From the NCBI GenBank assembly GCA_003151975.1, contig PLZD01000032.1, positions 151,952 through 215,951 on the forward strand: a stretch of DNA of 64,000 bases. Direction: 5' to 3'. The stretch is from Elusimicrobiota bacterium. Lineage in GTDB: Bacteria; Elusimicrobiota; Elusimicrobia; UBA1565; UBA9628. The notes below the pieces were generated by a model that was given only the letters and a program-made list of their open reading frames with translations, was not told the DNA's origin and ran no database searches. This document shows, piece by piece, positions 1 to 64,000 of this stretch (position 1 is its first letter; every line of letters begins with the position of its first letter). Position numbers and translations under genes: made by a program.

Positions 1-1115
1 TCGAAGATGACCTCGTCCATGCGGCTGCCGGTGTCGACGAGCGCGGTGCCGATGATGGTCAAAGAGCCGCCCTCTTCGATATTGCGCGCAGCACCCAGGA
101 AGCGCTTGGGGCGCTGCAGCGAGGTCGCCTCCAAGCCGCCGGAGAGCACGCGGCCCGACGACGGCGTACAGGTGTTGTAGGCGCGGGCCAGGCGCGTGAT
201 CGAGTCCAGCAGGATGACGACGTCCTTGCCGAGCTCGACCTGGCGCTTGGCCTTCTCGAGGATCATCTCGGCGACCTGCACGTGGCGCTCGGCCGGCTCG
301 TCGAAGGTCGAAGCGACGACCTCGCCCTTGACGCTCCGCTGCATTTCCGTGACCTCTTCAGGGCGCTCGTCGATGAGCAGGACCATGACGACGGCCTGCG
401 GATCGTTCTTGATGATCGCGTTGGCGATTTTTTGCAGAATGACGGTCTTGCCGGTCTTGGGCGCCGCGACGATCAGGCCGCGCTGGCCTTTGCCGATGGG
501 CGCGATGAGGTCCAAGAGGCGCGTCGTGAGCTCGGTGCGGTCGGTCTCGAGCGTGAAGCGCTTATCGGGATGCAGGGGCGTCAGGTTATCGAAGAGCGGC
601 CGCTCCTTCATGCCCTCCGCCTCGATGCCGTTGACCTTCTTGACCTGCAGCAGCGCGAAGAAGCGCTCGCCTTCCTTGGGCGGGCGCACGAAGCCCGCCA
701 CGAGATCGCCCTTGCGCAGGCCGAACTTCTTGATCTGGGAGGGAGACATGTAGATGTCGTCGGGGCCCGGAAGATAGTTGTAGTCCTGGGAGCGCAGGAA
801 GCCGAAGCCGTCGGGCAGAATCTCGAGGACGCCCTCGTCGTAGATCATGCCGTTGGCCTTGAGCTGGCCCTCGAGTATTTTCGCGATGAGCTCCTGCTTG
901 CGCAGACCCGAAACGGCCTCGAGCTTGAGGTCCTTGGCGATGTCGCCGAGCTGGGCCATCGTCAGCTTCGAGAGCTGCGAGGCGTCGAGCTGCTTGACGG
1001 CGGTCTGCGGCGCGGGAACCGCGGCTGCGTTTCCGTTCTCGGGCTTTGCCGCGGCGGGCGGCGTGGGCGGGGTGCTCTTCGTGGTGCTTTCCATTCGGCG
1101 TTCCTCCTCCGTCAT
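1..1115 (-). CDS. rho: Transcription termination factor Rho (partial, 3' end outside window)
   Basis: Rho is the hexameric RNA-dependent ATPase that ends untranslated transcripts. About 370 residues are visible. They comprise a short Pro/Ala-rich N-terminus, a Rho-N helical domain ([20 protein letters not shown]), a cold-shock-like RNA-binding domain ([21 protein letters not shown]) and the ATPase core with Walker A APKTGKT, Walker [15 protein letters not shown] and the segment [15 protein letters not shown]. The C-terminus lies beyond position 1. Two in-frame starts are possible: ATG at 1115, which overlaps the coaE stop as ATGA, and ATG at 1094, which follows a strong GGAGGAGG. It is the last visible gene of a polA-rhomboid-coaE-rho run. 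Confidence 0.95.
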
Positions 1116-1702
1116 TGAGGGCTCTCCTGCATCAAAGCGAGAGCTTCGTGGTACTGACCGACTCGGCGTAGAAATTCTTTCTTGGTCCCGGCATTGGCGA
1201 CGACGACGTCGGACTTCGCTGCTTTCGCGGAATCCGGAAGCTGGGCCTTCATGCGGCGCCGCGCTTCTCCCGGCGGGAGGTTTCGAGCTTTAAGACGCTT
1301 AAGGCGCGCGCTTTCGGGCGCCGTCACGAGCAGAGTGACGTCGAACTCGGAGGCCAAGCCCTTCTCGAAGAGCAGCGGGACGTCGGCCACGACGACCCCC
1401 TTGGACCGGGAGATGCGTCTCTTGAGTTCGCGCAGGATAAGCGGGTGCGTGAGCGACTCGAGCTTCTTGCGCGCGGCGGGCGAGCGGAAGATGAGAGAAG
1501 AAAGTTCGCCGCGATCCGCGGTTTCAAAAGCCCGCAGCATCGCGCGATGCGCGGGTTTGCCCGGCCGCGCCTGGTCGTGGGCGATCTCATCCGAAGAAAT
1601 CGTCACGGCGCCCCGGCGTTTAAACTCGGACAAAGCAAGGCTCTTGCCGGAGCCGATGCCGCCGGTCAACCCCACGAGAAGACGAGACCTGTCATTTTTC
1701 AT
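1112..1702 (-). CDS. coaE: Dephospho-CoA kinase
   Basis: CoaE phosphorylates the 3'-hydroxyl of dephospho-CoA in the last step of coenzyme A synthesis, in the cytoplasm. The 196-residue product has the usual family length. The P-loop [11 protein letters not shown] is at residues 11-21, followed by the substrate-binding [14 protein letters not shown] segment, [14 protein letters not shown] and the [10 protein letters not shown] motif typical of CoaE. The stop overlaps the upstream rho start by 4 bp, so translation is probably coupled. The coaE start lies directly downstream of a 38-bp dispersed repeat (1712-1749); no Shine-Dalgarno sequence is evident. Confidence 0.95.
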
Positions 1703-1711
1703 CGCTAAAAT

Positions 1712-1749
1712 AGTGAACGAAAAAAAAGTGAACGTCTGACACCTTGTTC
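1712..1749 (+). repeat. Dispersed intergenic repeat, copy 1
   Basis: A 38-bp sequence containing two direct GTGAACG units around an A-tract and then AACGTCTGACACC. It matches 58151-58188 at 35 of 38 positions, and its core recurs inverted at 56626-56660. It lies between the rhomboid stop and the coaE start. GTCAGAC-type cores resemble REP-like sequences mobilised by TnpA-REP transposases, but no such transposase is in the window, so the class is inferred. Confidence 0.6.
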
Positions 1750-1753
1750 CTCA

Positions 1754-2593
1754 TCAATGCTTCATCCTGTCGGAATAGCGCCGCATGACGGCTTTTTCCT
1801 CGTCGGTCAGCGAATCGAGTCCGCTCACCAGAATCTTGTCGAGTATGCGGTCGATCTCGGCCATCGAGGACTCGGGCTCATGCTCGGTCTCGGCGGCGCG
1901 CGCGCGCACCGGCGTTGGCCTGCGCGCCGCGATGCGGGGAAGTTCCGCTCCCCCCGCCATCCGGCTCCAGAGGCCCTTGGCGTGGACCTTGGCGATCCAC
2001 CACCAGCGTATATAAAGATAGCCCGTCACCATGCCGCCCAAATGCGCGAAGCGCGCGATGCCGGGAGACGAGCCCGTCGTGCCCGCGAAGAGCTCCATGA
2101 GGCCGTAGAGGATCGCGAAATGCGCGGCCTTCAGCGGGATCACGAACCAAAACAGCACGACCGCGTCCGGGAACAGCATCGCGTAGGCGGTCAGCAGGCC
2201 GAAGATCGCGCCCGAGGCGCCGATCACGGGCAGCGGCGAGTGCGGCAGCAAGATGATCTGCGCCGCCGCGCCGCCGAGACCGCAGATGAAATAGTATTTA
2301 AGGAAGTCCCACTGGCCCCACTGGCCCTCGACGGGCATGCCGAACATCCAGAGGCCGAACATGTTGAACAGCAGGTGCATGATGTTGCCGTGGATGAACA
2401 GGTAGGTGAAGGGCTGCCAGACCCAGCGGTCCTGCAGAACGCGCTCGGGCACGAGGCCAAAGAGCTTGAAGAACTCTCCGCCCACGACGTACTGGAGCAA
2501 GAACACCGCGATGTTGGCGATCACGAGGCCCCGGACTGCCGGCGGCATGCGCGAGAAGCCGATAGGTTCGTGCGCGAAGACGCGGGGGCTCAT
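1754..2593 (-). CDS. Rhomboid family intramembrane serine protease
   Basis: A 279-residue polytopic protein. Rhomboid hallmarks are visible: HGNIMHLLFNMF with histidines at about 68 and 73 and Asn 77, the active-site GASG with Ser about 127, and the partner His in AHLGGMVTGY at about 184. It should cleave transmembrane substrates in the inner membrane. A charged cytosolic-looking tail follows the last helix and ends in a possible helical segment (about residues 240-279). The start at 2593 overlaps the polA stop as ATGA, which supports it over the longer upstream reading. Substrates cannot be inferred from context. Confidence 0.9.
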   Translation of the reverse strand: MSPRVFAHEPIGFSRMPPAVRGLVIANIAVFLLQYVVGGEFFKLFGLVPERVLQDRWVWQPFTYLFIHGNIMHLLFNMFGLWMFGMPVEGQWGQWDFLKYYFICGLGGAAAQIILLPHSPLPVIGASGAIFGLLTAYAMLFPDAVVLFWFVIPLKAAHFAILYGLMELFAGTTGSSPGIARFAHLGGMVTGYLYIRWWWIAKVHAKGLWSRMAGGAELPRIAARRPTPVRARAAETEHEPESSMAEIDRILDKILVSGLDSLTDEEKAVMRRYSDRMKH

Positions 2594-5244
2594 TTCACCT
2601 TCTCCATGTCCTGCCAATTCGGGCCCGACTTCACGTCGACGACCAGCGGCACGGACAGAGTCGCGGCGCGCTCCATGATGCCTTTGACCCAATGCGCGAA
2701 TTCCTTGACTTCCGCGGCCGGGAGCTCGAAGAGCAGCTCGTCGTGAATCTGCAGGAGCATGCGCGCCTTGAACTCGCTTTTCTTGAGGCCCTCGGAGACG
2801 CGCAGCATCGCGAGCTTGATGATGTCGGCCGAGCCCCCTTGGATCGGCGTGTTGCGCGCGGCGCGCTCGCCGAACTGGCGCAGGGCCGTGTTCTTGGCGG
2901 AAAGCTCGGGCATGTAGCGGATGCGGCCCAGGAAAGTCCGCACGAAGCCGTCGCGCTTGGCCGCCTCGAGGTTCTCGACGATCCAGCGCGAGACGCCGGG
3001 ATAGCGCGCGAAATATTTCTGGATAATCTCGGCGGCTTCCTTGTTCGGGATGCCGAGCTGATTGGCGAGCCCGAAAGCCGTTTGGCCGTAGACGATGCCG
3101 AAATTGACGGCCTTGGCGCGGCGCCGCAACTCCTTGTCCACTTCACTAGGCGTTACATGGAAGACTTCGGCGGCCGTGCGCGTGTGGATGTCGGTGTCAT
3201 GTGAAAAAGCATCGTTAAGGGCTTTGTCGCCCGAGACGTGCGCCAGCACGCGCAAGTCGATCTGCGAGTAGTCCGCCGAGACGAGGGTCTGGCCCTTTTC
3301 CGCGATGAACGCGCGGCGCACGCGCTGGCCCGCCTCGGAGCGGACCGGGATGTTCTGCAAATTGGGATTGAGGCTCGAAAGCCGTCCGGTCTCGGAGCCG
3401 GTCTGCTCGAAATGCGTGTGGACGCGGCCGCTTTCGTCGGCGTGCTGCAGCAGGGCGTCGACGTAGGTCGACTTGAGCTTGGAGAGCTCGCGGTACTCGA
3501 GCACCTTGGCCGGGATGGCGTGGTGCGCGGCCAAAATCTGCAGGGTCTCCTCGTCGGTCGAGCGCCCGCCCTTGGCCGTCTTGTGCACGACTTGAAGGCC
3601 CAGCTTGTCGAAGAGCAGCTCGCCGAGCTGCTTGGGCGAATTGACGTTGATGGGCGCGCCCGCGAGCTTGTCGACCTCTTTTTGGAGCGTGTCGATGTCT
3701 TTTTCGAACTCCGCCGACAATTTCTTGAGATATTTCTCGTCGACCGCGATGCCCTCTTTCTCCATCTCGTGGAGGACTTTGACGAGCGGCATCTCGACCT
3801 CGTCGAAAAGCTTGAGGACTCCGGCGTCCTTCATCTTCTTGAGCAGTTCCTCGCGGCCCAAGGCCCGGGCGGCGCGCGCGAGCAGAGGCCCGCGCCAATC
3901 GCCCTTGGCCGCCGCGTCGGGCCGCGCGCGCAAAGGGTTGAGGCAGTAGGCCGCGATCATCGTATCGAAGCGATGGGCCCCAAGCTCCAGGCCCAGGCGG
4001 TCGAGCGCGCCCTCCGTCTCCTTAATATCGTAGCCGACCTTGAGCGACTTGCTCGACAAAATCTTAGCGAGCTCGGCTCGGGACTTCTTCGCCTCGTGAG
4101 CCTCGAGGACGGCGACCTCGCCGGACTCCGTGCCCAGCGCGAGCGGGATGACTTCGTCGAAAAGATCGGCCTGGCCGACGCCGCGGGAGGCGGTGACGGT
4201 GATGGCCGACGCCTTCTCGAGCGATTTTGAGAGTTTAACGAATGCGACTTCCTTAATATCAGATGCAACGGAAGGTCTTTCCAGCACGGCAACGGATGGA
4301 GCGGCGTTGCCTCCTCCACCCTGCGTCGGCCGCTCGACTTCGTCCGCTCCCGCGGCCGAAGTTTCACCTTCATCACGACTCCCGATCAGTTCCTTAATCA
4401 ACGAGGTGAATCCAAAATGCCCCAACACCTTTTGAACCGTCGCGGGATCGGGCTCGGGCAAGCGGCAGTCGTCGGGCTTCACGTGCACCGGCACGTTTTC
4501 CTCGAGCTTGATGAGCTCCAAAGCCGCGAGCAATTCCTTCTCGCTGTCGACGATGGCCTTGGCCGTGCCGGGCTTGATCGACGGGTCGCCGGCCTTGGCC
4601 GCTTTCAAAATTGTCCTGGCGTCGCCGAACTGCTTAATGAGCTTCGCGGCGCCGACCGGGCCGACGCCGCGCACGCCGGGCACGTTGTCGGAGGTGTCGC
4701 CGACGATCGAAAGATAATCCAAAACATGTTCCGGCCCGACGCCGAACTTCTCTTCGATCTGGGCCGGGTCCATCCACGCCGAAGTGTTGACGTCCTTGAG
4801 CACGCGGATCGAAGGCGGGCTGACGAGCTGCAAGGCGTCCTTGTCGCCGGTCACGAGCACGGCCTGCAAGCCGTCCTTGACGCTGCGGCGCGCCAGCGTG
4901 GCCATGATGTCGTCGGCCTCAAAGCCCGGCGCCTCGATGCAGGTAAAGCCCATCGCCTCGGCCACGCTCTTGGCCTGCTTGAGCTGGGAGATCAGGTCGG
5001 GATCGATCTCCTTGCGCGTGGCTTTGTAGTCTTTGTAGGCCTTGTGGCGGAAAGTCGGGCCGGGCGTGTCGAAGCAGACCGCCACGCGGTCGGGCTTCTC
5101 GCGCTTGACGAGCTGGCGCAGCATTTTCGCGAAACCGAAAAGCGCGCCGACCGGCTCGCCTTGGGCGTTGGTGAGCGGAGGCATGGCGTGGTAGGCCCGG
5201 TGCAGGTAAGCATGGGCGTCCACGAGGTACAGGCGCGGCTTCAT
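2590..5244 (-). CDS. polA: DNA polymerase I
   Basis: An 884-residue family A polymerase for Okazaki-fragment processing and repair. The N-terminal 5'-3' exonuclease begins MKPRLYLVDAHAYLHRAYHA and contains FEADDIMATLA and the H3TH region VRGVGPVGAAKLI. The middle 3'-5' exonuclease-like domain keeps HRFDTMIAAYCLNP but lacks the first DxE pair: the corresponding strand reads AITVTASRGVGQADLF. Proofreading is therefore probably lost. Polymerase motifs A (SADYSQIDLRVLAH), B (RRAKAVNFGIVYGQ) and C (LQIHDELLFELP) are intact. The start at 5244 was chosen from the conserved N-terminus; the open frame continues upstream without homology. Confidence 0.96.
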   Translation of the reverse strand: MKPRLYLVDAHAYLHRAYHAMPPLTNAQGEPVGALFGFAKMLRQLVKREKPDRVAVCFDTPGPTFRHKAYKDYKATRKEIDPDLISQLKQAKSVAEAMGFTCIEAPGFEADDIMATLARRSVKDGLQAVLVTGDKDALQLVSPPSIRVLKDVNTSAWMDPAQIEEKFGVGPEHVLDYLSIVGDTSDNVPGVRGVGPVGAAKLIKQFGDARTILKAAKAGDPSIKPGTAKAIVDSEKELLAALELIKLEENVPVHVKPDDCRLPEPDPATVQKVLGHFGFTSLIKELIGSRDEGETSAAGADEVERPTQGGGGNAAPSVAVLERPSVASDIKEVAFVKLSKSLEKASAITVTASRGVGQADLFDEVIPLALGTESGEVAVLEAHEAKKSRAELAKILSSKSLKVGYDIKETEGALDRLGLELGAHRFDTMIAAYCLNPLRARPDAAAKGDWRGPLLARAARALGREELLKKMKDAGVLKLFDEVEMPLVKVLHEMEKEGIAVDEKYLKKLSAEFEKDIDTLQKEVDKLAGAPINVNSPKQLGELLFDKLGLQVVHKTAKGGRSTDEETLQILAAHHAIPAKVLEYRELSKLKSTYVDALLQHADESGRVHTHFEQTGSETGRLSSLNPNLQNIPVRSEAGQRVRRAFIAEKGQTLVSADYSQIDLRVLAHVSGDKALNDAFSHDTDIHTRTAAEVFHVTPSEVDKELRRRAKAVNFGIVYGQTAFGLANQLGIPNKEAAEIIQKYFARYPGVSRWIVENLEAAKRDGFVRTFLGRIRYMPELSAKNTALRQFGERAARNTPIQGGSADIIKLAMLRVSEGLKKSEFKARMLLQIHDELLFELPAAEVKEFAHWVKGIMERAATLSVPLVVDVKSGPNWQDMEKVK

Positions 5245-5308
5245 ATAGGGAACACTTCGGATGAGTCTTTGTTGACTGCGCCGACGGAACGGCTTTGGGA
5301 AGCTTTCT

Positions 5309-5635
5309 TTAGGCGGCGACCATCGCGTCCAGCGTCTTCTTGATCTCGGCCTTCGAATGCACTCCCACGAGCTGCTCGACCACCTTGCCGCCCTTGAAGA
5401 AAAGCAGCGTGGGGATGGCCGAAATCTTGAACCGGCTGGCGGCATTGGGGTGCTCGTCGGTGTTGATCTTGGCGACCTTGATCTTGCCGGTGTACTCCTT
5501 GGCGAGCTCCTCTACGAGCGGAGCCAGCATCCGGCACGGACCGCACCACGGCGCCCAAAAGTCGACCAGCACGGGCTGCGGGCTCTGGAGAACGTCCTTA
5601 TCGAAGGTATCGTCGGTCAGTTGGATTTCGGCCAT
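5309..5635 (-). CDS. trxA: Thioredoxin
   Basis: A 108-residue cytoplasmic thioredoxin for general disulfide reduction. The redox motif WCGPC has cysteines at residues 31 and 34, preceded by VLVDFWAP. The cis-proline segment ISAIPTLLFFKGGK and the length match the family. AAGGAG lies about 6 nt before the ATG. The gene is followed at 64 bp by polA in the same orientation and faces the divergent GntR operon. Confidence 0.96.
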   Translation of the reverse strand: MAEIQLTDDTFDKDVLQSPQPVLVDFWAPWCGPCRMLAPLVEELAKEYTGKIKVAKINTDEHPNAASRFKISAIPTLLFFKGGKVVEQLVGVHSKAEIKKTLDAMVAA

Positions 5636-5791
5636 GGGAGCTCCTTAAAAGGTTTTATTGAGAAATGTGACTCGGCGAAAGTCGCATCGGGGATTTAGTG
5701 TGGACGACATTCATATGATAGCAGGCGAAATTGCCACTGTCAATACTGACGAAACGAAACGCTTGGCCCGCAAGAATTTCTGGAATGGGTC

Positions 5792-5832
5792 TTGACAGAA
5801 CAGCATTAGTGTACTATAACACTAGTACACTA
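5792..5832 (+). promoter_or_regulatory. GntR operon promoter with overlapping palindromic operator
   Basis: TTGACA (5792-5797), 17 bp, TATAAC (5815-5820). The -10 lies inside the inverted repeat TAGTGTAC (5807-5814) / GTACACTA (5825-5832), whose last base is the A of the gntR ATG. A transcript starting about 7 nt after the -10 would have a leader of only about 5 nt. Binding of the encoded regulator here would block RNA polymerase, so autorepression is likely. The AGTGTA/TACACT half-sites resemble those I recall for Bacillus YtrA. Confidence 0.8.
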
Positions 5833-6203
5833 TGCTTCAGATCGACCCCGCCTCGCCGGTTCCCATCAACGACCAGATCAAGGCCGGGCTGCGCGGCCTG
5901 GTCGCGCGGGGACTTTTGAAGCCCGGGGATTTGGCGCCGTCCATCCGCGGCCTCGCCGCCAGCCTGAAGGTCAACCCCAACACGGTCGCGCGGGCGTTTC
6001 GCGAATTGGCGCTGGAGGGATTTCTCGAGAGCCGCCGCGGCGACGGCAACTACGTTTCGGACAAAGCCAAGCGGCAGGTGCAGCAGAATCTGGGCGGCGT
6101 TCGCGCGGGGCTCAACGAAGCCCTGCTGTCGGCGCGGCGCGGCGGGCTGCCCTGGCGAGAGGTGGAGGCGTTGGTGCAAAAGGTGCGCGCGGAGGAGCCA
6201 TGA
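5832..6203 (+). CDS. GntR family transcriptional regulator, YtrA subfamily
   Basis: A 123-residue protein with a winged-helix domain at about residues 10-75 (INDQIKAGLRGLV, LAPSIRGLAASLKVNPNTVA, LEGFLESRRGDGNYV). The short C-terminal helical tail, without a large effector domain, is typical of the YtrA subfamily. It is the first gene of an operon with an ABC ATPase (4-bp ATGA overlap) and a membrane protein. YtrA-type regulators usually repress such ABC operons, and the palindrome over its own -10 fits this. The inducing signal is unknown; cell-envelope or antibiotic stress is typical of the family. Confidence 0.92.
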   Translation: MLQIDPASPVPINDQIKAGLRGLVARGLLKPGDLAPSIRGLAASLKVNPNTVARAFRELALEGFLESRRGDGNYVSDKAKRQVQQNLGGVRAGLNEALLSARRGGLPWREVEALVQKVRAEEP

Positions 6204-7099
6204 AGAAATCCGGCGAGGCGTTGACGCTCGACGGCGTCTGTCGGGCATTCCTCGGAAAGTCCGTGCTCAAAGGCGTCAGCGCCCGCGCGCGGCGCGGACG
6301 GGTGATCGGGCTGTTGGGGCGCAACGGCGAAGGCAAGTCGACTTTGATCTCGATGATCCTCGACATTCTCGCGGCCGACGCGGGCCGCATCGAGGTGCTC
6401 GGCCGGCCGTTGGACGGAAGCGGCGAAATCCGCCGCTTGGTCGGCTACGTCCCCGAGCGGCCGGTCTTCCACGATTTCATGACGGTCGCCCAAGTCTTCG
6501 AGCTCAGGCGCCGTTTTTTTCCGGCGTGGAACCCGCGCAAGGCCGCGTCCGCGGCGGACCGGCTCGGGCTCGATCTCCAAACCAGGATCGCCGGCGCGAG
6601 CAAAGGAACCTTGGGGAAGGTGGCTTGGGTCTGCGCGACCGCCCACGAGCCGGACCTTCTTCTTCTCGACGAGCCGACCTCGGGCCTCGACGCGCTGGTG
6701 CGCGAGGACGTGCTCAACGGGCTCGTCGGCGAACTTCAAAGCCCCGACAGGACGATTCTCGTCGCCAATCACCACATGGAAGAATTCGCCGGCCTGCTTG
6801 ACGAGGTTTGGGTCCTCGCCGACGGCGTCATCAGTGGCGTGCACGAAATGGAGGCGCTGCGCCGTGAGGCCTGCCGCCTGCGCGGGCGCCTCAAGAAAGG
6901 ACGCGCGGTCCCGCCAGGACTGCGCGTCGTGCCGCTCACGCAGGAAGGTTCGCTGGTCGAATGGGGAGCGCTCGACGCCGCGGCGGCCGATCAAGCGGCG
7001 CAAGCGGGCGTCCTGGAAAATCTCGAACGCGTGAGCCTCACCCCCTCGGAGCTCTTCGCGCTGCTGCTCAGGCAGGCCGTGGGAGGAAGCCATGTTTGA
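6200..7099 (+). CDS. ABC transporter ATP-binding protein
   Basis: A 299-residue ABC ATPase of the CcmA/YtrB type. Walker A GRNGEGKST is at 40-48 and Walker B with switch LLLLDEPTSGLD at about 153-164. The signature is a degenerate ASKGTLGK at 133-140 instead of LSGGQ, a variation also seen in YtrB-like ATPases. The H-loop histidine follows in VANHHMEEF. The C-terminal 80 residues form an accessory domain. It should energise the membrane protein encoded next, whose start overlaps its end by 8 bp. Confidence 0.93.
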   Translation: MKKSGEALTLDGVCRAFLGKSVLKGVSARARRGRVIGLLGRNGEGKSTLISMILDILAADAGRIEVLGRPLDGSGEIRRLVGYVPERPVFHDFMTVAQVFELRRRFFPAWNPRKAASAADRLGLDLQTRIAGASKGTLGKVAWVCATAHEPDLLLLDEPTSGLDALVREDVLNGLVGELQSPDRTILVANHHMEEFAGLLDEVWVLADGVISGVHEMEALRREACRLRGRLKKGRAVPPGLRVVPLTQEGSLVEWGALDAAAADQAAQAGVLENLERVSLTPSELFALLLRQAVGGSHV

Positions 7100-9062
7100 A
7101 TTCTCCAAGCTCCAATTCCGCAAGGACATCAAGATGCTCGGCGCGATGCTCGCCGTCTTCTACGCGTTCCTGCTCTTCTTCGGCTGGATCGAGCATCGCG
7201 GCCAGCACCGGATCGAAGAGGCCGCGAAACTCGTCGTGGGCTTCTGGTCGCTGGTCGCCCTTCCGTTGGTCGCGCTGTTTTTCGGCGGCGCGCTGGGCGA
7301 AGGCCTGCGCGCGGAAAACGCGGTCGACATCGACCGCCCCCTGCCCCTGTCTCCGGCGCAGAGGGCCGGAGGCACCGTCCTGGCGGGCGCGGCCTACCTC
7401 GCTTTGCTGATGCTGGCAATTTTCGTCACGGGGCTCGCGCTCATTCCCGACGCCCGTGTTTTCTTCCAAAGCGGGCTAAACCTCCTTTTGCTTCCGGCGC
7501 TTTTCGCTGTCCTCATGCACGCGCTGCTGGCGGCGTTCATCGGCGGCTACGTTCTATCCAGCGGGATCATCGGCGTCGGCCTGACGATGATCGTGATGGC
7601 CATCATTTCCGTCGTCGAACCGCCGGCGCGCAAGCTCGCCGTCGTCTTCGGTCCGCGCGCGTCCTACGCGCCGGGGCTGGCCGTCGCCGAGGCGCTCGTC
7701 GTCGCGGGCCTGCTCGCGTCCCTGGTCTGGGCGGCGCGCTGGCGGCAGCGACGGCCGAGCGGCGGCTGGCTTTACGGCGTCAGGATCGTCGCCGCGGTCC
7801 TCGCGCCTGGGATTTTCCTCCTGATCTTCAATGCGTGGTTCGCCGCCGCCGGCCAGAAATCCCTCCAGCTGGCGTCTTTTTGGGGCATGGGTTTGATGCC
7901 GGGCGTGACGGCTCTCTCGCCCGCGTCGCTGCGCGCGGCGGCTTCCGGCGCGCCGATGGAGTCGCTCGATGGGACTTTGGTCTGGATGGGTCCCGATGCG
8001 CGCCGCTCGGTCCTGATCGCGGGAAAAAGACGCACGGCCCGCGACATCCTGGGCTTTCGGGAGGCGAACCAGATCATGACATTGGCGCTCGACCGCTCCG
8101 GCCGCCTGTGGACGGTGCGCCGCGGAGCGGCGCGCGGGGATTACGCCGTCTGGTCCGGACCTGTGTCCGGGCCGTTGAAGGAAGTGGCCCGGTTTTCGGA
8201 CGCGGAGCCCAAACACCTGATCGCGCAAGACGGTTCGGCCTATTTGCTCGGCCTCAAGGGGGCCAACGACTGGGTCGAGACGGAATTGACTTCGGATGCG
8301 CGGCCCGTGACCTGGAAGCCGGTCGTCAGAAGCGGACGACCTTGGAACTGGGTCAACTCGAAGGCGCTCGAAGGCGTGCCCACCGCCGTCGCCAGCGCCG
8401 ACAGCACGACCTTGACCCAGGTCTTGCCCGACCACCGCAAACGCGTTTGGCGGCTGCCCGGAAAAATTCGCGGCTCCGCGGTCTACATGGGCTACGGTGA
8501 GCCTTTCACGACTCAAAATTCGCCCGTGCGCGGAGTCCTGCTGGGCGGCAAGACCGTGTTCTTGCTCAACCTGGAAATGTCCAAAGGGCGCAACGAGTTG
8601 GCGGTTTGCCGCGACGACGGAAAAGTGGAGCTTCCCTGGACATCGTTTCTTCCGCGAATGCTCCCGTCGCTCGGAGGCGGTCTTTACGGCTGGCAGGTGG
8701 GGCCGCTTCCTTTGACGCGGCGCTCCCATGAGATTTTTCGGAGATTGCTGCTCGCGACGCCCGACGGGCGCTTTCTGCCGCCGATCAAGGTCGAAGGACT
8801 CGAAATGTACGGCCGAAATAGGGCCGACGTGCTCCGCATGGATGGGAATGCGGCCTGGCTCCTTACGAACGATCGGACCATCGTCAAAATCGACGTCTCC
8901 ACCGGCCGGCGGCTGGCCGTCTGGACCCTGCCCGATGAATCGGACGTGATGTCCACCAACCCGCCCTCGTTGAAGGCCGTCGATGCCGGGCTCTTCGTGC
9001 GCACGCCGAGCGGGTTGTTTCTCTACGATTGGGACGGCCGTCGCCGCCGCTTGGCGCTGTAG
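7092..9062 (+). CDS. ABC-2-like permease with large C-terminal extracytoplasmic domain
   Basis: A 656-residue protein. The first 255 residues contain about seven hydrophobic segments (near 16-32, 48-66, 95-115, 125-150, 152-170, 190-207 and 228-250), as expected for an ABC-2-type permease. The remaining 400 residues are soluble, beta-rich and repetitive. Repeats such as MTLALDRSGRLWTV, LIAQDGSAYLLGL, VLLGGKTVFLLNL and LRMDGNAAWLLT resemble beta-propeller blades. It is cotranscribed with the YtrA-like regulator and the ATPase. A permease of this class with a propeller-like tail is unusual; sensing or substrate capture outside the membrane is a guess. Confidence 0.75.
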   Translation: MFEFSKLQFRKDIKMLGAMLAVFYAFLLFFGWIEHRGQHRIEEAAKLVVGFWSLVALPLVALFFGGALGEGLRAENAVDIDRPLPLSPAQRAGGTVLAGAAYLALLMLAIFVTGLALIPDARVFFQSGLNLLLLPALFAVLMHALLAAFIGGYVLSSGIIGVGLTMIVMAIISVVEPPARKLAVVFGPRASYAPGLAVAEALVVAGLLASLVWAARWRQRRPSGGWLYGVRIVAAVLAPGIFLLIFNAWFAAAGQKSLQLASFWGMGLMPGVTALSPASLRAAASGAPMESLDGTLVWMGPDARRSVLIAGKRRTARDILGFREANQIMTLALDRSGRLWTVRRGAARGDYAVWSGPVSGPLKEVARFSDAEPKHLIAQDGSAYLLGLKGANDWVETELTSDARPVTWKPVVRSGRPWNWVNSKALEGVPTAVASADSTTLTQVLPDHRKRVWRLPGKIRGSAVYMGYGEPFTTQNSPVRGVLLGGKTVFLLNLEMSKGRNELAVCRDDGKVELPWTSFLPRMLPSLGGGLYGWQVGPLPLTRRSHEIFRRLLLATPDGRFLPPIKVEGLEMYGRNRADVLRMDGNAAWLLTNDRTIVKIDVSTGRRLAVWTLPDESDVMSTNPPSLKAVDAGLFVRTPSGLFLYDWDGRRRRLAL

Positions 9063-9092
9063 CGCGCTGACCAAGGTTTCGCTCCCCCCGCC

Positions 9093-9121
9093 TTGCCGCC
9101 TCCATGCGTTCCTGCTATAGT
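9093..9121 (+). promoter_or_regulatory. Promoter for the SGNH-like gene
   Basis: TTGCCG (9093-9098), 17 bp, TATAGT (9116-9121). It lies downstream of the first ATG of the following reading frame (9104). Six nt after the -10 is an in-frame CTG at 9128, the spacing at which ATG or TTG starts occur in at least twelve other genes here. Confidence 0.55.
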
Positions 9122-10135
9122 ATCGGCCTGAAGATCCCTCCGCGACCCTCCGGTTCCCGACGACGACGCCTGGCCGCGCTTGCCACGACCCAACTCTTTG
9201 TCTTCTTCTCCTTTGGCGAGCTGATGATCCGGGTCACGGATGTCGACATGGCCTTGCTGAGGCCTTTGCTTTATTATCAAGCCGCGGACCTGCCGTTCCA
9301 TCGACCTTCCGATGACCCGAAACTGCTTTATGAACTGCGCCCGAATTTCGCGATGACCCTCCAAGGCCGCAAGATCAGCATCAACTCGCTCGGCTTCCGG
9401 GACAAAGAGAGGAGCGTCAAGAAGCCCCGCGGCGTGTTCCGGATCGTCTGCCTGGGCAGTTCCAACACCTACGGCGCGGCCGTCAACGACGACGAGACCT
9501 ATCCGGCCTACTTGGAGGCCGTCCTCAACAAGAGAGCCCCCGGACGCTATGAGGTCTGGAACGCCGGCATTAGCGCCTACGTCCTGGCCCAGTCCACCGC
9601 ATGGGCCGAAGAGATCGCGCGGAAGTACGAACCGGATCTGATCATTTTCCAGTACTACAATGTCGGCCGCAAGCCGTTCCTTCTGGGATATCCGTATTCA
9701 CGCTATTTCGACGCCGATCCCAGCCTCTATTTGGAGAACTTGAGATATCTTCCGTTCTCTTCGCGCGAACTCGATCTCGCCCTGCTGCGGCGCTGGCGTT
9801 TGTTCCGCGCGGGAATCATCCTGCTCAACCGCTGGGACGCGGTGGCTTCGAACAATCCCTTCTACAACAACCAGCGTCTCGATTTCTCCGAGTTCGAGAA
9901 CTTCTACTTGACCCACGAGCGCACGACTCACTTGGTCGACTTCTCGATCGATCCCGATCCGATCCACGCCGATCCCTTCCAAAGCTTAGGACTCAAGACC
10001 GTCTTCCTGCGCGACCACGTCCCTCCGGGGGCGCCTCCGGAATACTTAAAGGTCCATCCGCCCGCCTACGTCTACCGGCGGTATGCCGAGATTTTGATCT
10101 CCGCGTTGAGGAAGGAAGGGCTGCTGCCGCGCTGA
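9104..10135 (+). CDS. SGNH/GDSL hydrolase-like protein, membrane anchored
   Basis: A 343-residue frame. An Arg-rich stretch and one hydrophobic segment (about 24-40) suggest an N-in signal anchor. Block I of an SGNH hydrolase is visible as VCLGSSNTYGAAVND (Ser about 119 or 120), block II as WNAGISAYVLAQS, and a histidine near the end as KVHPPAYVYRRYAEIL. Such folds often act as carbohydrate O-acetyl esterases or transferases. The true start is uncertain: a good promoter lies inside the frame, so translation may begin at the in-frame CTG 9128 rather than ATG 9104. It is convergent with the receiver gene that follows. Confidence 0.7.
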   Translation: MRSCYSIGLKIPPRPSGSRRRRLAALATTQLFVFFSFGELMIRVTDVDMALLRPLLYYQAADLPFHRPSDDPKLLYELRPNFAMTLQGRKISINSLGFRDKERSVKKPRGVFRIVCLGSSNTYGAAVNDDETYPAYLEAVLNKRAPGRYEVWNAGISAYVLAQSTAWAEEIARKYEPDLIIFQYYNVGRKPFLLGYPYSRYFDADPSLYLENLRYLPFSSRELDLALLRRWRLFRAGIILLNRWDAVASNNPFYNNQRLDFSEFENFYLTHERTTHLVDFSIDPDPIHADPFQSLGLKTVFLRDHVPPGAPPEYLKVHPPAYVYRRYAEILISALRKEGLLPR

Positions 10136-10144
10136 ACCGTAGCG

Positions 10145-10173
10145 CGTCAAGCCTGCTTTAGCGGCTTTTGACG
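10145..10173. terminator. Possible hairpin between convergent genes
   Basis: CGTCAA (10145-10150) pairs with TTGACG (10168-10173), extended inward by GCC/GGC. It overlaps the 3' end of the receiver gene and follows the SGNH-like stop. T-tracts are short, so termination activity is uncertain. Confidence 0.3.
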
Positions 10174-10547
10174 AGGTCTTCGATCTCGGCCCAGAGCTTT
10201 TCCATGGTGATGGGCTTGGGCAGGAACATCGTCGCGCCCGCGAGCAGTCCTTCGGCGCGGTCGCGCGGGTCGTTGTACTGGGCCGAGGCGGAAAGCAGGA
10301 TGATGGGCGTGCGCTTGAACTCCTCGGAGCGCTTGATGATCTGGCAAAGCTCGAAGCCGTGCACGTCGGGAAGCTGGACGTCGAGGATAATCACGGACGG
10401 GCGAGCATTGCGCAGCGCGGCCAGGCCCTCGGCGCCGGAGCCGGCGCCCTCGACCTTCACGCCCTTCAGGGACATGACGTCGATGAGCGTCTCTCGGAAA
10501 TAGGCGTCGTCTTCAATGATGAACAAGCTCATTTCCGCGGTCTGCAT
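10158..10547 (-). CDS. Stand-alone receiver (CheY-like) response regulator
   Basis: A 129-residue single-domain receiver. The acidic pocket is E12-D13-D14, the phospho-acceptor is Asp 56 in VIILDVQLPD, the switch Ser is in LLSAS and the conserved lysine is 111 in FLPKP. There is no output domain, so it should act by protein contact. GGAGAAG lies 7 nt before the ATG. Upstream sit a predicted structured leader ending in a terminator hairpin and a three-box promoter. It is clearly paralogous to the receiver at 10808-11185. Confidence 0.93.
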   Translation of the reverse strand: MQTAEMSLFIIEDDAYFRETLIDVMSLKGVKVEGAGSGAEGLAALRNARPSVIILDVQLPDVHGFELCQIIKRSEEFKRTPIILLSASAQYNDPRDRAEGLLAGATMFLPKPITMEKLWAEIEDLVKSR

Positions 10548-10565
10548 ACATCTTCTCCGTACTTA

Positions 10566-10704
10566 CTTAAAAGAAACAGGGGAAGCGCTTTGGCTCAAAA
10601 CGTCGAGCCATGCACTTCCCCTGGTCGCACCCCGTTCGGCGGGGTCGTGGATACTCCGGGGCCAATTCCCCAGACTACAGGGACCTGAGAACTTCCTCAG
10701 GTCT
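10566..10704 (-). ncRNA. Candidate structured leader RNA or small RNA with terminator
   Basis: Starting about 7 nt after a TACAAT -10 (10716-10711), the minus-strand transcript could form four consecutive hairpins: GACCTGAG/CTCAGGTC (10703-10682), GGGG/CCCC (10671-10658), ACCCCG/CGGGGT (10645-10629) and a long two-part stem CAGGGGAAG/CTTCCCCTG with GGCTC/GAGCC inside (10623-10577). The last stem is followed by TTTCTTTT, as in an intrinsic terminator. The receiver start codon is only about 20 nt further on, so this may be an attenuator or a separate sRNA. It matches no riboswitch class I recognise. Confidence 0.5.
10577..10623 (-). terminator. Intrinsic terminator or attenuator before the receiver gene
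   Basis: A 9-bp GC-rich stem (10577-10585 with 10615-10623) encloses a 5-bp stem (10592-10596 with 10605-10609). A T-rich run TTTCTTTT follows on the minus strand at 10576-10569. Confidence 0.6.
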
Positions 10705-10710
10705 ATGATC

Positions 10711-10792
10711 ATTGTACCAGCCGCTTCGAAATCAGCCGAGGGGCCTAGGGCCTAGAGATGGTGAGTTAATGAGCCTAGGATAGTTAGGGACC
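10711..10792 (-). promoter_or_regulatory. Three-box promoter J (leader RNA and receiver gene)
   Basis: Minus-strand -10 TACAAT (10716-10711). GGGCC-like boxes are centred at 10750.5, 10773.5 and 10789.5, that is 37 bp from the -10 centre and then 23 and 16 bp further. A second GGGCCT (10741-10746) abuts the proximal box. The -35 position reads TCGGCT, with no match to TTGACA. Confidence 0.65.
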
Positions 10793-10807
10793 TAAGACCC
10801 AGGCCCT

Positions 10808-11185
10808 TTACTGAAGCAGCGTCTCGATCTCGGCCCAGAGCTTGTCCATGGTGACGGGCTTGCTCAGGAAAAGCGACGCGCCGGCCTGCGCGCCTTCGGC
10901 GCGCTGGCTCGCCTCGTTGTACCGGGTCCACGCCGAGATCATGATGACGGGCACGTTCTTCAAGGAATCGAGGCGCTTGATCTTTTTGCAAAGGTCGAAT
11001 CCGTGCGCATCCGGCAACTTAACATCGAGCACGATGACCGAGGGACGCGTCTGGCTCAAATCGGTGAGGGCCTGCTCCGCGCTGCCGGCACCGGAGGCCT
11101 CGATGCCGCGCAGGGACATGACGTCGATGAACGTCTCGCGGAAGTGCGCGTCGTCTTCGACGATGTAGAGCGAGGGCTTGCTCAT
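10808..11185 (-). CDS. Stand-alone receiver (CheY-like) response regulator
   Basis: A 125-residue receiver with acidic pocket E10-D11-D12, phospho-acceptor Asp 54 in VIVLDVKLPD and Lys 109 in FLSKP. It has no output domain. Its ATG at 11185 overlaps the stop of the upstream M50 protease gene (ATGA), so the two are translationally coupled and probably act together. It closely resembles the receiver at 10158-10547 (shared FRETxIDVMSL and a similar MxKLWAEIExL end), indicating a local duplication. No histidine kinase is in the window. Confidence 0.93.
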   Translation of the reverse strand: MSKPSLYIVEDDAHFRETFIDVMSLRGIEASGAGSAEQALTDLSQTRPSVIVLDVKLPDAHGFDLCKKIKRLDSLKNVPVIMISAWTRYNEASQRAEGAQAGASLFLSKPVTMDKLWAEIETLLQ

Positions 11186-12741
11186 TTTCCCCTCAAGAGC
11201 GGGTACTGCGTCTCGAGCGCGCTGACGCGCGCCGTGTAGCCGTCGGCCTGCCGCTCGAGCGAGTCCTTCCATTCGCCATCATCGGCCGTCGCGAGCTCCA
11301 TGCGAACCTGCGACAGCCGTTCCTTCATAAAGCGATGTTCCTCGACCTGAGGTTGAGCCGTCAGCGCCGGCACGCCGGTGTCGCGCATGCGGCCGACCAT
11401 CACGCCGGCGGCTGCGGGCAAGACGGCCGCGGCCAGGTGCAGGGCCGCTGCGCCCGCGCCGCCCAGCAGCAAGGTCGAGAGCCACGAGATCGCCATGGCG
11501 ACGAGGCCGAACTTCATGATGACGCCCGTGAACATCAAGAACGGAACCCAAGCAAGAGCGCCGCCTGTCCGGTAGAATTCCTTCAAGCCCTTGGCGGTCT
11601 TTTCAGGAAGGATCGCGTTGACGATGAAGTGGCCGTCCAACGGATAGAACGGCATCAGGTTGAAAAGCGCGATCGCGGCGTTCATGACCGCGAAGGTTCC
11701 GGTCGCAAACGAGAGCGTCGCAACGACGGGCACCCAGATTCCGCTCGCCGCCACCGTGCCGAGAGCCGCGAAGGTCAAAGCGCCCAGGCCCGCCAGCACG
11801 AGGTTGACGGCCGGGCCGGCGAAGGCCGCGATGGCCGCGCCCACGACCGGGCCGGTCTTCTTGAAGCGCTCGGAATCGAACTCGACGGGCTTGGCGCCGC
11901 CGATCATCATGTGGGTGGTCAGATAGGTCGCCGCCGGCAGGACGACGGTCCACAGCCAGTCCACGTGCGTGCCCCAGTCTTTCGGATTGAGGCTGCCGCG
12001 ATTGTCCAGCATCGGCTCGGGATCGCCGAGCTTGTAGGCGACACGCGCGTGCGCCACTTCATGAAGCACGAAGGAAGCGATCATCAAAGGGATCACGATC
12101 AGGCCCGCGGCGACTCCCCCCGCCGTCATCGTGCCGAGGCCGATCGCGCCGGCGCCAAACAATGCGCCCTTCGTGATGCCCGTGCGCTTGGTCGCGCGGC
12201 CGAGCAGTTGGCTCCAACGAGAACCGGAAGCGGGGGCGACAGTGTCAACAGTCCCGGAGGTCGAAGCGGCCTTGCCGCCCTGCAAAATAGTCACGACGTC
12301 GCCGCCGGCGGCGGCTGAAGGCTCTCCCGAGGACTTGGGCTCGGCGATCAGCTGCAGGCCGGGCGCGACTTCCTTGGCGATCGGCGTGATCGGACCCGCT
12401 TCAGCTTCGGGCTGGGCCATCGGCTCCGCCATGGGAAGAACGGAGAGACCCGTCTGGATCAGGCCCGTGCCGGCCGGGATCGCGTGCGCCTCGAGCCCCG
12501 GAATTTGCGCGTCGGAAATTGCGGGAATCGTCGAGAGAACGGAAACGCCTTTGATGTCGAGGTTCGGCAGAACGTTCAGCTGCGCGCCGCCGCGCCCGTT
12601 GACGATGGGACCTGATACGGCGGAACGAACCTCACCTACGACGACGTCCGCGGCCGCTGCATAGGGCGCCAAGCCCGGGGCTGTGACGGCCAGGGCCGCG
12701 ACCAGGACGCAGGAAACCGACGAGCGAATGGCTTTGATCAC
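11182..12741 (-). CDS. Exported M50 (site-2 protease-like) metalloprotease
   Basis: A 519-residue protein with a GTG start at 12741, chosen because it begins the signal peptide MIKAIRSSVSCVLVAALAVT and follows a TATAAT by 9 nt. A linker of about 140 residues ends in VTILQGGKAAS, a segment shared with two other proteins here. The membrane domain carries the zinc motif HEVAH (about 227-231) and NLMPFYPLDG with the third ligand Asp about 369, as in M50 peptidases. A helical C-terminus (KERLSQVRMELATADDGEWK) follows. It is coupled to a receiver gene, so regulated intramembrane proteolysis under phospho-control is a reasonable inference. Confidence 0.87.
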   Translation of the reverse strand: MIKAIRSSVSCVLVAALAVTAPGLAPYAAAADVVVGEVRSAVSGPIVNGRGGAQLNVLPNLDIKGVSVLSTIPAISDAQIPGLEAHAIPAGTGLIQTGLSVLPMAEPMAQPEAEAGPITPIAKEVAPGLQLIAEPKSSGEPSAAAGGDVVTILQGGKAASTSGTVDTVAPASGSRWSQLLGRATKRTGITKGALFGAGAIGLGTMTAGGVAAGLIVIPLMIASFVLHEVAHARVAYKLGDPEPMLDNRGSLNPKDWGTHVDWLWTVVLPAATYLTTHMMIGGAKPVEFDSERFKKTGPVVGAAIAAFAGPAVNLVLAGLGALTFAALGTVAASGIWVPVVATLSFATGTFAVMNAAIALFNLMPFYPLDGHFIVNAILPEKTAKGLKEFYRTGGALAWVPFLMFTGVIMKFGLVAMAISWLSTLLLGGAGAAALHLAAAVLPAAAGVMVGRMRDTGVPALTAQPQVEEHRFMKERLSQVRMELATADDGEWKDSLERQADGYTARVSALETQYPLLRGK

Positions 12742-12750
12742 CGTATCACC

Positions 12751-12832
12751 ATTATAACGGCCGTCGACGGAGCGTCGTTGGGCCCTAGGGCCCCACGTCA
12801 GGCGGGCATTGGGCCCACTACGTCTTGGGTCC
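12751..12832 (-). promoter_or_regulatory. Three-box promoter H (M50 protease)
   Basis: Minus-strand -10 TATAAT (12756-12751). Boxes are centred at 12790.5 (GGGCCC), 12813.5 (GGGCCC) and 12829.5 (GGGTCC): 37, 23 and 16 bp apart. A second GGGCCC (12780-12785) abuts the proximal box. The distal box overlaps the stop region of the upstream gene. The -35 position reads AACGAC. Confidence 0.7.
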
Positions 12833-15800
12833 CTTTTCGAGAGGAAAGCTCTTGCTGGGCTGGAGGAAATCGAGTACCGCAACTATGGTCAACGCGGCGG
12901 CCGTCACGACGAGAGTCCAGGTGATCGGCAAGGCCCGGACCAACGGGCTGAAGATGATCGGGCCCAGAATGCCAAATGCCAGCGTATAGAAATTGATCGC
13001 GGAATAGATCTTGCCCATGCTCTCGGGATAGCGCCTGCCCAGCACGTGCTGGACGAGCGCCGACCAGATCGCCATCGCCGGCGCCTGCAGCATCGAGGCC
13101 ACAACGATCGCGGCCAGCGATAAATGCAAAGTGGGCAGGAAGAAGACGCCCCAGTACAACAGCCAGCCGGCCCCGTTGAGCCACGAGCTCCAGCGGCCCT
13201 GGCGCTCCATCTTGGTCAGGCCCGTGGCGGCGTGTTGCCGCGCGTCTTTCATCAGCGGCTCGAAGCTGCGGGCCGACCAAGACCAAAGCCGCGCGCCGAG
13301 GCCCGATTCGTCGAGCAAGCGCTTGAGCTCGGCCGGGCTCTTGGCGCCGCCGAAAGCCTGGGCGTTGAGCGCCGCCGCGGCTTGCGCGAGAAATTCTTGC
13401 GAGAAGATCGCCGAGACCGGCCGCCAAGCCGGGTCTTTGCGCCAATTCTCGCGATAGCGTTCGAGAATGGCTGACTTTGCCGAGCGAACGCCGTCCAAAG
13501 CTGACTCGGCTTTTTCGTCGTCGAGACCTGCGGACGACGCGAGTCCTTTTTTGCTCGCCGCCAGCGCCGCCTCGAACTCTGGCTCGGCGCGGTCGCGGAA
13601 CATCATCATGATGAACGAGGCCAGGCCCGTGCCGAGGCCCGTGGCCGCCAGGTAGAGCCCGAAGACGCCGCCTTGCTGGTCTTTGGCGACGTGCAGGACG
13701 CCGTCGATGAAGCGCGGGATGGCGGAGAACACGATCGGATCGGCCATCAACGCCACGACCGTCGAGAACAGAAGATAGATTTTGAGGAACTTATTGTTGA
13801 AGATCAGCCGGAAGCCGTCGATGAGCTCGTGCCAGACGCTGCGCACGGGCACGACCTTGACCGGATAGCCCGCGAATTCCGCCGGGACGTCGCGGACGAG
13901 CGTTGCGTCGCCCTTGACCTCGACGAGCAGCACGGGCTTGTTGTCGACGCGCGCAGCACTCACGCCTTTGATGACGGGACCGGCGCCCGCGGCCAGGAAG
14001 ATCGCGAGGATCGACGGCCAGAGGCCGCGCTTGGGTTTCAATTTGGCCCACAGGTCGCGCCGCGCCTGCAGCATCTCGTCGCGCGGGATGCGCAGCTTGC
14101 GGTACAAGAGCATGGTGCCCATGATCATCAAACCATAGAGCCCGTAACTGAGCGCGTTGCCCGAAAGAAATCCGAAGCGCGCGTCCATCATGACGATGAA
14201 CGAGCCCGCCATCAGCGGTCCGATGATGCCCACCAGGCTCATGATCAAGTTGAAGACCGCGTTGGCCTTGTTGTAGTACGCCGTGTCTTCGGCAAGTATT
14301 CTGTTGAAAGCGACGCTTGCTGCGGTCGTGCTCGTGCTCTGCAGGAAGCCCGCGGCAAAAAGAATCATCTGGAACGCGATAAAAGAAAGCGCGCCGAAGT
14401 GGAACAAAAGCGGCACTGCGAGCAGCATCAGCGAGCGGCCGAGGTAAGTCCAGACCATGATTTTCTGCACGGAGAAGCGGTCCACGGCCGCGCCCGTGGC
14501 CATGCTCGACACGAGCTGAGCTCCGGAGGTCGCCGCGCGGTTATAGAGCACGCGCTGGGGCTGGTCGTCCTTGGGGTCGACGAGCCTCGGCAGGGCCGTG
14601 TAGTGAAAATCGAGGCCGAGGCTCAGCAAGGCCTGGCCCCAGGTGAACTTCCAGAACTCCTTGTTGCGCGCCTTGTCGGGAAGCACGCGGACGAAGGCCT
14701 TGAACTTCTCCCACGCGCGGCGCAGCCAGTTCGCGCGGGCCGGCTCCGAGGCCGGGGCCAGAGACGGCGGCGGCTGGGGCCGGAAATCCTGCGCGCCGTT
14801 CTTGTGCAGCGTCTCGGCGATGTCGTGCAAGGTCTCGATGCGCTTGGCGGTGTCCGGGTGAGTGACCCACAGATTAAACATCCAGTCGTCGTTCTTGTCG
14901 GCGGCCCACTGCGGCCGCCCGTCGTCCTTGGGCAGCACGCCGGCCTGCCGCAGCTGAGCGATCGGATCGACGGTCATGAACTGCGACAGCGCCGCCAGCC
15001 GCGGCATATGGGAATACTCGAACGAGAATCCGGGTTTAGGTCTCCAAGTCGTCAGCATCCCGAGCGCCAGCGCCAAGGCCTCCGGATCGTCGGTCAGATA
15101 CGCGCCGTCCTGGTCGGCTTGCGCTTCGTTGTTGCGCGAGCCGGCCATCTGAATGATCTGCAGGATCGTCGGGCCCCAAAGCGCCGCGAAGACGCGCAGC
15201 AAGGCGGGGAAGGTCCGGATCGCCGCGCCCGCCGTTATGGGATCGACGAGCTTCGCGTTGTCAGAATCGGCCTTAGCCGCCTCGATCGAGAGCACGCGCG
15301 AACTTGCCTCGGGCGACGCGGCGACGGGCGTGTCCGCACGGCCGGTGATCCTGCGCGCGGCGGCCTTAACGTGCCCGACGCCCCACATCACCCCGTAGGA
15401 CGCGAAAGCGACCGCCGACGACATCGCGCCGGAAATCGAGCCGATGAGCATGTGCCGGTCGGTCACATGAGAGAATTCGTGCCCCAGCACGCCGCGCAGC
15501 ATGCGCCGACCCAGCGCTTGGATCTGGGCGTCGCTGGCGCGCACCAGCGCCTGCGACAACTCGTTGGCGGCGGCGTCGGCTGATAGGCCGGGCACCGAGC
15601 CCGAAATCGCCTTGCGGAAGACGCGGAACTGTTTACCCTGCACGTCGTTTGATGCCGACTGCACGAGGCGGAGCAGGCCTTCTCGCGCATTCTGCGGGTC
15701 GAGCAGCAGGTCCATGATGCCGTCGGTGACGCCGATCGTCGCGTGGTTGGGCCCGGGACCCGCGGCGAACGCGTTGGGCAAGCCGGTCGGCACTCGGACT

Positions 15801-17791
15801 TTCTCCGACGGCTTGATGGGCTTCTTGCCCTGCTCGGCGCGCCGCGCGTTGACGAGGCCCAGGACCTCGCCGACCGCATCGGAGTAGGCCGAGTAGTATT
15901 TCGGCATGTTCTCAGGCGTGGCGGGCTCGGCCTTCATGAGCCTCTTGACGAGCCAGCGCGAGAAAACGAGCTGCGGGATCATCAACACGGCGCTAACGGC
16001 TAGATTTTTGAAAAGTGCGCCGAAGCCGAAGACCGTGGCGCCGAGGCCGAACCCCACGCCGAGCATCAGCGTCAGGATCGCGGCCGTCTTGGCCCAATGA
16101 TAGACGCGCGGCATCGCCGACTCGAGGCGGCCGACGAGCGGCGCCGTCTCCTCCGCTCCCTTCTCGGTCGATGGCGCGGGCTTGGCCCCGGGATGGAGCT
16201 TGCGCAGCAGGCGCTCGGTCCAGTGCGCCGCGCGCTCCGGCGCGAAGGCCAGCACGAGGAAGGTCAGCGGGCTCGCGAATCCCGTGATCGCCGTGTAGAC
16301 GAGCAGGGCGCCGTAGAGCCGGTTGAAATTGAGGACCGCGCCCGCGATCTTCTTGATAATCTTGAAAGTCTCGGTCGCGGCGATCTTCTGCGCGAGGCGG
16401 TAGATCTTCTCGGCCCAGGCCGAGCCGAACATCCCGACCGAGAGCGTGATCAACGCGGATCGCCCGAACGAATGAGCGCCCTCCGCGTTCGTCTTTTCCT
16501 CGTTTCCTTTATCGCCGAAAAGCGTCCACGCCGCGAAGGCGACGTTGGTCAGCACGGCGCCGTAGCCGGAGGTGAGCGCGAAGACCACTCCCATCATGAC
16601 CCAGTTAAACGCGGGAAAGCGCATCTTCTGCGGCGAGCCGGGGATCGAGAACGGCTGGCCGGTCTCGGCCGAGCGGACGATCCTGCCGAGAAAGAAAGAG
16701 ACCGTCGCCATCACGGGCAGGGCCATCATGCCGATGAGCGGACCGAGCGCGATGGCGCCGGCGCCGCCAAGGCCCATAATGAGCGGCAAAGCCGCGAGCA
16801 CGCCGCCCGTCGCGAGCACGTCGAGCGCTTTGCCGCCGCCGACCAGCGACAGCACGGTCAGCCCGCCCGTGGCCAGGCCGAACGGCACTCCCGAGGACGC
16901 CATCTGCGAGACGAGCGCCAGCGAGAAAGCGGGCGCCGCGATGACGATGGCGCCCACGAAAGCTCCGATGGCGAGATCGACGACGAGCTTGACCTTGGAG
17001 AGCGCCGGAGAGTCGTGCCTGGCGAGACGGTACCGGGTGTAGAGCGCGGCCGGCAAAAGCAGCGCGCCCGAGCTCACGGCCCAAACCGCGGCCACCGGCA
17101 CCGCGCCGAAAATCAAGGGCGCAAGCATCACGGCCAGCGCCTGCACGCCGACGACGACGCCGGCCGCGGCGGCGGCGCGCAGCGCCGACACGGCGAACTT
17201 CAGGAGCTTGGGCCTCAGCGCCTTCTTCGCAGCGGCAGGAACCGGCGGCGCGGAGCGCGTTGTTTCGTGAGAAGATGAGACCGACAGTCCATTATCAGAC
17301 GCCGCCGAGTCCGCGGCTTCGACGGCTCCATCGGAAGAAGACTCAGCCGTCCCTCCCTGGAGGATCGTCGTCACGTCGTCGCCCGCGCGCGCAGAGCCTT
17401 CGCCTGAGGCCCCCGGCTTATTGATCGCCTGCAGTCCGGGCGCTACGGCCTTGGCGATTTGCGCGGCGTCCTCCTTGGCGGGCGTCGCGGGAGCCTTCAA
17501 CGGCTGCGCGAGCGGAATCGCTTGAGGCGCGACGGAAGGAGATATGGGCGACGGGAGCTCGGGCACGGCGGGAAGCGTGCGCTGCGTCGGGTCGATTCCA
17601 AGCGCGCCGGGCGCCACCGGCAAGGGACCCGCACCCTTGAGCACGTTGAGCTGGGAGGTTCCGATCTGAATCGGACGGACGGCGCCCGCCGGCGGCGCGT
17701 TGACGATCTCGGCGGCGGCGGCGTAGGGGAGAATGCCTGGCGAGGCCGTGACGACGGACGCGCAAAGCAAGCCGCAGATAAGCCGCTTCAT
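12818..17791 (-). CDS. Giant exported fusion: polytopic region, M48 (HtpX-like) metalloprotease and MFS transporter
   Basis: A 1657-residue protein. Signal peptide (MKRLICGLLCASVVTASPGI), then a Pro/Ala-rich linker with VAPGLQAINKPGASGEGSA and TTILQGG. Next comes a region of many hydrophobic segments (about 190-590). The M48 domain follows, with zinc motif HEFSH at 771-775, third ligand in RNNEAQADQDGAYL near 887 and THPDTAKRIETL. From about 1010 to the end is an MFS-like transporter (LVSSMATGAAVDRFSVQKIM, GLYLAATGLGTGLASFIMMM). Such a protease-transporter fusion is unusual. ATG 17791 was chosen for the signal peptide and follows TATAAT by about 42 nt. Coupled protein processing and export is a guess. 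Confidence 0.85.
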   Translation of the reverse strand: MKRLICGLLCASVVTASPGILPYAAAAEIVNAPPAGAVRPIQIGTSQLNVLKGAGPLPVAPGALGIDPTQRTLPAVPELPSPISPSVAPQAIPLAQPLKAPATPAKEDAAQIAKAVAPGLQAINKPGASGEGSARAGDDVTTILQGGTAESSSDGAVEAADSAASDNGLSVSSSHETTRSAPPVPAAAKKALRPKLLKFAVSALRAAAAAGVVVGVQALAVMLAPLIFGAVPVAAVWAVSSGALLLPAALYTRYRLARHDSPALSKVKLVVDLAIGAFVGAIVIAAPAFSLALVSQMASSGVPFGLATGGLTVLSLVGGGKALDVLATGGVLAALPLIMGLGGAGAIALGPLIGMMALPVMATVSFFLGRIVRSAETGQPFSIPGSPQKMRFPAFNWVMMGVVFALTSGYGAVLTNVAFAAWTLFGDKGNEEKTNAEGAHSFGRSALITLSVGMFGSAWAEKIYRLAQKIAATETFKIIKKIAGAVLNFNRLYGALLVYTAITGFASPLTFLVLAFAPERAAHWTERLLRKLHPGAKPAPSTEKGAEETAPLVGRLESAMPRVYHWAKTAAILTLMLGVGFGLGATVFGFGALFKNLAVSAVLMIPQLVFSRWLVKRLMKAEPATPENMPKYYSAYSDAVGEVLGLVNARRAEQGKKPIKPSEKVRVPTGLPNAFAAGPGPNHATIGVTDGIMDLLLDPQNAREGLLRLVQSASNDVQGKQFRVFRKAISGSVPGLSADAAANELSQALVRASDAQIQALGRRMLRGVLGHEFSHVTDRHMLIGSISGAMSSAVAFASYGVMWGVGHVKAAARRITGRADTPVAASPEASSRVLSIEAAKADSDNAKLVDPITAGAAIRTFPALLRVFAALWGPTILQIIQMAGSRNNEAQADQDGAYLTDDPEALALALGMLTTWRPKPGFSFEYSHMPRLAALSQFMTVDPIAQLRQAGVLPKDDGRPQWAADKNDDWMFNLWVTHPDTAKRIETLHDIAETLHKNGAQDFRPQPPPSLAPASEPARANWLRRAWEKFKAFVRVLPDKARNKEFWKFTWGQALLSLGLDFHYTALPRLVDPKDDQPQRVLYNRAATSGAQLVSSMATGAAVDRFSVQKIMVWTYLGRSLMLLAVPLLFHFGALSFIAFQMILFAAGFLQSTSTTAASVAFNRILAEDTAYYNKANAVFNLIMSLVGIIGPLMAGSFIVMMDARFGFLSGNALSYGLYGLMIMGTMLLYRKLRIPRDEMLQARRDLWAKLKPKRGLWPSILAIFLAAGAGPVIKGVSAARVDNKPVLLVEVKGDATLVRDVPAEFAGYPVKVVPVRSVWHELIDGFRLIFNNKFLKIYLLFSTVVALMADPIVFSAIPRFIDGVLHVAKDQQGGVFGLYLAATGLGTGLASFIMMMFRDRAEPEFEAALAASKKGLASSAGLDDEKAESALDGVRSAKSAILERYRENWRKDPAWRPVSAIFSQEFLAQAAAALNAQAFGGAKSPAELKRLLDESGLGARLWSWSARSFEPLMKDARQHAATGLTKMERQGRWSSWLNGAGWLLYWGVFFLPTLHLSLAAIVVASMLQAPAMAIWSALVQHVLGRRYPESMGKIYSAINFYTLAFGILGPIIFSPLVRALPITWTLVVTAAALTIVAVLDFLQPSKSFPLEKGPKT

Positions 17792-17833
17792 GCCCGGCCT
17801 TTTGTCGTCATAGTTGCGGGGGCGTCTTCGGGC

Positions 17834-17916
17834 ATTATAGCGCCGCGCGCGGGAGCCTTGGACCGCCCCAACGGCCCACTGACTGCGGGTCAATGGGCCC
17901 AGAGGGAAGTAGGCCT
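17834..17916 (-). promoter_or_regulatory. Three-box promoter G (M48-MFS fusion)
   Basis: Minus-strand -10 TATAAT (17839-17834). Boxes are centred at 17874.5 (CGGCCC), 17897.5 (GGGCCC) and 17913.5 (AGGCCT): 38, 23 and 16 bp apart. The -35 position reads TCCAAG. Unlike most others, the start codon is about 42 nt downstream of the -10. Confidence 0.65.
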
Positions 17917-17941
17917 TAAGCTTTAGGAGGAACTCTCGCGC

Positions 17942-18895
17942 CTAGAAGTCGTAGGACAGGGAGACGCGCTGGGCCTGGCCGACGCCGCCGTAAGGCGAGA
18001 ATGCGTAATCGATCGCGGCCCCGGCGTAGCGCACGCCGAATCCCATGCTCGCGCCGGTAAATCCCGTCACGCTGCCGATGGTCTGGGAATCAAAGCCCGC
18101 GCGGCCCGCGAACTTCCATTTATCGCCGGAAGTCAGCCAGTACTCGGTGCCGATCGTGCCATGGGCGTTGTCGTTGACCGGCCAGACCGCGTCGGAGGCG
18201 ATCAGCCAGCTCGGCGTGAGCTTGAACGCGCCGCCCACGCGCATCGTCTCGGGCAGCGGCGCGTAGACCTGCTCGTAGGCCAGCTGCCCGCCGAGATTCG
18301 TCGCGGTGAACGCGAAACGCAGGCGCCCGTCGAGATAAGAGGGAGTCAATATCCCCAGGTCGACGGCACCCGCGTGGGCCGAGGATAGAATCTTCGACTC
18401 GATGAACTTGCCCGAGATCCCGAAGGAGAATCCCGTTAAGTCTCCAAGAAATTCATACTCGGGCAAAGTGAACGCGTAGCCGGCCGACAGAGCCATATCG
18501 TAAGGATGGAACGTCCCCAAGTCGTTGCCCGACGCATCGGTCTGGGGGATCGAGCCCGGCGAGAAATACTGCAGGCTTGCGCCCGCGGCGCCCCATTTCC
18601 CGAGGCTCTGGCCGTAGGCCGCATACTCGTAAAAGCTCGAATCGAGAAACGAGGCGTGCATGACCGCCGCCGAATGATGCTCGATGCGTGTCAAGGCCGC
18701 GGGATTCCAGTAGAGCGCGGTCGCGTCGTCGGCGACCGAGGAGTACGCCCCGCCCAGGCCCGCGGCTCGTGCGCCGACTGCGAAGTTTAGGAAATCCGCC
18801 GCGGTCGTCCCGCGATTGGACGAGGAAAACGGCGAGGCCCAAGCGCCGGCGCAGGCCGCCGTCAGCACGGCGGCGGTCAGGAGCGCGCGCTTCAT
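17942..18895 (-). CDS. PorV/PorQ-like outer-membrane beta-barrel protein
   Basis: A 317-residue protein with signal peptide MKRALLTAAVLTAACAGAWA. The opening NFAVGARAAGLGGAYSSVADDATALYWNPAALTRI is the hallmark of the PorV/UPF0164 family. Alternating hydrophobic strands follow, ending in the aromatic VSLSYDF of a beta-barrel. PorV proteins shuttle or anchor cargo with type IX sorting domains at the outer membrane. The gene overlaps by 4 bp the stop of a sedolisin bearing such a domain, so the two are a likely cargo-partner pair. The same arrangement recurs at 60-64 kb. Confidence 0.87.
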   Translation of the reverse strand: MKRALLTAAVLTAACAGAWASPFSSSNRGTTAADFLNFAVGARAAGLGGAYSSVADDATALYWNPAALTRIEHHSAAVMHASFLDSSFYEYAAYGQSLGKWGAAGASLQYFSPGSIPQTDASGNDLGTFHPYDMALSAGYAFTLPEYEFLGDLTGFSFGISGKFIESKILSSAHAGAVDLGILTPSYLDGRLRFAFTATNLGGQLAYEQVYAPLPETMRVGGAFKLTPSWLIASDAVWPVNDNAHGTIGTEYWLTSGDKWKFAGRAGFDSQTIGSVTGFTGASMGFGVRYAGAAIDYAFSPYGGVGQAQRVSLSYDF

Positions 18896-21648
18896 CTTTC
18901 GATGGCCACCTTAAAAGTCGTCTTGGTGTTGCCCGCGTCTTGGGCGAAGACGTAATAGATGCCGCTGGCCGCCGGCATGCCGCGCAGATTATTCCCATTC
19001 CAGCTCGCCATGCCCGTCGCGTCGGCGTTGAGGTCCTGGACCTCCACGCCGCTCATCGTGTAGATGCGCAGGCGGGCGTTGGCGGGCAGATTGATGAAAG
19101 TCATCGCGGTGTGCCCGAGCGCGGGACGCAGCGGATTCGGGAAGATCTTGACCGACTTGACCGAGCTCGACGGCACCGACTGCATGATCTGGAATAAGGA
19201 CAAGTGGCTCGTATAGGCCGCGACCGTCGTGCCGGAGCGCGAGGACGTCAGCGGCACCCAGTTGCTTGAGGCCGGGTCGTAGCGTGCCAAGATGAACTTC
19301 GAGGGATCGAGGCCCGTCACGCCGCCCGGTTGGTAGGTCAGCGACATGGAGACGATGCCGGTGGGCTCGATATTCGGGACGAGATTGACTTGCGCCCCAA
19401 ATCCCGTCCCCGTCAGCGTGCCGACGGCCGAGGTCGCCCCGGGCAGGGTCCCCGCGGCCGCCAAGCTGACGGTGACCGGCGAGGTGAACGCGCCCGGAGG
19501 TATGCTCAGCGTGATCAGGGTGTTGTTGGGGTTGCCCGTGTTGAAAGTCAGAGTGCCGCCGCCGGAGCCGATGGGATTCGAGACCGCGACCGCGGGGTTC
19601 GTCACCGCGGAGACCAGCAGCCCGGCCACGTTGGCCGGGATCGGCGGCACGAGCCCGTTGCTGCCGAGCGCGCCGACCGAGAAGAAGTAGGTGTCGTTGG
19701 GGATGAGGCCCGTGACGGTGTAGAACGTCGTCGTCGTCGTGATCACGCTCGTCGTCGAGGCGCCCTGGCTGTAGTCCCAGTAGTCGATGCGGTAATCGGT
19801 CAGCGGTCCATTGCCGTTGCCGTTGCTCCATAGAAGCGCAACCGAGGACGAAAATACCTGGTAGGCCGTCAGCGGACCCGTCGGGGCGAACGCGGGAGGG
19901 TAGGAGGCCGCGACCATCGTGCTCGCCCGGAACGAGCCCCAGCCGGAGACGTTGTCGTAGCCGGCGCCGGCGTTATAGAGGGTCGAGGCGCCTTCCTTGT
20001 TGTTGCCGACGGTGATGTCGTTGAAAAGCTTGGCGTAGGTGTAGGTCGGGGCGAAGCCGGCTTGGCCCATCGAGTAGAAGATCGGATTGGCGAAGCCGAA
20101 ATTGCCCGCGCCGAAGGTATGCCGGAATTGGTTGATAAGAGCGGTAAAGCCCGCCCAGAGCGGAGCCGCGGCGCTCGTGCCGCCCACGAGCGGCGTGCCG
20201 GTCGTGCACGAGCCGCCCACGCAGATGTTGTAGGGCGAGGAGTTGGGATCGGCGTTGAGCGCCACGTCGGGGACGTTGCGGTGCGTCGTCGAGTATTCTC
20301 CTCCGACACCGATGCCGGCTGCCGGCTGATAGCTCGGTAGAGGCCACTGCGAACTGACGCCGCCGCCGCCGCCGACGCCGCCGCCGTTGTTCCAGACCGT
20401 CTCGACCGGCGCGCCGACGGAGCCCGCCAAGCTCGTGCCGCCGACCGAGGTCACATAGGGCTGAGCGCCCGGGTCGAGCACCGTGTCGAGCACGCTCTGC
20501 GGATTCGAGCCTCCGTCGCCCGCGGCGATGTAGACCGTCATGCCCTGCGCCGCCATCTGCTGGAAGATGGTGTTCTCCGAGTTCATGATCGAGGCCCCGA
20601 CCGCGGGCTCGTTGAGGCCCCAGGACACGCTCAGCACCGAGGCCAGGTTGTCGGAGGCGATGCGGGCGTAAAGGTCGACGCCGTCGGACAGCGAGTTGGG
20701 CGCCTCGTAGACGATGATCGACGAAACCTTGGGCGCCAGGGCCATCACCATCTCGATGTCGAGGCAGACCTCGACGGTGTTGCCTCCGGCGGCTCCGCTG
20801 TAGCCGTCGACCAGCACGTTGGTCAGAGGCACGTTGGGCAGACCGTAGAGGGCCTCATAGAGCGCGATGTCGGAGGCGTTGTAGCCGTCGAGCTCGAAGA
20901 GCGCCACGGTCTGGCCCGTGCCGTCGAGCGTGACGCCGCCGTTGCCTTTAGGCAAAGAGCTGGCGCCGTAATAGACGTTCTTGATGTCGGCGGGAGACAT
21001 GCCCGCGCCGGCGTCGCCCGTCATGCCGCCGAGGGCGGAGGGCCGCGCGCCGACGGCCTGCGCCGAGACACCCGATGCGGGCAGATGATAGTTGGGCTGC
21101 AGCAGGTCGGGCACGTTCGAGAGTCCGTGCACCGCGCTCATGTGCTCGGCCAGCCCGACGGGGATGGTCGGCTCGGTCTCGTGCGCGTGATAGACCTTGC
21201 CGTTAGGCAGACGGTAGTGATTGAGCTGGACGCCGAAGGTGTTCTCGACGGCGGAGGCGGGCCCATGCGCTTTGACGACGAGGCTGCTGGGCAGGTCGTC
21301 GGCGTCGTCGACCGTCAGACCGCTGCCGCGCGCGAAGTCCTTGAGCCTTTGGCGCTTGTCGGCGAGACCGAACTTCTGCGCGAACTGCGCCGGCGTCAAG
21401 TAATGGCGCGGTCCGAACGGGGTGGAGTAAATCTCCTTGAGAGTCCGGTCGAGCAGGTCCTGGTCGACCTTAACCATCAATCCCAGGCCGACCTGCTCGT
21501 CGGCGGGGACCCGGCCGAGTTTCGTCGACGTCTTGATCTGAGGAGCGATGTGGCCGGTCAGAGCGGACCGGCTTTGCGCGACCGCTTCAGTCGCGCAAAG
21601 GCCCAATAAGACGAGAAGCCCGATCGATCGTCGGAGAACTAGCACCAA
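18892..21648 (-). CDS. Sedolisin (S53) family protease with fibronectin III and C-terminal sorting domain
   Basis: A 918-residue exported protease. Signal peptide, then a pro-kumamolisin activation domain (STPFGPRHYLTPAQFAQKFG). The S53 domain has the acidic segment EVCLDIEMVMAL near 297 and the nucleophile in GGTSAAAPLW near 492. The calcium-site region is FNDITVG followed by GAGYDNVSGWG. A fibronectin III domain and a beta domain come next. The end (KIFPNPL, LRIYTMSGVEV, SGIYYVFAQD) is a FlgD/type IX sorting-like domain. It starts with TTG at 21648, exactly 6 nt after TATACT, indicating leaderless translation. It is followed by its PorV-like partner. Confidence 0.9.
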   Translation of the reverse strand: MVLVLRRSIGLLVLLGLCATEAVAQSRSALTGHIAPQIKTSTKLGRVPADEQVGLGLMVKVDQDLLDRTLKEIYSTPFGPRHYLTPAQFAQKFGLADKRQRLKDFARGSGLTVDDADDLPSSLVVKAHGPASAVENTFGVQLNHYRLPNGKVYHAHETEPTIPVGLAEHMSAVHGLSNVPDLLQPNYHLPASGVSAQAVGARPSALGGMTGDAGAGMSPADIKNVYYGASSLPKGNGGVTLDGTGQTVALFELDGYNASDIALYEALYGLPNVPLTNVLVDGYSGAAGGNTVEVCLDIEMVMALAPKVSSIIVYEAPNSLSDGVDLYARIASDNLASVLSVSWGLNEPAVGASIMNSENTIFQQMAAQGMTVYIAAGDGGSNPQSVLDTVLDPGAQPYVTSVGGTSLAGSVGAPVETVWNNGGGVGGGGGVSSQWPLPSYQPAAGIGVGGEYSTTHRNVPDVALNADPNSSPYNICVGGSCTTGTPLVGGTSAAAPLWAGFTALINQFRHTFGAGNFGFANPIFYSMGQAGFAPTYTYAKLFNDITVGNNKEGASTLYNAGAGYDNVSGWGSFRASTMVAASYPPAFAPTGPLTAYQVFSSSVALLWSNGNGNGPLTDYRIDYWDYSQGASTTSVITTTTTFYTVTGLIPNDTYFFSVGALGSNGLVPPIPANVAGLLVSAVTNPAVAVSNPIGSGGGTLTFNTGNPNNTLITLSIPPGAFTSPVTVSLAAAGTLPGATSAVGTLTGTGFGAQVNLVPNIEPTGIVSMSLTYQPGGVTGLDPSKFILARYDPASSNWVPLTSSRSGTTVAAYTSHLSLFQIMQSVPSSSVKSVKIFPNPLRPALGHTAMTFINLPANARLRIYTMSGVEVQDLNADATGMASWNGNNLRGMPAASGIYYVFAQDAGNTKTTFKVAIER

Positions 21649-21654
21649 GTTCGC

Positions 21655-21683
21655 AGTATAGCAAGGTCCCTCGGCGATGTAAA
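21655..21683 (-). promoter_or_regulatory. Promoter of the sedolisin-PorV operon
   Basis: Minus strand TTTACA (21683-21678), 17 bp, TATACT (21660-21655), then 6 nt to the TTG start at 21648. The predicted transcript begins at or within a base or two of the start codon. Confidence 0.7.
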
Positions 21684-21695
21684 TGGAATTGCGGT

Positions 21696-22478
21696 TTAGG
21701 CGGGTTCGACGGGCGGGGCGGCGAGGCCGCGGTTCCAGATCGCGGCCTTCGGCCTTCGATATGAGGAAAAAGCGTAGCGCAAAGTCGCCCAGGCCGCGCG
21801 CGGCGAAGGCAGGCGGCGGTCGGCCCGCTTATAAATAAAGACCCAGTGCAGCAAGGCCCCGACGATCACGAGGACATGGAAGAGTTCATGCGGCCCGATG
21901 ATGCCCTTCCAGAGGACCGGGCCGTCAAGAGCGTCCATGACCGCGCCGCCGGCGTAGGCCGCGCCCCCGCACAGAAGCAAGGAAGTTTCTTTCCAGCCGT
22001 AGCGGCCCACGATCCGCGAGATCGAAATGGCCCCGAGCATGCTGACGCCGGCGTAACCCAGCAAGATCGCCCAGTAGGGCAGCAGCGACAAATAGTTGTC
22101 CATGAGAAACAGGCAGGTCAGCGCCGCCGTCCAGAACACGGCCGTCAGGCCCCAGCGCCATAGTCCGCGCAGCAGCAGCAGGTGCACGGGCGTGGCCGAG
22201 CCCGCGATCACGATCCAGATCCCGGCGTAGTCGAGCCTGCGGAAGAAGGCGCGCGAGGGCCCCGGAGGAAGTCCGTGGTAGATGCCGCTCATGCAAAAGA
22301 GGAAAAGCAAAGAGGCGCAGAACACAACGAGCGCCGCGACGCGCAGGCCGTTGCCGCGGCCCTTGCGCAGCAGATGAAAGCTCCCCCCCAGCACGCCCGC
22401 GGCCGCTGCGAAATGCGTGAGGCTCGCCACGGGATCTTGCAGGCCCAGCCAGGGGATCATCATGAGGGGATTCTTCAT
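21696..22478 (-). CDS. Hemolysin III / PAQR family membrane protein
   Basis: About 260 residues with seven hydrophobic segments. Family motifs are visible: CMSGIYHGL, RRLDYAGIWIVIAGSATPV and the terminal GPHELFHVLVIVGALLHW, which supplies the conserved histidines of a probable metal site. The bacterial family is tied to membrane homeostasis and sometimes haemolysis; its exact reaction is unsettled. The start at 22478 is preferred because GATAAT lies about 20 nt upstream and GGAAA precedes the ATG. An in-frame ATG at 22541 is the alternative. It has a three-box promoter like its exported neighbours. Confidence 0.8.
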   Translation of the reverse strand: MKNPLMMIPWLGLQDPVASLTHFAAAAGVLGGSFHLLRKGRGNGLRVAALVVFCASLLFLFCMSGIYHGLPPGPSRAFFRRLDYAGIWIVIAGSATPVHLLLLRGLWRWGLTAVFWTAALTCLFLMDNYLSLLPYWAILLGYAGVSMLGAISISRIVGRYGWKETSLLLCGGAAYAGGAVMDALDGPVLWKGIIGPHELFHVLVIVGALLHWVFIYKRADRRLPSPRAAWATLRYAFSSYRRPKAAIWNRGLAAPPVEPA

Positions 22479-22497
22479 CGCGTCGTTTCCAATGACA

Positions 22498-22577
22498 TTA
22501 TCGCTGAATATGAGCGCGAAGACCAGAGCCGTTGGGCTCATCAGAGACCGGGCTTCCGGCTCCCCCCGACTGGGTCT
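22498..22577 (-). promoter_or_regulatory. Three-box promoter I (hemolysin III gene)
   Basis: Minus-strand -10 GATAAT (22503-22498). Boxes are centred at 22536.5 (GGGCTC), 22559.5 (CGGCTC) and 22574.5 (GGGTCT): 36, 23 and 15 bp apart. It is one of the weaker members, with a poor middle box. Confidence 0.5.
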
Positions 22578-22586
22578 TAAGGCCCA

Positions 22587-25500
22587 TTAAGGGGCGTTGA
22601 GCAGCCACTCGATCTGCCGGAGCGCGGAGCGCACGGCCGCGGCGTCGTAACCCAGCTTCCCTTCATACGCGGTCTTGATGACCGCCTCCCGGTCGGCGCC
22701 GGTCAACCCGTCCGCGCGGCTCGCTTTAAGCTGCGCCCACTCCTCGGGACGCAGCGCGAACTCCTTGGATTCAACGGAGCCGCGCGAGATCTGATGGTTG
22801 AGCAGGCGCGTGATATCCCGGAATATTCCCCCGCGCTCGCCGGTGTGGGCGGACTTGTTGACGAAGCTCAGCGACCTGGTCTGCGCTTCGTCGAGTCCCG
22901 CGCGCTTGGCCGACTCGCGAAAGTCGCGGTTGCCCGTGGCGATGGCGCGCGCGAGCCCTTTGTCGAGGATCGCGAGGTTCTGCGCGAAAACGGCCAAGTC
23001 CTTGTCGATGCGCGCCTCGGGGATCCCGGCGCGGCGCATCAGGCGCCGCAGTTCGGCCTGCGTCTCGGGTTTTTTGAAAGTTTTGCGCCACGCGGAAATC
23101 GCCAGCGCGTAGTCGCCCATGTCGTTGAGATAATTCTCGGCCACATAAGGGTGGAAACTGCCGGCGCCGATCGGCAGGGGCGCGTTGCTGACCTCGAAGG
23201 CCGCGCGCGAAAACTCGAAATCGACGATCACGCTGCGGTCGAAGTTGACGTCGAGGAAGGCGCCCGGGTTGAAGCCGTGCACGCCGAAGGTGTTGGCCAG
23301 CAGCGCGAGCGCGACTTTCTGGCGCAGCGGCAGGTTGCGGCTGTCCATGCGGCCTTTGTGCGCGTTGGCGACATACTCCTGCACGAGCACGGGCTTGAAG
23401 GGCCAGATCCTTTTGTAGGCCACGCTCTTGGGACTCGCCAGGAGCGTATTAAAAATCTCGAAGCTCTCAACGACGCCCCGCAGAAGAGCCTCGTTCGAGA
23501 CGACCTCCATGTCGGAGATCTTGACGACCTGCTTTGGCCGGCCTTTGGGGCTCACGAGCCAGGTCGCGCTGTTGCCTTTCTCCGGCTCGCTGAGCAAAGT
23601 CCCCGGCTCGGCGCCCGGATTGAACTTGAGCGCGCTCAGAACCTCCGCGCGACTCTTAAAGGAGTTATCAAAAAAGGCCGAGCCAGTCGCAGGCCGGCTG
23701 CTGGGTTTAAACATTGCGTCGACGGCCTGGCGCACGGTCTCATCGACGCGCACGATGCGCGAGAGCAGCGCGGTCAAGCCCTCGGCGCCGACCTCGACGC
23801 GGTCGCGGCCGCCCGCCTTCGCCCTCTGCAGGAGAGACTCGGCCATCGCGGTGACCAGAGCGAGCCTCTGATCCGGCGCGCCCGCCTGCGGGCGGATGGG
23901 CGCCACGCCGATCGAGATCGTGATCTCGTAGGGCTTTCCCGTGTCGGGATTGACGATACCGTATTTTTCGGCGACGGTCCGCCCGAGCTCGTTCTTGACC
24001 TTGAGCCTCAAAACCTCGCCCAGGGCCTTCGGATCGAGCTGGCGCTGGCCTCCGAGCACGACGAACTCCTCGCCGCTCAAATGCAGCGGCGTGGCGCTCT
24101 GCTGCTTGACGCCCTCATTGAGTATGTTCCCAAGCTCCTTGATGATCAGGTCGGCCTTGTCTTCGCCGAGCGCCGCGTTGAGATCGCCGAACTTGTCGAG
24201 ATCGAGCGCCATGTACGAGTTGTAGCCGGTCAGCAAGTTCTCGAGATGATCGAAGAGGTAGCGGCGATTGAGCAGGCCGCTCAAGCGGTCGCGATAAACG
24301 ACCGAGAACGCCGCCTTGCGGACCTCGGGATCCTTGAGGCGCTCCATGATCTCGGCCATCTGGCCGGGATTGGGCACGGTGGAATCGTGGTCCCGCAGGA
24401 TCTGCGGCAGGTCCTTGGCATCGACGTCCTGGAGCCTCTTGGCCCCCTTCTCGCGGCGGGTGCGCCGGAAGACCGAGACGGCCTCTTCGAGCGTCCGCCG
24501 GTCCATGAGCTTGGAGTCGCCGTCGTCGTAGGCGACGCGATCGCCGCCGCCCTGCTCCTTGGCGAGCATCCGCGCGTCCTCGGCCTTCTGCAGCGCCAAG
24601 GTCCAGGCCTTCTGGGGCGGCGCGGCGTTGTCGAACGCGCTCACGCCCACCGAGATCGTGCCGCCGGGAGCGCTGCGCGGGGCGCCCGCGACGAGCTTTG
24701 AAGGATCGCCGATCTTGCGCGAGACGGCGATGCGCAGGGCTTCGGCCGCCATGCGCGCATCCGACGCGGGCGCGTCGAGAAACACGGCAAAGCCCGTGGG
24801 GCTTCGGCGCACGACGACGCCCTCGTCGCCCACGACTTGCTCGCCCAGCGCGGCCACGGCCTTGATGAACTTATTTCCGGTCTCATGATCGTAGGAATCG
24901 TTGATCTCCTTGAGCGAGTCGAGCTTGAAGGTCGCCAAGGTTCTGTAATTTCGCGTCATCGCGTCCTTGTGAGTATCGAGGTAGAGTCGGTTGTAGAGGC
25001 CGGTCAGCTGGTCGCGGTACGCGGCATCGAGCAGTTCGTCGCGGAGCTTCGGCGTGAGGGTTCCCTTCGCCACGGCGCGGTCGAGGACCTTCGAGAACAG
25101 CTCGGAAGAACTTTCGCCGTCGGAACCGGCGGACGGCGGCCCGCGCGCGGGCGCGTTGTCGTCGCCGGAGAATTTTTGCAATCGCGGAGCGCCGGTTTGC
25201 ATGTTGATCAGCCCGCCGTCCGTACCGACCGAAAGGTTCTGCGAAATCGCGCGCGCTTGGTCGAACTGCACCTGGCCCGCGCCGGACTCATTCTCACCGA
25301 CGGTCGGAGATTGCTGCGGGCTCACCGCGTCAGCCTTGGGCTGTACGATAAGCTTGAGCTCGGGCGCGGGATTTATCTGCGACGCCGACGGCTGCATTGT
25401 CGGAACGGCGGCGACCGGCTGAGCGTTTAGCTCGGGAGCGATCACGGAGGCGGCCGGAGCGAGATTCGGTATGGCTTGGTTGGGCACGACGCTCAGCTGC

Positions 25501-25631
25501 GGCGTCTGCAGGCTCGCGCTCGGCCCGCCCGGGTTGACCTCGGCCTTGATCTCGGGGACGGTCTTGATCTCGCCCGCGAAAGACGGACAGACGAGGGCAA
25601 GACAAAGCCATGCGGCCAGGAAGCGCCTCAT
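22587..25631 (-). CDS. Exported tandem GGDEF protein with kinase-like C-terminal domain
   Basis: A 1014-residue protein with signal peptide MRRFLAAWLCLALVCPSFAG and a Pro-rich linker to about 180. GGDEF domain 1 starts at YRDQLTGLYNR (about 201) but its loop is RRSPTGFAVF, so it is inactive. Domain 2 starts at YRDRLSGLLNRRYL (about 446) and has LSGEEFVVL (near 519), close to GGEEF and possibly active. From about 650 a kinase-like domain is suggested by QVVKISDMEV, VLVQEYVAN, FGVHGFNPGAFLDVNF and VIVDFEF, reminiscent of HipA or PI3K folds. No membrane segment besides the signal peptide is obvious, so an exported GTP-using enzyme is puzzling. The start follows TATCCT by 8 nt. Confidence 0.82.
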   Translation of the reverse strand: MRRFLAAWLCLALVCPSFAGEIKTVPEIKAEVNPGGPSASLQTPQLSVVPNQAIPNLAPAASVIAPELNAQPVAAVPTMQPSASQINPAPELKLIVQPKADAVSPQQSPTVGENESGAGQVQFDQARAISQNLSVGTDGGLINMQTGAPRLQKFSGDDNAPARGPPSAGSDGESSSELFSKVLDRAVAKGTLTPKLRDELLDAAYRDQLTGLYNRLYLDTHKDAMTRNYRTLATFKLDSLKEINDSYDHETGNKFIKAVAALGEQVVGDEGVVVRRSPTGFAVFLDAPASDARMAAEALRIAVSRKIGDPSKLVAGAPRSAPGGTISVGVSAFDNAAPPQKAWTLALQKAEDARMLAKEQGGGDRVAYDDGDSKLMDRRTLEEAVSVFRRTRREKGAKRLQDVDAKDLPQILRDHDSTVPNPGQMAEIMERLKDPEVRKAAFSVVYRDRLSGLLNRRYLFDHLENLLTGYNSYMALDLDKFGDLNAALGEDKADLIIKELGNILNEGVKQQSATPLHLSGEEFVVLGGQRQLDPKALGEVLRLKVKNELGRTVAEKYGIVNPDTGKPYEITISIGVAPIRPQAGAPDQRLALVTAMAESLLQRAKAGGRDRVEVGAEGLTALLSRIVRVDETVRQAVDAMFKPSSRPATGSAFFDNSFKSRAEVLSALKFNPGAEPGTLLSEPEKGNSATWLVSPKGRPKQVVKISDMEVVSNEALLRGVVESFEIFNTLLASPKSVAYKRIWPFKPVLVQEYVANAHKGRMDSRNLPLRQKVALALLANTFGVHGFNPGAFLDVNFDRSVIVDFEFSRAAFEVSNAPLPIGAGSFHPYVAENYLNDMGDYALAISAWRKTFKKPETQAELRRLMRRAGIPEARIDKDLAVFAQNLAILDKGLARAIATGNRDFRESAKRAGLDEAQTRSLSFVNKSAHTGERGGIFRDITRLLNHQISRGSVESKEFALRPEEWAQLKASRADGLTGADREAVIKTAYEGKLGYDAAAVRSALRQIEWLLNAP

Positions 25632-25680
25632 ATAGAGGAAGGATAGCAGGAGAGTCCCAGTTTATCCAGACTCAGCCGCC

Positions 25681-25709
25681 TTGACAAGTCGGAGCTCTCC
25701 GCTTAGACT
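25681..25709 (+). promoter_or_regulatory. Consensus promoter of the TPR gene
   Basis: TTGACA (25681-25686), 17 bp, TAGACT (25704-25709), then 6 nt to the TTG start at 25716. It is divergent from the double-GGDEF gene. Confidence 0.8.
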
Positions 25710-25715
25710 ATCCGA

Positions 25716-27221
25716 TTGAAGGCCCTCCTCCGACTGACGGCGATGTGTCTGCTCCTGGGCGGCGCCGGGTTCTCCGCTCCGCCGAAGAGCGTCTCATCCA
25801 AACCCGTGGACAACCCGCGTCAGGAAATGGCGCCCCAGCAGGTGCGGGACGGCCTGTCCTTGCTGCGGAAGTACCTCGCCACCCGCGGCGAGGAGCCCGC
25901 GGTGGCCGACGACTTCGTCGACGATCTGCAGCGCAAGCTCCTGGGCCCGAACGGAGATCGGCGGGACCCCGTGACGCGCGGGACCTTCGACGCGTTCATG
26001 AAGTTCGAGACGGCGTGGGCCCGCAAGACGCGAGACAGCAAGAACCAGCAGGTCACCGCGGCCGAACTCGAGCATGAGCGCCTCAGGTCCGACAAGCTCA
26101 AGCAGGCCTTCGTCCAATCCGCGCAGGCCGACTCGCCGAGGTTCTTCGCCGCCTTCCGAGCGGCCGTCAAGGACGTCAGAACGACCCACGCGGACCTCCG
26201 GCAGCGAGGCGGTGCCGCCGGATTCTTCGGGAACCACGTCGACGATTCGTACACGAAGGTGGACGCCGGCGACGAGGCGCTCGACCAGGGCGACCCCGCC
26301 GCGGCCGCGGCCGACGCCGACCAGGCCATCGCGGAAAATCCGGACAACGCCGACGCCTACGCCCTGAAGTCCGGCGCGGAGTACGCCTCCGGCGCTCTCG
26401 CGGCGGCCGCGACCGATGCGCAGACCGCCCTGAGCCTCGATCCCGGAAACCTCCCGGCGCAGGCGATCGCCTCCTTGTCGGCCGGCGCGCCGGTCCCCGC
26501 GGGGACTGAGACGCTCGTGGATGCCGCCTCCGCCGGAAGCACTCTCGCCAACGATTCCAGCGGCGCCCCTCCGCCGGGCCTTTCCTCCCCCGCCCCCACC
26601 GCCGGGTACTCCTCCGTCGCCTCGCTGCCTTCCGCGGTCGCGGCGCCGCCGCTGGCGCCGATCCCCGCGGCGCCGCCGAGCAGTCTGCCGGTCTTGAGCG
26701 CGCAGCTGTCCAACGACCTCACCCAACGCGCCGCGCGCGGCGCGAGCCTCGACCCCGCGGCGGCGATCGGTCAGCTCGACCGCGCCATCGCGCTCAATCC
26801 CTCGAACTCCGACGCACTAAACTGGCGCGCCGCCTTGTCCAACCAAAGCAAGGACTACAAGTCCGGGCTGGCCTCGGCCGAACGAGCGGCGGCGGTCAAT
26901 CCGCGCGACGGCAAAGCCTTCTACAATAAAGCCCTGGCCTTGCGCGGCTTGGGAGACCGCGACGGCATGATCGACGCCTTGCGTCAAGCGGCCGCCATCG
27001 ACCCCGCGTTCAAGTCCGCCGCCGACGCGGCGGTCGTCCTGCCCCGACCGGCCGACGAGGAGTTGCTGACCCAGTCATGGCCTAACGCCGCGGCGCAGAC
27101 TCCGGCGCAGCCGCCGCCGCGTGCCGGTGGATGGTCGGAGTCTCAGGTCACTTCGATTTTCGCCGCCATCGGAGCCCTGCTGCTGGCGCTCGGCCTTCTT
27201 CTGCTGCGCCGCAAGTCCTAA
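25716..27221 (+). CDS. Exported TPR protein with C-terminal membrane anchor
   Basis: A 501-residue protein. The TTG start is supported by a perfect promoter placing the transcript start at the codon and by the signal peptide MKALLRLTAMCLLLGGAGFS. TPR-like repeats lie at about 180-250 (QGDPAAAAADADQAIAENPD) and 350-440 (DRAIALNPSNSDALNWRAAL, GLASAERAAAVNPRDGKAFY). A Pro/Ala-rich stretch separates them. The end FAAIGALLLALGLLLLRRKS is a membrane anchor. It probably scaffolds envelope proteins; partners are unknown. It converges with the next gene. Confidence 0.75.
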   Translation: MKALLRLTAMCLLLGGAGFSAPPKSVSSKPVDNPRQEMAPQQVRDGLSLLRKYLATRGEEPAVADDFVDDLQRKLLGPNGDRRDPVTRGTFDAFMKFETAWARKTRDSKNQQVTAAELEHERLRSDKLKQAFVQSAQADSPRFFAAFRAAVKDVRTTHADLRQRGGAAGFFGNHVDDSYTKVDAGDEALDQGDPAAAAADADQAIAENPDNADAYALKSGAEYASGALAAAATDAQTALSLDPGNLPAQAIASLSAGAPVPAGTETLVDAASAGSTLANDSSGAPPPGLSSPAPTAGYSSVASLPSAVAAPPLAPIPAAPPSSLPVLSAQLSNDLTQRAARGASLDPAAAIGQLDRAIALNPSNSDALNWRAALSNQSKDYKSGLASAERAAAVNPRDGKAFYNKALALRGLGDRDGMIDALRQAAAIDPAFKSAADAAVVLPRPADEELLTQSWPNAAAQTPAQPPPRAGGWSESQVTSIFAAIGALLLALGLLLLRRKS

Positions 27222-27236
27222 GGCCGTCCCGCGCAG

Positions 27237-28307
27237 TCAGCGCCGGCGGGTCAGCGTCCAGCGCTCGCTGCGGCCCTGCGTATAGAAGGTCTTCCCGCCG
27301 CCGTACATGAGGAGCAGGTCAAAGGTGATCTGCGATGCGCCCGGAGAGATTTCCGGCGTGAGGAGAGCCGTGGCTCCGTCTCCGTAGCCGTGTTCCCATT
27401 GCGCGTAAGGCGGTTCCTGCGCGAAAGTCGCTTTGGCCAGTTCAAACCAGACGCCGCCCAACCGATAGCGAACAACAAGCTCCTTTCCTCCCACCGAGAT
27501 CTTGACCTGGTCCGTGTATTCTGGAAATTCGCTGCTGACCGCCGTCCAATCTCCCGCCAAGCGGCGCATCGCCTCGGGCGGCGCGATCAAGATCCGTTTC
27601 TTCGCGGGCCGATTCAAGTCCTCATGCCAGATCTGAATCGGCGGAGGCGGCAGCAATCCGATCACATCCCACTCCTGATTCGCGTAACTAGAAAAAACGC
27701 TGTCGGCCCCCGTCAATGACGGAGACGCGACCGGCCCCGTCTTCTTTACCGCCGGCCGGCGCTTCGCGGCAGGAGGCCGCGCGACCGCGAAAGGCGCGGC
27801 CTTGCCCAGCTTCTCGCGCAGATTGGCGACGGCTCCCGTGTAAGCCGCGACGCCGTAGAGTTCTTGGATCATGGCCTCCGTGTCTTTGAGCAAGACCGGA
27901 TCGTGCCCGACCACCCGATACGCGCGCAAAAGCGTCAGCGCCGACGCGTTATCGCGGAGATCCATGGAAACAAGCGCGGCTTCCAAGTAGCCGTCGGGAA
28001 ACCACGGCGAAATCCGGATTCCGGCCGCGTACTCCGCGAGCGCCTTGCGGCGCTGGCCATCGGTTGTCGCCGTCCTGCTGAGCTCGTCGGCCCTCGCGAA
28101 ATGCCGCTGCGCGTCGACGGCTTGCAGGGCTAGGGCCTGCGCGGAGAGCGTCCGGTCCAACGCGGGTTTCTGCGCCTGCGCGCCGGTCTTCTCGATCGCC
28201 GCGGAGACAGGCCCGAAGCGGTCCGGGAAGGCCGCGCCCGCGGCGCGCCCGAAAGGGCTGAGCCCGAGCAAGACTGCGGCGATCCACGGCCAAGCACGGT
28301 TCCTCAT
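27237..28307 (-). CDS. Exported hypothetical protein with helical repeat region
   Basis: 356 residues with signal peptide MRNRAWPWIAAVLLGLSPFG. Residues about 60-165 are alpha-helical and TPR-like (RRKALAEYAAGIRISPWFPD, ASALTLLRAYRVVGHDPVLL). The C-terminal half is a beta-rich domain with IQIWHEDLNRPAKKRILIAP and WTAVSSEFPEYTDQVKISVG. It is not a family I recognise. The ATG follows TATCCT by exactly 6 nt; the intervening AGGAGT could also act as a ribosome binding site. Confidence 0.7.
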   Translation of the reverse strand: MRNRAWPWIAAVLLGLSPFGRAAGAAFPDRFGPVSAAIEKTGAQAQKPALDRTLSAQALALQAVDAQRHFARADELSRTATTDGQRRKALAEYAAGIRISPWFPDGYLEAALVSMDLRDNASALTLLRAYRVVGHDPVLLKDTEAMIQELYGVAAYTGAVANLREKLGKAAPFAVARPPAAKRRPAVKKTGPVASPSLTGADSVFSSYANQEWDVIGLLPPPPIQIWHEDLNRPAKKRILIAPPEAMRRLAGDWTAVSSEFPEYTDQVKISVGGKELVVRYRLGGVWFELAKATFAQEPPYAQWEHGYGDGATALLTPEISPGASQITFDLLLMYGGGKTFYTQGRSERWTLTRRR

Positions 28308-28386
28308 ACTCCTAGGATAGCCGGAGACCCGGCGCGGCGCTACGCGACCTTGGACACAATGCCTGTAACTTCCGGCACAGGGACGG

Positions 28387-29052
28387 CTAGGCCTTGGTCT
28401 GGTCGAAGTGGCGGGTCTTGAACTGCGAGAGGACTTCGGGCAGGGTGCGGCGCGGCGTGTCGTAAAGGCAGAGCAGGCGGTCGCCTTCCTCGGCCATCGC
28501 CTTGACCGACTTGCGGATCAGCGCCTGGTCGAGCTTGCGCACGAAAAGGAAGGACGGCCCGTAGTAAAAAGGCAGGGCAAGCTCCGTGAAGATCTTCTGG
28601 AACCACGACGGCGTCGTCGTCAGCAGAGAGAACTCGCGGCCGTCGGTGATGATGACCTGCGAGGCGGCGCAGCCGTGCTCGGGCTTGCGGGGCGGGTAAA
28701 GCTCCGTGATCTGGGCGGATGCGACCTTGGCTTTCGGCGCGCCCTTGCCGGGCTTTTTCTTCGGCGAGTTGTAGTAATGCAGCCAGTAGCCGCCCATGTC
28801 GGTCGCCATCGACGCCACGGCGGCCTCGACGGAGGCTTGATCGACGCGGCTCACGAAGAGAACGGGATTGCCGAAGTGCCAGCCTTTTTTGTCCTTCTCG
28901 ATCCAGAGCGCGGGCTGATCGGGCGTGGCCGCCGTGAAGACGGACTCCTTCCCGTCCTCGAAATGGACGGAAATCTCGGATTGCGCGCTTTCAGGCTTGA
29001 GCTTGGATGCCGGGCCAGCGAGCCTGACTTCCGTCACCCGGGGCATGGGCAT
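28387..29052 (-). CDS. Hypothetical protein with an internal duplication
   Basis: 221 residues, no signal peptide. Two halves are related: GNPVLFVSRVDQASVEAAVA with GGYWLHYYNSPKKKPG (about 72-125), and GPSFLFVRKLDQALIRKSVK with GDRLLCLYDTPRRTLP (about 165-207). Each half has a strand, an RxDQA helix and a strand, so the protein looks like a tandem repeat of an unnamed domain. The start follows TAGAAT by exactly 6 nt with no Shine-Dalgarno. Function unknown. Confidence 0.7.
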   Translation of the reverse strand: MPMPRVTEVRLAGPASKLKPESAQSEISVHFEDGKESVFTAATPDQPALWIEKDKKGWHFGNPVLFVSRVDQASVEAAVASMATDMGGYWLHYYNSPKKKPGKGAPKAKVASAQITELYPPRKPEHGCAASQVIITDGREFSLLTTTPSWFQKIFTELALPFYYGPSFLFVRKLDQALIRKSVKAMAEEGDRLLCLYDTPRRTLPEVLSQFKTRHFDQTKA

Positions 29053-29095
29053 GGCGGGATTCTAGCAATTTTCCCAGGGAAGACTAGGGGCCGCC

Positions 29096-29758
29096 CTACT
29101 TGAGCCTGTAGGAATTGCCCTCGCGCCACTGGCTCTCGGCGAGGAGGAAGTCGGTGAAGCGCTTGTTGGCGGCCTCGAGCGTCTTGCGCTTGGCCGGGTC
29201 CTTCTCCTTGTCGAGGAGCTGCATGATGTCGGGAGTCTTGGAATCCTGAGAGATCTTGTAGAGCGCCATCTCGGAGCCGTTGTCGAGCCAGAGATGGAAC
29301 TGGTCGGCGAGAATGGCGTCCTTCCAGCCGTTGAGCGGCTCGATGACGGGCAGCTTCTTGGCGTCGCCGCCGAGCTCGAGCCAGGTCCGCGTGCCCATGC
29401 TGAGAGCCATGTACTGGCGCTCGGCGCAGTCGGGCATGTCGGCGAGCATGAGTGTGGTGACTTTCTCGGCGATGAAGACCGAGAGCACGCGCGGATAATC
29501 GGGAAGCTTGGCGTCGAGCTGGATTTTCACCGCGTGGTCCTTGGCGTACTCGGCGATCGGACCCGCGACTTCGTTGCCGTCGTTCATCGCGATCAGCGCC
29601 GCGTCGATCTTGGCTTGGTCCTTGTAGGTCTTGGACGCGGCCTGCTGCTGCTGGTTGACGTCGTCCTTGCCGGCGTTGAGCTTGTCGGAGAATTCGTCCG
29701 CGAGTACGGGAGAAGCGGCGAGAGCGGCGAGGACGGCGAGCGTGATCGGCTTGATCAT
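29096..29758 (-). CDS. Exported hypothetical protein
   Basis: 220 residues with signal peptide MIKPITLAVLAALAASPVLA. The mature part is helical and charged (KDDVNQQQQAASKTYKDQAK) and ends in FTDFLLAESQWREGNSYRLK. No family is recognised. GGAG lies 6 nt before ATG 29758. It is the third gene of an operon, 10 bp after the HAD phosphatase and preceded by the HAD-MFS fusion, so it may be an accessory to those enzymes. Confidence 0.7.
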   Translation of the reverse strand: MIKPITLAVLAALAASPVLADEFSDKLNAGKDDVNQQQQAASKTYKDQAKIDAALIAMNDGNEVAGPIAEYAKDHAVKIQLDAKLPDYPRVLSVFIAEKVTTLMLADMPDCAERQYMALSMGTRTWLELGGDAKKLPVIEPLNGWKDAILADQFHLWLDNGSEMALYKISQDSKTPDIMQLLDKEKDPAKRKTLEAANKRFTDFLLAESQWREGNSYRLK

Positions 29759-29768
29759 GGTATCTCCG

Positions 29769-31523
29769 TTAGAAGGGCCAAGTGTTGGTGGGCACGCCGC
29801 GCATGTCCTGCTGTAGCTGCTGCTCCATCTGAGCGGCGTAATCGGCCAGACCGTGAGCCAAAAGGACATAAGCGCCGACCATCGCCGCCGCCAGCGCGAT
29901 GACCGCGAGGACCTTGACGATGTCGGACGCCGGGGAAGGCGCCGGCTTTCGCGCGGCCTCGATGAGGATCTGCGCGGTCTGGTCCGGACCCTTCGTGCCG
30001 AGCACCCAGCCGTCCTTCATGCGCGGGTCGCCGGTCATACCGACGCTGAGCATCGTCATGCCCATGTTGCCGTGCTCCATGTTGGCATCGGTGCGATTTC
30101 CCGTCAAAGGAATGTCCTGGCCGGAAAGCGCGGCGCCGAGCTTGAGCGCCCACGGCTCCAGCTTGCCCTTCACGCCCGTCAGCTGGGTCGGCTTGACCGG
30201 GGCGTACATGCTGTCGCCCATCGCGAGCATTTTCTTGCCCTGGAGCTTCTTGACCTCGATGATGCGCTCGACGGCCAACGCCTTGGTGAGCTTCGAGAAA
30301 GTAATGTAAGGAGGCAGCGAAGGATCCTTCGCCATGCGGCCTTCGACTTCATACTCGAGCCCGCGGCTCTTGAGCTCTGCCTCAAACAGATGCGCCATCT
30401 TCTTAACGGTGGCTTCCGGCGTGCCGCCCTTGAAGATCAGCGTGTGGCCGTAGGGATTGGAGCCCCCGGGATTTTTCGCCTCGATCTCGGTGCCGTTGGC
30501 CGCGAGCTGGGACTTGACGACCTCGGCCGCTTCGTTGATGAGCGGGCGCTGCGCCTCGGGGAGCGAGGGCTCCTCGAAAATGAGTTGAGGCTTGCCGTCC
30601 TTGTCGAACTCGTAAATCTTGCCGCCTCCGTTGGTGGCGACGATGAGGCCCTGGCTCTTGTTCTCATGGAGCGAAGCGAAGCTATCGAGGGCTCCGAGCG
30701 TAGACCCGCCCGGGCGCGACTTGTCGGGACGGTCGGTGATCGCGGCGAAGACCTTGCCCGCGGAGAGCACGCCTTCGACGTTCTCGGCCTGCGAGCGCGG
30801 CAGAACGGTGTTCCACTTCGTCAGCGTGTCGTCGATGTCGGAGAAGACGACGTCGGCGTTGCGCGCCTTGTCCTCTATGATCTTCTTGGTGAGCTCGGGG
30901 CTGGCCGGCGGCATGGAGTAGACGGCGCCGAAATGCGTCGCGATCGCGGCCAGCGCCCAGCGCGTGGCCTTGTAGCGGAGCATGCTGTTGATCGGCGTCG
31001 GGCCCTTGGCTTTCTCGGTCGAAGACGGCGGAGCGGCGGGAGCCGAGGACTTCGCGCCGTCGTTCTTGGCGAGCGTCGGCGTGCCGGAACCGAGGCCGGT
31101 CGCGGCGACGACGGGGTCGGCGGAACCGCCGGAAATATTTTCTGACTTACCGCCTTGCAGGATCGTGGTCGCGTTCTGCGACGCGCCCGCGGAGGCTTCG
31201 GAGCCGGTCTCTGGCTTAGCGATGGCCTCGAGCTGAGGCGCGACGCTCTGAGAAATCTGCGTCACCGCATCAGGCTGCTTGGCTTCGGGAGTCGCTTGAA
31301 TCTGGGGAATCGCCGTGACCGCCGCCGAGGGGATCTCGGCCGCGGTGTTGATGGTCGGAACGCTCGTCGGCAGGATGGTCACGCCGATGATCCCGGGGCC
31401 CATGGGGACCATCTTCGGAATCTCGGGGACGGCTCCCTCTTTGAATTCAATCGCGCCGGCGATGACCGGCGAGAGAAGCGAGAGGATCACGAAAAGGGCG
31501 AGGTTCTTGCGAAGGCTGATCAT
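29769..31523 (-). CDS. Exported HAD-superfamily phosphatase with C-terminal membrane segment
   Basis: 584 residues. Signal peptide (MISLRKNLALFVILSLLSPV), then a linker with SVAPQLEAIAKPETGSEASA and ATTILQGGKSE, the module shared with the M50 and M48 proteins. The HAD domain has motif I VVFSDIDDTLTKW near 228, with both aspartates and the threonine, and GKKMLAMGDSMYAPV as the later acidic motif, resembling sucrose-phosphatase-type HADs. Near the end KVLAVIALAAAMVGAYVLLA is a membrane helix. It starts 4 bp after the HAD-MFS gene and belongs to its operon. The substrate is unknown. Confidence 0.82.
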   Translation of the reverse strand: MISLRKNLALFVILSLLSPVIAGAIEFKEGAVPEIPKMVPMGPGIIGVTILPTSVPTINTAAEIPSAAVTAIPQIQATPEAKQPDAVTQISQSVAPQLEAIAKPETGSEASAGASQNATTILQGGKSENISGGSADPVVAATGLGSGTPTLAKNDGAKSSAPAAPPSSTEKAKGPTPINSMLRYKATRWALAAIATHFGAVYSMPPASPELTKKIIEDKARNADVVFSDIDDTLTKWNTVLPRSQAENVEGVLSAGKVFAAITDRPDKSRPGGSTLGALDSFASLHENKSQGLIVATNGGGKIYEFDKDGKPQLIFEEPSLPEAQRPLINEAAEVVKSQLAANGTEIEAKNPGGSNPYGHTLIFKGGTPEATVKKMAHLFEAELKSRGLEYEVEGRMAKDPSLPPYITFSKLTKALAVERIIEVKKLQGKKMLAMGDSMYAPVKPTQLTGVKGKLEPWALKLGAALSGQDIPLTGNRTDANMEHGNMGMTMLSVGMTGDPRMKDGWVLGTKGPDQTAQILIEAARKPAPSPASDIVKVLAVIALAAAMVGAYVLLAHGLADYAAQMEQQLQQDMRGVPTNTWPF

Positions 31524-31527
31524 TATT

Positions 31528-34500
31528 TCACTCCGTGATTACCGGCGCGGGAGGCGCGTCCGGCGTTTTCTTTGCTTCGGGGGCCGCATTGCTCTTGCGC
31601 TTGAAAATGGTCGGGGAAATTCCGGGGAGACGGCCGGCCGTGCGCCAGAAATAGCCGCCGATGACGACGTTGAGTATGCCGAGGATGGCGAGCACGGCGG
31701 GGTAAGCGGGATTGAGAAAGCCGCTGGCGATCGTCAACAGGGCGTAGCCTGTTGAGATCGCGGCGTTGAAGAAGGCGCCCTGCACGCCGGTCACCTTGCT
31801 GTTCTCGCTGCGCTCGGTGTTGGACATGAGGTAGCTGATGAGGCTGACGAAATTGGGGCCGTTGACGAAGCCGGCGGCCAGCAGGCTCAAGAGCATCGCG
31901 GTCTTGATCGTCAAGAACGGAATCAAAGCGGGCCAGCTCCACACGACGAAGGGCAGCCAGACCGCGACGAAACCCACGCCGGCGCCCTTGATCCAGCCGC
32001 GGTCGGTGATGCGGGTGGCGAGATAGATGAGCCCCGCGGCAGCGGCCATCGCGGCGACCGCGACGCCGACGCCCCCGAGCAAAGTGCCCGCGACGAAAAT
32101 TTTGGTGGCGGCGAACAACCCGGCCAAGGCCACCACGGCGCCCTGGGCGATGCGCGTCGTGTTCACCGTCTTGCCGCCGATCTTAAAGGAGGGGAGCGTC
32201 GTGCGCGCCACGGTCGAGAGCAGGCTGCCGAAGAACAGCGCGCCCAGGAATTGGCCGGCCAGCTCAAGCTTCCCACCCGAGCCCGCGAGGACCTCGGCGA
32301 CGTGCGGAGCGGCGATGAGATACAGCGGATAATACATCAAAGTGCTCAGCGACATGAGTCCGATCGACTTGAGCGAGCGTCCCTGGTAGGCCTTGAGCTC
32401 GGCGCGCGCGGCGGTGAGTTCTGCCTCGCCGGCGGGGCCCTTGGCCTCGAGATCTGAGATCTTTTGCGTCAGCGCGTTCTCGGCGTCGGTGACTTTGGCG
32501 GTCTTGCCCGCGCGCAACGCCTTGTAGCCGTCGGTGCGGGTGATCCAGTAGATCAGCGCGCCGACGATGGGCAGCGGGGCGGTGAGCGAGGAGTGCGCTT
32601 TCAGGAACGCCGCCGCGGCGGCAATCAGCTTGCCGCCCGCTCCGGCAGCCGCCAGCGCCGGCAAGCCCCAGGTGAGTCCCGCGAAGAGTCCGACGGCGAG
32701 GCCGAGCGCCAGCATCGGCTTCCACGACTTCTTGAAGAAATCCTTGGCCTGAGTTTTCAAGGGAACCTTGGCCTGAGCCGGCGCGGCGCCCGCGGCGGGC
32801 GCGCCCTGAGTCAGCTTCGTGTTCGGGATCAAAAGCCACGTGAGAGGCAAAACGATGAGGGCGTTGAGCGCGGCCGCTCCCGCGAAGATCGTAAATGGGC
32901 TCATCATGTCGGCAAACCGGCCGACGTGCGCCCAGATGCCGAGCAGCACCTGCACCAGCGGGAACATCATGAACATCACGCCATTGATGTTGCCGATCTG
33001 CTTGGAAGGGAAAAGCGCGGGCAAAAATGAGCCGCTGGTCGTCATGATGGAAGAGAGCAGGAAGCCCTCCGCCAGCGCGCCGACGAGCAGCGCGCCCATG
33101 CCGACGGGACCGAACAGATGAATCAGGGGAAGCGCCGAGAGCGAGAGGATGCGCAGCGCGGTGTTGATGACCATCGCGTTGCGCGCGCCCATGGTCTTGA
33201 AGATATTTCCCATGATGTTGGCGGCCGCGATGCCGGCCATGGGCGAGAGCGACATGAGGATTCCGTAGCCCGTCCAACCGACCACGGGGACCGCCACGCC
33301 GACGAAAGCCAAAGTCACGAGCATGTAAGCGGCCATGCTGATGACGCTCGGCACGATGTTGCCGAGCAAAGTCTTCACGTTGATCGGATCGTCGGGCCCG
33401 GGAGCCTTCGGGCCCTCCTGGTTCCACTTGCCCTTGAGCCAAGAGAGAAGGCCCGTCGCGCGAGCGGCGACCGTCGGTTGAGCAGGCAAGGGCTTAGCGA
33501 TGGCCTGCGCGATCTCAACGGCGGCGTCGTGCCCCAGCGAATTCCAAACGAAAAGATTGTCGATGCGCGGGTCGGCCGTGCCGCCGACGGCCAGCGCCAG
33601 CGCTCCGGGAGCGCCCCGGGTCATCGCGCTGTCGACGCTCCGGTTTTCGCCGAAGAAATAGTCGCCGACCAGCACGGTCCCGGACGCACGACCCTTCGCC
33701 CCCAGCACGGCCTTGACCCCGTCGGACTTGTCGTACTTCGTGACGAACAGCATCGCGGGGCTGCCGTTGCGCGCGGGCCAAGCCAGGATCTGGCCCTTGA
33801 TGCCGAGCTTCGCGAGAGTCCCCTTGAAATCCGCGGCGGCGTCTTCCAGGTTCACGCCGCCGCGGACGTACAAGGTGTAGGAATAATCGTCGGTCCGGCT
33901 GAATTGACCGTTGTAGAGCTCGGTGCCGAACTTGAAGCGCAAGGTCGACGAGGCCGACTTGAGCAGGGCGAGCTCGTTCTGGGTCCACGGCTCGTTCTCG
34001 CGGTCAATGACGGGCTGGTCTCCTTTATAATGGAAAGCGCGGGCGCCGAAATCGGGAAGGACGCTGAAGCTGGCCTTCTGCTCAGGGGTAAGCGTCGCAA
34101 GCTTGTCTTCGATGCGGCTCTCGCCCGATTCGCGCGAGAGGTAGGGCCTTCCGGTCAAGATCGTGGTCCGCACGCCGGCGTCGGCCATGGCCTTCAGGGC
34201 CGCTCCGGTCTCGACGCTGGCTTTCTCGCCGTGCTTCTCCCAGGTTTCGTCCCAGTCGAAAATGGCGTTCTTGGGCTTGGTCGTAGAAAGCTTGGCGAGG
34301 ATTTCCTGCTTATGCTCTTCTGAAATCGTGGGCAGGCTCACGAGCTTGCCTTTGGCGGCCAGCTCGCGCAGCGCCTGGCGGCGAACCTCGTAGTCCTGCG
34401 CGTCACCGACGGGCTTAACCGTTCCGATCTCTTCCAGCGCGAGCTTGGCCGGGTCGTCGCTGCGGTTGGCGATCGCCTTGACCGCCGACATCCGCTGGGC

Positions 34501-35103
34501 GGAGGGCTTCGTCTTATCGGAGGCGATCGTCTGAAGTTCGCTAACGGAAAGCTGTGAGAGGCCCGAGACCGCGTCCTGCGCGGCGACGACTGAGACCGAA
34601 GCGTCGGATTCTTTCTTGGAACCGGACCAGAACCAGGAGAGTATGCCGCCCTTCGCGTCGCCCTTCGCGCCCTCGATTGCCTCGACGCCGGTGCGCAAAG
34701 TCGTCTCGGCGATCGGCCGGTCGACCGCGCCGCTGCCGGGATTGTTTTGTCCGGCGGTCTCGGGAAGCTGATTGGTCGACGGGGCCTGGGTCAGCCCAGA
34801 AACGGCCGCAGGCAAAACGGGGATGACGGCGTTAGGGCCGATCTGCGATCCGGGGATGGCGACCTCGGGAATTCCGGTCTGCGGTATGCCGGTCTGGAGG
34901 GTCGGAATGCCCGCGCCCGGAATCTCGATGCCGCCCGTCTTGATCGCAGGAAGGTCGAGCGCCGGGATGACCTTGATGTTGAGATTCTTGGGGGCGCCGC
35001 CTTCGAAGTCCGCCGCGACGGCCTGGTAACAGGGAAGGCCGGGGGACGCCACTATGAGGCTGGCGGCCACCAGCGCGGCTGTGAGGCGAGAGGATCGTCT
35101 CAT
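31528..35103 (-). CDS. Exported HAD phosphatase-MFS transporter fusion
   Basis: 1191 residues. Signal peptide MRRSSRLTAALVAASLIVAS followed by PGLPCYQAVAA, nearly the same as in the ATP-grasp fusion at 50.8 kb. Next is a linker of PxLxxPxIxTGxIxxP repeats and helical repeats. A HAD domain begins with AIFDWDETWEKHGE near 281 and continues through TILTGRPYL and VLVGDYFFGENR. From about 590 a 12-helix MFS-like transporter follows (GILMSLSPMAGIAAANIMGN). ATG 35103 is 7 nt after TATAAT. Coupling dephosphorylation to transport is plausible but unproven. Confidence 0.83.
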   Translation of the reverse strand: MRRSSRLTAALVAASLIVASPGLPCYQAVAADFEGGAPKNLNIKVIPALDLPAIKTGGIEIPGAGIPTLQTGIPQTGIPEVAIPGSQIGPNAVIPVLPAAVSGLTQAPSTNQLPETAGQNNPGSGAVDRPIAETTLRTGVEAIEGAKGDAKGGILSWFWSGSKKESDASVSVVAAQDAVSGLSQLSVSELQTIASDKTKPSAQRMSAVKAIANRSDDPAKLALEEIGTVKPVGDAQDYEVRRQALRELAAKGKLVSLPTISEEHKQEILAKLSTTKPKNAIFDWDETWEKHGEKASVETGAALKAMADAGVRTTILTGRPYLSRESGESRIEDKLATLTPEQKASFSVLPDFGARAFHYKGDQPVIDRENEPWTQNELALLKSASSTLRFKFGTELYNGQFSRTDDYSYTLYVRGGVNLEDAAADFKGTLAKLGIKGQILAWPARNGSPAMLFVTKYDKSDGVKAVLGAKGRASGTVLVGDYFFGENRSVDSAMTRGAPGALALAVGGTADPRIDNLFVWNSLGHDAAVEIAQAIAKPLPAQPTVAARATGLLSWLKGKWNQEGPKAPGPDDPINVKTLLGNIVPSVISMAAYMLVTLAFVGVAVPVVGWTGYGILMSLSPMAGIAAANIMGNIFKTMGARNAMVINTALRILSLSALPLIHLFGPVGMGALLVGALAEGFLLSSIMTTSGSFLPALFPSKQIGNINGVMFMMFPLVQVLLGIWAHVGRFADMMSPFTIFAGAAALNALIVLPLTWLLIPNTKLTQGAPAAGAAPAQAKVPLKTQAKDFFKKSWKPMLALGLAVGLFAGLTWGLPALAAAGAGGKLIAAAAAFLKAHSSLTAPLPIVGALIYWITRTDGYKALRAGKTAKVTDAENALTQKISDLEAKGPAGEAELTAARAELKAYQGRSLKSIGLMSLSTLMYYPLYLIAAPHVAEVLAGSGGKLELAGQFLGALFFGSLLSTVARTTLPSFKIGGKTVNTTRIAQGAVVALAGLFAATKIFVAGTLLGGVGVAVAAMAAAAGLIYLATRITDRGWIKGAGVGFVAVWLPFVVWSWPALIPFLTIKTAMLLSLLAAGFVNGPNFVSLISYLMSNTERSENSKVTGVQGAFFNAAISTGYALLTIASGFLNPAYPAVLAILGILNVVIGGYFWRTAGRLPGISPTIFKRKSNAAPEAKKTPDAPPAPVITE

Positions 35104-35110
35104 CCCCATC

Positions 35111-35190
35111 ATTATAAAGGAGGCGCCGTGTTTGCAGTTGGGTCCTAGGGGCACGCGGGACCCGGATTATGGCCCAGTGTTCTTGGGCCC
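35111..35190 (-). promoter_or_regulatory. Three-box promoter F (HAD-MFS operon)
   Basis: Minus-strand -10 TATAAT (35116-35111). Boxes are centred at 35150.5 (GGGGCA, abutting GGGTCC at 35140-35145), 35172.5 (TGGCCC) and 35187.5 (GGGCCC): 37, 22 and 15 bp apart. Further GGACCT- and AGGTCCT-like copies continue to 35214. The -35 position reads AACTGC. The start codon is 7 nt after the -10. Confidence 0.6.
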
Positions 35191-35266
35191 AGGACCTAAG
35201 GCGAGGTCCTAGGCCGTGTCAAAGCGCTGTCAAAACCCCGTAAACCACCGAAGTTTCGCCCGCCGG

Positions 35267-36076
35267 TCAGAGGACTTTGAGCATCGCGCGCGCCATGCTC
35301 GGCATCAAAGTCGGACGCAGAAGCCGCGGGTCGTAGCGCGCGAGCCTGCGGTCGTTCTCGCGCAGGCAGATCTCGATCAAAGTCTTCGCGGAGATGTCGC
35401 CGAGGGAATCGGCGGCGCTCATCGTGAAATTATCCTCGGCCGAGCCGACGCGCAGCGCGGTCTTGATCCGGCTCCAGGTCTGAATGCCGACGGCCAGCGC
35501 CTCCTTGAAGGCGAAGGCCCCTCTCTCGAGCAAAGGCTGCTCCGAGCGCGTGTAGGCGACCCAATTGGCGTGGAAGATGATGTGCCGGGCCTCTTCCTGC
35601 ATGATCGGCTCGAAAAGCATCACGAGCTCCGGCGGGAAGATGCCGGAATCGCGCGCGAACGCGAAGAGCCCGAAGCCGAAGAACGAGTCGAAGCACTCGC
35701 CGTAGCCGACCTTGAGGAAGCCCCATTCGGGATCGTCGTGAGGCCGGACGTCGATCTTGGGGATTGGGATTCCGTAACGCCTGGTGAGACCGGCGAGCAT
35801 CGCCGCGTGGCGGCCCTCCTCGAAGCCGTTCATCGCGATGGCTTCCTTGAAATCCGCGTCGCGAACCTTCCGGCCGAAGGTCTGCACGAGAAGCGCGGTC
35901 GACGCCTCGGTGCGGACGGCCTCCTCCCAGATCGGCAAGGATTTCAGGCGCGCGAGGTTCCCCGCGGAGAGCTCGGGGAACTTGATGTTTTCCGGTTCGA
36001 ACTTGACGAAGGAGTCCGTGAAAAAGCGGCAGAGCAACTCCTTATGCTCGGCCGAGCCGACGCGAAGTTTCTCCAT
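35267..36076 (-). CDS. Ferritin-like (di-iron type) protein
   Basis: 269 residues, helical. Probable metal ligands are in NGFEEGRHAAML and, about 90 residues later, PIMQEEARHIIFHANW, an ExxH pair typical of ferritin-like four-helix bundles. ATG 36076 is preferred because AAGGAG precedes it and the longer frame would run into the Rrf2 gene 8 bp upstream. Cotranscription with an Fe-S or NO-sensing type regulator suggests a role in iron, nitrosative or oxidative stress. It is not bacterioferritin or a RIC protein by motif; the exact reaction is unknown. Confidence 0.75.
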   Translation of the reverse strand: MEKLRVGSAEHKELLCRFFTDSFVKFEPENIKFPELSAGNLARLKSLPIWEEAVRTEASTALLVQTFGRKVRDADFKEAIAMNGFEEGRHAAMLAGLTRRYGIPIPKIDVRPHDDPEWGFLKVGYGECFDSFFGFGLFAFARDSGIFPPELVMLFEPIMQEEARHIIFHANWVAYTRSEQPLLERGAFAFKEALAVGIQTWSRIKTALRVGSAEDNFTMSAADSLGDISAKTLIEICLRENDRRLARYDPRLLRPTLMPSMARAMLKVL

Positions 36077-36084
36077 CTGTCTCC

Positions 36085-36546
36085 TTAAGCGTTGATACCC
36101 GACTTCACGTAGGGATGGCTGTCGAGCGACTGGACCATGTCCGCGAGGGTGACGCGGCCGAGGCTGGCGCGCAGGGCGTCCTCCGTCGAACGCAGCGAGC
36201 AGTAGACCTCGCAGGACTCCCCCTCGCAATGCTTCGAGGAGAAGAAAACGCAGTCCTCCCGAGAATAGGCGCCCTCGCAGGCCTCGATGATCGAGAGCAA
36301 GGTGATCTCGCGCGCGGGCCGGGTCAGACTGACGCCGCCCTTGGCGCCCTTGCGGGTCGAGACCAGGCCGGCGCGCGCGCATTGCGAAAAAATTTTAGAC
36401 AGGAAGGACGCCGGAATCTCTTGGCTTCCCGCCAGGTCCGAGACCGCCACGGGCCGCGCCGCGCGGCCGCCGCTTTGGCGCGCCAAGCGGCTCATCGCGG
36501 CGATCGCGTACTCGCCCGCCTTCGTCAAATTGAGACATTTAGCCAT
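36085..36546 (-). CDS. Rrf2 family transcriptional regulator
   Basis: 153 residues. Winged helix at 1-75 with LTKAGEYAIAAMSRLA, IPASFLSKIFSQCARAGLV and RKGAKGGVSLTRPA. Five cysteines (90, 99, 107, 112, 116) cluster in the region where IscR and NsrR bind a [2Fe-2S] cluster, though the spacing is not standard. An arm pair GCGGA (36079-36075) / TCCGC (36056-36052) spans the -10-like TATATC upstream of the start and could be its own operator. It probably controls the ferritin-like gene that follows. Confidence 0.9.
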   Translation of the reverse strand: MAKCLNLTKAGEYAIAAMSRLARQSGGRAARPVAVSDLAGSQEIPASFLSKIFSQCARAGLVSTRKGAKGGVSLTRPAREITLLSIIEACEGAYSREDCVFFSSKHCEGESCEVYCSLRSTEDALRASLGRVTLADMVQSLDSHPYVKSGINA

Positions 36547-36611
36547 TGATCGCGGATATAAACGATCTTTTTTGTCCGCAATCGCCGGTTATTGCAACAC
36601 GACGGCCAGCG

Positions 36612-37880
36612 TCAGGCGGCTTTCTTGGAACGCGCGCGCGCCTGCGCGCGCGAGATGGCGAACAAGGAGAGCGCCGAGGCGACGGCCTCGGCCAAGTTGC
36701 GCGCGCCGTGGATCAAGTATTGGTCCCGGATGGCGCCCGCGGGGCTTGCGGCGGCCTGAAGGAAGCCCCACGCCGTGAACGCGGCCACGGAGCCGAGGTA
36801 GATGGTCGTGAACGATCTCGAAAAGCCGTGCGTCGGCTGGCCGCGCACGAGAGCGGCCACGTCCGGCGCGAAGACCGCGACAAACAACGCGCCCTTGGCG
36901 ATCTGGATCCCGAGCAGGAGCTTGGCGACCGCCGCCGCGCCCAGATGCGCGGCCAGGAACGCGGGAACGAAGGCCGCGGCCCCGGCGTAGAGCCCCGCGC
37001 TCAGCGCGAGCATCGCGGCCCCAGCGATGGCCGTGGCCCGAATAGCGGGATCGTGGAGCACCTTGTCCGCCAGAAGGCGCAGCCTTGAGGCGCCCGCGAG
37101 ATTTTGCGGAGGCTCATACGCCTTAAGTCCCCCGCGCTTCTCGAGCGACTTGCCGATGACGTAGGGCGCCAGCATGCCGAGCGCGATGAAGGCGTGCATG
37201 ACGCCCCAGAGCGGCTTGCCGAGCACGGTCGCGTTGACCAAGCCCAGCGCCAGCGTGCCGACGGCGCCGAGGATCGCGCGGCCCAGCGGAAAATCCTTCG
37301 CGTTGCCGCGGCGGAAGGCATCGTAGGCCATGGGCAGAGGGAACGCCACCGAGAGCACGTTGGCCGCGTCGTAGCTGAGCGTGTTGACGAACGGGGCCGC
37401 GGCGTGAAAAGCGTGGACGAGCGGAGCCGCGCCGAGCGCCGCGATGGGGAGCGCCGCGCCGAGAACGACGGCGGCGGGCGGGGCTTTCGCGGCGTTATCA
37501 AAACGGCGCGACGATTCGACCCAGCCCGCGGCCGCGTCGGGCGCGTTCGCGGCGGACTCGGGACCGGAAGTCTCGATTGAATTTTTGTCCGCGGAGGGCG
37601 CCCCGAACCGCGCTTGCGGAAGAACCGCGGCAATTTCAGGAGCGGCGACCGGCTGTTCCACGGCGGCGTCGGGCAAAATCGGAAGAGCGGTGGGCCCAAG
37701 CTGTTGCGGCAGAGCCTGCGTCCGCAGGTCCGTGATCCCGATGTCGATGGACGCCTTCGGATTGAGAACGGGGAGGACGGGCTGGTTGACGCGGATCTCG
37801 ACGATGCGTTCGACGGCGCCCGCCGGCCATGAGACGGCCAGCAGCGCGAGGCAAAGGCTCAGGCGCAGAACGCGAGACAT
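36612..37880 (-). CDS. Exported/polytopic membrane protein of unknown family
   Basis: 422 residues. Signal peptide MSRVLRLSLCLALLAVSWPA, then a Pro-rich linker to about 150, as in the other regulon members. About seven to nine hydrophobic segments follow. The stretch VAFPLPMAYDAFRRGNAKDF weakly recalls a PQ-loop (SemiSWEET) repeat, but this is not secure. The ATG is exactly 6 nt after TATAAT and no Shine-Dalgarno is present. Function unknown. Confidence 0.72.
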   Translation of the reverse strand: MSRVLRLSLCLALLAVSWPAGAVERIVEIRVNQPVLPVLNPKASIDIGITDLRTQALPQQLGPTALPILPDAAVEQPVAAPEIAAVLPQARFGAPSADKNSIETSGPESAANAPDAAAGWVESSRRFDNAAKAPPAAVVLGAALPIAALGAAPLVHAFHAAAPFVNTLSYDAANVLSVAFPLPMAYDAFRRGNAKDFPLGRAILGAVGTLALGLVNATVLGKPLWGVMHAFIALGMLAPYVIGKSLEKRGGLKAYEPPQNLAGASRLRLLADKVLHDPAIRATAIAGAAMLALSAGLYAGAAAFVPAFLAAHLGAAAVAKLLLGIQIAKGALFVAVFAPDVAALVRGQPTHGFSRSFTTIYLGSVAAFTAWGFLQAAASPAGAIRDQYLIHGARNLAEAVASALSLFAISRAQARARSKKAA

Positions 37881-37886
37881 CGCGTT

Positions 37887-37968
37887 ATTATAAGGACAAA
37901 TCGCCGTTCGAGCCTGGGTTGAGAGGTCCCAGCAACGCCGGGAAAAGGGCCCCCTCTCTTCTGGGAGT
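37887..37968 (-). promoter_or_regulatory. Three-box promoter E (polytopic membrane protein)
   Basis: Minus-strand -10 TATAAT (37892-37887), 6 nt before the ATG. Boxes are centred at 37927.5 (GGTCCC), 37949.5 (GGGCCC) and 37965.5 (GGGAGT): 38, 22 and 16 bp apart. The -35 position reads AGGCTC. Confidence 0.6.
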
Positions 37969-37990
37969 TAAGACCTATGTCACGCCGCTG

Positions 37991-38428
37991 TCACTTGGCG
38001 TCGGCGGCTTTGATGAGGTCGTCGTCGGTAATGGGCTCGAGCTTGGGGTCGCCCTTTTGCCCCAAGCTGTCGCGCAGGTCGCCGCACGAACCGTCGTACT
38101 CGGCGAATGCCCACTTCGCGTTGTTCGTCTTCTCGAGCGGCAGCAAGGACGGGCCGAAGACGACGATCTTCTTCTTGGTCTTGGGATAGTTCTTGATGCC
38201 CTTGAGCGCCGACTTGCAAGGATCGGCGCACAGATTTCCGAACAGATTGAAGGTGTTGCTCACGCCGCAGGAGACGTCGTAGAGCGCGTCGATCGAGTAG
38301 AAAATGAGCGAGCCGTCCTTGCAGCGGGGCTCCACCGTCTGAACGACGCGCGCGCGCTTATTGTAATAGCAAACGGACTGGGCCTGAACCGGGGCGGCGG
38401 CCATCAGAAGCAAAAGGGCGAACCTCAT
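37991..38428 (-). CDS. Small exported cysteine-rich hypothetical protein
   Basis: 145 residues with signal peptide MRFALLLLMAAAPVQAQ. The mature part has six cysteines (in VCYY, EPRC, VSCG, NLCADPC and GSCGD), an even number consistent with disulfides outside the cytoplasm. No family is recognised. The ATG is 6 nt after CATACT, with TTGAAA 17 bp further upstream. Confidence 0.7.
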   Translation of the reverse strand: MRFALLLLMAAAPVQAQSVCYYNKRARVVQTVEPRCKDGSLIFYSIDALYDVSCGVSNTFNLFGNLCADPCKSALKGIKNYPKTKKKIVVFGPSLLPLEKTNNAKWAFAEYDGSCGDLRDSLGQKGDPKLEPITDDDLIKAADAK

Positions 38429-38434
38429 GTCTCA

Positions 38435-38463
38435 AGTATGCCCCCGAAGTCCCGATTTTTCAA
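38435..38463 (-). promoter_or_regulatory. Promoter of the cysteine-rich exported protein
   Basis: Minus strand TTGAAA (38463-38458), 17 bp, CATACT (38440-38435), then 6 nt to the ATG at 38428. Confidence 0.6.
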
Positions 38464-38657
38464 GAGGAAAAATAGGGTATGGTTTATGTTCATAGCCCTC
38501 GAAGTCTAGCACAGGGGGCCTTTCACTTTCATATTATCTTACAAGTTAACGAGCCGGCTGGAATCGACACTCCTTGCAAGTCGGTCGTTCGCCCCGCGCC
38601 TACCAAAGTTGTATTCTAAATCCGAGACCAATCAGGATCGACGCCGAGGTTGTCCCG

Positions 38658-39251
38658 ATGTTGTTGATGAAAATTATGAATGTTTTGTTCCCTGCGATCC
38701 TCGTCCTTGGTTCCTTTGGCGCCGCACGGGGTTGGGCAGCCACTTCCAATAAGGATGTGACCAGACCATCGGCATCCCAGAAGTTTATAAGCACGGAAGG
38801 CTATTCCGAGACCAGATGGGGAATGAACCGTGCGGCAGTAAGGAAGCTCTACCCGAAGATGGCACCATTCCTGAAGGACAGCACGGTTACCCATGGGAAG
38901 GTCGCCGACAAGTCAGCCAAGACAATGTTCTTCTTCACGAAAGGCAAACTAGACGAGGTCACTATCTTTTTCCAAGAGACCCACTCGGACATTGATGGAT
39001 ACCGCAGCGAATATGAGTCGCTCAAGGAATTGTTGACGAAGAAATACGGACAACCAACGGTGGACAAAAAGGCCCCATCTACAGATGGCGGCGACATTCT
39101 GTCGGCGCAGTGGGAAACAGAAAAGACCCATATCGGCCTCGTGTGCTCGGCCGGTCCGGTATTCAAGTTGACAGAAATAGATTATTCAAGCAAGGAACTC
39201 AGCGAGAAGAAAAAGGAGAAAAGCGATGCTGAGAAGTTGCGGGACCTCTAA
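38658..39251 (+). CDS. Exported hypothetical protein
   Basis: 197 residues from ATG 38658, chosen because it begins a signal peptide (MLLMKIMNVLFPAILVLGSF). The mature domain has YSETRWGMNRAAVRKLYPKM, resembling small exported domains with a WGMxxxxVKxLYP pattern, and ends in a lysine-rich helix. The following gene starts 26 bp before its stop, so the two are cotranscribed. Codon usage is AT-richer than in the flanks. Function unknown. Confidence 0.65.
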   Translation: MLLMKIMNVLFPAILVLGSFGAARGWAATSNKDVTRPSASQKFISTEGYSETRWGMNRAAVRKLYPKMAPFLKDSTVTHGKVADKSAKTMFFFTKGKLDEVTIFFQETHSDIDGYRSEYESLKELLTKKYGQPTVDKKAPSTDGGDILSAQWETEKTHIGLVCSAGPVFKLTEIDYSSKELSEKKKEKSDAEKLRDL

Positions 39252-40761
39252 CGGCGGCTCCAAAATGTCTCAGCCAAATCATCGTTCGATTGCCCCAAGA
39301 TTGCTGACTGTTGTTCTAGTAAGCCTTCCAATGATCTCATATGCACTATTTGCATCTTTGGATGAAGATCTTCGCTCTACGGACGAAGCCACTCGCACGA
39401 GCGCGATCGCCAAATTCGAGAAAGGAAGTGCTTCGAAAAAAGAAAAAGCCATCCAGAAACTTGTCCTGGTGGCCGTGAATCCTATTGGTGATTTTAAAAT
39501 GACGGATTATAATTTGAAGCAGGAGGCTCTGGCTGAGCGAGATCGGGCTGCCGATGCATTGGTGAAAATTGGCAAGGATGCTGCCCCCCCCTTGATTGTT
39601 GTCCTGAAGGATAAAGATGAAGGAGCCCGCGTTAGGGCGGTCGACATTATTGGAAGAATCGGGCCTGCCGCTGTAGAGGCCATTCCTGCGCTGACGGAAC
39701 TTGGTAAAGAAAGCGGGGGAATACAAGTCTCCGCGGCCCGCGCTTTGTTTAAAATAGAAGCGGATCATCAATTATTTATACCCATTCTCCTCAAATCATT
39801 AAACGATGGCAGTTGGGACACACGAAACGATGCCGTTAACGCGTTGGGTGAAATGAGGACGGAACCTCAAACGGTAATTCCCGCTCTTGTCATGGCGGCT
39901 CAACATGGGCTCGATGCTTGGAAAGCCCTGATAGCCTTCGGGGGAGATTCAGTCCCTGCCCTGGAGGAATTACTTAAGCACGATGATCCCTCTATCCGCG
40001 CTTATGCGCAACATGCATTGGAACAGATAGGCACTTCGAACGCCACGGAAGCGTTGAATAAAGAGAAGCATGAAGTCGATAAAGAGAAGCAAGAGTTGGA
40101 CTCGACGCGTCAGATCGAACTAGCCACCTGGCGAGAGCACGTCGGGAAATTACTTATAAACGGGAAATTGAAGGTTCCTCCAATCGCGGGGTTGTTGAAA
40201 ATGGCCGGCTACTCCAAGAATGCCCAGCCCAATGTGTGGAGGTCCGACCTGTCTTTGGAGAATCAACTGGGCTATCCTACTCTCGATAGCCATTACTTCA
40301 TTTTCACAAGTAGCGGCAAGAAGCCTCATATTGAAAAGATTTTGGTCGTCCTTCATGATCTAGGTGAAAATGAGTCGCAGGCGACAAACCTTTTGGCTTA
40401 CGCTCCGATGTTACTCTACGTCAAGGGACACGAAGTAGATACTGAAGTATTTGCTGATGGTAGTAGGAGGGGGGCGTCCGGTCCCAAAGAGTTTGCAAAT
40501 TATATTCCGCAAGAAATTGAAAGCGCTACAGTAAAAGAGGAATACGTCGTGCATCCTCATAAAGCCAGCTTCTATGTTTTCCATTACGGGGAAGAGTTCA
40601 CGGCGAACAAAGGCATGTTTCGAGGGAATATGGGATTCGATGATGTTTGCGCTCTAGTGTTGAAAGGAGCGAATGATCTTCAGGGAGAGGGCAAGGCTCA
40701 GTTGGTGGTGGGCGAGGGCGGCAAGTTTCACCTCACCGAGATACGACGCGTATATCCCTGA
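39226..40761 (+). CDS. Exported HEAT-repeat protein
   Basis: 511 residues. AAGGAG lies 8 nt before ATG 39226 and supports this start; a second ATG at 39265 is possible. A hydrophobic segment (LLTVVLVSLPMISYALFA) is followed by HEAT-like repeats at about 50-270, for example ERDRAADALVKIGKDAAPPL, RVRAVDIIGRIGPAAVEAIP and SIRAYAQHALEQIG. A short coiled-coil (KEKHEVDKEKQELD) leads into a unique C-terminal domain of 220 residues. HEAT repeats usually bind proteins; partners are unknown. Confidence 0.75.
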   Translation: MLRSCGTSNGGSKMSQPNHRSIAPRLLTVVLVSLPMISYALFASLDEDLRSTDEATRTSAIAKFEKGSASKKEKAIQKLVLVAVNPIGDFKMTDYNLKQEALAERDRAADALVKIGKDAAPPLIVVLKDKDEGARVRAVDIIGRIGPAAVEAIPALTELGKESGGIQVSAARALFKIEADHQLFIPILLKSLNDGSWDTRNDAVNALGEMRTEPQTVIPALVMAAQHGLDAWKALIAFGGDSVPALEELLKHDDPSIRAYAQHALEQIGTSNATEALNKEKHEVDKEKQELDSTRQIELATWREHVGKLLINGKLKVPPIAGLLKMAGYSKNAQPNVWRSDLSLENQLGYPTLDSHYFIFTSSGKKPHIEKILVVLHDLGENESQATNLLAYAPMLLYVKGHEVDTEVFADGSRRGASGPKEFANYIPQEIESATVKEEYVVHPHKASFYVFHYGEEFTANKGMFRGNMGFDDVCALVLKGANDLQGEGKAQLVVGEGGKFHLTEIRRVYP

Positions 40762-40848
40762 AGCCAAAGAACACCGATAAGTCGGAAGAGAAGCCAAAAG
40801 GGAAGTAGGCGCTCTTGAAAGCGCTCAGGAGACTTGAAGAGGATTAAT

Positions 40849-41178
40849 ATGAAATTTGATGAAATCCAAGAACCGCTTTTAAATGTATTACGACAAGGAA
40901 ATGGGATGTTCAGAACGGCTTATCAGATATTTGCAAATCTCGGGCAAGAAACGAAAACCCGATTAACTGGAGAATATCCGGTAGTTGCTGGGAGGCCGGT
41001 GATGGGCGCGGGTGCCGGGATATATTATTCACCAGCAAGTTTTATCGCTCATGCATTAGCAAATTTTGCGAAAAGCAATAATCGGATAATAGAAGGGGCT
41101 CTTGATTCCCAGAATGCCCAATTTGAAGGATATGAGCCGGGGTTCAAAGGGACAATTTCTATTTGGGCTTGGAAATGA
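40849..41178 (+). CDS. Small hypothetical protein
   Basis: 109 residues. ATG 40849 follows GAAGAGG by about 6 nt; an upstream in-frame TTG at 40834 is less likely. No signal peptide or known domain is seen. Notable stretches are MGAGAGIYYSPASFIAHALA and an aromatic C-terminus ISIWAWK. It is the last gene of the lower-GC segment. Function unknown. Confidence 0.5.
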   Translation: MKFDEIQEPLLNVLRQGNGMFRTAYQIFANLGQETKTRLTGEYPVVAGRPVMGAGAGIYYSPASFIAHALANFAKSNNRIIEGALDSQNAQFEGYEPGFKGTISIWAWK

Positions 41179-41268
41179 TAATTTTAACCTTGCGAGAATT
41201 TTAAAGTTGTGCTACCCCCCCGAAAGAACGGCCAAGACGAAGTAAGCCGGACTCTCTTGGATTGGCTC

Positions 41269-41298
41269 TTGACCGCGCCTCGCGGCTAAAGTTATAAA
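41269..41298 (+). promoter_or_regulatory. Promoter of the PLC-like gene
   Basis: TTGACC (41269-41274), 18 bp, TATAAA (41293-41298), then GGAGCC and the ATG at 41305. The spacer of 6 nt allows leaderless translation, although GGAG is also present. Confidence 0.65.
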
Positions 41299-41304
41299 GG
41301 AGCC

Positions 41305-42333
41305 ATGGCTCCCGGAATCCCGGCAATCCTCGCGGCGATCCTCTCATTGGGCGGCGCGGCTGGGGCCGTAGCACCCGACACGCAGGATCTGCGCGGTCGA
41401 TACTTTAACGCGGAATGGGCGCAAGGCCTCGAGGCGCCTGTCCCCGCGCCGAGCGTCTCCGCAGCATCGCTCTGGCCTCTGCCCGACAAGCCCGTCGAGG
41501 CCGAGCACGAGCAGATCGCGCACATGTACATCACGCGCGAGGCGTTCAAGATCTTCATGGCCCAGCACCCGGGAAGCGAGCTCGCCAATTACATCGGCGA
41601 TTACGATTACGCCACATCCCGCCCAAAGGTCCGCGACGACGGCAACGTGGTTACGGGCGCCTACGACGAGGACGAGTTCTACGACAACCCGTTCGGCCAG
41701 AAGGAATCCTACTTCCGCCATTTCTGGGACCCGTACGGCGGCCTCTACCGGGGCATCGCGGGTTTTGGCAGCAGCGTCGACCGCGCGTACAAATACCTCA
41801 CGGGCGGCTACGGCGTCGAAGGCAAGTACGATCAGGAGTGGGACCACAACAGCGGCGCCAAGCGCGGCGTGAAAGGCCACGGCGCGATCTGGCTCTACCA
41901 GCACGGTGAGAAGGCCAAGGCCTTCTGGTACCTGGGCCACATCGCGCACTTGCTCGAGGACGCCACCGTGCCGGCGCACGTGCATCTTTTCGCGCACGTC
42001 GTTCCCTGGATGGACGCCTACGAGACTTATATGGGCAAGGCGCACGTCCACTGGCCCTCCGACACGACGCGGCCCATCGATCATTACGCCACCCTGCTCG
42101 ACCTCTTCCGCGCGACGGCGCTGGTCACCGCGCGCTACGACTGCGGCAACGGCGGCGGGATCTCGGGCGGCGTCGACGGCACAGTCGACCGCGGCCATCG
42201 CCGCGCGGGCGGCTTTACCAAGGCCAAGCTTGACGACGAAGGCGATGTGCTGATGCCGCTGGCCTTCAATCGCGTCGCGGCGCTCTACCAGTTTTTCTAC
42301 GAGCAGGTGGGCGTGCCGAGCGGCCGCCCTTAG
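41305..42333 (+). CDS. Exported zinc-dependent phospholipase C / P1 nuclease-like protein
   Basis: 342 residues with signal peptide MAPGIPAILAAILSLGGAAG. The signature GHIAHLLEDATVPAHVH near 211-227 gives the histidine/aspartate zinc ligands of the PLC/P1 fold. Earlier ligands are probably in VEAEHEQIAHMYITREA (about 67) and KGHGAIWLYQ. Family members hydrolyse phospholipids or nucleic acids outside the cell. It is convergent with the next gene, 1 bp away. Substrate not predictable. Confidence 0.75.
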   Translation: MAPGIPAILAAILSLGGAAGAVAPDTQDLRGRYFNAEWAQGLEAPVPAPSVSAASLWPLPDKPVEAEHEQIAHMYITREAFKIFMAQHPGSELANYIGDYDYATSRPKVRDDGNVVTGAYDEDEFYDNPFGQKESYFRHFWDPYGGLYRGIAGFGSSVDRAYKYLTGGYGVEGKYDQEWDHNSGAKRGVKGHGAIWLYQHGEKAKAFWYLGHIAHLLEDATVPAHVHLFAHVVPWMDAYETYMGKAHVHWPSDTTRPIDHYATLLDLFRATALVTARYDCGNGGGISGGVDGTVDRGHRRAGGFTKAKLDDEGDVLMPLAFNRVAALYQFFYEQVGVPSGRP

Positions 42334-42334
42334 A

Positions 42335-42853
42335 TTACAGGCGCTTGCCGAAGAGGCCGAGCAGGCCGGCGATCAGCGCGATCGGCGCGATGATCGGCTG
42401 AAGCAGGATTAAGAGCGGCAGCGCCAGCTTCCCGGCTTTCGAGGTCAGTCTCATGGCCGTCGCTTCCATTCCCAGAAAGCCCATCTTGAAACCTTCCCAA
42501 CCCTTGATCTTTGGCGGCACGGGATCGGGCTCGACGGCCTTGGGCGTTGCGGGCGGAATGTTCGCGACGAGATTCGGACGCGGCGCGGGCTGAGGCGCCG
42601 AAGACTCGTTTGAAGCGCCAGGTGGCGCCTGAAAAGACGAGCCCGCGACGACGGCACCGGCCCCAGGCGCGCTGTGGGAGTTCTCGGCCCAGACCTGATT
42701 GCCGGAGGACGCGCCTTCGAGCGACGATGCGGAGACCGAGCTCTGGGCCGATTCCGCCGCCGCGCGCAGCTGGTTCAGCGCGGCCGACTCGGCAAGAGCC
42801 GAGACCGGGACCAGCAGGAGAAGCGCCGGGACAACCGCCATTGCGCGGGCCAT
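42335..42853 (-). CDS. Small exported hypothetical protein with C-terminal membrane segment
   Basis: 172 residues with signal peptide MARAMAVVPALLLLVPVSAL, a Ser/Ala/Pro-rich low-complexity centre and a hydrophobic C-terminus (LLILLQPIIAPIALIAGLLG). It looks like a short version of the signal-linker-membrane architecture of its neighbours. The ATG is exactly 6 nt after TATGAT, with TTGCGC 16 bp upstream. Function unknown. Confidence 0.68.
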   Translation of the reverse strand: MARAMAVVPALLLLVPVSALAESAALNQLRAAAESAQSSVSASSLEGASSGNQVWAENSHSAPGAGAVVAGSSFQAPPGASNESSAPQPAPRPNLVANIPPATPKAVEPDPVPPKIKGWEGFKMGFLGMEATAMRLTSKAGKLALPLLILLQPIIAPIALIAGLLGLFGKRL

Positions 42854-42915
42854 AACGCAATCATAGAAAATTGCGGCGGCCGCGCAACCGGAAAATTGCG
42901 GCCGTGCCGAATCCC

Positions 42916-43974
42916 CTACTTGTCGTAGATGGGTAGAAGAAAGGTCGCGTCGTAGTCCAGCGGCAAGTCCTTCGATTTGATCTGCAGTTCCCAATAGCGG
43001 GGCCGCAGCCCGCTTAGGTTCGTGGACAGGTCCGCATCGGGCAGAGGGCACGAGATCGCGTACTGCGCCTGGCCCGAAGGCGACGTCTGTCTTGGCCCGA
43101 GAGCCAGTTCCTGCGAGTAAAGCTCCCATCGAACCGCCATGATCCTGAGATATCTTTTTCCTATGCCCCAATACCATTCGATGACGAGCCTTTCTTCCAC
43201 GCAGCGCAGAACGGCCGTGACGCCGCTCATGCTCTGCAGGCCGCCCAAGCCCTCCAGCCGGACCTGCATTCGCTCGCCGAGATAGAGCGGAAAACCCGTC
43301 GTGAGCAGCCTCAGGCCGCGGTCTCGGGCGAAACGCTTGACCTCCTTCCAGGCGCGCGCGGCCATGTAGAGGCCGCCAGCCCAAAGCGCGAGGATGAACC
43401 CTCCCATGAAGATGGGCCCCAAGAATTCCCCGATCATGGGCTCGTGGAAGAATTCGGGGTTTTCCCGGAAGAATTGAGGGTCCTGCTTCTGTTGGCTCGC
43501 CTGGCGTCTATCCAGAGAAGCTGAATCCACCAACGCCGTCATGAACCAAGCGCCCAATGCCGTAGCGACGGCGGCCTGGGCCAACCAGAACAGGCGCCGG
43601 AAGAGTTCTTCGCACGAAGGCTTAATGCCGCCGGAGCTTTTCCATGGGTAATCCCAGACCCAAGCCTCGTCGGGATGCTCGCGCTGCAGGTGACGTCGCC
43701 AGACGAGCCATATCGGGTTCGGGAGATGATAGAGAATCAGGCAGAGACCCAGGCCCGCGGTGACCATGCTCAGCCTCAGGAAATACAGCTGTTCGCTCGC
43801 CGAGAACTGGTTGGTGAAGGCGTAGTCGTGAGTGGAAATTCGGCGGGGGATCGCCCGGCCAGCCGCGATCAACACCAGTCCGTAAACGATGAGGCTCCAT
43901 CTGCGGAAGAAATGGAAGCGGGCCGGATCCGCAAGGCGCTTCCCAAGCCCATTTGTCCCCGAGTCCCCCCGCAT
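42916..43974 (-). CDS. Membrane protein of unknown family
   Basis: 352 residues with about four hydrophobic segments (near 26-42, 66-84, 128-147 and 187-207) and a C-terminal soluble domain of about 130 residues that looks beta-rich (LEGLGGLQSMSGVTAVLRCV, LPLDYDATFLLPIYDK). No family is recognised. The start is supported by a promoter TTGACT-17-TACCCT ending 6 nt before the ATG. Confidence 0.72.
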   Translation of the reverse strand: MRGDSGTNGLGKRLADPARFHFFRRWSLIVYGLVLIAAGRAIPRRISTHDYAFTNQFSASEQLYFLRLSMVTAGLGLCLILYHLPNPIWLVWRRHLQREHPDEAWVWDYPWKSSGGIKPSCEELFRRLFWLAQAAVATALGAWFMTALVDSASLDRRQASQQKQDPQFFRENPEFFHEPMIGEFLGPIFMGGFILALWAGGLYMAARAWKEVKRFARDRGLRLLTTGFPLYLGERMQVRLEGLGGLQSMSGVTAVLRCVEERLVIEWYWGIGKRYLRIMAVRWELYSQELALGPRQTSPSGQAQYAISCPLPDADLSTNLSGLRPRYWELQIKSKDLPLDYDATFLLPIYDK

Positions 43975-43980
43975 CAGCGA

Positions 43981-44009
43981 AGGGTAGCCCCCCTTGGGAC
44001 GGCAGTCAA
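43981..44009 (-). promoter_or_regulatory. Promoter of the unknown membrane protein
   Basis: Minus strand TTGACT (44009-44004), 17 bp, TACCCT (43986-43981), then 6 nt to the ATG at 43974. Confidence 0.65.
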
Positions 44010-44012
44010 GGA

Positions 44013-46859
44013 CTAGGTAGACTTTTTCTTAGACGCGGCGGCCGCCTTCGCGAGCTTGGCCTTCTTCGCGGCCGCGGCTTTCTTCTTCGCGGCCGCCTTG
44101 GCCTTGGCGGCCTTCGTCGCGGGCTTCTTGGGCGTGATCTCGCCGAGCAGCTGCGCTTCGGTCTTGGCGATGCGGTCGAGCGTGCGGATGATGATGCCGC
44201 GAGTCTTGTCCATGTCCTGGTTGGTCACCGTCGTCGGCTGCTTGACCACGTTGTACATGAACTCGACGCCGACCGCGTCGATATGGATCTTCTGCGCGCC
44301 CGAGAAGTAGGGCACCGGGAAGTCCTGGCCCTGCCAGTAGCGCCGGGCGTAGTAGGTGTAGAGCTGGACCTGGATGTCCTTGTCGAGCTTCTGGCGCGAC
44401 TGCGCGGGACCGGTCTTGAAGTCGTAGATGACCGCCTTGCCGTGCGTCGGATCCTTTGGATCGGGCCGGATCGCGACGAAGTCGAACTGGCCGTGCAGGT
44501 GATAGCGGCCTTTCTGAGCTTCCGTGCGCTTCTGGTACTTCTTGAGCGTGAACTCGAAGGGAATCTCGGTGCCGACGATGATTTCGCCTCTATCCTTGGC
44601 AGCCAGGATCATCCGGTACATGCTCACGCCGCGCTGGGTCGACTCGCGCAGCATGCCCTCCGTCGTCTCGCCCTCGGGCATGCCGATGGCCTTGAATTCC
44701 TTGGTGCCGGCGTCCCAGCGGCGCGTGAGCTCGGCCCTGTACTCGGCCTCGGTCGGCCGGTTGCCGATGAGAATCTGAGACACGACCCAATCGTTGGCGG
44801 AGTGGACGACATGGCCGGAGAAGAAGTTGATGTTCTGCTCGGCCTTGTCTTCCTTAATGAGAATCTCCGTCATGTACTGCTGGCGGTCGCGGCGGAAAGA
44901 CGAGATGCGCGAAGCCGAGCCCGAGCGGTCGCCGTCCTGGCTCTCGCGGTTGGCGCCCAGCATGAGTCCCATCGCGTTGTCGGCGAGAGTCGCTCCCTTG
45001 AGGCCGGATTCCTTGGCGAAGTCGAAGTGCGGGTTGGCGGCCTTGAGCGCCGGGTTCTCGCTCAGCACGAGGATGTCGTTGGGGTTCAAGTACTCGCCGA
45101 ACTCGACGCCCATCGCCTTCTTGAGGCGGTCAAAAGAGGCCGCCAAGTCGGTGCGCTGCGCCGTCACGCGGAACCGGCCGTCGGGAAGCTGGTCGAGCGA
45201 GACCTGCGCTTCGATCGCCTGGCTCTTGAGCCATTTCTCAAAACGCGCGACCCACTGGCCGGACTGCGCTTGGGTAACGGTCTTGGCGAATTCGATCTGG
45301 AAACGAACGGCGGGATCCTTACGGGCTGATCCCTCGCGGCGCGTCAGGCCCGGGAACTCGTCGGCGGCCTCGCGGATGGCGGGCTGGGCAATTTCCTTGG
45401 CGTCCTTCGGGGCGATGCCGATCTCCTCGGACGCCTTCTGCGCGGCGTCGCGCAGGACCTCGGCGGCGTTCGGCGAGAAGCCGAGCACATCGACGGGAGT
45501 CACATTGCCGCCCTTGGGCAGCATTGAGACCACGGCGCCGTTGTCGGTCACGGCCATAAAGCGGTTGGGCATCAGCATGCTGAGCTGGTAGGAGGACATC
45601 TGGCGGATGAGCTTCTCGCGCACCGAGCCGGGAGCGGAGTACGGCTTGCGCGAGAACGCGATAAAGTACACGCCGGTGCGCTGGAGCTTGGCCATGTCGG
45701 TCAGGAACTCGCGCGGCACGGGGCCGTCGAAGAGGTCCATGTCGACGAAGACGGCGCGCGGCTTGAGGAAAGAGAGCGGCGTGAGCGCGCCCTCGGCCTT
45801 GACCGCGAGCGGCTCGCGGGCCTTGACCGGCTCGGGCTCGGGCACGGCGTCCTTGCCGTGGGCTTCCTTGTATAGATCGATGTAGGACTTAAACTTGATG
45901 ACGCGCACGAGCGTCTTGGCGTTGACGGGCTCGTCGTTGGCGTGCCAGACCTTGCGGTCTTCCTCGAGACGGTCGATGAACATCTGGCGCAGCTGCTTGA
46001 TGGGCGCCTTGAGCTGATAATCCGGAACGACGCCCTTCAAGTCGTCGCGGTCGAGCTGGCCGAGCGGCTTATTGAAGGCCGCGGTGATCGGCGTCGTCCG
46101 TCCAAAAACGTTCTCGCCGCGGATGACGACGTCGATCTCGACGCCCTTGGCGAAGACGCCCCAATAATCCTTGCTGCCGTCGCCGCGCAGGCGCTTCATG
46201 TTGCCGTAGATGGCCTTGGAAGGATCCACCGCCAGCAGCGCCGTCTTGGCCGCGAGATTGGAGAAGCTTAAAGTCGGCCGGCGCGGAGTCTCGCCATTGT
46301 TGTCGTCGCCGCCGTTGTTGCCGCCGTTTCCGCCCTTGCCGCCTTTGTCGCCGCCGTTTCCATTGCCGCCGCTCGGAGGCAGCGGCTTGTAAGTCGGAGG
46401 CTCGAAGGAAGGCTCCAGGACGCGGCCGCCGTCGCCGGATTCTATGGAAGATTGCGCATGCAGGCCGTCGAAGGACTTTACGCCCGCGTCGTAGCCGGCC
46501 GACTCGCCCTTGGACGAGGCTTCAGTAAAGGAGCCGGCGGTGGAATCGAGCGTGGAGAGCGTGCCGGCCTGAGCCCCGGGCTGGGCTTCGGCTTTCAGAT
46601 CGGTCGCCGTGGGAATCTCGAGCGCGGCGCCGGTGCGTCCGGAAAGGACTTCGGCGGAAGGTAGGATGGAGAGGTCGAGACGAGGCAGCGTCAGGTTGAG
46701 CGCGCCGCCGGGCAGCGTGGGCAGGGCTTCCGTCTTGACGACGGGGCCGCTTTCGAGAGGCATGACCCGCGAGAGGGCCAGGTCCAACGCCGCGGCCGGC
46801 AGAGAGCCGGTGACGGCCAGCGCGAGGACGGCTGCGGCGAGAGTCGATTGCCTCTTCAT
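44013..46859 (-). CDS. Exported HAD-like plus PD-(D/E)XK nuclease-like protein with histone H1-like tail
   Basis: 948 residues from ATG 46859 (signal peptide MKRQSTLAAAVLALAVTGSL). A Gly/Asn-rich linker with GGNGNGGDKGGKGGNGG follows. A HAD-like domain has AVFVDMDLFDGP near 373. Near 780-830 a RecB/Cas4-type nuclease fold is indicated by EIIVGTEIPFEF, LHGQFDFVAIRP, AVIYDFKTG and IQVQLYTYYARRYW. The last 40 residues are a Lys/Ala-rich tail (KAAAKKKAAAAKKAKLAKA) like histone H1, suited to DNA binding. A signal peptide on such a protein is surprising. It is encoded 7 bp after a related HAD-like gene, in one operon. Confidence 0.78.
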   Translation of the reverse strand: MKRQSTLAAAVLALAVTGSLPAAALDLALSRVMPLESGPVVKTEALPTLPGGALNLTLPRLDLSILPSAEVLSGRTGAALEIPTATDLKAEAQPGAQAGTLSTLDSTAGSFTEASSKGESAGYDAGVKSFDGLHAQSSIESGDGGRVLEPSFEPPTYKPLPPSGGNGNGGDKGGKGGNGGNNGGDDNNGETPRRPTLSFSNLAAKTALLAVDPSKAIYGNMKRLRGDGSKDYWGVFAKGVEIDVVIRGENVFGRTTPITAAFNKPLGQLDRDDLKGVVPDYQLKAPIKQLRQMFIDRLEEDRKVWHANDEPVNAKTLVRVIKFKSYIDLYKEAHGKDAVPEPEPVKAREPLAVKAEGALTPLSFLKPRAVFVDMDLFDGPVPREFLTDMAKLQRTGVYFIAFSRKPYSAPGSVREKLIRQMSSYQLSMLMPNRFMAVTDNGAVVSMLPKGGNVTPVDVLGFSPNAAEVLRDAAQKASEEIGIAPKDAKEIAQPAIREAADEFPGLTRREGSARKDPAVRFQIEFAKTVTQAQSGQWVARFEKWLKSQAIEAQVSLDQLPDGRFRVTAQRTDLAASFDRLKKAMGVEFGEYLNPNDILVLSENPALKAANPHFDFAKESGLKGATLADNAMGLMLGANRESQDGDRSGSASRISSFRRDRQQYMTEILIKEDKAEQNINFFSGHVVHSANDWVVSQILIGNRPTEAEYRAELTRRWDAGTKEFKAIGMPEGETTEGMLRESTQRGVSMYRMILAAKDRGEIIVGTEIPFEFTLKKYQKRTEAQKGRYHLHGQFDFVAIRPDPKDPTHGKAVIYDFKTGPAQSRQKLDKDIQVQLYTYYARRYWQGQDFPVPYFSGAQKIHIDAVGVEFMYNVVKQPTTVTNQDMDKTRGIIIRTLDRIAKTEAQLLGEITPKKPATKAAKAKAAAKKKAAAAKKAKLAKAAAASKKKST

Positions 46860-46866
46860 GGGAACC

Positions 46867-49194
46867 TCAGTTGCCCGACTTCTTTTTCTTATCCTTCGTG
46901 GGCGTCTTCTTCGGCGCAGCCTTCTTCTTCGCGGCGCCGGCGGAGGCCTTGTTGTTCTTGGCTTCCTGCTCTTCCCAATGATCGAGGAACTCCTTGTCGG
47001 ACTGCATCTTCTCAATGGTCGCGGTGACCTCGGCCGAGTGCGACTCGATCTGCTCGGTGGTCTGCGTGCGGCTCAGGTCCCGGGTGTTGTAGTGGAAGAC
47101 GACCTTGACGCGCGGATCGGCCTCGTCGTTGACGTACCACTTGCCGTCGGCGCGCTTCTCGCCGTAGCCTTGCAGCATCGCGTGGGCGACGAGGTTGACC
47201 TCGATGTTGTCGTCGAACTCGGTCTCGTAGGGCTCCTTGCCCGTGCGGTAGACGTGCGCGACGAGGATGTTGCCCTTGTCGTCTTGGTCGAGCTCGGTGC
47301 GGGCCGGCCGGACGTACACGACGTAGCGGCGGCCGGTGTAGGGCGACTGGTACTCGATGTTGATCGAGTTCTTGGAATCCCGGGCGAGGTTGATCATCTT
47401 GCCGACCACGTTCTCGCTGACGTTGTGCGGGAAGTCCTTAAAGTTGCGGTGGTAGTAGTTGCGCAGCCAGACCTTGCTGGTCTCGAGATAGCCCTTCTGC
47501 AGCGCCTTCCAGCGCGGCGACATGCGCGCGGCGTCCATCTCGGGCGTTATGCGGACCCCCATGTTCCTGGGTTGATACCACATGCGCGTCAGCACGTCGA
47601 GCGAGGCTTCGAGCGTCGCTTCGTGATACTGGCCCTTGCGGATCATGTGATAGATGCGGCCCATGATATCGTACATCAGGATGCCGCGGTAGAAGCCGAG
47701 ATCGCGATAGTAGCGGGAGTGCGAGGCCGGCATGTGATAGCCGCCGCCGCTGCCGCCGCCGCCTTCCTTCTTGAAATCGCCGAATTTGGCGCGCGCGTCG
47801 AGCCACTCGGTGTAGCTGCGGAGCTGGTTGCGCTGCACGACGACTTTCTCGAAGGCGTTCTTGCCGAGCACGGCGCCCAGGGCCGCTTCGACGTCCTCGG
47901 CGCCCTTGGTGCCGTGAATGTAGAAGCCCTTGCCCGAGACCGATTCCTCGGAGCCGAGGGTCTTAAGGAAGTTGGCGGCCTTCGTCGAGTCCGCCAGGAC
48001 GAGCACGTGCTCGGCCTTGAGATCGTCGCGCAGCTCGGGGAACTGGGAGAAGATGCCCTTGAAGATGCGGCCCGTGTTGAGCTTGAGCGCGGTCGACTGC
48101 GTGAAGAAGTAGCGGCGGCCGTTGGCCTCCTCGACGACTTCGATCTTGTACTTCAATCCCTTGGCCTTAAGCGCCGCATTGTAGACGCGCGCGAAGCCGG
48201 ACGAATCAAAGTCTTTGTCTTTCGGCAAATCCGCACCGTAGATCAGCGGGTTCTCGGACGAGGGCATGCCGAACTCCTTGGGCATTCCCGTAAAGCCGAT
48301 CTTCGCCTCGACGCCCCCAGTAATCTTGCGAAAAGTCTCGATCGTGTTCTCGGAGAAGCCGGGCTGATCCTCGATGAGCGGCTTGGGATTCTCGGCCTTG
48401 GAGCTGTGCGCGGCGACGCGCGCGCCGTTGTAGCTGACGACGACGACCGGGTTGCCCGTGCGAATCTTGAGCTTCGAGATCAGCACCGAGTCCGCCGAGT
48501 TCTCGCCCTTGTCGGCGCGCGGCGTGACGAAGACCACGTGGACGCCGTTGTCGAGCAAGGTCTCGATGTGCGAGACCATCTTATCGGAGGCCGGTCCCTT
48601 GAAAGTGTCGAGGATCATGACGACGCGGGGCTGGAGTCGGTTGAGCTTGCCGCCGTCATCGTTGTTATTGCCGCCGCCGTTGTTGGCGCCGCCGCCGTTG
48701 CCGCCGCCCGTGCCGCCGGGGGTCTGGGCGCCGCCGCCGGCGTCGCCGGCCGAGGCCTTGAGGCCGTCGAAGGTCTCGTTCGAGGAAGCTTCGACGTTGG
48801 CGCCGGGCTTGGCCGAAGCGTCATCGAGATTCTTAACCGTATCGAGCGCGGTCGGGGCTGGAGCCGCGAGGCCCGCGCCGTCGTTCTTGAGAAGACCCTG
48901 AATCTCGGGAGCCTGCATCAGGCCCGTAGGAAGCGCGCCGGGCGTATCTAAGGAGAGGACCTTGATGTCGCCGATCTGAGGAACCCCTAAAATCGAAACC
49001 CCGCCGATGGCGGCGGGGTCTGCGATTTTCAGGTTCTGCGGGCCGACCGGGACAATCTCCCGGAGCCCGGAGCCGGGGAGGGAATAATTCCCCCCGCCGA
49101 CCTCGATGCCGCCCGCACGCATGGGCAGGCACGCGAGGCATACGACGCACATCGAAAAAACGGTCCGCCACAGGTCGGAGATCTTGCGCTTCAT
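46867..49194 (-). CDS. Exported HAD-like protein with lysine-rich tail
   Basis: About 775 residues. Start 49194 (MKRKISDLWRTVFSMCVVCL) was chosen because an AGAGG precedes it and the longer frame begins inside the -10 box. Linker with a Gly/Asn-rich run (about 170-185). The HAD-like domain begins PRVVMILDTFKGPAS near 193; motif I lacks the second aspartate, so phosphatase activity is doubtful. A large middle region (RYYRDLGFYRGILMYDIMGR) is of unknown type. The lysine-rich end (KKKAAPKKTPTKDKKKKSGN) parallels its partner at 44.0-46.9 kb. Confidence 0.72.
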   Translation of the reverse strand: MKRKISDLWRTVFSMCVVCLACLPMRAGGIEVGGGNYSLPGSGLREIVPVGPQNLKIADPAAIGGVSILGVPQIGDIKVLSLDTPGALPTGLMQAPEIQGLLKNDGAGLAAPAPTALDTVKNLDDASAKPGANVEASSNETFDGLKASAGDAGGGAQTPGGTGGGNGGGANNGGGNNNDDGGKLNRLQPRVVMILDTFKGPASDKMVSHIETLLDNGVHVVFVTPRADKGENSADSVLISKLKIRTGNPVVVVSYNGARVAAHSSKAENPKPLIEDQPGFSENTIETFRKITGGVEAKIGFTGMPKEFGMPSSENPLIYGADLPKDKDFDSSGFARVYNAALKAKGLKYKIEVVEEANGRRYFFTQSTALKLNTGRIFKGIFSQFPELRDDLKAEHVLVLADSTKAANFLKTLGSEESVSGKGFYIHGTKGAEDVEAALGAVLGKNAFEKVVVQRNQLRSYTEWLDARAKFGDFKKEGGGGSGGGYHMPASHSRYYRDLGFYRGILMYDIMGRIYHMIRKGQYHEATLEASLDVLTRMWYQPRNMGVRITPEMDAARMSPRWKALQKGYLETSKVWLRNYYHRNFKDFPHNVSENVVGKMINLARDSKNSINIEYQSPYTGRRYVVYVRPARTELDQDDKGNILVAHVYRTGKEPYETEFDDNIEVNLVAHAMLQGYGEKRADGKWYVNDEADPRVKVVFHYNTRDLSRTQTTEQIESHSAEVTATIEKMQSDKEFLDHWEEQEAKNNKASAGAAKKKAAPKKTPTKDKKKKSGN

Positions 49195-49234
49195 CATTTC
49201 CTCTCTTGCTCGGGTCATGCTGTGATCGTGCTCC

Positions 49235-49317
49235 ATTATAGCGGTGCTCCGGAGCTTTCCATCAGGGTCGAAGGGCTCAGGAGTCCATTGTTAATGGGCC
49301 TACGGAGTGTTGGGCCA
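49235..49317 (-). promoter_or_regulatory. Three-box promoter D (HAD/nuclease operon)
   Basis: Minus-strand -10 TATAAT (49240-49235). Boxes are centred at 49275.5 (GGGCTC), 49298.5 (GGGCCT) and 49314.5 (GGGCCA): 38, 23 and 16 bp apart. The -35 position reads GATGGA. Leader of about 35 nt. Confidence 0.7.
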
Positions 49318-49368
49318 TCGGGGTAAATCGTCCGTCGAGATTCAGTGAGTGTCATCTTTTATCATCTA

Positions 49369-50754
49369 CTATGCATTTCCGACGGGGCTCGCGTGAGCCA
49401 GCGGGTGCGCCTCGAGCCATGAGATGAGCGCAAGCGCTACGAGGTACGTGTTCTTGTAAAGCGCGAAGTCGAAAGCGCCGATGTTGTCGGCGGCGGAATG
49501 GATGATCGAGAAAACCAGGTCCTCGGGACCGCTAAAAATGGTCATGCCGGGAATCGGGGGCCGCTGCCAGCGAAAGCTCGACGAGTCGGCGTCGCCGCCG
49601 TTGAGATGCGCGCGATTCAAGACGAGTTGCTCGCTGGGGCCGCGGCTCTTGTTGGCTTGCGCCACCGCCGCGTCGGCAGCCGCGAGCAAGACCTCGTCGG
49701 AATGATTCTCCCCCTGTCCCGGATCGTTGTCCCAGGAATTCGTGTCGCCGCCCTTGATCGCGATCGTGTCGTAGTTGATGTTGCCTTCGATCAGAGCGCG
49801 CTGGTCGGGCGTCAAAGACCGCAGGAAGCGCTTCGAGCCAACCAAGCCTTCTTCCTCGCGCGCGAACGTCGCGAAGACGTAGGTCGCCTCGGTCTTCACG
49901 TCCTTGATGGACTGGTAGAGATGTGAGACCATGGTCGTGCCGGTCCAATTGTCGATCACGCCGTCGCCGACTTCCACCTTGTCGTTATGCGAGGTGATCA
50001 CGATGATCCGCTCTTTTTGGCCGGGCTTGGGAGTCCCCTTCTTGACCACGAAAATATTATGCGAGACGCTTCCATCCTGGCCGGGAACTTCCTGGACCTG
50101 GACTTCGCCGTCGCGGTTGAAATCGGGCTGCTTAGCGGCGGACGCGGCGGGATCGTACTTGGCGCCGCCTTTCTGGAACATCCGGATGGCGATCTGCTCG
50201 CGCTCGGGATTGGTCTTGGGCGAGGCCTTCACGTTGTTTTCCATCTCCAAGTCGGTCGGCGCGCCTTGCGTCCCGCTGGTCTTTTTCTTTGAGACGACGA
50301 CGCCGGGCTCGTCGCCCGGGGCCAGGACTCCGAAATATTCCGAGATCGCGTCGCCGACGTGCGAGGCGATGCCCGCGTCGAAAGTGGCGTCGAGCGTGGC
50401 GGCTTGGTTCGCTCCGGGAGCTTCGAGCTTCGCGCTCGTCGACTCGAGAGAGGCCAGCGGCGCGGGCGTTTGCTGGACCGCAGGCGCGATGAGTTGAGCG
50501 GCGGGAGAGATCGCGGCGAAATTTTCGACTGGCAGAGTCGGAAGCTGCGGGATGGACGCGTCGAGCGTCGTGATCGGTGAGAGTCCCGTCGGAAGTTGCG
50601 GGAGAACCGGCAGATTCTGCGTCGGTACGACGGGCGCTACAACCGCGGGACGCGTCTTGATGCCGTCGTAAAGCGAGACGGCCCCGGCGTTGAGCGGCGA
50701 GAGAGCTAGGACGGCGGCGATGAAGCTGGCCGACGCTCGGCGAAGCGTTTCCAT
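49369..50754 (-). CDS. Exported M28 family metallopeptidase
   Basis: 461 residues with signal peptide (MetGluThrLeu start) and a linker of PVLPQLP-like repeats to about 150. The peptidase has the M28 ligands in ITSHNDKVEVGDGVIDNWTG near 251-268 (His and bridging Asp), the catalytic pair in FAREEEGLVGSKRF near 298, NINYDTIAIKGG, and the last ligand in FSIIHSAADNIG near 418. M28 enzymes are mostly aminopeptidases. The ATG lies exactly 6 nt after TAGACT. It is transcribed from a three-box promoter. Confidence 0.88.
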   Translation of the reverse strand: METLRRASASFIAAVLALSPLNAGAVSLYDGIKTRPAVVAPVVPTQNLPVLPQLPTGLSPITTLDASIPQLPTLPVENFAAISPAAQLIAPAVQQTPAPLASLESTSAKLEAPGANQAATLDATFDAGIASHVGDAISEYFGVLAPGDEPGVVVSKKKTSGTQGAPTDLEMENNVKASPKTNPEREQIAIRMFQKGGAKYDPAASAAKQPDFNRDGEVQVQEVPGQDGSVSHNIFVVKKGTPKPGQKERIIVITSHNDKVEVGDGVIDNWTGTTMVSHLYQSIKDVKTEATYVFATFAREEEGLVGSKRFLRSLTPDQRALIEGNINYDTIAIKGGDTNSWDNDPGQGENHSDEVLLAAADAAVAQANKSRGPSEQLVLNRAHLNGGDADSSSFRWQRPPIPGMTIFSGPEDLVFSIIHSAADNIGAFDFALYKNTYLVALALISWLEAHPLAHASPVGNA

Positions 50755-50760
50755 GGCCTC

Positions 50761-50842
50761 AGTCTATCACTACCCGCGGAATGCCTATAGAATCGAAGGG
50801 CCCAACAACGGCGGGGTAATGGACCTAGGCTTTCTTGGGCCT
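50761..50842 (-). promoter_or_regulatory. Three-box promoter C (M28 peptidase)
   Basis: Minus-strand -10 TAGACT (50766-50761), 6 nt before the ATG. Boxes are centred at 50800.5 (GGGCCC), 50823.5 (GGACCT) and 50839.5 (GGGCCT): 37, 23 and 16 bp apart. The distal box overlaps the stop of the upstream gene. The -35 position reads TATAGG. Confidence 0.7.
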
Positions 50843-53800
50843 TAGGGCTTGCGGCCGGTGAGGCGCGCGCGGAACGCTTCGAGCGTCTTGACGAAGGAGG
50901 CCCAGCGCGTCTGCGGCTTGGCGCCGCCTTCTTCGCCGAGAGGCTGGATCTCGAGCGCGAGGTTCTTGTGCGGGTCGGCGCCGAGTTTCTCCAGCGCTTC
51001 CTGCGACGAGATGCCGTCCGCGTGGAGGAACGCGACGCGGTCGTTGTCCTTGAAATCGACGACGTAGCCGGGCTTCTTCTCAAAGATCGCCTGCAGTCCC
51101 GCGGCCTGCGCCTCGGGCGAGAGGCCGATGTAGGAGACTTTCCCCTCGCGGTCGGAGAAGACGAACACGCCGGCCAGGTGCTTCAAAGGCTCGGGGCTCT
51201 GATAAGCGACCGCCGGCACGCCGAGCGCCAGCGCGTAGAGCATCTCGGCCTCATCGACGCCGGTCACCGCGGTGTTCCAGTGCACGACGTAAGAGCCGCC
51301 AGGGCGCAGATTGACCTCGAGCAGGCGGGGTCCGCGGGTTCCGGTCTTGCCTTCGATGTGCAGGGCGCCGTCCTTGACGCCCAGCGCGCGCGCGGCTTTC
51401 GCCGCGAACTCCATCGCGTCCTTCTGCTGTTCCTTAGTGAGCTGCACGCTCGGCAGGAAGGCGCCGGTGCTCTTCATGTTGAGCTGGCGCTTCTCGCCGG
51501 GCTTCAAGGTCTTCTTGTCGTCGCGGACCGGCGTGTTGTCGGTGATCGAGCCGTAGATGATTTTCCCATTCTGCAGACCGATGTTGGCGTCCCATTCGTG
51601 GCCCGTCAAATACTCTTCGAGAACGAACTCGCGGCCTTGCTCGAAGATGGTGTCCTTCGAAGCGGCGAGATCCGCATTGTTCTGGTCGTACACGCGCAGG
51701 GCTTCTTCGCGCTCGACGACACCGGTGAACTGGGCTTCGGCGCCCTTGGTGGGCTTCAAGACGGCTGGGAACGGGAACTCGGGATCGTTGACGGCGGCTT
51801 CCATGTCGGCGCGGCTCTTGATCAGGCGGTGGGCGACCTTGTCGACGCCGGCCTTCTCCATCGCGTCGCGCGCGGCGGCCTTGTCGCGCGCGCTCTCGGC
51901 GGTCGCCACCGAGTGGTACGGCAGGCCCATCGCCTCGGCGATCTGGGCCGTGAGGACGATGTCGTCCTCCCAGTAAGTCGTGATGCCGTCGAGCTTGCCG
52001 TTCTTCTTGATCGAGCGCTGCAGTTTCTTGCGCGCCGCGCCCAACGCCTCTTCAGGCTTGGTCGTGTCGACCGCGATGAACTCCGAGACGAGATCCTTCG
52101 CCCAGTTGTCCTGCGAAGGGCGGTGGAAGATCGCGGTGCGGACCCAGTCCTTGAACTTGCCGAAGCCCGTCAGGCCCTTGTCGACGAGCACGACCTTGAC
52201 GCCGAGCTGCTTTGCGCGCTCGAGGAAAAACTTTTTGTTGGCGTAGCCGGCGCCGACCAAAACCATGCGGCGGCCGTTCATCGCGTCGCGGCGCGCGCGG
52301 GAGAGCGCGGTCGCCATCCAAGCGCGAGAATGTTCCCCAGCTCTCTCTGGGTAAAACGCGTCGAGCTGCCACTGGCCGCCCGAGTCGTGATCGTTGACCT
52401 CGATGATGTAAGGAACCGGCTTGCCGTTGTGGAACTCGACCATCACGTCGAGCCCGATATAATCGGTCTGCGTCTGGAGGCCCTCGCCGTCGGCGCGATT
52501 GCGTGATTCCTCGCTCTTGGCGATGGCGTCGATCGCGTTGGCCCCGATGCGCTCGAGCTCGGCCGCGAAAGCCTTGGCCTCGGCGTCGGTCTTGAGCATG
52601 CCGTGCTGAAGGCGCAGTTCGCGGATGACTTCCTCGGTCGGCATGATCGCGGCGGAATCGCGCGGGTCCTTGGCCTCGCCGTTGGTCGGCTTGCCCCAAG
52701 TGCCGGCGCGGGCGAACATCCCCTTGCCCACACCCTTGCCCCACGGCGCGCGGGCGGCGAGCACGCGGAAGTTCCAGTCCTTGCGCTCCCACGGCTGCGA
52801 CGTCGCGAGCTCGGCCGGCGACAGGGCGTCGATCGTGACCTGTTTGCCTTCGAGGTAGCTAAAGGAGCCGTTGCCGGAATAATCCTTGGTCCGGAAATAA
52901 AGGGCCGGAGGCGTGATGCGCTGCTCGACGAGCACGACTCCGTCGTTGCTCATCAAGGAATCGTTCTGCAGCGCGATCGCGTGGTCGACCATCGTGTCGA
53001 TCTGTTCGCGGCGGAAGATGCCGACGCCGATGCCGGAGTGGAAATTGGGGCCGGAAGGCTTCACCACGACCTCGTCGCCTTTGTAGGTCTCGAGGAACTT
53101 CGAGAGGACTGCCTTGACCTCGGCGCGCGAGGCGGGCATCGGCGTGACCTGCATCGCGGGCGTCGAGGCCTGGCCGTTGAGCGGGTGCGCGGCCATCAGG
53201 AAGGCCAAGGTCGCGGGCACCGCGACGCCTTGAGCGGCGAGCATGAGGCGCGTCAGGAGCTTGTCGTTGGTGATTTTTTCCAGCGCGACGGAGTTGGACA
53301 TCGGCGTCTCGAGGTTGGTCTCGAGCGGCACGCCGTCGTCGCGGCCGTTGGCGCCCATCGTGTAGAAATTGGCGAAGTAGTGGACGGGGCGCGGGTCCTT
53401 GTATTCCACGATCACGGGCTTGCCGGCCTTGAAGGTCAGGCCCTTGGTCATGTAAAGCCGCGTCTTGCCGTCGTGGTCGGTCTCCTGGGTCAGCCAAGAG
53501 CGGTCGATGACGAGGTGCACGTCGCCCTCGGACTGGCGCGCGCCCTCCTGAGCGATGGCGAGCTTGTAAACCGAGGCGGGCGCCAGGATCGCGACGGTGG
53601 GCCGGCGCGGATCTGTTTTGCCCGCCACGGTCTCCGTCGTATAAGCGGGCAAACCCATTTTCTTGAGATTCGTCTCGAGCTTCGCGTAAGCCTTTTCCAT
53701 CTCGCCATCGGGCGAGGGCAAGGTCTGGCGCGTCGGGTGGCCGATCTGCTTTTTGATGAAGGGCAGAGAGCCGAGGTAGAGGGCCGCAAATCCCATGAGA

Positions 53801-55845
53801 GCGATGGTCACGACCTTCATCGGGCCGTTGGCGCCGACCATCGAGAAAAGCAGGCCGCCGGGCTGGGAGTGCTCGAAGAGCTTTTCGAAGAAGAGGCCGC
53901 CGAGGCCCGCCGCCACGACCTCGGGGGTCGTGATCAGGCTCCAGATGTTCTCCTCTTCGGCCTTGGCCTTCGGGTCCTCGTCGATGGCCGTCTGCAGCAG
54001 CGACTGCATCTTGGCCTGGATCGGCGCCAGCATGAGCTTCATCAGAAGGACCAGCGGGAGCGCCACGAAGATCGAAGGGTACGCCCAGAGGCCGATCGAA
54101 GGGATGAAGGCCAGCGAGGCCAGCGCCGAGAGCCCGGCGATGACCTTGAACTCGCCGTGCTTCTTCTCTAGCTTGGCCGCGTGCTTCATCAAAAGCTTGG
54201 AGGCCAGCAGGCCGCCGAGATAAGTCGCCGAGAGCACCATGCCGTTGCCCATGTTTTTGGCGCCGAGAATGTCGACCGCGAAGGTCGGCATGACCACGAA
54301 GAACAGAGCGTCTTCAAGGAACTGCTCGGCCATCGACATGATCACGCGAATGCGGACCTTGCCGTTGGCCCAGATCGCCGCGACGGTGCGCTTCACGCGG
54401 CCGGGCGTGTCGCGCAGGAGGTCCCACGAGGTCTTCAAAGCGGACTTGAACTTAGCCGGGAGGTCCTTGAGCTTGAAGCTCGTCCCCGGCACGGTCTCCT
54501 CTCCGGCGATCTGCATCTTTTGGTACATCCACGAAGCCGTTCCGAGTGCCGCGGCCAGCATGACCATGCCGGCCTTGGCGCCGGTCCCGGGGCCGACGAT
54601 GAAATCGAGCTTGTCGGCGAAGAAGCCGAAGACCCACGGGATCACGAGCAGCGCGCCGTAGCGCACGAACAAGAACTGGAAGAAGGCCTGCTGGCGCTGG
54701 GCCTTGTCGGGGAAGATTTTCGCGGCGCCGCCCGCGTCGATGTCGACGAGGTGGTTGTGCGCGACGACCAGAGCGTTGAGGCCGACCAAAGTCAGGAAGA
54801 GCGCCGTCGGCATCCCGGTGCCCAGAGCCAGCGCGAGCACGCCGATCGCGCCGTAAATCGCCGCCCGCGTGCGGCCCGCGGTCGTGAGAACTTTCTTCAT
54901 GCTGTTGCGCTTGACGATCTCGCCGGAGACCAGCGAGGCGACGCCCAAAGTGACGTAGTGCACCATGCGCACCGTGCCGGTGAAGGCGGTGGAGCCGGTG
55001 AGCGCCTGGACCAGCAGAGGCATCGAGGTCATGTAGATCGCGATGCCGACGATGAAAACGATCTGGCCCATCAAGTAGGCCTTCTGCGTCTTATTGTAGG
55101 AAGAGAAATCGAGGATCGACTTGACCTTCTCCCAGGCCGACTTCTTGGCCGCGGCCCCGGACGCCTGCGGCGCCGGGACGACCGTGGGCTTCGCGGTCTC
55201 GGAGGGCCGGCTCGGTTTGAGGTCGTTGGGAACCCGGTTCTCGGAACCCGCGACTTCGTCGACCGAGGCGCGGCCTTTGCGGCGGATGCGGTCGAAGATC
55301 CAGGACAGCACGCCGGTCTTCTCGGCCTTGGTGTCGGAAAGAGTCTTGGCGATCTCGCCGTCGGTCACCGCGCTGATATTGGCGGCGCCCTTGGAGTCGC
55401 TTCCCTTAATAGTGCTTATAGTGCCCTTAGGCGTCTCGGCTTTAGCTGTCCCTTCGGCGACCGGGGCGGAGAGGTTCGCGGCGTTAACCGAGGCCGCAGT
55501 GGGCTCGGCCTGAGGAACGGCCGAATTCTGAATCTGAGCGGCGGGAAGTGAAATCCGGCCGGGAGTCGTCAGGGCGCCCGCCTGGACGATTTCCGACGCG
55601 GGGTTGCTGACGTCGATGCCGGTGTTGACCGTAACGCCGGTTACGCCGGTATTCGTGATTCCTAGGGCAGGAATGTTGAGGTTGTCGATCTTAGGCGTCG
55701 CGATCGGCGTCGGCCCGTTCGGTCCCTGCGGGGCGGTATCTTTGATCTCGCCCGCGAGAGCCTGATAGCAGGGAAATCCTGGAGAGAGGACGATCAAAGC
55801 CGCAACAATAACGGTTGCGACGATCTTCTTCAATCTCTGCGCCAT
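50842..55845 (-). CDS. Giant fusion: MFS transporter plus tandem ATP-grasp ligase
   Basis: 1667 residues from ATG 55845, 6 nt after TACACT. Signal-like N-terminus (IVATVIVAALIVLSPGFPCY) and linker to about 200. MFS-like domain at about 210-730 (ALTGSTAFTGTVRMVHYVTL, MSMAEQFLEDALFFVVMPTF). ATP-grasp 1 at about 830-1190 with DEVVVKPSGPNFHSGIGVG and VPYIIEVNDHDSGGQWQLD. ATP-grasp 2 at about 1195-1640 with MVLVGAGYANKKFF, FPAVLKPTKGAEAQFTG, REFVLEEYLTGHEWDANIG and RLLEVNLRPGGSY. The tandem layout recalls carnosine synthase and L-amino-acid ligases. A dipeptide or peptide ligase joined to its exporter is a fair inference; substrates are unknown. Confidence 0.85.
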   Translation of the reverse strand: MAQRLKKIVATVIVAALIVLSPGFPCYQALAGEIKDTAPQGPNGPTPIATPKIDNLNIPALGITNTGVTGVTVNTGIDVSNPASEIVQAGALTTPGRISLPAAQIQNSAVPQAEPTAASVNAANLSAPVAEGTAKAETPKGTISTIKGSDSKGAANISAVTDGEIAKTLSDTKAEKTGVLSWIFDRIRRKGRASVDEVAGSENRVPNDLKPSRPSETAKPTVVPAPQASGAAAKKSAWEKVKSILDFSSYNKTQKAYLMGQIVFIVGIAIYMTSMPLLVQALTGSTAFTGTVRMVHYVTLGVASLVSGEIVKRNSMKKVLTTAGRTRAAIYGAIGVLALALGTGMPTALFLTLVGLNALVVAHNHLVDIDAGGAAKIFPDKAQRQQAFFQFLFVRYGALLVIPWVFGFFADKLDFIVGPGTGAKAGMVMLAAALGTASWMYQKMQIAGEETVPGTSFKLKDLPAKFKSALKTSWDLLRDTPGRVKRTVAAIWANGKVRIRVIMSMAEQFLEDALFFVVMPTFAVDILGAKNMGNGMVLSATYLGGLLASKLLMKHAAKLEKKHGEFKVIAGLSALASLAFIPSIGLWAYPSIFVALPLVLLMKLMLAPIQAKMQSLLQTAIDEDPKAKAEEENIWSLITTPEVVAAGLGGLFFEKLFEHSQPGGLLFSMVGANGPMKVVTIALMGFAALYLGSLPFIKKQIGHPTRQTLPSPDGEMEKAYAKLETNLKKMGLPAYTTETVAGKTDPRRPTVAILAPASVYKLAIAQEGARQSEGDVHLVIDRSWLTQETDHDGKTRLYMTKGLTFKAGKPVIVEYKDPRPVHYFANFYTMGANGRDDGVPLETNLETPMSNSVALEKITNDKLLTRLMLAAQGVAVPATLAFLMAAHPLNGQASTPAMQVTPMPASRAEVKAVLSKFLETYKGDEVVVKPSGPNFHSGIGVGIFRREQIDTMVDHAIALQNDSLMSNDGVVLVEQRITPPALYFRTKDYSGNGSFSYLEGKQVTIDALSPAELATSQPWERKDWNFRVLAARAPWGKGVGKGMFARAGTWGKPTNGEAKDPRDSAAIMPTEEVIRELRLQHGMLKTDAEAKAFAAELERIGANAIDAIAKSEESRNRADGEGLQTQTDYIGLDVMVEFHNGKPVPYIIEVNDHDSGGQWQLDAFYPERAGEHSRAWMATALSRARRDAMNGRRMVLVGAGYANKKFFLERAKQLGVKVVLVDKGLTGFGKFKDWVRTAIFHRPSQDNWAKDLVSEFIAVDTTKPEEALGAARKKLQRSIKKNGKLDGITTYWEDDIVLTAQIAEAMGLPYHSVATAESARDKAAARDAMEKAGVDKVAHRLIKSRADMEAAVNDPEFPFPAVLKPTKGAEAQFTGVVEREEALRVYDQNNADLAASKDTIFEQGREFVLEEYLTGHEWDANIGLQNGKIIYGSITDNTPVRDDKKTLKPGEKRQLNMKSTGAFLPSVQLTKEQQKDAMEFAAKAARALGVKDGALHIEGKTGTRGPRLLEVNLRPGGSYVVHWNTAVTGVDEAEMLYALALGVPAVAYQSPEPLKHLAGVFVFSDREGKVSYIGLSPEAQAAGLQAIFEKKPGYVVDFKDNDRVAFLHADGISSQEALEKLGADPHKNLALEIQPLGEEGGAKPQTRWASFVKTLEAFRARLTGRKP

Positions 55846-55851
55846 AGGGTT

Positions 55852-55932
55852 AGTGTAACGGAATTCCGCGATTAATCCAGGGGTCGAAGGTCCCACGGGA
55901 CGAGGACAATGGTCCTAAGCTACCGTAGGCCT
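55852..55932 (-). promoter_or_regulatory. Three-box promoter B (MFS/ATP-grasp fusion)
   Basis: Minus-strand -10 TACACT (55857-55852), 6 nt before the ATG. Boxes are centred at 55891.5 (GGTCCC), 55913.5 (GGTCCT) and 55929.5 (AGGCCT): 37, 22 and 16 bp apart. The -35 position reads CTGGAT. Confidence 0.65.
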
Positions 55933-55938
55933 AATTGT

Positions 55939-56496
55939 TTAAGGGCGGTTAAGGCCGTCGAACGAGCCTTCAAACCCTTGAAGCCTGCCGACGGTATCGT
56001 ACATGTGCACCGTCTCTTCGTGGGTGATGCGCCGGGAAGGAGCTTTGTGCTCCTCGCCTGGCAGCACGCCGGCGTCCTGGTTGACCTCGAAGGTCACCGA
56101 GGAGTGGATTTTGACCTTGATCATCGCGAACGGATGCGTGATCATCTGGGCGGCGAAGTCGCCGTGGGGCGGGATTTCTTTGTAGAAAATCACGAGCTTG
56201 TTCTTGTCGAGGGGATCGGGCATGGTCACGATGTCGATCTGATAGCCGGCCTTGTTGCGCACGCCGAGGAAGACGGCGACGACCATCTCGCGGCTGAAAT
56301 CAACCTTGGGCTCCTGCGCCTGCGCGCCGGAGTGCTCCTTCCAGAGCTCTTTCCACTGCTTCTCGGACTTAACGACGATGGTCTTGTGTTCGCAGATGGC
56401 GCTGGTCTGACCTCTGAGAGCTTCATTCTGCCACTGCTGGGCGACCGACGGAATTGCGGCGAGGAGGGCTGCGGCGACGAGTACGATCCGGATCAT
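55939..56496 (-). CDS. Exported PrcB-domain protein
   Basis: 185 residues with signal peptide MIRIVLVAAALLAAIPSVAQ; AAGGAG lies about 8 nt before ATG 56496. The pattern KQWKELWKEHSG, VDFSREMVVAVFLGVRNKAGYQIDIV and VTFEVNQDAGVLPG matches the C-terminal domain of PrcB, named from a spirochaete protease complex. It may be an accessory or inhibitor for one of the exported proteases in this regulon. It is driven by its own three-box promoter. Confidence 0.72.
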   Translation of the reverse strand: MIRIVLVAAALLAAIPSVAQQWQNEALRGQTSAICEHKTIVVKSEKQWKELWKEHSGAQAQEPKVDFSREMVVAVFLGVRNKAGYQIDIVTMPDPLDKNKLVIFYKEIPPHGDFAAQMITHPFAMIKVKIHSSVTFEVNQDAGVLPGEEHKAPSRRITHEETVHMYDTVGRLQGFEGSFDGLNRP

Positions 56497-56531
56497 CAGG
56501 AGGCTCCTTCCCAGGTAGTCTCTGGTAATAG

Positions 56532-56612
56532 ATTGTAATGAAGAAGCTATCGAAACGGATGGGCCATAGGGGAAAAATCGGCTTAACATTGGGCCCAAGG
56601 CGGAGTGGGCCT
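56532..56612 (-). promoter_or_regulatory. Three-box promoter A (PrcB-domain gene)
   Basis: Minus-strand -10 TACAAT (56537-56532). Boxes are centred at 56571.5 (GGGGAA, abutting GGGCCA at 56561-56566), 56593.5 (GGGCCC) and 56609.5 (GGGCCT): 37, 22 and 16 bp apart. The -35 position reads ATCCGT. Confidence 0.6.
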
Positions 56613-56625
56613 TAGGGTCCGACGT

Positions 56626-56660
56626 GGTGTCAGACGTTGAATCTTTTTTTTGTTCAGTCT
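56626..56660 (-). repeat. Dispersed intergenic repeat, copy 3 (inverted)
   Basis: On the minus strand it reads ACTGAACAAAAAAAAGATTC followed by AACGTCTGACACC. It shares the A-tract flanked by GAAC-like units and the exact AACGTCTGACACC core with copies 1 and 2, but is more diverged. It lies just upstream of the metacaspase gene. Confidence 0.5.
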
Positions 56661-56707
56661 TTCCGAAGCGGCGCGAGATGAGGTAATCTGTACATGATCC
56701 CCCACTT

Positions 56708-58078
56708 ATGAAAATGACCAACTCCACGCGTTCCCTGCTGTTGTCTTGCCTTTGCGTTTTCGCTCTCACGCGCGCCGTGACTTGCTTCGGCGACGCAGCT
56801 CCCGCTACTCCGGCGCCGCAGGCCACGCCGGAAGCCTTGCGTAACGCCGCCACGGGCGGCGACGTCGCGATGATCCAATCGTTATTGGATCAAGGAGTGC
56901 CCGTGGACGCGGTTTCGGAAGGATTTTCCCCGTTGATGATGGCGGCATTTATGGGGAACGTCCCTGTAGCGCGGTTTCTGGTCAAACGAGGCGCCGATAT
57001 CCAAGCGGCCCGCGATGGCATGGAAACCAACATGAATCAAATCGCTCCCGCTGAAGCCGATTTTGAGGCGCGCGGGAAGGATTCTGCCGCGGCTAATATT
57101 CGGGCTACGATCCTCAGCTACAAGAAAGGCATTGCCCTCCTCGACAGACTCGCCGCCGAGAAGAACTCCACCGCCGCAGCGGCGCAAGGGCTGAGCCAAG
57201 AGCAGGTCGCTCAGATCGCCGCGCAGGCGGCCGAGGCCGCGGTCAAGAAGTCCCAGCCGAATCAGCCGCAAGCTCCGCAGAAAGAAATCAAAAGCGACGT
57301 GGATAAGCCGGCGTATCATGCGCGAGAAAACCCCAAGGACTTCGCGGTCGTCATCGGCGTCGAGAAATATTTCAACGATCTGCCGGAAGCGCAGTTCGCC
57401 GAGCGCGACGCTCAAGCGGTCAAGGATCATCTCATCGCCCTCGGCTATCCCGAGCGAAACATCAAGTTCCTCACCGGACAAAGAGCGACCAAGAGCGGCA
57501 TCGAGAGCAATTTGGAAACCTGGCTCGCGCGCAACGTCGGCAAGGACTCGACCGTTTTCGTTTACTACTCGGGCCATGGTGCGCCCGACCCGGTTTCGGG
57601 AGAAGCTTATCTCGTGCCGGCCGATGGAGATCCTGATCTGCTGCAAGATACCGCGTATCCGACCAAGCGCCTCTACGCCAAGCTCAACGCGCTCAAGGCC
57701 AAGCGCGTCATCGTGGCGCTCGATTCCTGCTTTTCCGGCGCCGGCGGACGGTCGGTGCTCGCCAAGGGCGCTCGTCCGCTGGTCAACAAGGTCGACCTTG
57801 GTTTGGGATCGGGCAAGGTGGTGGCCTTGAGCGCCTCAGCGGGCAATCAGATCTCCGGAACGATGGAAGAGCAGGGCCACGGCGCTTTCACTTACTATTT
57901 TCTCAAGGGCCTCAACGGCGCGGCCGCCGACGCGTCGGGGCATGTGACGATGCGGGGCTTGTATGACTACCTCGTGCCGCAGGTCCAAAACGCGGCCAGC
58001 CGCCACAACCGAGACCAGACCCCGCAACTATCGCCGGGCGTCTCAGGCTCAGGCTCGGAAACCATTCAGTTGAGGTAG
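56708..58078 (+). CDS. Exported metacaspase-like (C14) cysteine protease with ankyrin repeats
   Basis: 456 residues with a signal peptide (LLLSCLCVFALTRAV). Residues about 40-100 form one to two ankyrin repeats (LRNAATGGDVAMIQSLLDQG, LMMAAFMGNVPVARFLVKRG), followed by a helical linker. The caspase-fold domain begins KDFAVVIGVEKYFNDLPEAQ. The catalytic His is 290 in VYYSGHG and the Cys is 341 in VIVALDSCFSGAGGR. Metacaspases usually cleave after Arg or Lys. The start has no clear Shine-Dalgarno. Confidence 0.88.
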   Translation: MKMTNSTRSLLLSCLCVFALTRAVTCFGDAAPATPAPQATPEALRNAATGGDVAMIQSLLDQGVPVDAVSEGFSPLMMAAFMGNVPVARFLVKRGADIQAARDGMETNMNQIAPAEADFEARGKDSAAANIRATILSYKKGIALLDRLAAEKNSTAAAAQGLSQEQVAQIAAQAAEAAVKKSQPNQPQAPQKEIKSDVDKPAYHARENPKDFAVVIGVEKYFNDLPEAQFAERDAQAVKDHLIALGYPERNIKFLTGQRATKSGIESNLETWLARNVGKDSTVFVYYSGHGAPDPVSGEAYLVPADGDPDLLQDTAYPTKRLYAKLNALKAKRVIVALDSCFSGAGGRSVLAKGARPLVNKVDLGLGSGKVVALSASAGNQISGTMEEQGHGAFTYYFLKGLNGAAADASGHVTMRGLYDYLVPQVQNAASRHNRDQTPQLSPGVSGSGSETIQLR

Positions 58079-58150
58079 CGGACGCTCAACTGTGCGCGGG
58101 CACAGTCCGATCCGTCATATCAGACATTCACTCCTTCGGAGATCGAAAAG

Positions 58151-58188
58151 AGTGAACGAAAAAATAGTGAACGTCTGACACCAAGTTC
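58151..58188 (+). repeat. Dispersed intergenic repeat, copy 2
   Basis: A 38-bp sequence identical to copy 1 (1712-1749) at 35 positions; differences are one A/T in the A-tract and AA for TT near the end. It sits between the convergent metacaspase and beta-CASP nuclease genes and its last base touches the latter's stop codon. Confidence 0.6.
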
Positions 58189-59579
58189 TAAGCCAGCTCG
58201 AAAGACTGGCCGAACTCGGGGCACTCGACTTGCGTGATGCCCTCAGCGGCGAGGTGAGCTTTGAGCGCGACGCGGTCGGCCGGATCGCCGTGCACGAGGA
58301 AGATCGTCTTGGGGCGCGGATTCAGGCTCTTCATGAACCACAGCAGATCGTCGCGGTCGGCGTGCGCCGAGAAGGTGTGCATCGTCTCGACGCGGCAATT
58401 GACCTCGGTCTCGACGCCGTGGATGAAGACTTTTTTTGCGCCCTCGGAGAGCTTGCGGCCGAGAGTGCCCTCGGCCTGGTAGCCGACGATCAGCACGAGG
58501 GTCGTCGTCTTGCCCACGTTGTTGCTCAGGTGATGCAGGACGCGCCCCCCCTCGCACATGCCGGAGGCCGATAGGATGACCATCGGGCCCGGCATGTCGT
58601 TGAGACTTTTGGACTCGTCGATGGTCCGGACGTACTTGATCGTCTTGAACCCGAAGGGATCGCCGGCTTTTTGGGCGTAGGCCTTGAACTCGGGCGAGAA
58701 GGAAAAATCGCTGAGGTGCCGGTTGAAGATGTCGGAGATGCTGACCGCCGACGGGCTGTCGACGTAGACGGGGATGTTCGGGATGGAACCTTCGCGCAGC
58801 AGCTTCTCGATGACGAAGACGATCTCCTGCGTGCGCTCCAGCGCGAAGCTGGGGATGATGATCTTGCCCTTGGTCTTGACGATGCCGTTGATGTAATCCT
58901 TGAGCTGCCCCTCGACGGTTTCGATGCCCGGGTGGACGCGGTCGCCGTAGGTGCTCTCGATCAGAAGATAATCCACCTGCTCGGGAATGTGCGGCGGGTC
59001 CATCAGGATCGTCTGGCGGCGCCCAAGATCGCCGGTGAAAAGAACGCGGCGCTTTCCCTTCGGCGTTTGCAGATCGACCTGGATCATCGCAGATCCCAGC
59101 ACGTGGCCCGCGTTGAAGAATTTTGCCGAGGCCTTGGGGCCCAGCGGGATGTCGGTCTGGTACTCGAACGACTTAAAGCGCTGGAGGCAGGCCTGCGCGT
59201 CTTCCTGGCCGTATAGAGGAACGATGTTGGCGCCGGGGTGCTTCTTGTTGAAAAACTTGGCGTCCTCTTCCTGTAAGTGCGCCGAGTCCATGAGCATGAC
59301 CTGGCAGAGCTCGACGGTGGAGGCCGTGCAGAAGATCTGGCCCTTGTAGCCATTCTTGGTCAGGGACGGCAGGTTGCCGCTGTGGTCGACGTGCGCGTGC
59401 GAGAGCAGGACATGGTTGAGCTCGCTCGTCTTGAAAGGGATGGTCTTGTTCTTGTCGATGGCCTGCTGCCGGTGGCCCTGGAACATCCCGCAGTCCATCA
59501 GAATCTTCGTGCCGTCGGCGTCGATCAGGTGCCGCGAGCCCGTGACTTCCCCCACGCCGCCGTAAAAGGTGATCTTCAT
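58188..59579 (-). CDS. Metallo-beta-lactamase/beta-CASP family RNA nuclease
   Basis: 463 residues of the CPSF-73/Ysh1-like bacterial type. The zinc motif HAHVDH is at 61-66, with further ligands in NAGHVLGSAMIQ and LFTGDLGRR. The beta-CASP insert shows IIPSFALERTQEIVF and ILSASGMCEGGRVLHHL, and the last motifs are TFSAHADRDDLLWF and IFLVHGD. It should act as an endo- or exoribonuclease in RNA processing. The ATG lies exactly 6 nt after TAGACT, with no Shine-Dalgarno. Confidence 0.92.
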   Translation of the reverse strand: MKITFYGGVGEVTGSRHLIDADGTKILMDCGMFQGHRQQAIDKNKTIPFKTSELNHVLLSHAHVDHSGNLPSLTKNGYKGQIFCTASTVELCQVMLMDSAHLQEEDAKFFNKKHPGANIVPLYGQEDAQACLQRFKSFEYQTDIPLGPKASAKFFNAGHVLGSAMIQVDLQTPKGKRRVLFTGDLGRRQTILMDPPHIPEQVDYLLIESTYGDRVHPGIETVEGQLKDYINGIVKTKGKIIIPSFALERTQEIVFVIEKLLREGSIPNIPVYVDSPSAVSISDIFNRHLSDFSFSPEFKAYAQKAGDPFGFKTIKYVRTIDESKSLNDMPGPMVILSASGMCEGGRVLHHLSNNVGKTTTLVLIVGYQAEGTLGRKLSEGAKKVFIHGVETEVNCRVETMHTFSAHADRDDLLWFMKSLNPRPKTIFLVHGDPADRVALKAHLAAEGITQVECPEFGQSFELA

Positions 59580-59601
59580 TCCGAAAGTCTAGCTTAAAAC
59601 T

Positions 59602-60291
59602 CTACCTCCCGGCTTTCGTCTGAGTGAAATCGATCCAGCCGCGTGCTTTTCCATCGGCCGTGAGCCGCCGGGGGTTCTCATAGGATCTGACGATATCGCC
59701 CTGAAGGGCGCCGACCCAATCGGAGCTCGAGGGGTCGAAGCCTTCGAGCTTCAGCAGTACCGGTCGGCCTCCCGTGAGCGTCAACTCGCCGGGGACGAGG
59801 TCGTAGTCGGCGCGATCGGCCTGGACTTCCATTCGCGGCCCCCATATGCGGACGGCTCCGACGGCGGCGGCGCGGTTGGGCCCCTTCCATTCCGAGCGGT
59901 CCGCGCGGCCGTGATCGGGCTCGGCATCCGTAGGGGCGCGCAGGAACGAGACTCCGTCCCGGCCCGTCAGAGCGCCGGCCTGTTTTCGCTGATCGAAGAC
60001 CGCCTCATCGCCTTCCGCGGTCAGGGTGGCGCCGTCGTCGAGAAGCCGGTCGACTCGGACTCGTCCCTTAGCTTGCCAACCCTGCGTCGCGTGCTTGAAA
60101 AGAGCCCAATCGGATTTCAAGAAGGTCCGGCCGGTTCGGTAGCGCACGTCGCCTATGAATTCCTCCTCCTTGTCGGCGCCTCGGCGGACCTTCCATTCGT
60201 CGCTCGAGACCACGCTGCCCGCGACGGGGCTTGCGGCCTGAACCGGGATGGGCAAGGCGAAGCCGATCAAGAAAAGCAGCGTCGACGTCAT
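59602..60291 (-). CDS. LptA/OstA-like periplasmic protein
   Basis: 229 residues with signal peptide MTSTLLFLIGFALPIPVQAA. Beta-strand repeats of the OstA type are visible: EEFIGDVRYRTGRTFLKSDW, QAKGRVRVDRLLDDGATLTA and PRMEVQADRADYDLVPGELT. LptA-like proteins bridge lipopolysaccharide or other lipids to the outer membrane. It is the third gene of an operon, 1 bp after a PorV-like gene, so an envelope role tied to the sorting cassette is possible. Confidence 0.65.
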   Translation of the reverse strand: MTSTLLFLIGFALPIPVQAASPVAGSVVSSDEWKVRRGADKEEEFIGDVRYRTGRTFLKSDWALFKHATQGWQAKGRVRVDRLLDDGATLTAEGDEAVFDQRKQAGALTGRDGVSFLRAPTDAEPDHGRADRSEWKGPNRAAAVGAVRIWGPRMEVQADRADYDLVPGELTLTGGRPVLLKLEGFDPSSSDWVGALQGDIVRSYENPRRLTADGKARGWIDFTQTKAGR

Positions 60292-60292
60292 A

Positions 60293-61249
60293 TCAGAACT
60301 TGACGTTCAAAGAGTAGCGGAAGGTGTTGCCCAGCACGCCGAAAGGCTGCCAGGCGAAGTCGAAGGAGGCCTTTTTGAAGCTCACACCCGCGCCGGCGGC
60401 GATGCCGTTGAGGCCCGGCGTGCTGTTGTACTGGCTCGTGTAGCCCATGCGGAAAGAGCTTCCGATCGCGTCGTTGATTTTGTGATTAAACTCGCCGCCG
60501 AACGCGGCGAAGGCGTTGGTGTCGCGGTAGCGCGTGACCTCCGCGTCCAAGATCAAGGTCTTGGGAATGATCTGCATGGCACCCGCGAAGGAATACGAGG
60601 TCGGCAGCGGATCGCTGTTGCCCGCGATGTAGCCCGTGCGCGACGAGCCCAGGTTGCGCACCGTGGCGGCCAGGCTCACCGGGCGGGACCCGTCGGGATT
60701 CATATGGTAGAGCACGCCGCCGTCGAACGAGTACGCGCTCGAGTGGAAGGTCGAGATGCTCTCAGTGATCAGCTTCGCCGTGCCGCCCAGGCTCAGTCTG
60801 CGATTGAAGCCGTGCGCGTAGGAGATCGCATAGGCTCCGTCGGAGGCGCCGAAGGTGCCGACGGGATCGGTCGAATCGCTCGAATACTGAGGAATGTCGC
60901 CGACCGACAGCTGGTAGATCGACAGATCGAGCACGTCGGCCGAGTATTCGGCGGACCGATTGAACGGATAGGCGAAGGTGATGACCTCGTAGCTGACGCT
61001 CTGAAAATAAGACGTGTGCGCGCCGGCCAGCTGCGGACCCGTGAGCTGCGAGAGGCCGGCCGGGTTGTAATAGGCGGCGTAGGGATCGTCGGCGACGGCC
61101 GTGAAAGCGTCGGCCATGCCGCCCGCGCGCGCGCCCGCGCCGAGCTTGAGGAATTGCGCGCCCGATGTGCCGGCCTGCGAGCTCACGGCGCGCGCGGAGC
61201 TGCTCAAGATCGCCAGCAGAGCAAGGGCTAAGATCATCGTCCTCATCAT
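60293..61249 (-). CDS. PorV/PorQ-like outer-membrane beta-barrel protein
   Basis: 318 residues with signal peptide MMRTMILALALLAILSSSAR. The opening QFLKLGAGARAGGMADAFTA and VADDPYAAYYNPAGLSQL match the PorV/UPF0164 signature, and the C-terminus YSLNVKF is typical of a barrel. It starts 1 bp after the stop of a large sorting-domain protein, with GGGGAG upstream, repeating the cargo-PorV order seen at 17.9-21.6 kb. Confidence 0.87.
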   Translation of the reverse strand: MMRTMILALALLAILSSSARAVSSQAGTSGAQFLKLGAGARAGGMADAFTAVADDPYAAYYNPAGLSQLTGPQLAGAHTSYFQSVSYEVITFAYPFNRSAEYSADVLDLSIYQLSVGDIPQYSSDSTDPVGTFGASDGAYAISYAHGFNRRLSLGGTAKLITESISTFHSSAYSFDGGVLYHMNPDGSRPVSLAATVRNLGSSRTGYIAGNSDPLPTSYSFAGAMQIIPKTLILDAEVTRYRDTNAFAAFGGEFNHKINDAIGSSFRMGYTSQYNSTPGLNGIAAGAGVSFKKASFDFAWQPFGVLGNTFRYSLNVKF

Positions 61250-61250
61250 C

Positions 61251-64000
61251 TTATAAGCCGCTCCCCTTTATGATCGCCATCTTGAATTGCTTGTGCTTGC
61301 CGTTCCATTCGATGTCGCCGATGTAGACGCCCGACGCCACCCTCCGGCCTGAGCCGTTGGTGCAGTTCCACGGCGTGTAGTAGGTGAAGCCGCCCGAGAG
61401 ATCGCCCTGCGCCATGCTGCGCACGAGCTCGCCCGAGAGGGAGAAGATTCGGATGGTCGCGCCCGAGACGACGCCGGATTCAGGCAAGCTGTAGCGGATC
61501 ATGGGCCCTTCGAACGGCTGGAACGAGCCGCCTCCCGGCGAGAACAAGGTATTCTTGAGCAACGTCGCCGGGTTGGTGTGGACGATGCAGTCCGACGGGT
61601 TCGGGAAATTGGCGGCCACGATCTCGGGCCGGTTGAACGGATTGGCGCCCGTGGCGACCGGCAGGCCGTCGAGCACGACGAACACGGAGAAGTGGTTGAC
61701 GCTGACCGTGATCGTCTGGTTGACGGTGTCGAGCCGGCGGTTGGTGTTCTCTTGGACGAAGGCGCCCAATGTCGCGTTGTAGAAGTAGACGTTGATGTTG
61801 TCCGGGGAGGTCGAAGTCGAGAGCTTCGTCGAGTAAGAGAAAGTGATGTCGGCCTGCTGCTTGAGCTGGTGCCGGATGCCGGCGGGCAGGAAGATGCTGT
61901 AGAACGCGCTCAAAGGATCGGCCCCGCCCACCGTATTGCTCGAGGCCGTGAGCGCGCGGTACTTCGACATCGCCGCGGCCAAGTCCGAAGGATACGCGGC
62001 GGGGTTGCCGAGGATGGAGATCCCCGAAGGCACGTAGCCCAGGGACAGCATCGCCGCCTTCGTGGCCGACTGCAGGTCTACACCTTTCGAGATGCCGACG
62101 GTGATCGTGGGCGTGGCCGAGGCCACCCCGTCCGTCGCGCACGCGGCGTCGACGCACAGCGCGAAGGTTCCGGGCTTGAGATCGATGCGCGAATTTTCGT
62201 TGCCGACCTGGATCGATGAGGTCGAATTGCCCAGCAGCTCGTCCAGGAACGAGGGCGGCAGCGTGATCGTGCCGCCGTTGATGTTGCCGACGCGCTGCGT
62301 GGCATTGGAGTTGAGGCCCACGAAGAAATCGAAGATCTGATCGATGGTGAAATTGCTGCCGTTCTGGGGATTGATGGTGGACGCCGTCCCCCGCAGGCGA
62401 AGGCTGAAGTTGGCCTCGGTGGGCGCCGCGCGGTAGACCACCGTGATCTGGCGGCGATCGGCGGAGATGACCTTGGTCGTGGGGTCGAGCACGCCGGTGC
62501 CGTTGGGCGCGACCACGGCCGCGCCGGCGCTGGTGACGGGCGAGAGCGTCAGGATTTGGGTCAAGTCGTTGTCGGCGTCGATCTTGTTGCGCAGGTCCTT
62601 GTTGCAGCTGATCTTGACCTGGAACTGCGAATTGCCGAGGCTCTTGGAGCTCGCCGCGCACTGCATTAGCGGCGGCGAGTAAGTCAGATTGATGTTCCGG
62701 GTCGCCGTCGACTGCGCGGCCGAGAAAGACAGGCTGGCGCCCTCGGCTGGATAGACGGTGTCGTCGGTCTCGCTGGCGGGCAAGATGACAAGGTCATAGG
62801 TGATGCCGGTCTTGAAGCCCGAGATCGAGTAGGAGTTGACGGTCTTGGCGACGGGATCGACGTTGACCGAGCCCACGAGGAATTCGCCCGCGGCGAAATT
62901 GGCGGCCGCGACCCCGCCGACGTCCGAGTTGTTCGGAGCGGAGCCGTCGGACTTAACGATGCGGCCCGTGACCGTCGCGCCGCGCTGCAGGGTGATGACG
63001 TTGCCCGGGAGGTAGTTGGCCGGCGCGAAGTTGCCGGTGTACATGATAACGCTCGAAGTCGAGGCCGTGACGGTCGCGTTGAACACGGCGTAGCCCAAGC
63101 TCACGACGCGCAGGCTGTAGGTTCCCGTGGAGAGCCCCAGGACCGTGAAGTTGCCCTGGGCGTCGGTGATCGCGGAGATGTCGCCGAACGGGTTGAGCGT
63201 CGCGACGGTTCCCGTGGACTGCATGAAGACGGCGGCCGCCGGGAAGCCCTTCTGCGCGCCGAAAGGATAGCCCAACTGCCCGCCCGTGGCGGCGTCGGCG
63301 ACCAGGACCTGGCCCGTGACCGACGCGATCAGCGGATTGAGCACGAAGTCCGCCGTCGTCGTGGCGAGCAGATTGACGCTGTAGCGGGTGACCTCGGTGT
63401 AGGAGGTGCCGTTGGAGGCCAGGTTGCCGCCGCGAGGCGCCGCGGTCACGTCGTACTCGTTGGAGATGAAGGTCGAGACCCAGAGGTTGTAATGGCCGTT
63501 CTGATTCGTGTAGGTCTGCACGGTGACTCCGCTCGTGCCGAACGACGGCTGGGCCGTGACCAGGATGTTGCCGAGTTTCGCCCCCGTGGTCGTGGAGGCG
63601 TAGACGTCGCCGCTAAGGGACTGGCCCTGATTGAGACTGATGACGCCGACATCAAGCACGGGATTGGGCTGCAGACTCGCCAGGGTCACCGGGACGTAGT
63701 TTTGGCTGCCGTTGGCCAGGAACGAGGGGTCCCACGTGAGCTGGGACAGCTTAAGGTCGTACGTGATGCCCGGCAGAAGCGGACCGACGAGGAAGGTGCC
63801 GTCGGCCTGGATGGGGCGACCCGCGACCGACGAGACCGCGGCCGCGTAGCCGCCCGACACCCACGGATCGGCCGTGGCCGTGATCTGAAAGTTCGGGGTC
63901 AGCAGACCCGCGTTAGTTGCGCCGATGAACTGGCCGGTGTTGGCGTCCCGAATCCTGCCCGTGATGAAGGCGCCCTTCTGCATGACCACGTTCTGGCCCG
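61251..64000 (-). CDS. Large exported repeat protein with C-terminal sorting domain (partial, 5' end outside window)
   Basis: At least 916 residues; the frame is open through position 64000, and the GTG at 63989 is internal. The N-terminal visible part consists of carboxypeptidase-regulatory-like beta domains, each with a pattern such as GAFITGRIRDANTGQFIGA, GQVLVADAATGGQLGYPFGA and GATVTGRIVKSDGSAPNNSD. The C-terminus (IRYSLPESGVVSGATIRIFS, RRVASGVYIGDIEWNGK) is a FlgD/type IX sorting-like domain. It is followed by a PorV-like gene, its probable export partner. It may be a cell-surface adhesin or matrix protein. Confidence 0.82.
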   Translation of the reverse strand, partial: GQNVVMQKGAFITGRIRDANTGQFIGATNAGLLTPNFQITATADPWVSGGYAAAVSSVAGRPIQADGTFLVGPLLPGITYDLKLSQLTWDPSFLANGSQNYVPVTLASLQPNPVLDVGVISLNQGQSLSGDVYASTTTGAKLGNILVTAQPSFGTSGVTVQTYTNQNGHYNLWVSTFISNEYDVTAAPRGGNLASNGTSYTEVTRYSVNLLATTTADFVLNPLIASVTGQVLVADAATGGQLGYPFGAQKGFPAAAVFMQSTGTVATLNPFGDISAITDAQGNFTVLGLSTGTYSLRVVSLGYAVFNATVTASTSSVIMYTGNFAPANYLPGNVITLQRGATVTGRIVKSDGSAPNNSDVGGVAAANFAAGEFLVGSVNVDPVAKTVNSYSISGFKTGITYDLVILPASETDDTVYPAEGASLSFSAAQSTATRNINLTYSPPLMQCAASSKSLGNSQFQVKISCNKDLRNKIDADNDLTQILTLSPVTSAGAAVVAPNGTGVLDPTTKVISADRRQITVVYRAAPTEANFSLRLRGTASTINPQNGSNFTIDQIFDFFVGLNSNATQRVGNINGGTITLPPSFLDELLGNSTSSIQVGNENSRIDLKPGTFALCVDAACATDGVASATPTITVGISKGVDLQSATKAAMLSLGYVPSGISILGNPAAYPSDLAAAMSKYRALTASSNTVGGADPLSAFYSIFLPAGIRHQLKQQADITFSYSTKLSTSTSPDNINVYFYNATLGAFVQENTNRRLDTVNQTITVSVNHFSVFVVLDGLPVATGANPFNRPEIVAANFPNPSDCIVHTNPATLLKNTLFSPGGGSFQPFEGPMIRYSLPESGVVSGATIRIFSLSGELVRSMAQGDLSGGFTYYTPWNCTNGSGRRVASGVYIGDIEWNGKHKQFKMAIIKGSGL

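Follow-up and report, generated by a model that had tools for sequence, protein, structure and literature searches.

A putative MFS transporter joined to two predicted ATP-grasp ligase modules in a single Elusimicrobiota protein

The analysis of a 64,000-nucleotide stretch of Elusimicrobiota DNA (the window; G000:C57:151952-215951) reveals a single gene (50842..55845, minus strand) whose 1667-aa product carries a leader, a linker, a major facilitator (MFS) domain, ATP-grasp module 1, and ATP-grasp module 2 of the L-amino-acid-ligase (LAL) type. The likely role of the fusion is to synthesize and transport a small peptide-like molecule. By analogy with known ligase and exporter pairs, the protein may more specifically be a membrane-tethered two-step peptide or amide synthetase with a dedicated transporter, a reading that we hold tentatively, at a little short of even confidence. 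The literature searched for MFS-ligase fusions or for ATP-grasp proteins in Elusimicrobiota returned nothing useful, in keeping with the remark of an earlier note on this DNA that no described family is known to have an MFS and two ATP-grasp modules in this architecture.

One open frame and its orthologues

The frame runs on the minus strand from an ATG at 55845 to a stop at 50842-50844 without an internal stop, and it has the top codon log-odds among all genes called in the window. A longer start at the GTG at 55896 is possible, and ATG 55845 agrees with the start of a conserved leader. The earlier note had described one 1667-residue chain with an MFS-like domain and two ATP-grasp modules, which is borne out by the reading frame and by the orthologues, and all four of the motifs it quoted (VVVKPSGPN, IIEVNDHDSGG, AVLKPTKGA, and LLEVNLRPGG) were found in the protein; its domain layout, however, had overlooked the N-terminal leader and the linker of about 200 aa that precede the MFS.

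Orthologues were sought in 97 relatives, and their loci were re-read for open frames. Frames with the MFS and both modules are open in G051, G053, G047, G045, G030, G033, G041, G039, G028, and G050, and longer chains with an MFS_1 or class A MFS region together with both modules occur at L049 (G044), L050 (G055), L062 (G066), and L156 (G057), which brings the fusion to 14 genomes besides that of the window, spread over families f1, f2, f3, and f5. The search for the same fusion in relatives, which the earlier note had proposed, thus returned single uninterrupted three-part frames in at least 14 other genomes, and this rules out two genes joined by a sequencing error. The ligase half is about 38-50% identical to its orthologues. 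In G045, the aligned part of locus L012 was recorded as holding one TAG, but a 1652-aa frame in L041 is open; the G037 orthologue is split into several frames. In family f5 the chain continues into CAAX-protease-like and/or sigma-70 domains, in one open frame (L062 and L156). Huge proteins have been reported to be plentiful in Elusimicrobiota (PMC11573180).

The MFS is missing from three orthologues, L064 and L066 of family f11 and L059 of family f1, all of which begin with a leader-like stretch and carry the two ATP-grasp modules. In a midpoint-rooted tree, family f11 branches off deepest and L059 sits within MFS-bearing rows, a placement which points to at least one probable loss of the MFS; at the base of the tree, midpoint rooting fits either gain or loss of the MFS.

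Two unrelated ATP-grasp modules

Module 2 (50926..52269, minus strand; about residues 1193-1640) is clearly predicted to be an L-amino-acid-ligase unit by its domains, its modelled fold, and its conserved catalytic residues. In the window protein, PF18130 (ATPgrasp_N, 3.6e-11) is followed by PF13535 (ATP-grasp, 3e-8), both above the curated cut-off; LAL_C2 (PF18603) went undetected there and lies above its cut-off in the orthologues L049, L050, L062, and L156. PDB sequence matches of module 2 include BacD at 7.8e-16 and BL00235 at 1.5e-9. An AlphaFold2 model of residues 701-1667 was built with 22 sequences (pLDDT 85.1, pTM 0.88). In a Foldseek search of its module 2 against the PDB, BacD was the top match (3vmm, E 8.9e-25), BL00235 took ranks two and three, and RizA took rank seven. 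BL00235 (3vot) and RizA (4wd3) share the fold of module 2 (TM-score to target 0.83 and 0.77, respectively) and the ATPgrasp_N, ATP-grasp, and LAL_C2 layout seen in the orthologues, whereas the solved chains of about 390-410 residues hold one module and have no MFS. Across the 22 sequences K1322, K1364, H1496, E1498, N1512, and R1514 are invariant, R1514 being the Arg that follows the ExN metal motif, E1510 is nearly so, and E1417 is also conserved. The likeness to L-amino-acid ligases put forward in the earlier note therefore holds for module 2.

Module 1 (52270..53745, minus strand; residues 701-1192) is an ATP-grasp of unnamed type, as judged from its modelled fold and conserved residues. 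No Pfam family scored above its cut-off in the window protein and 21 members, the best being ATPgrasp_ST at 0.0014 in the window protein (18.3 bits against a cut-off of 31.4) and 5e-5 in the best of the 21 members, and a profile search of the PDB gave chance matches alone. Modelled by itself (pLDDT 89.7), module 1 gave 309 PDB matches at E <= 0.001, with D-Ala-D-Ala-ligase-type Ddl first at 1.0e-9, and the solved structures nearest to it in fold, at 1.0e-9 and weaker, are those of Ddl, RimK, and tubulin tyrosine ligase. These enzymes share its ATP-grasp fold and residue order at 10-16% identity and a TM-score to target of about 0.5-0.6, and no sequence-profile link to them was found in the PDB. 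The canonical order is complete, running from NDK (K862) through VKPSG (K929), R1027, and GLDxM (D1133) to ExN (E1149 and N1151), and all of these lettered residues are invariant. Structure prediction and fold search of the ligase half thus return both modules as ATP-grasps, and the loss of catalytic residues that the earlier note had raised as a possible refutation was not found, the invariant residues being retained in both. Inactive, pseudo-ATP-grasp modules were rejected on this ground.

The two modules do stand side by side, as the word "tandem" in the earlier note implied, but they are not duplicates: BLASTP of module 1 against module 2 gave E = 1, with no detectable relation, and a recent tandem duplication of one module was therefore rejected. 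Of 295 genomes of the phylum searched with a profile, 20 contain module 1, all with strong matches, in effectively one copy per genome (the several matches in G008 and G037 are pieces of one gene region each) and within the MFS-ligase protein family. In a scan of GTDB contigs, run with module-1 patterns only, 25 of 25 relatives belonged to Elusimicrobia or to metagenome-assembled genomes labelled "bacterium," many of them from groundwater. Because this ATP-grasp type lacks a Pfam entry, the substrate of module 1 would represent a new specificity.

The MFS domain and its other fusion partners

The MFS domain (53746..55125, minus strand; about residues 241-700) shows 12 helices by inspection, against only 10 hydropathy segments at a fixed threshold. 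The "full MFS-like domain" of the earlier note finds its footing in the orthologues and the topology, whereas the window region alone is divergent, with no Pfam MFS_1 match and only TIGR00900 at 2.1e-5 from NCBIfam. Among the orthologues, MFS_1 (PF07690) is above its cut-off in L062 (1.7e-16) and L050 (1.3e-10) and borderline in L049 (3.2e-8; 33.3 against 33.4 bits), and the MFS of these Pfam-matching orthologues is only distantly like the class A MFS. In 15 of 15 class A sequences, with loop limits set by eye, the K+R density is 0.13-0.20 in the loops expected inside and 0.00-0.03 in those outside, a bias which argues for an MFS with both termini inside. Together with the need for ATP, this charge pattern suggests that the ligases would lie on the cytosolic side.

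Transporter and ligase parts also meet elsewhere in the clade. A search of Elusimicrobiota with the C37 protein of the window's own genome found a second class of chain (class B), made up of a leader, one LAL unit, and a C-terminal MFS, as open frames of 1042-1229 aa in G065, G053, G047, G033, and G048; PF18603 is above its cut-off in L161, L163, and L164, and PF07690 is so in L161 and L164. This LAL-MFS fusion is independent of the MFS-ligase chain and has the parts in reverse order. C37 itself (G000:C37, L055:8729-12589) presents a third arrangement, with a leader, an LAL unit, a domain of about 200 aa, and a multi-pass C-terminus that looks MFS-like but has no Pfam match, so its MFS label is weaker. 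The same genome encodes a class-B-like LAL without an MFS (L073:11582-13372) and a separate LAL-Ddl chain (C51). The ~200-aa domain of C37 recurs in ORFs of about 5000 aa in many relatives, and an open frame of 17755 aa (G057:C5, L159) contains an LAL-like match.

Since ligase and transporter functions occur in one chain in two orders, a coupling of ligation to transport is favored. The proposal of the earlier note that synthesis and export are combined in one chain gains from these independent reverse-order fusions and loses from L059, L064, and L066, which do without an MFS, and from the fusion of MFS domains to HAD (window 31528-35112, minus strand, with related long frames in many relatives) and to M48 (window 12818-17791, minus strand). 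The MFS is thus a common fusion partner in this clade, and fusion alone is no proof that the product is the transported substrate. The MFS may instead anchor the ligases in the membrane or act as their sensor, as could be argued from its fusion to these enzymes and to a kinase-like one (G000:C43, L155:3689-7381, a single chain with MFS, thymidylate-kinase-like, APH, and DUF2252 domains), from the degenerate canonical motif A, and from its dispensability in some orthologues. Its transmembrane segments, however, keep many invariant residues across distant families, beyond what an anchor needs, and we regard this alternative as rather unlikely.

Neighborhood and promoter motif

The gene lies in a cluster conserved in family f1. 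A small, exported-looking PrcB_C-domain protein (55939..56496, minus strand; PF14343, 1.8e-9) is the conserved upstream neighbor, and downstream follow an M28 peptidase with a signal-like leader (49369..50754, minus strand; PF04389, 3e-17), a protein with a leader that is HAD-like by inspection and has no Pfam match (46867..49197, minus strand), and a PD-(D/E)XK domain protein with a leader (44013..46859, minus strand; PF12705, 6.6e-11). No bacA-, bacB-, or bacC-like (anticapsin-type) genes were seen near the MFS-ligase gene, and its neighbors are hydrolase-like.

Upstream of the MFS-ligase gene, a three-box promoter motif, GGCCT-N11-GGACCATT-N13-GGGAC (55890..55931, minus strand), recurs in the same register at the M28 peptidase and HAD-like genes (those at 49369 and 46867). 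The window holds three matches against 0.42 expected, and none of 100 shuffles reached three, an enrichment that is partly circular because the motif was drawn by eye from these same promoters. Genome-wide, a loose-spacing version gave 128 matches against 84 for a reversed control, too weak a difference to count a regulon. The "three-box regulon" of the earlier note is therefore plausible for the three window genes that share the motif and unsupported across the genome.

Comparison with known systems and proposed function

In bacilysin synthesis, BacD joins L-Ala to anticapsin and BacE exports the bacilysin (PMC9147277). Module 2 resembles BacD (YwfE) in both fold and sequence, and where a separate exporter serves BacD, the Elusimicrobiota protein would hold an exporter-type domain and a ligase in one chain that also carries a leader and a further ATP-grasp module unrelated to the LAL one. 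By this analogy, the MFS-ligase chain is best read as a new variation on the BacD and BacE type of pair. Modules 1 and 2 would act in sequence: one would activate a carboxylate as an acyl-phosphate and couple it to an amine, and the LAL module would add an amino acid to that product or supply the first amide. With the ligases facing the cytosol, the site of ATP, the MFS would carry the small peptide-like product across the membrane, most likely to the outside, in the way that BacE exports bacilysin made by BacD. The dipeptide nature of the product, its secretion, and the direction of transport are all putative. Carnosine synthase (CARNS1), to which the tandem layout had been likened, is an ATP-grasp enzyme that has an extra half at its N-terminus, and it serves as a lead only.

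Transport could also run inward, with the MFS importing an amino acid, peptide, or amine that the fused ligases trap by joining it. LplT-Aas is a fusion of the MFS-ligase kind that works by such vectorial acylation, and chain C2 of the window's own genome, with MFS, acyltransferase, and AMP-binding domains, is of this kind. The adjacent M28 peptidase gene, with its signal-like leader and shared promoter motif, would suit uptake as well. Like the Elusimicrobiota protein, the LplT-Aas type has its ligase on the same chain as an MFS transporter, but that ligase is AMP-forming while the Elusimicrobiota ligases are ATP-grasps. Pfam found no acyltransferase or AMP-binding domain in the window protein, and its MFS has no homology to that of the LplT-Aas type at a useful E-value. 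Moreover, the NCBIfam family that the MFS matches best, though weakly, is TIGR00900, whose members are H+ antiporters; this leans toward export, and we judge uptake-coupled ligation unlikely. It is improbable that the ligase half modifies a macromolecule, such as a protein tail or a peptidoglycan or lipid precursor, instead of making a free small molecule: two of the three enzymes nearest in fold to module 1 do modify proteins and the genome has its separate LAL-Ddl chain, but the closest likeness of module 2 is to enzymes that ligate free amino acids, and an MFS partner suits a small molecule.

Returning to the two-step synthetase with its own transporter, such natural fusions of a transporter and an amino-acid ligase are a pointer to a peptide-like metabolite produced by a phylum with hardly any cultured members. 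They make it straightforward to test whether synthesis is channelled into transport, and the presence of the same parts in reverse order within the clade makes this coupling testable by comparing architectures.

Leader and linker

The N-terminal leader (55753..55845, minus strand; residues 1-31) is Sec-signal-like, with the motif (S/A)PGxxxYxxxA, and is followed by a low-complexity linker without a hydrophobic segment (55126..55752, minus strand; about residues 32-240). The P, G, Y, and A of the motif are invariant in 13 of 13 aligned SPG-type leaders, an invariance partly built in by the choice of the rows with the same pattern. A leader profile matched about 14 of the genome's ORFs at E <= 0.003.

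A Sec-like leader conflicts with ligases that the MFS charge pattern and the need for ATP would place in the cytosol, and the same tension appears in other leader proteins. It is conceivable, though very improbable, that the leader-plus-linker proteins of these Elusimicrobiota, among them ATP- and GTP-dependent enzymes (ATP-grasp, GGDEF) and MFS fusions, follow a targeting route not yet described, by which enzymes that depend on nucleotides end up inside a membrane compartment or on its outer face, in which case the MFS-ligase product would be made away from the bulk cytosol.

Ten window genes, all on the minus strand, combine a Sec-like N-terminus and a Pro/Leu/Ala-rich linker with unrelated domains (11182-12741, 12818-17791, 22587-25631, 29769-31523, 31528-35112, 36612-37880, 44013-46859, 46867-49197, 49369-50754, and 50842-55845). 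Besides the MFS-ligase, their domains are M50, M48 with MFS, two GGDEF, HAD, HAD with MFS, PD-(D/E)XK, and M28. Two GGDEF domains (1.4e-31) follow the Sec-like leader of the protein encoded at 22587-25631 (minus strand), a GTP-dependent enzyme whose N-terminus is of the export type. Elsewhere in the genome, a leader is joined to HEAT repeats, a cation-efflux transporter, and ZT_dimer (G000:C33, L153:806-2776), with the same tension between leader and topology, and another leader protein carries an animal-haem-peroxidase domain (G000:C68, L146:1123-4779; 4.8e-55).
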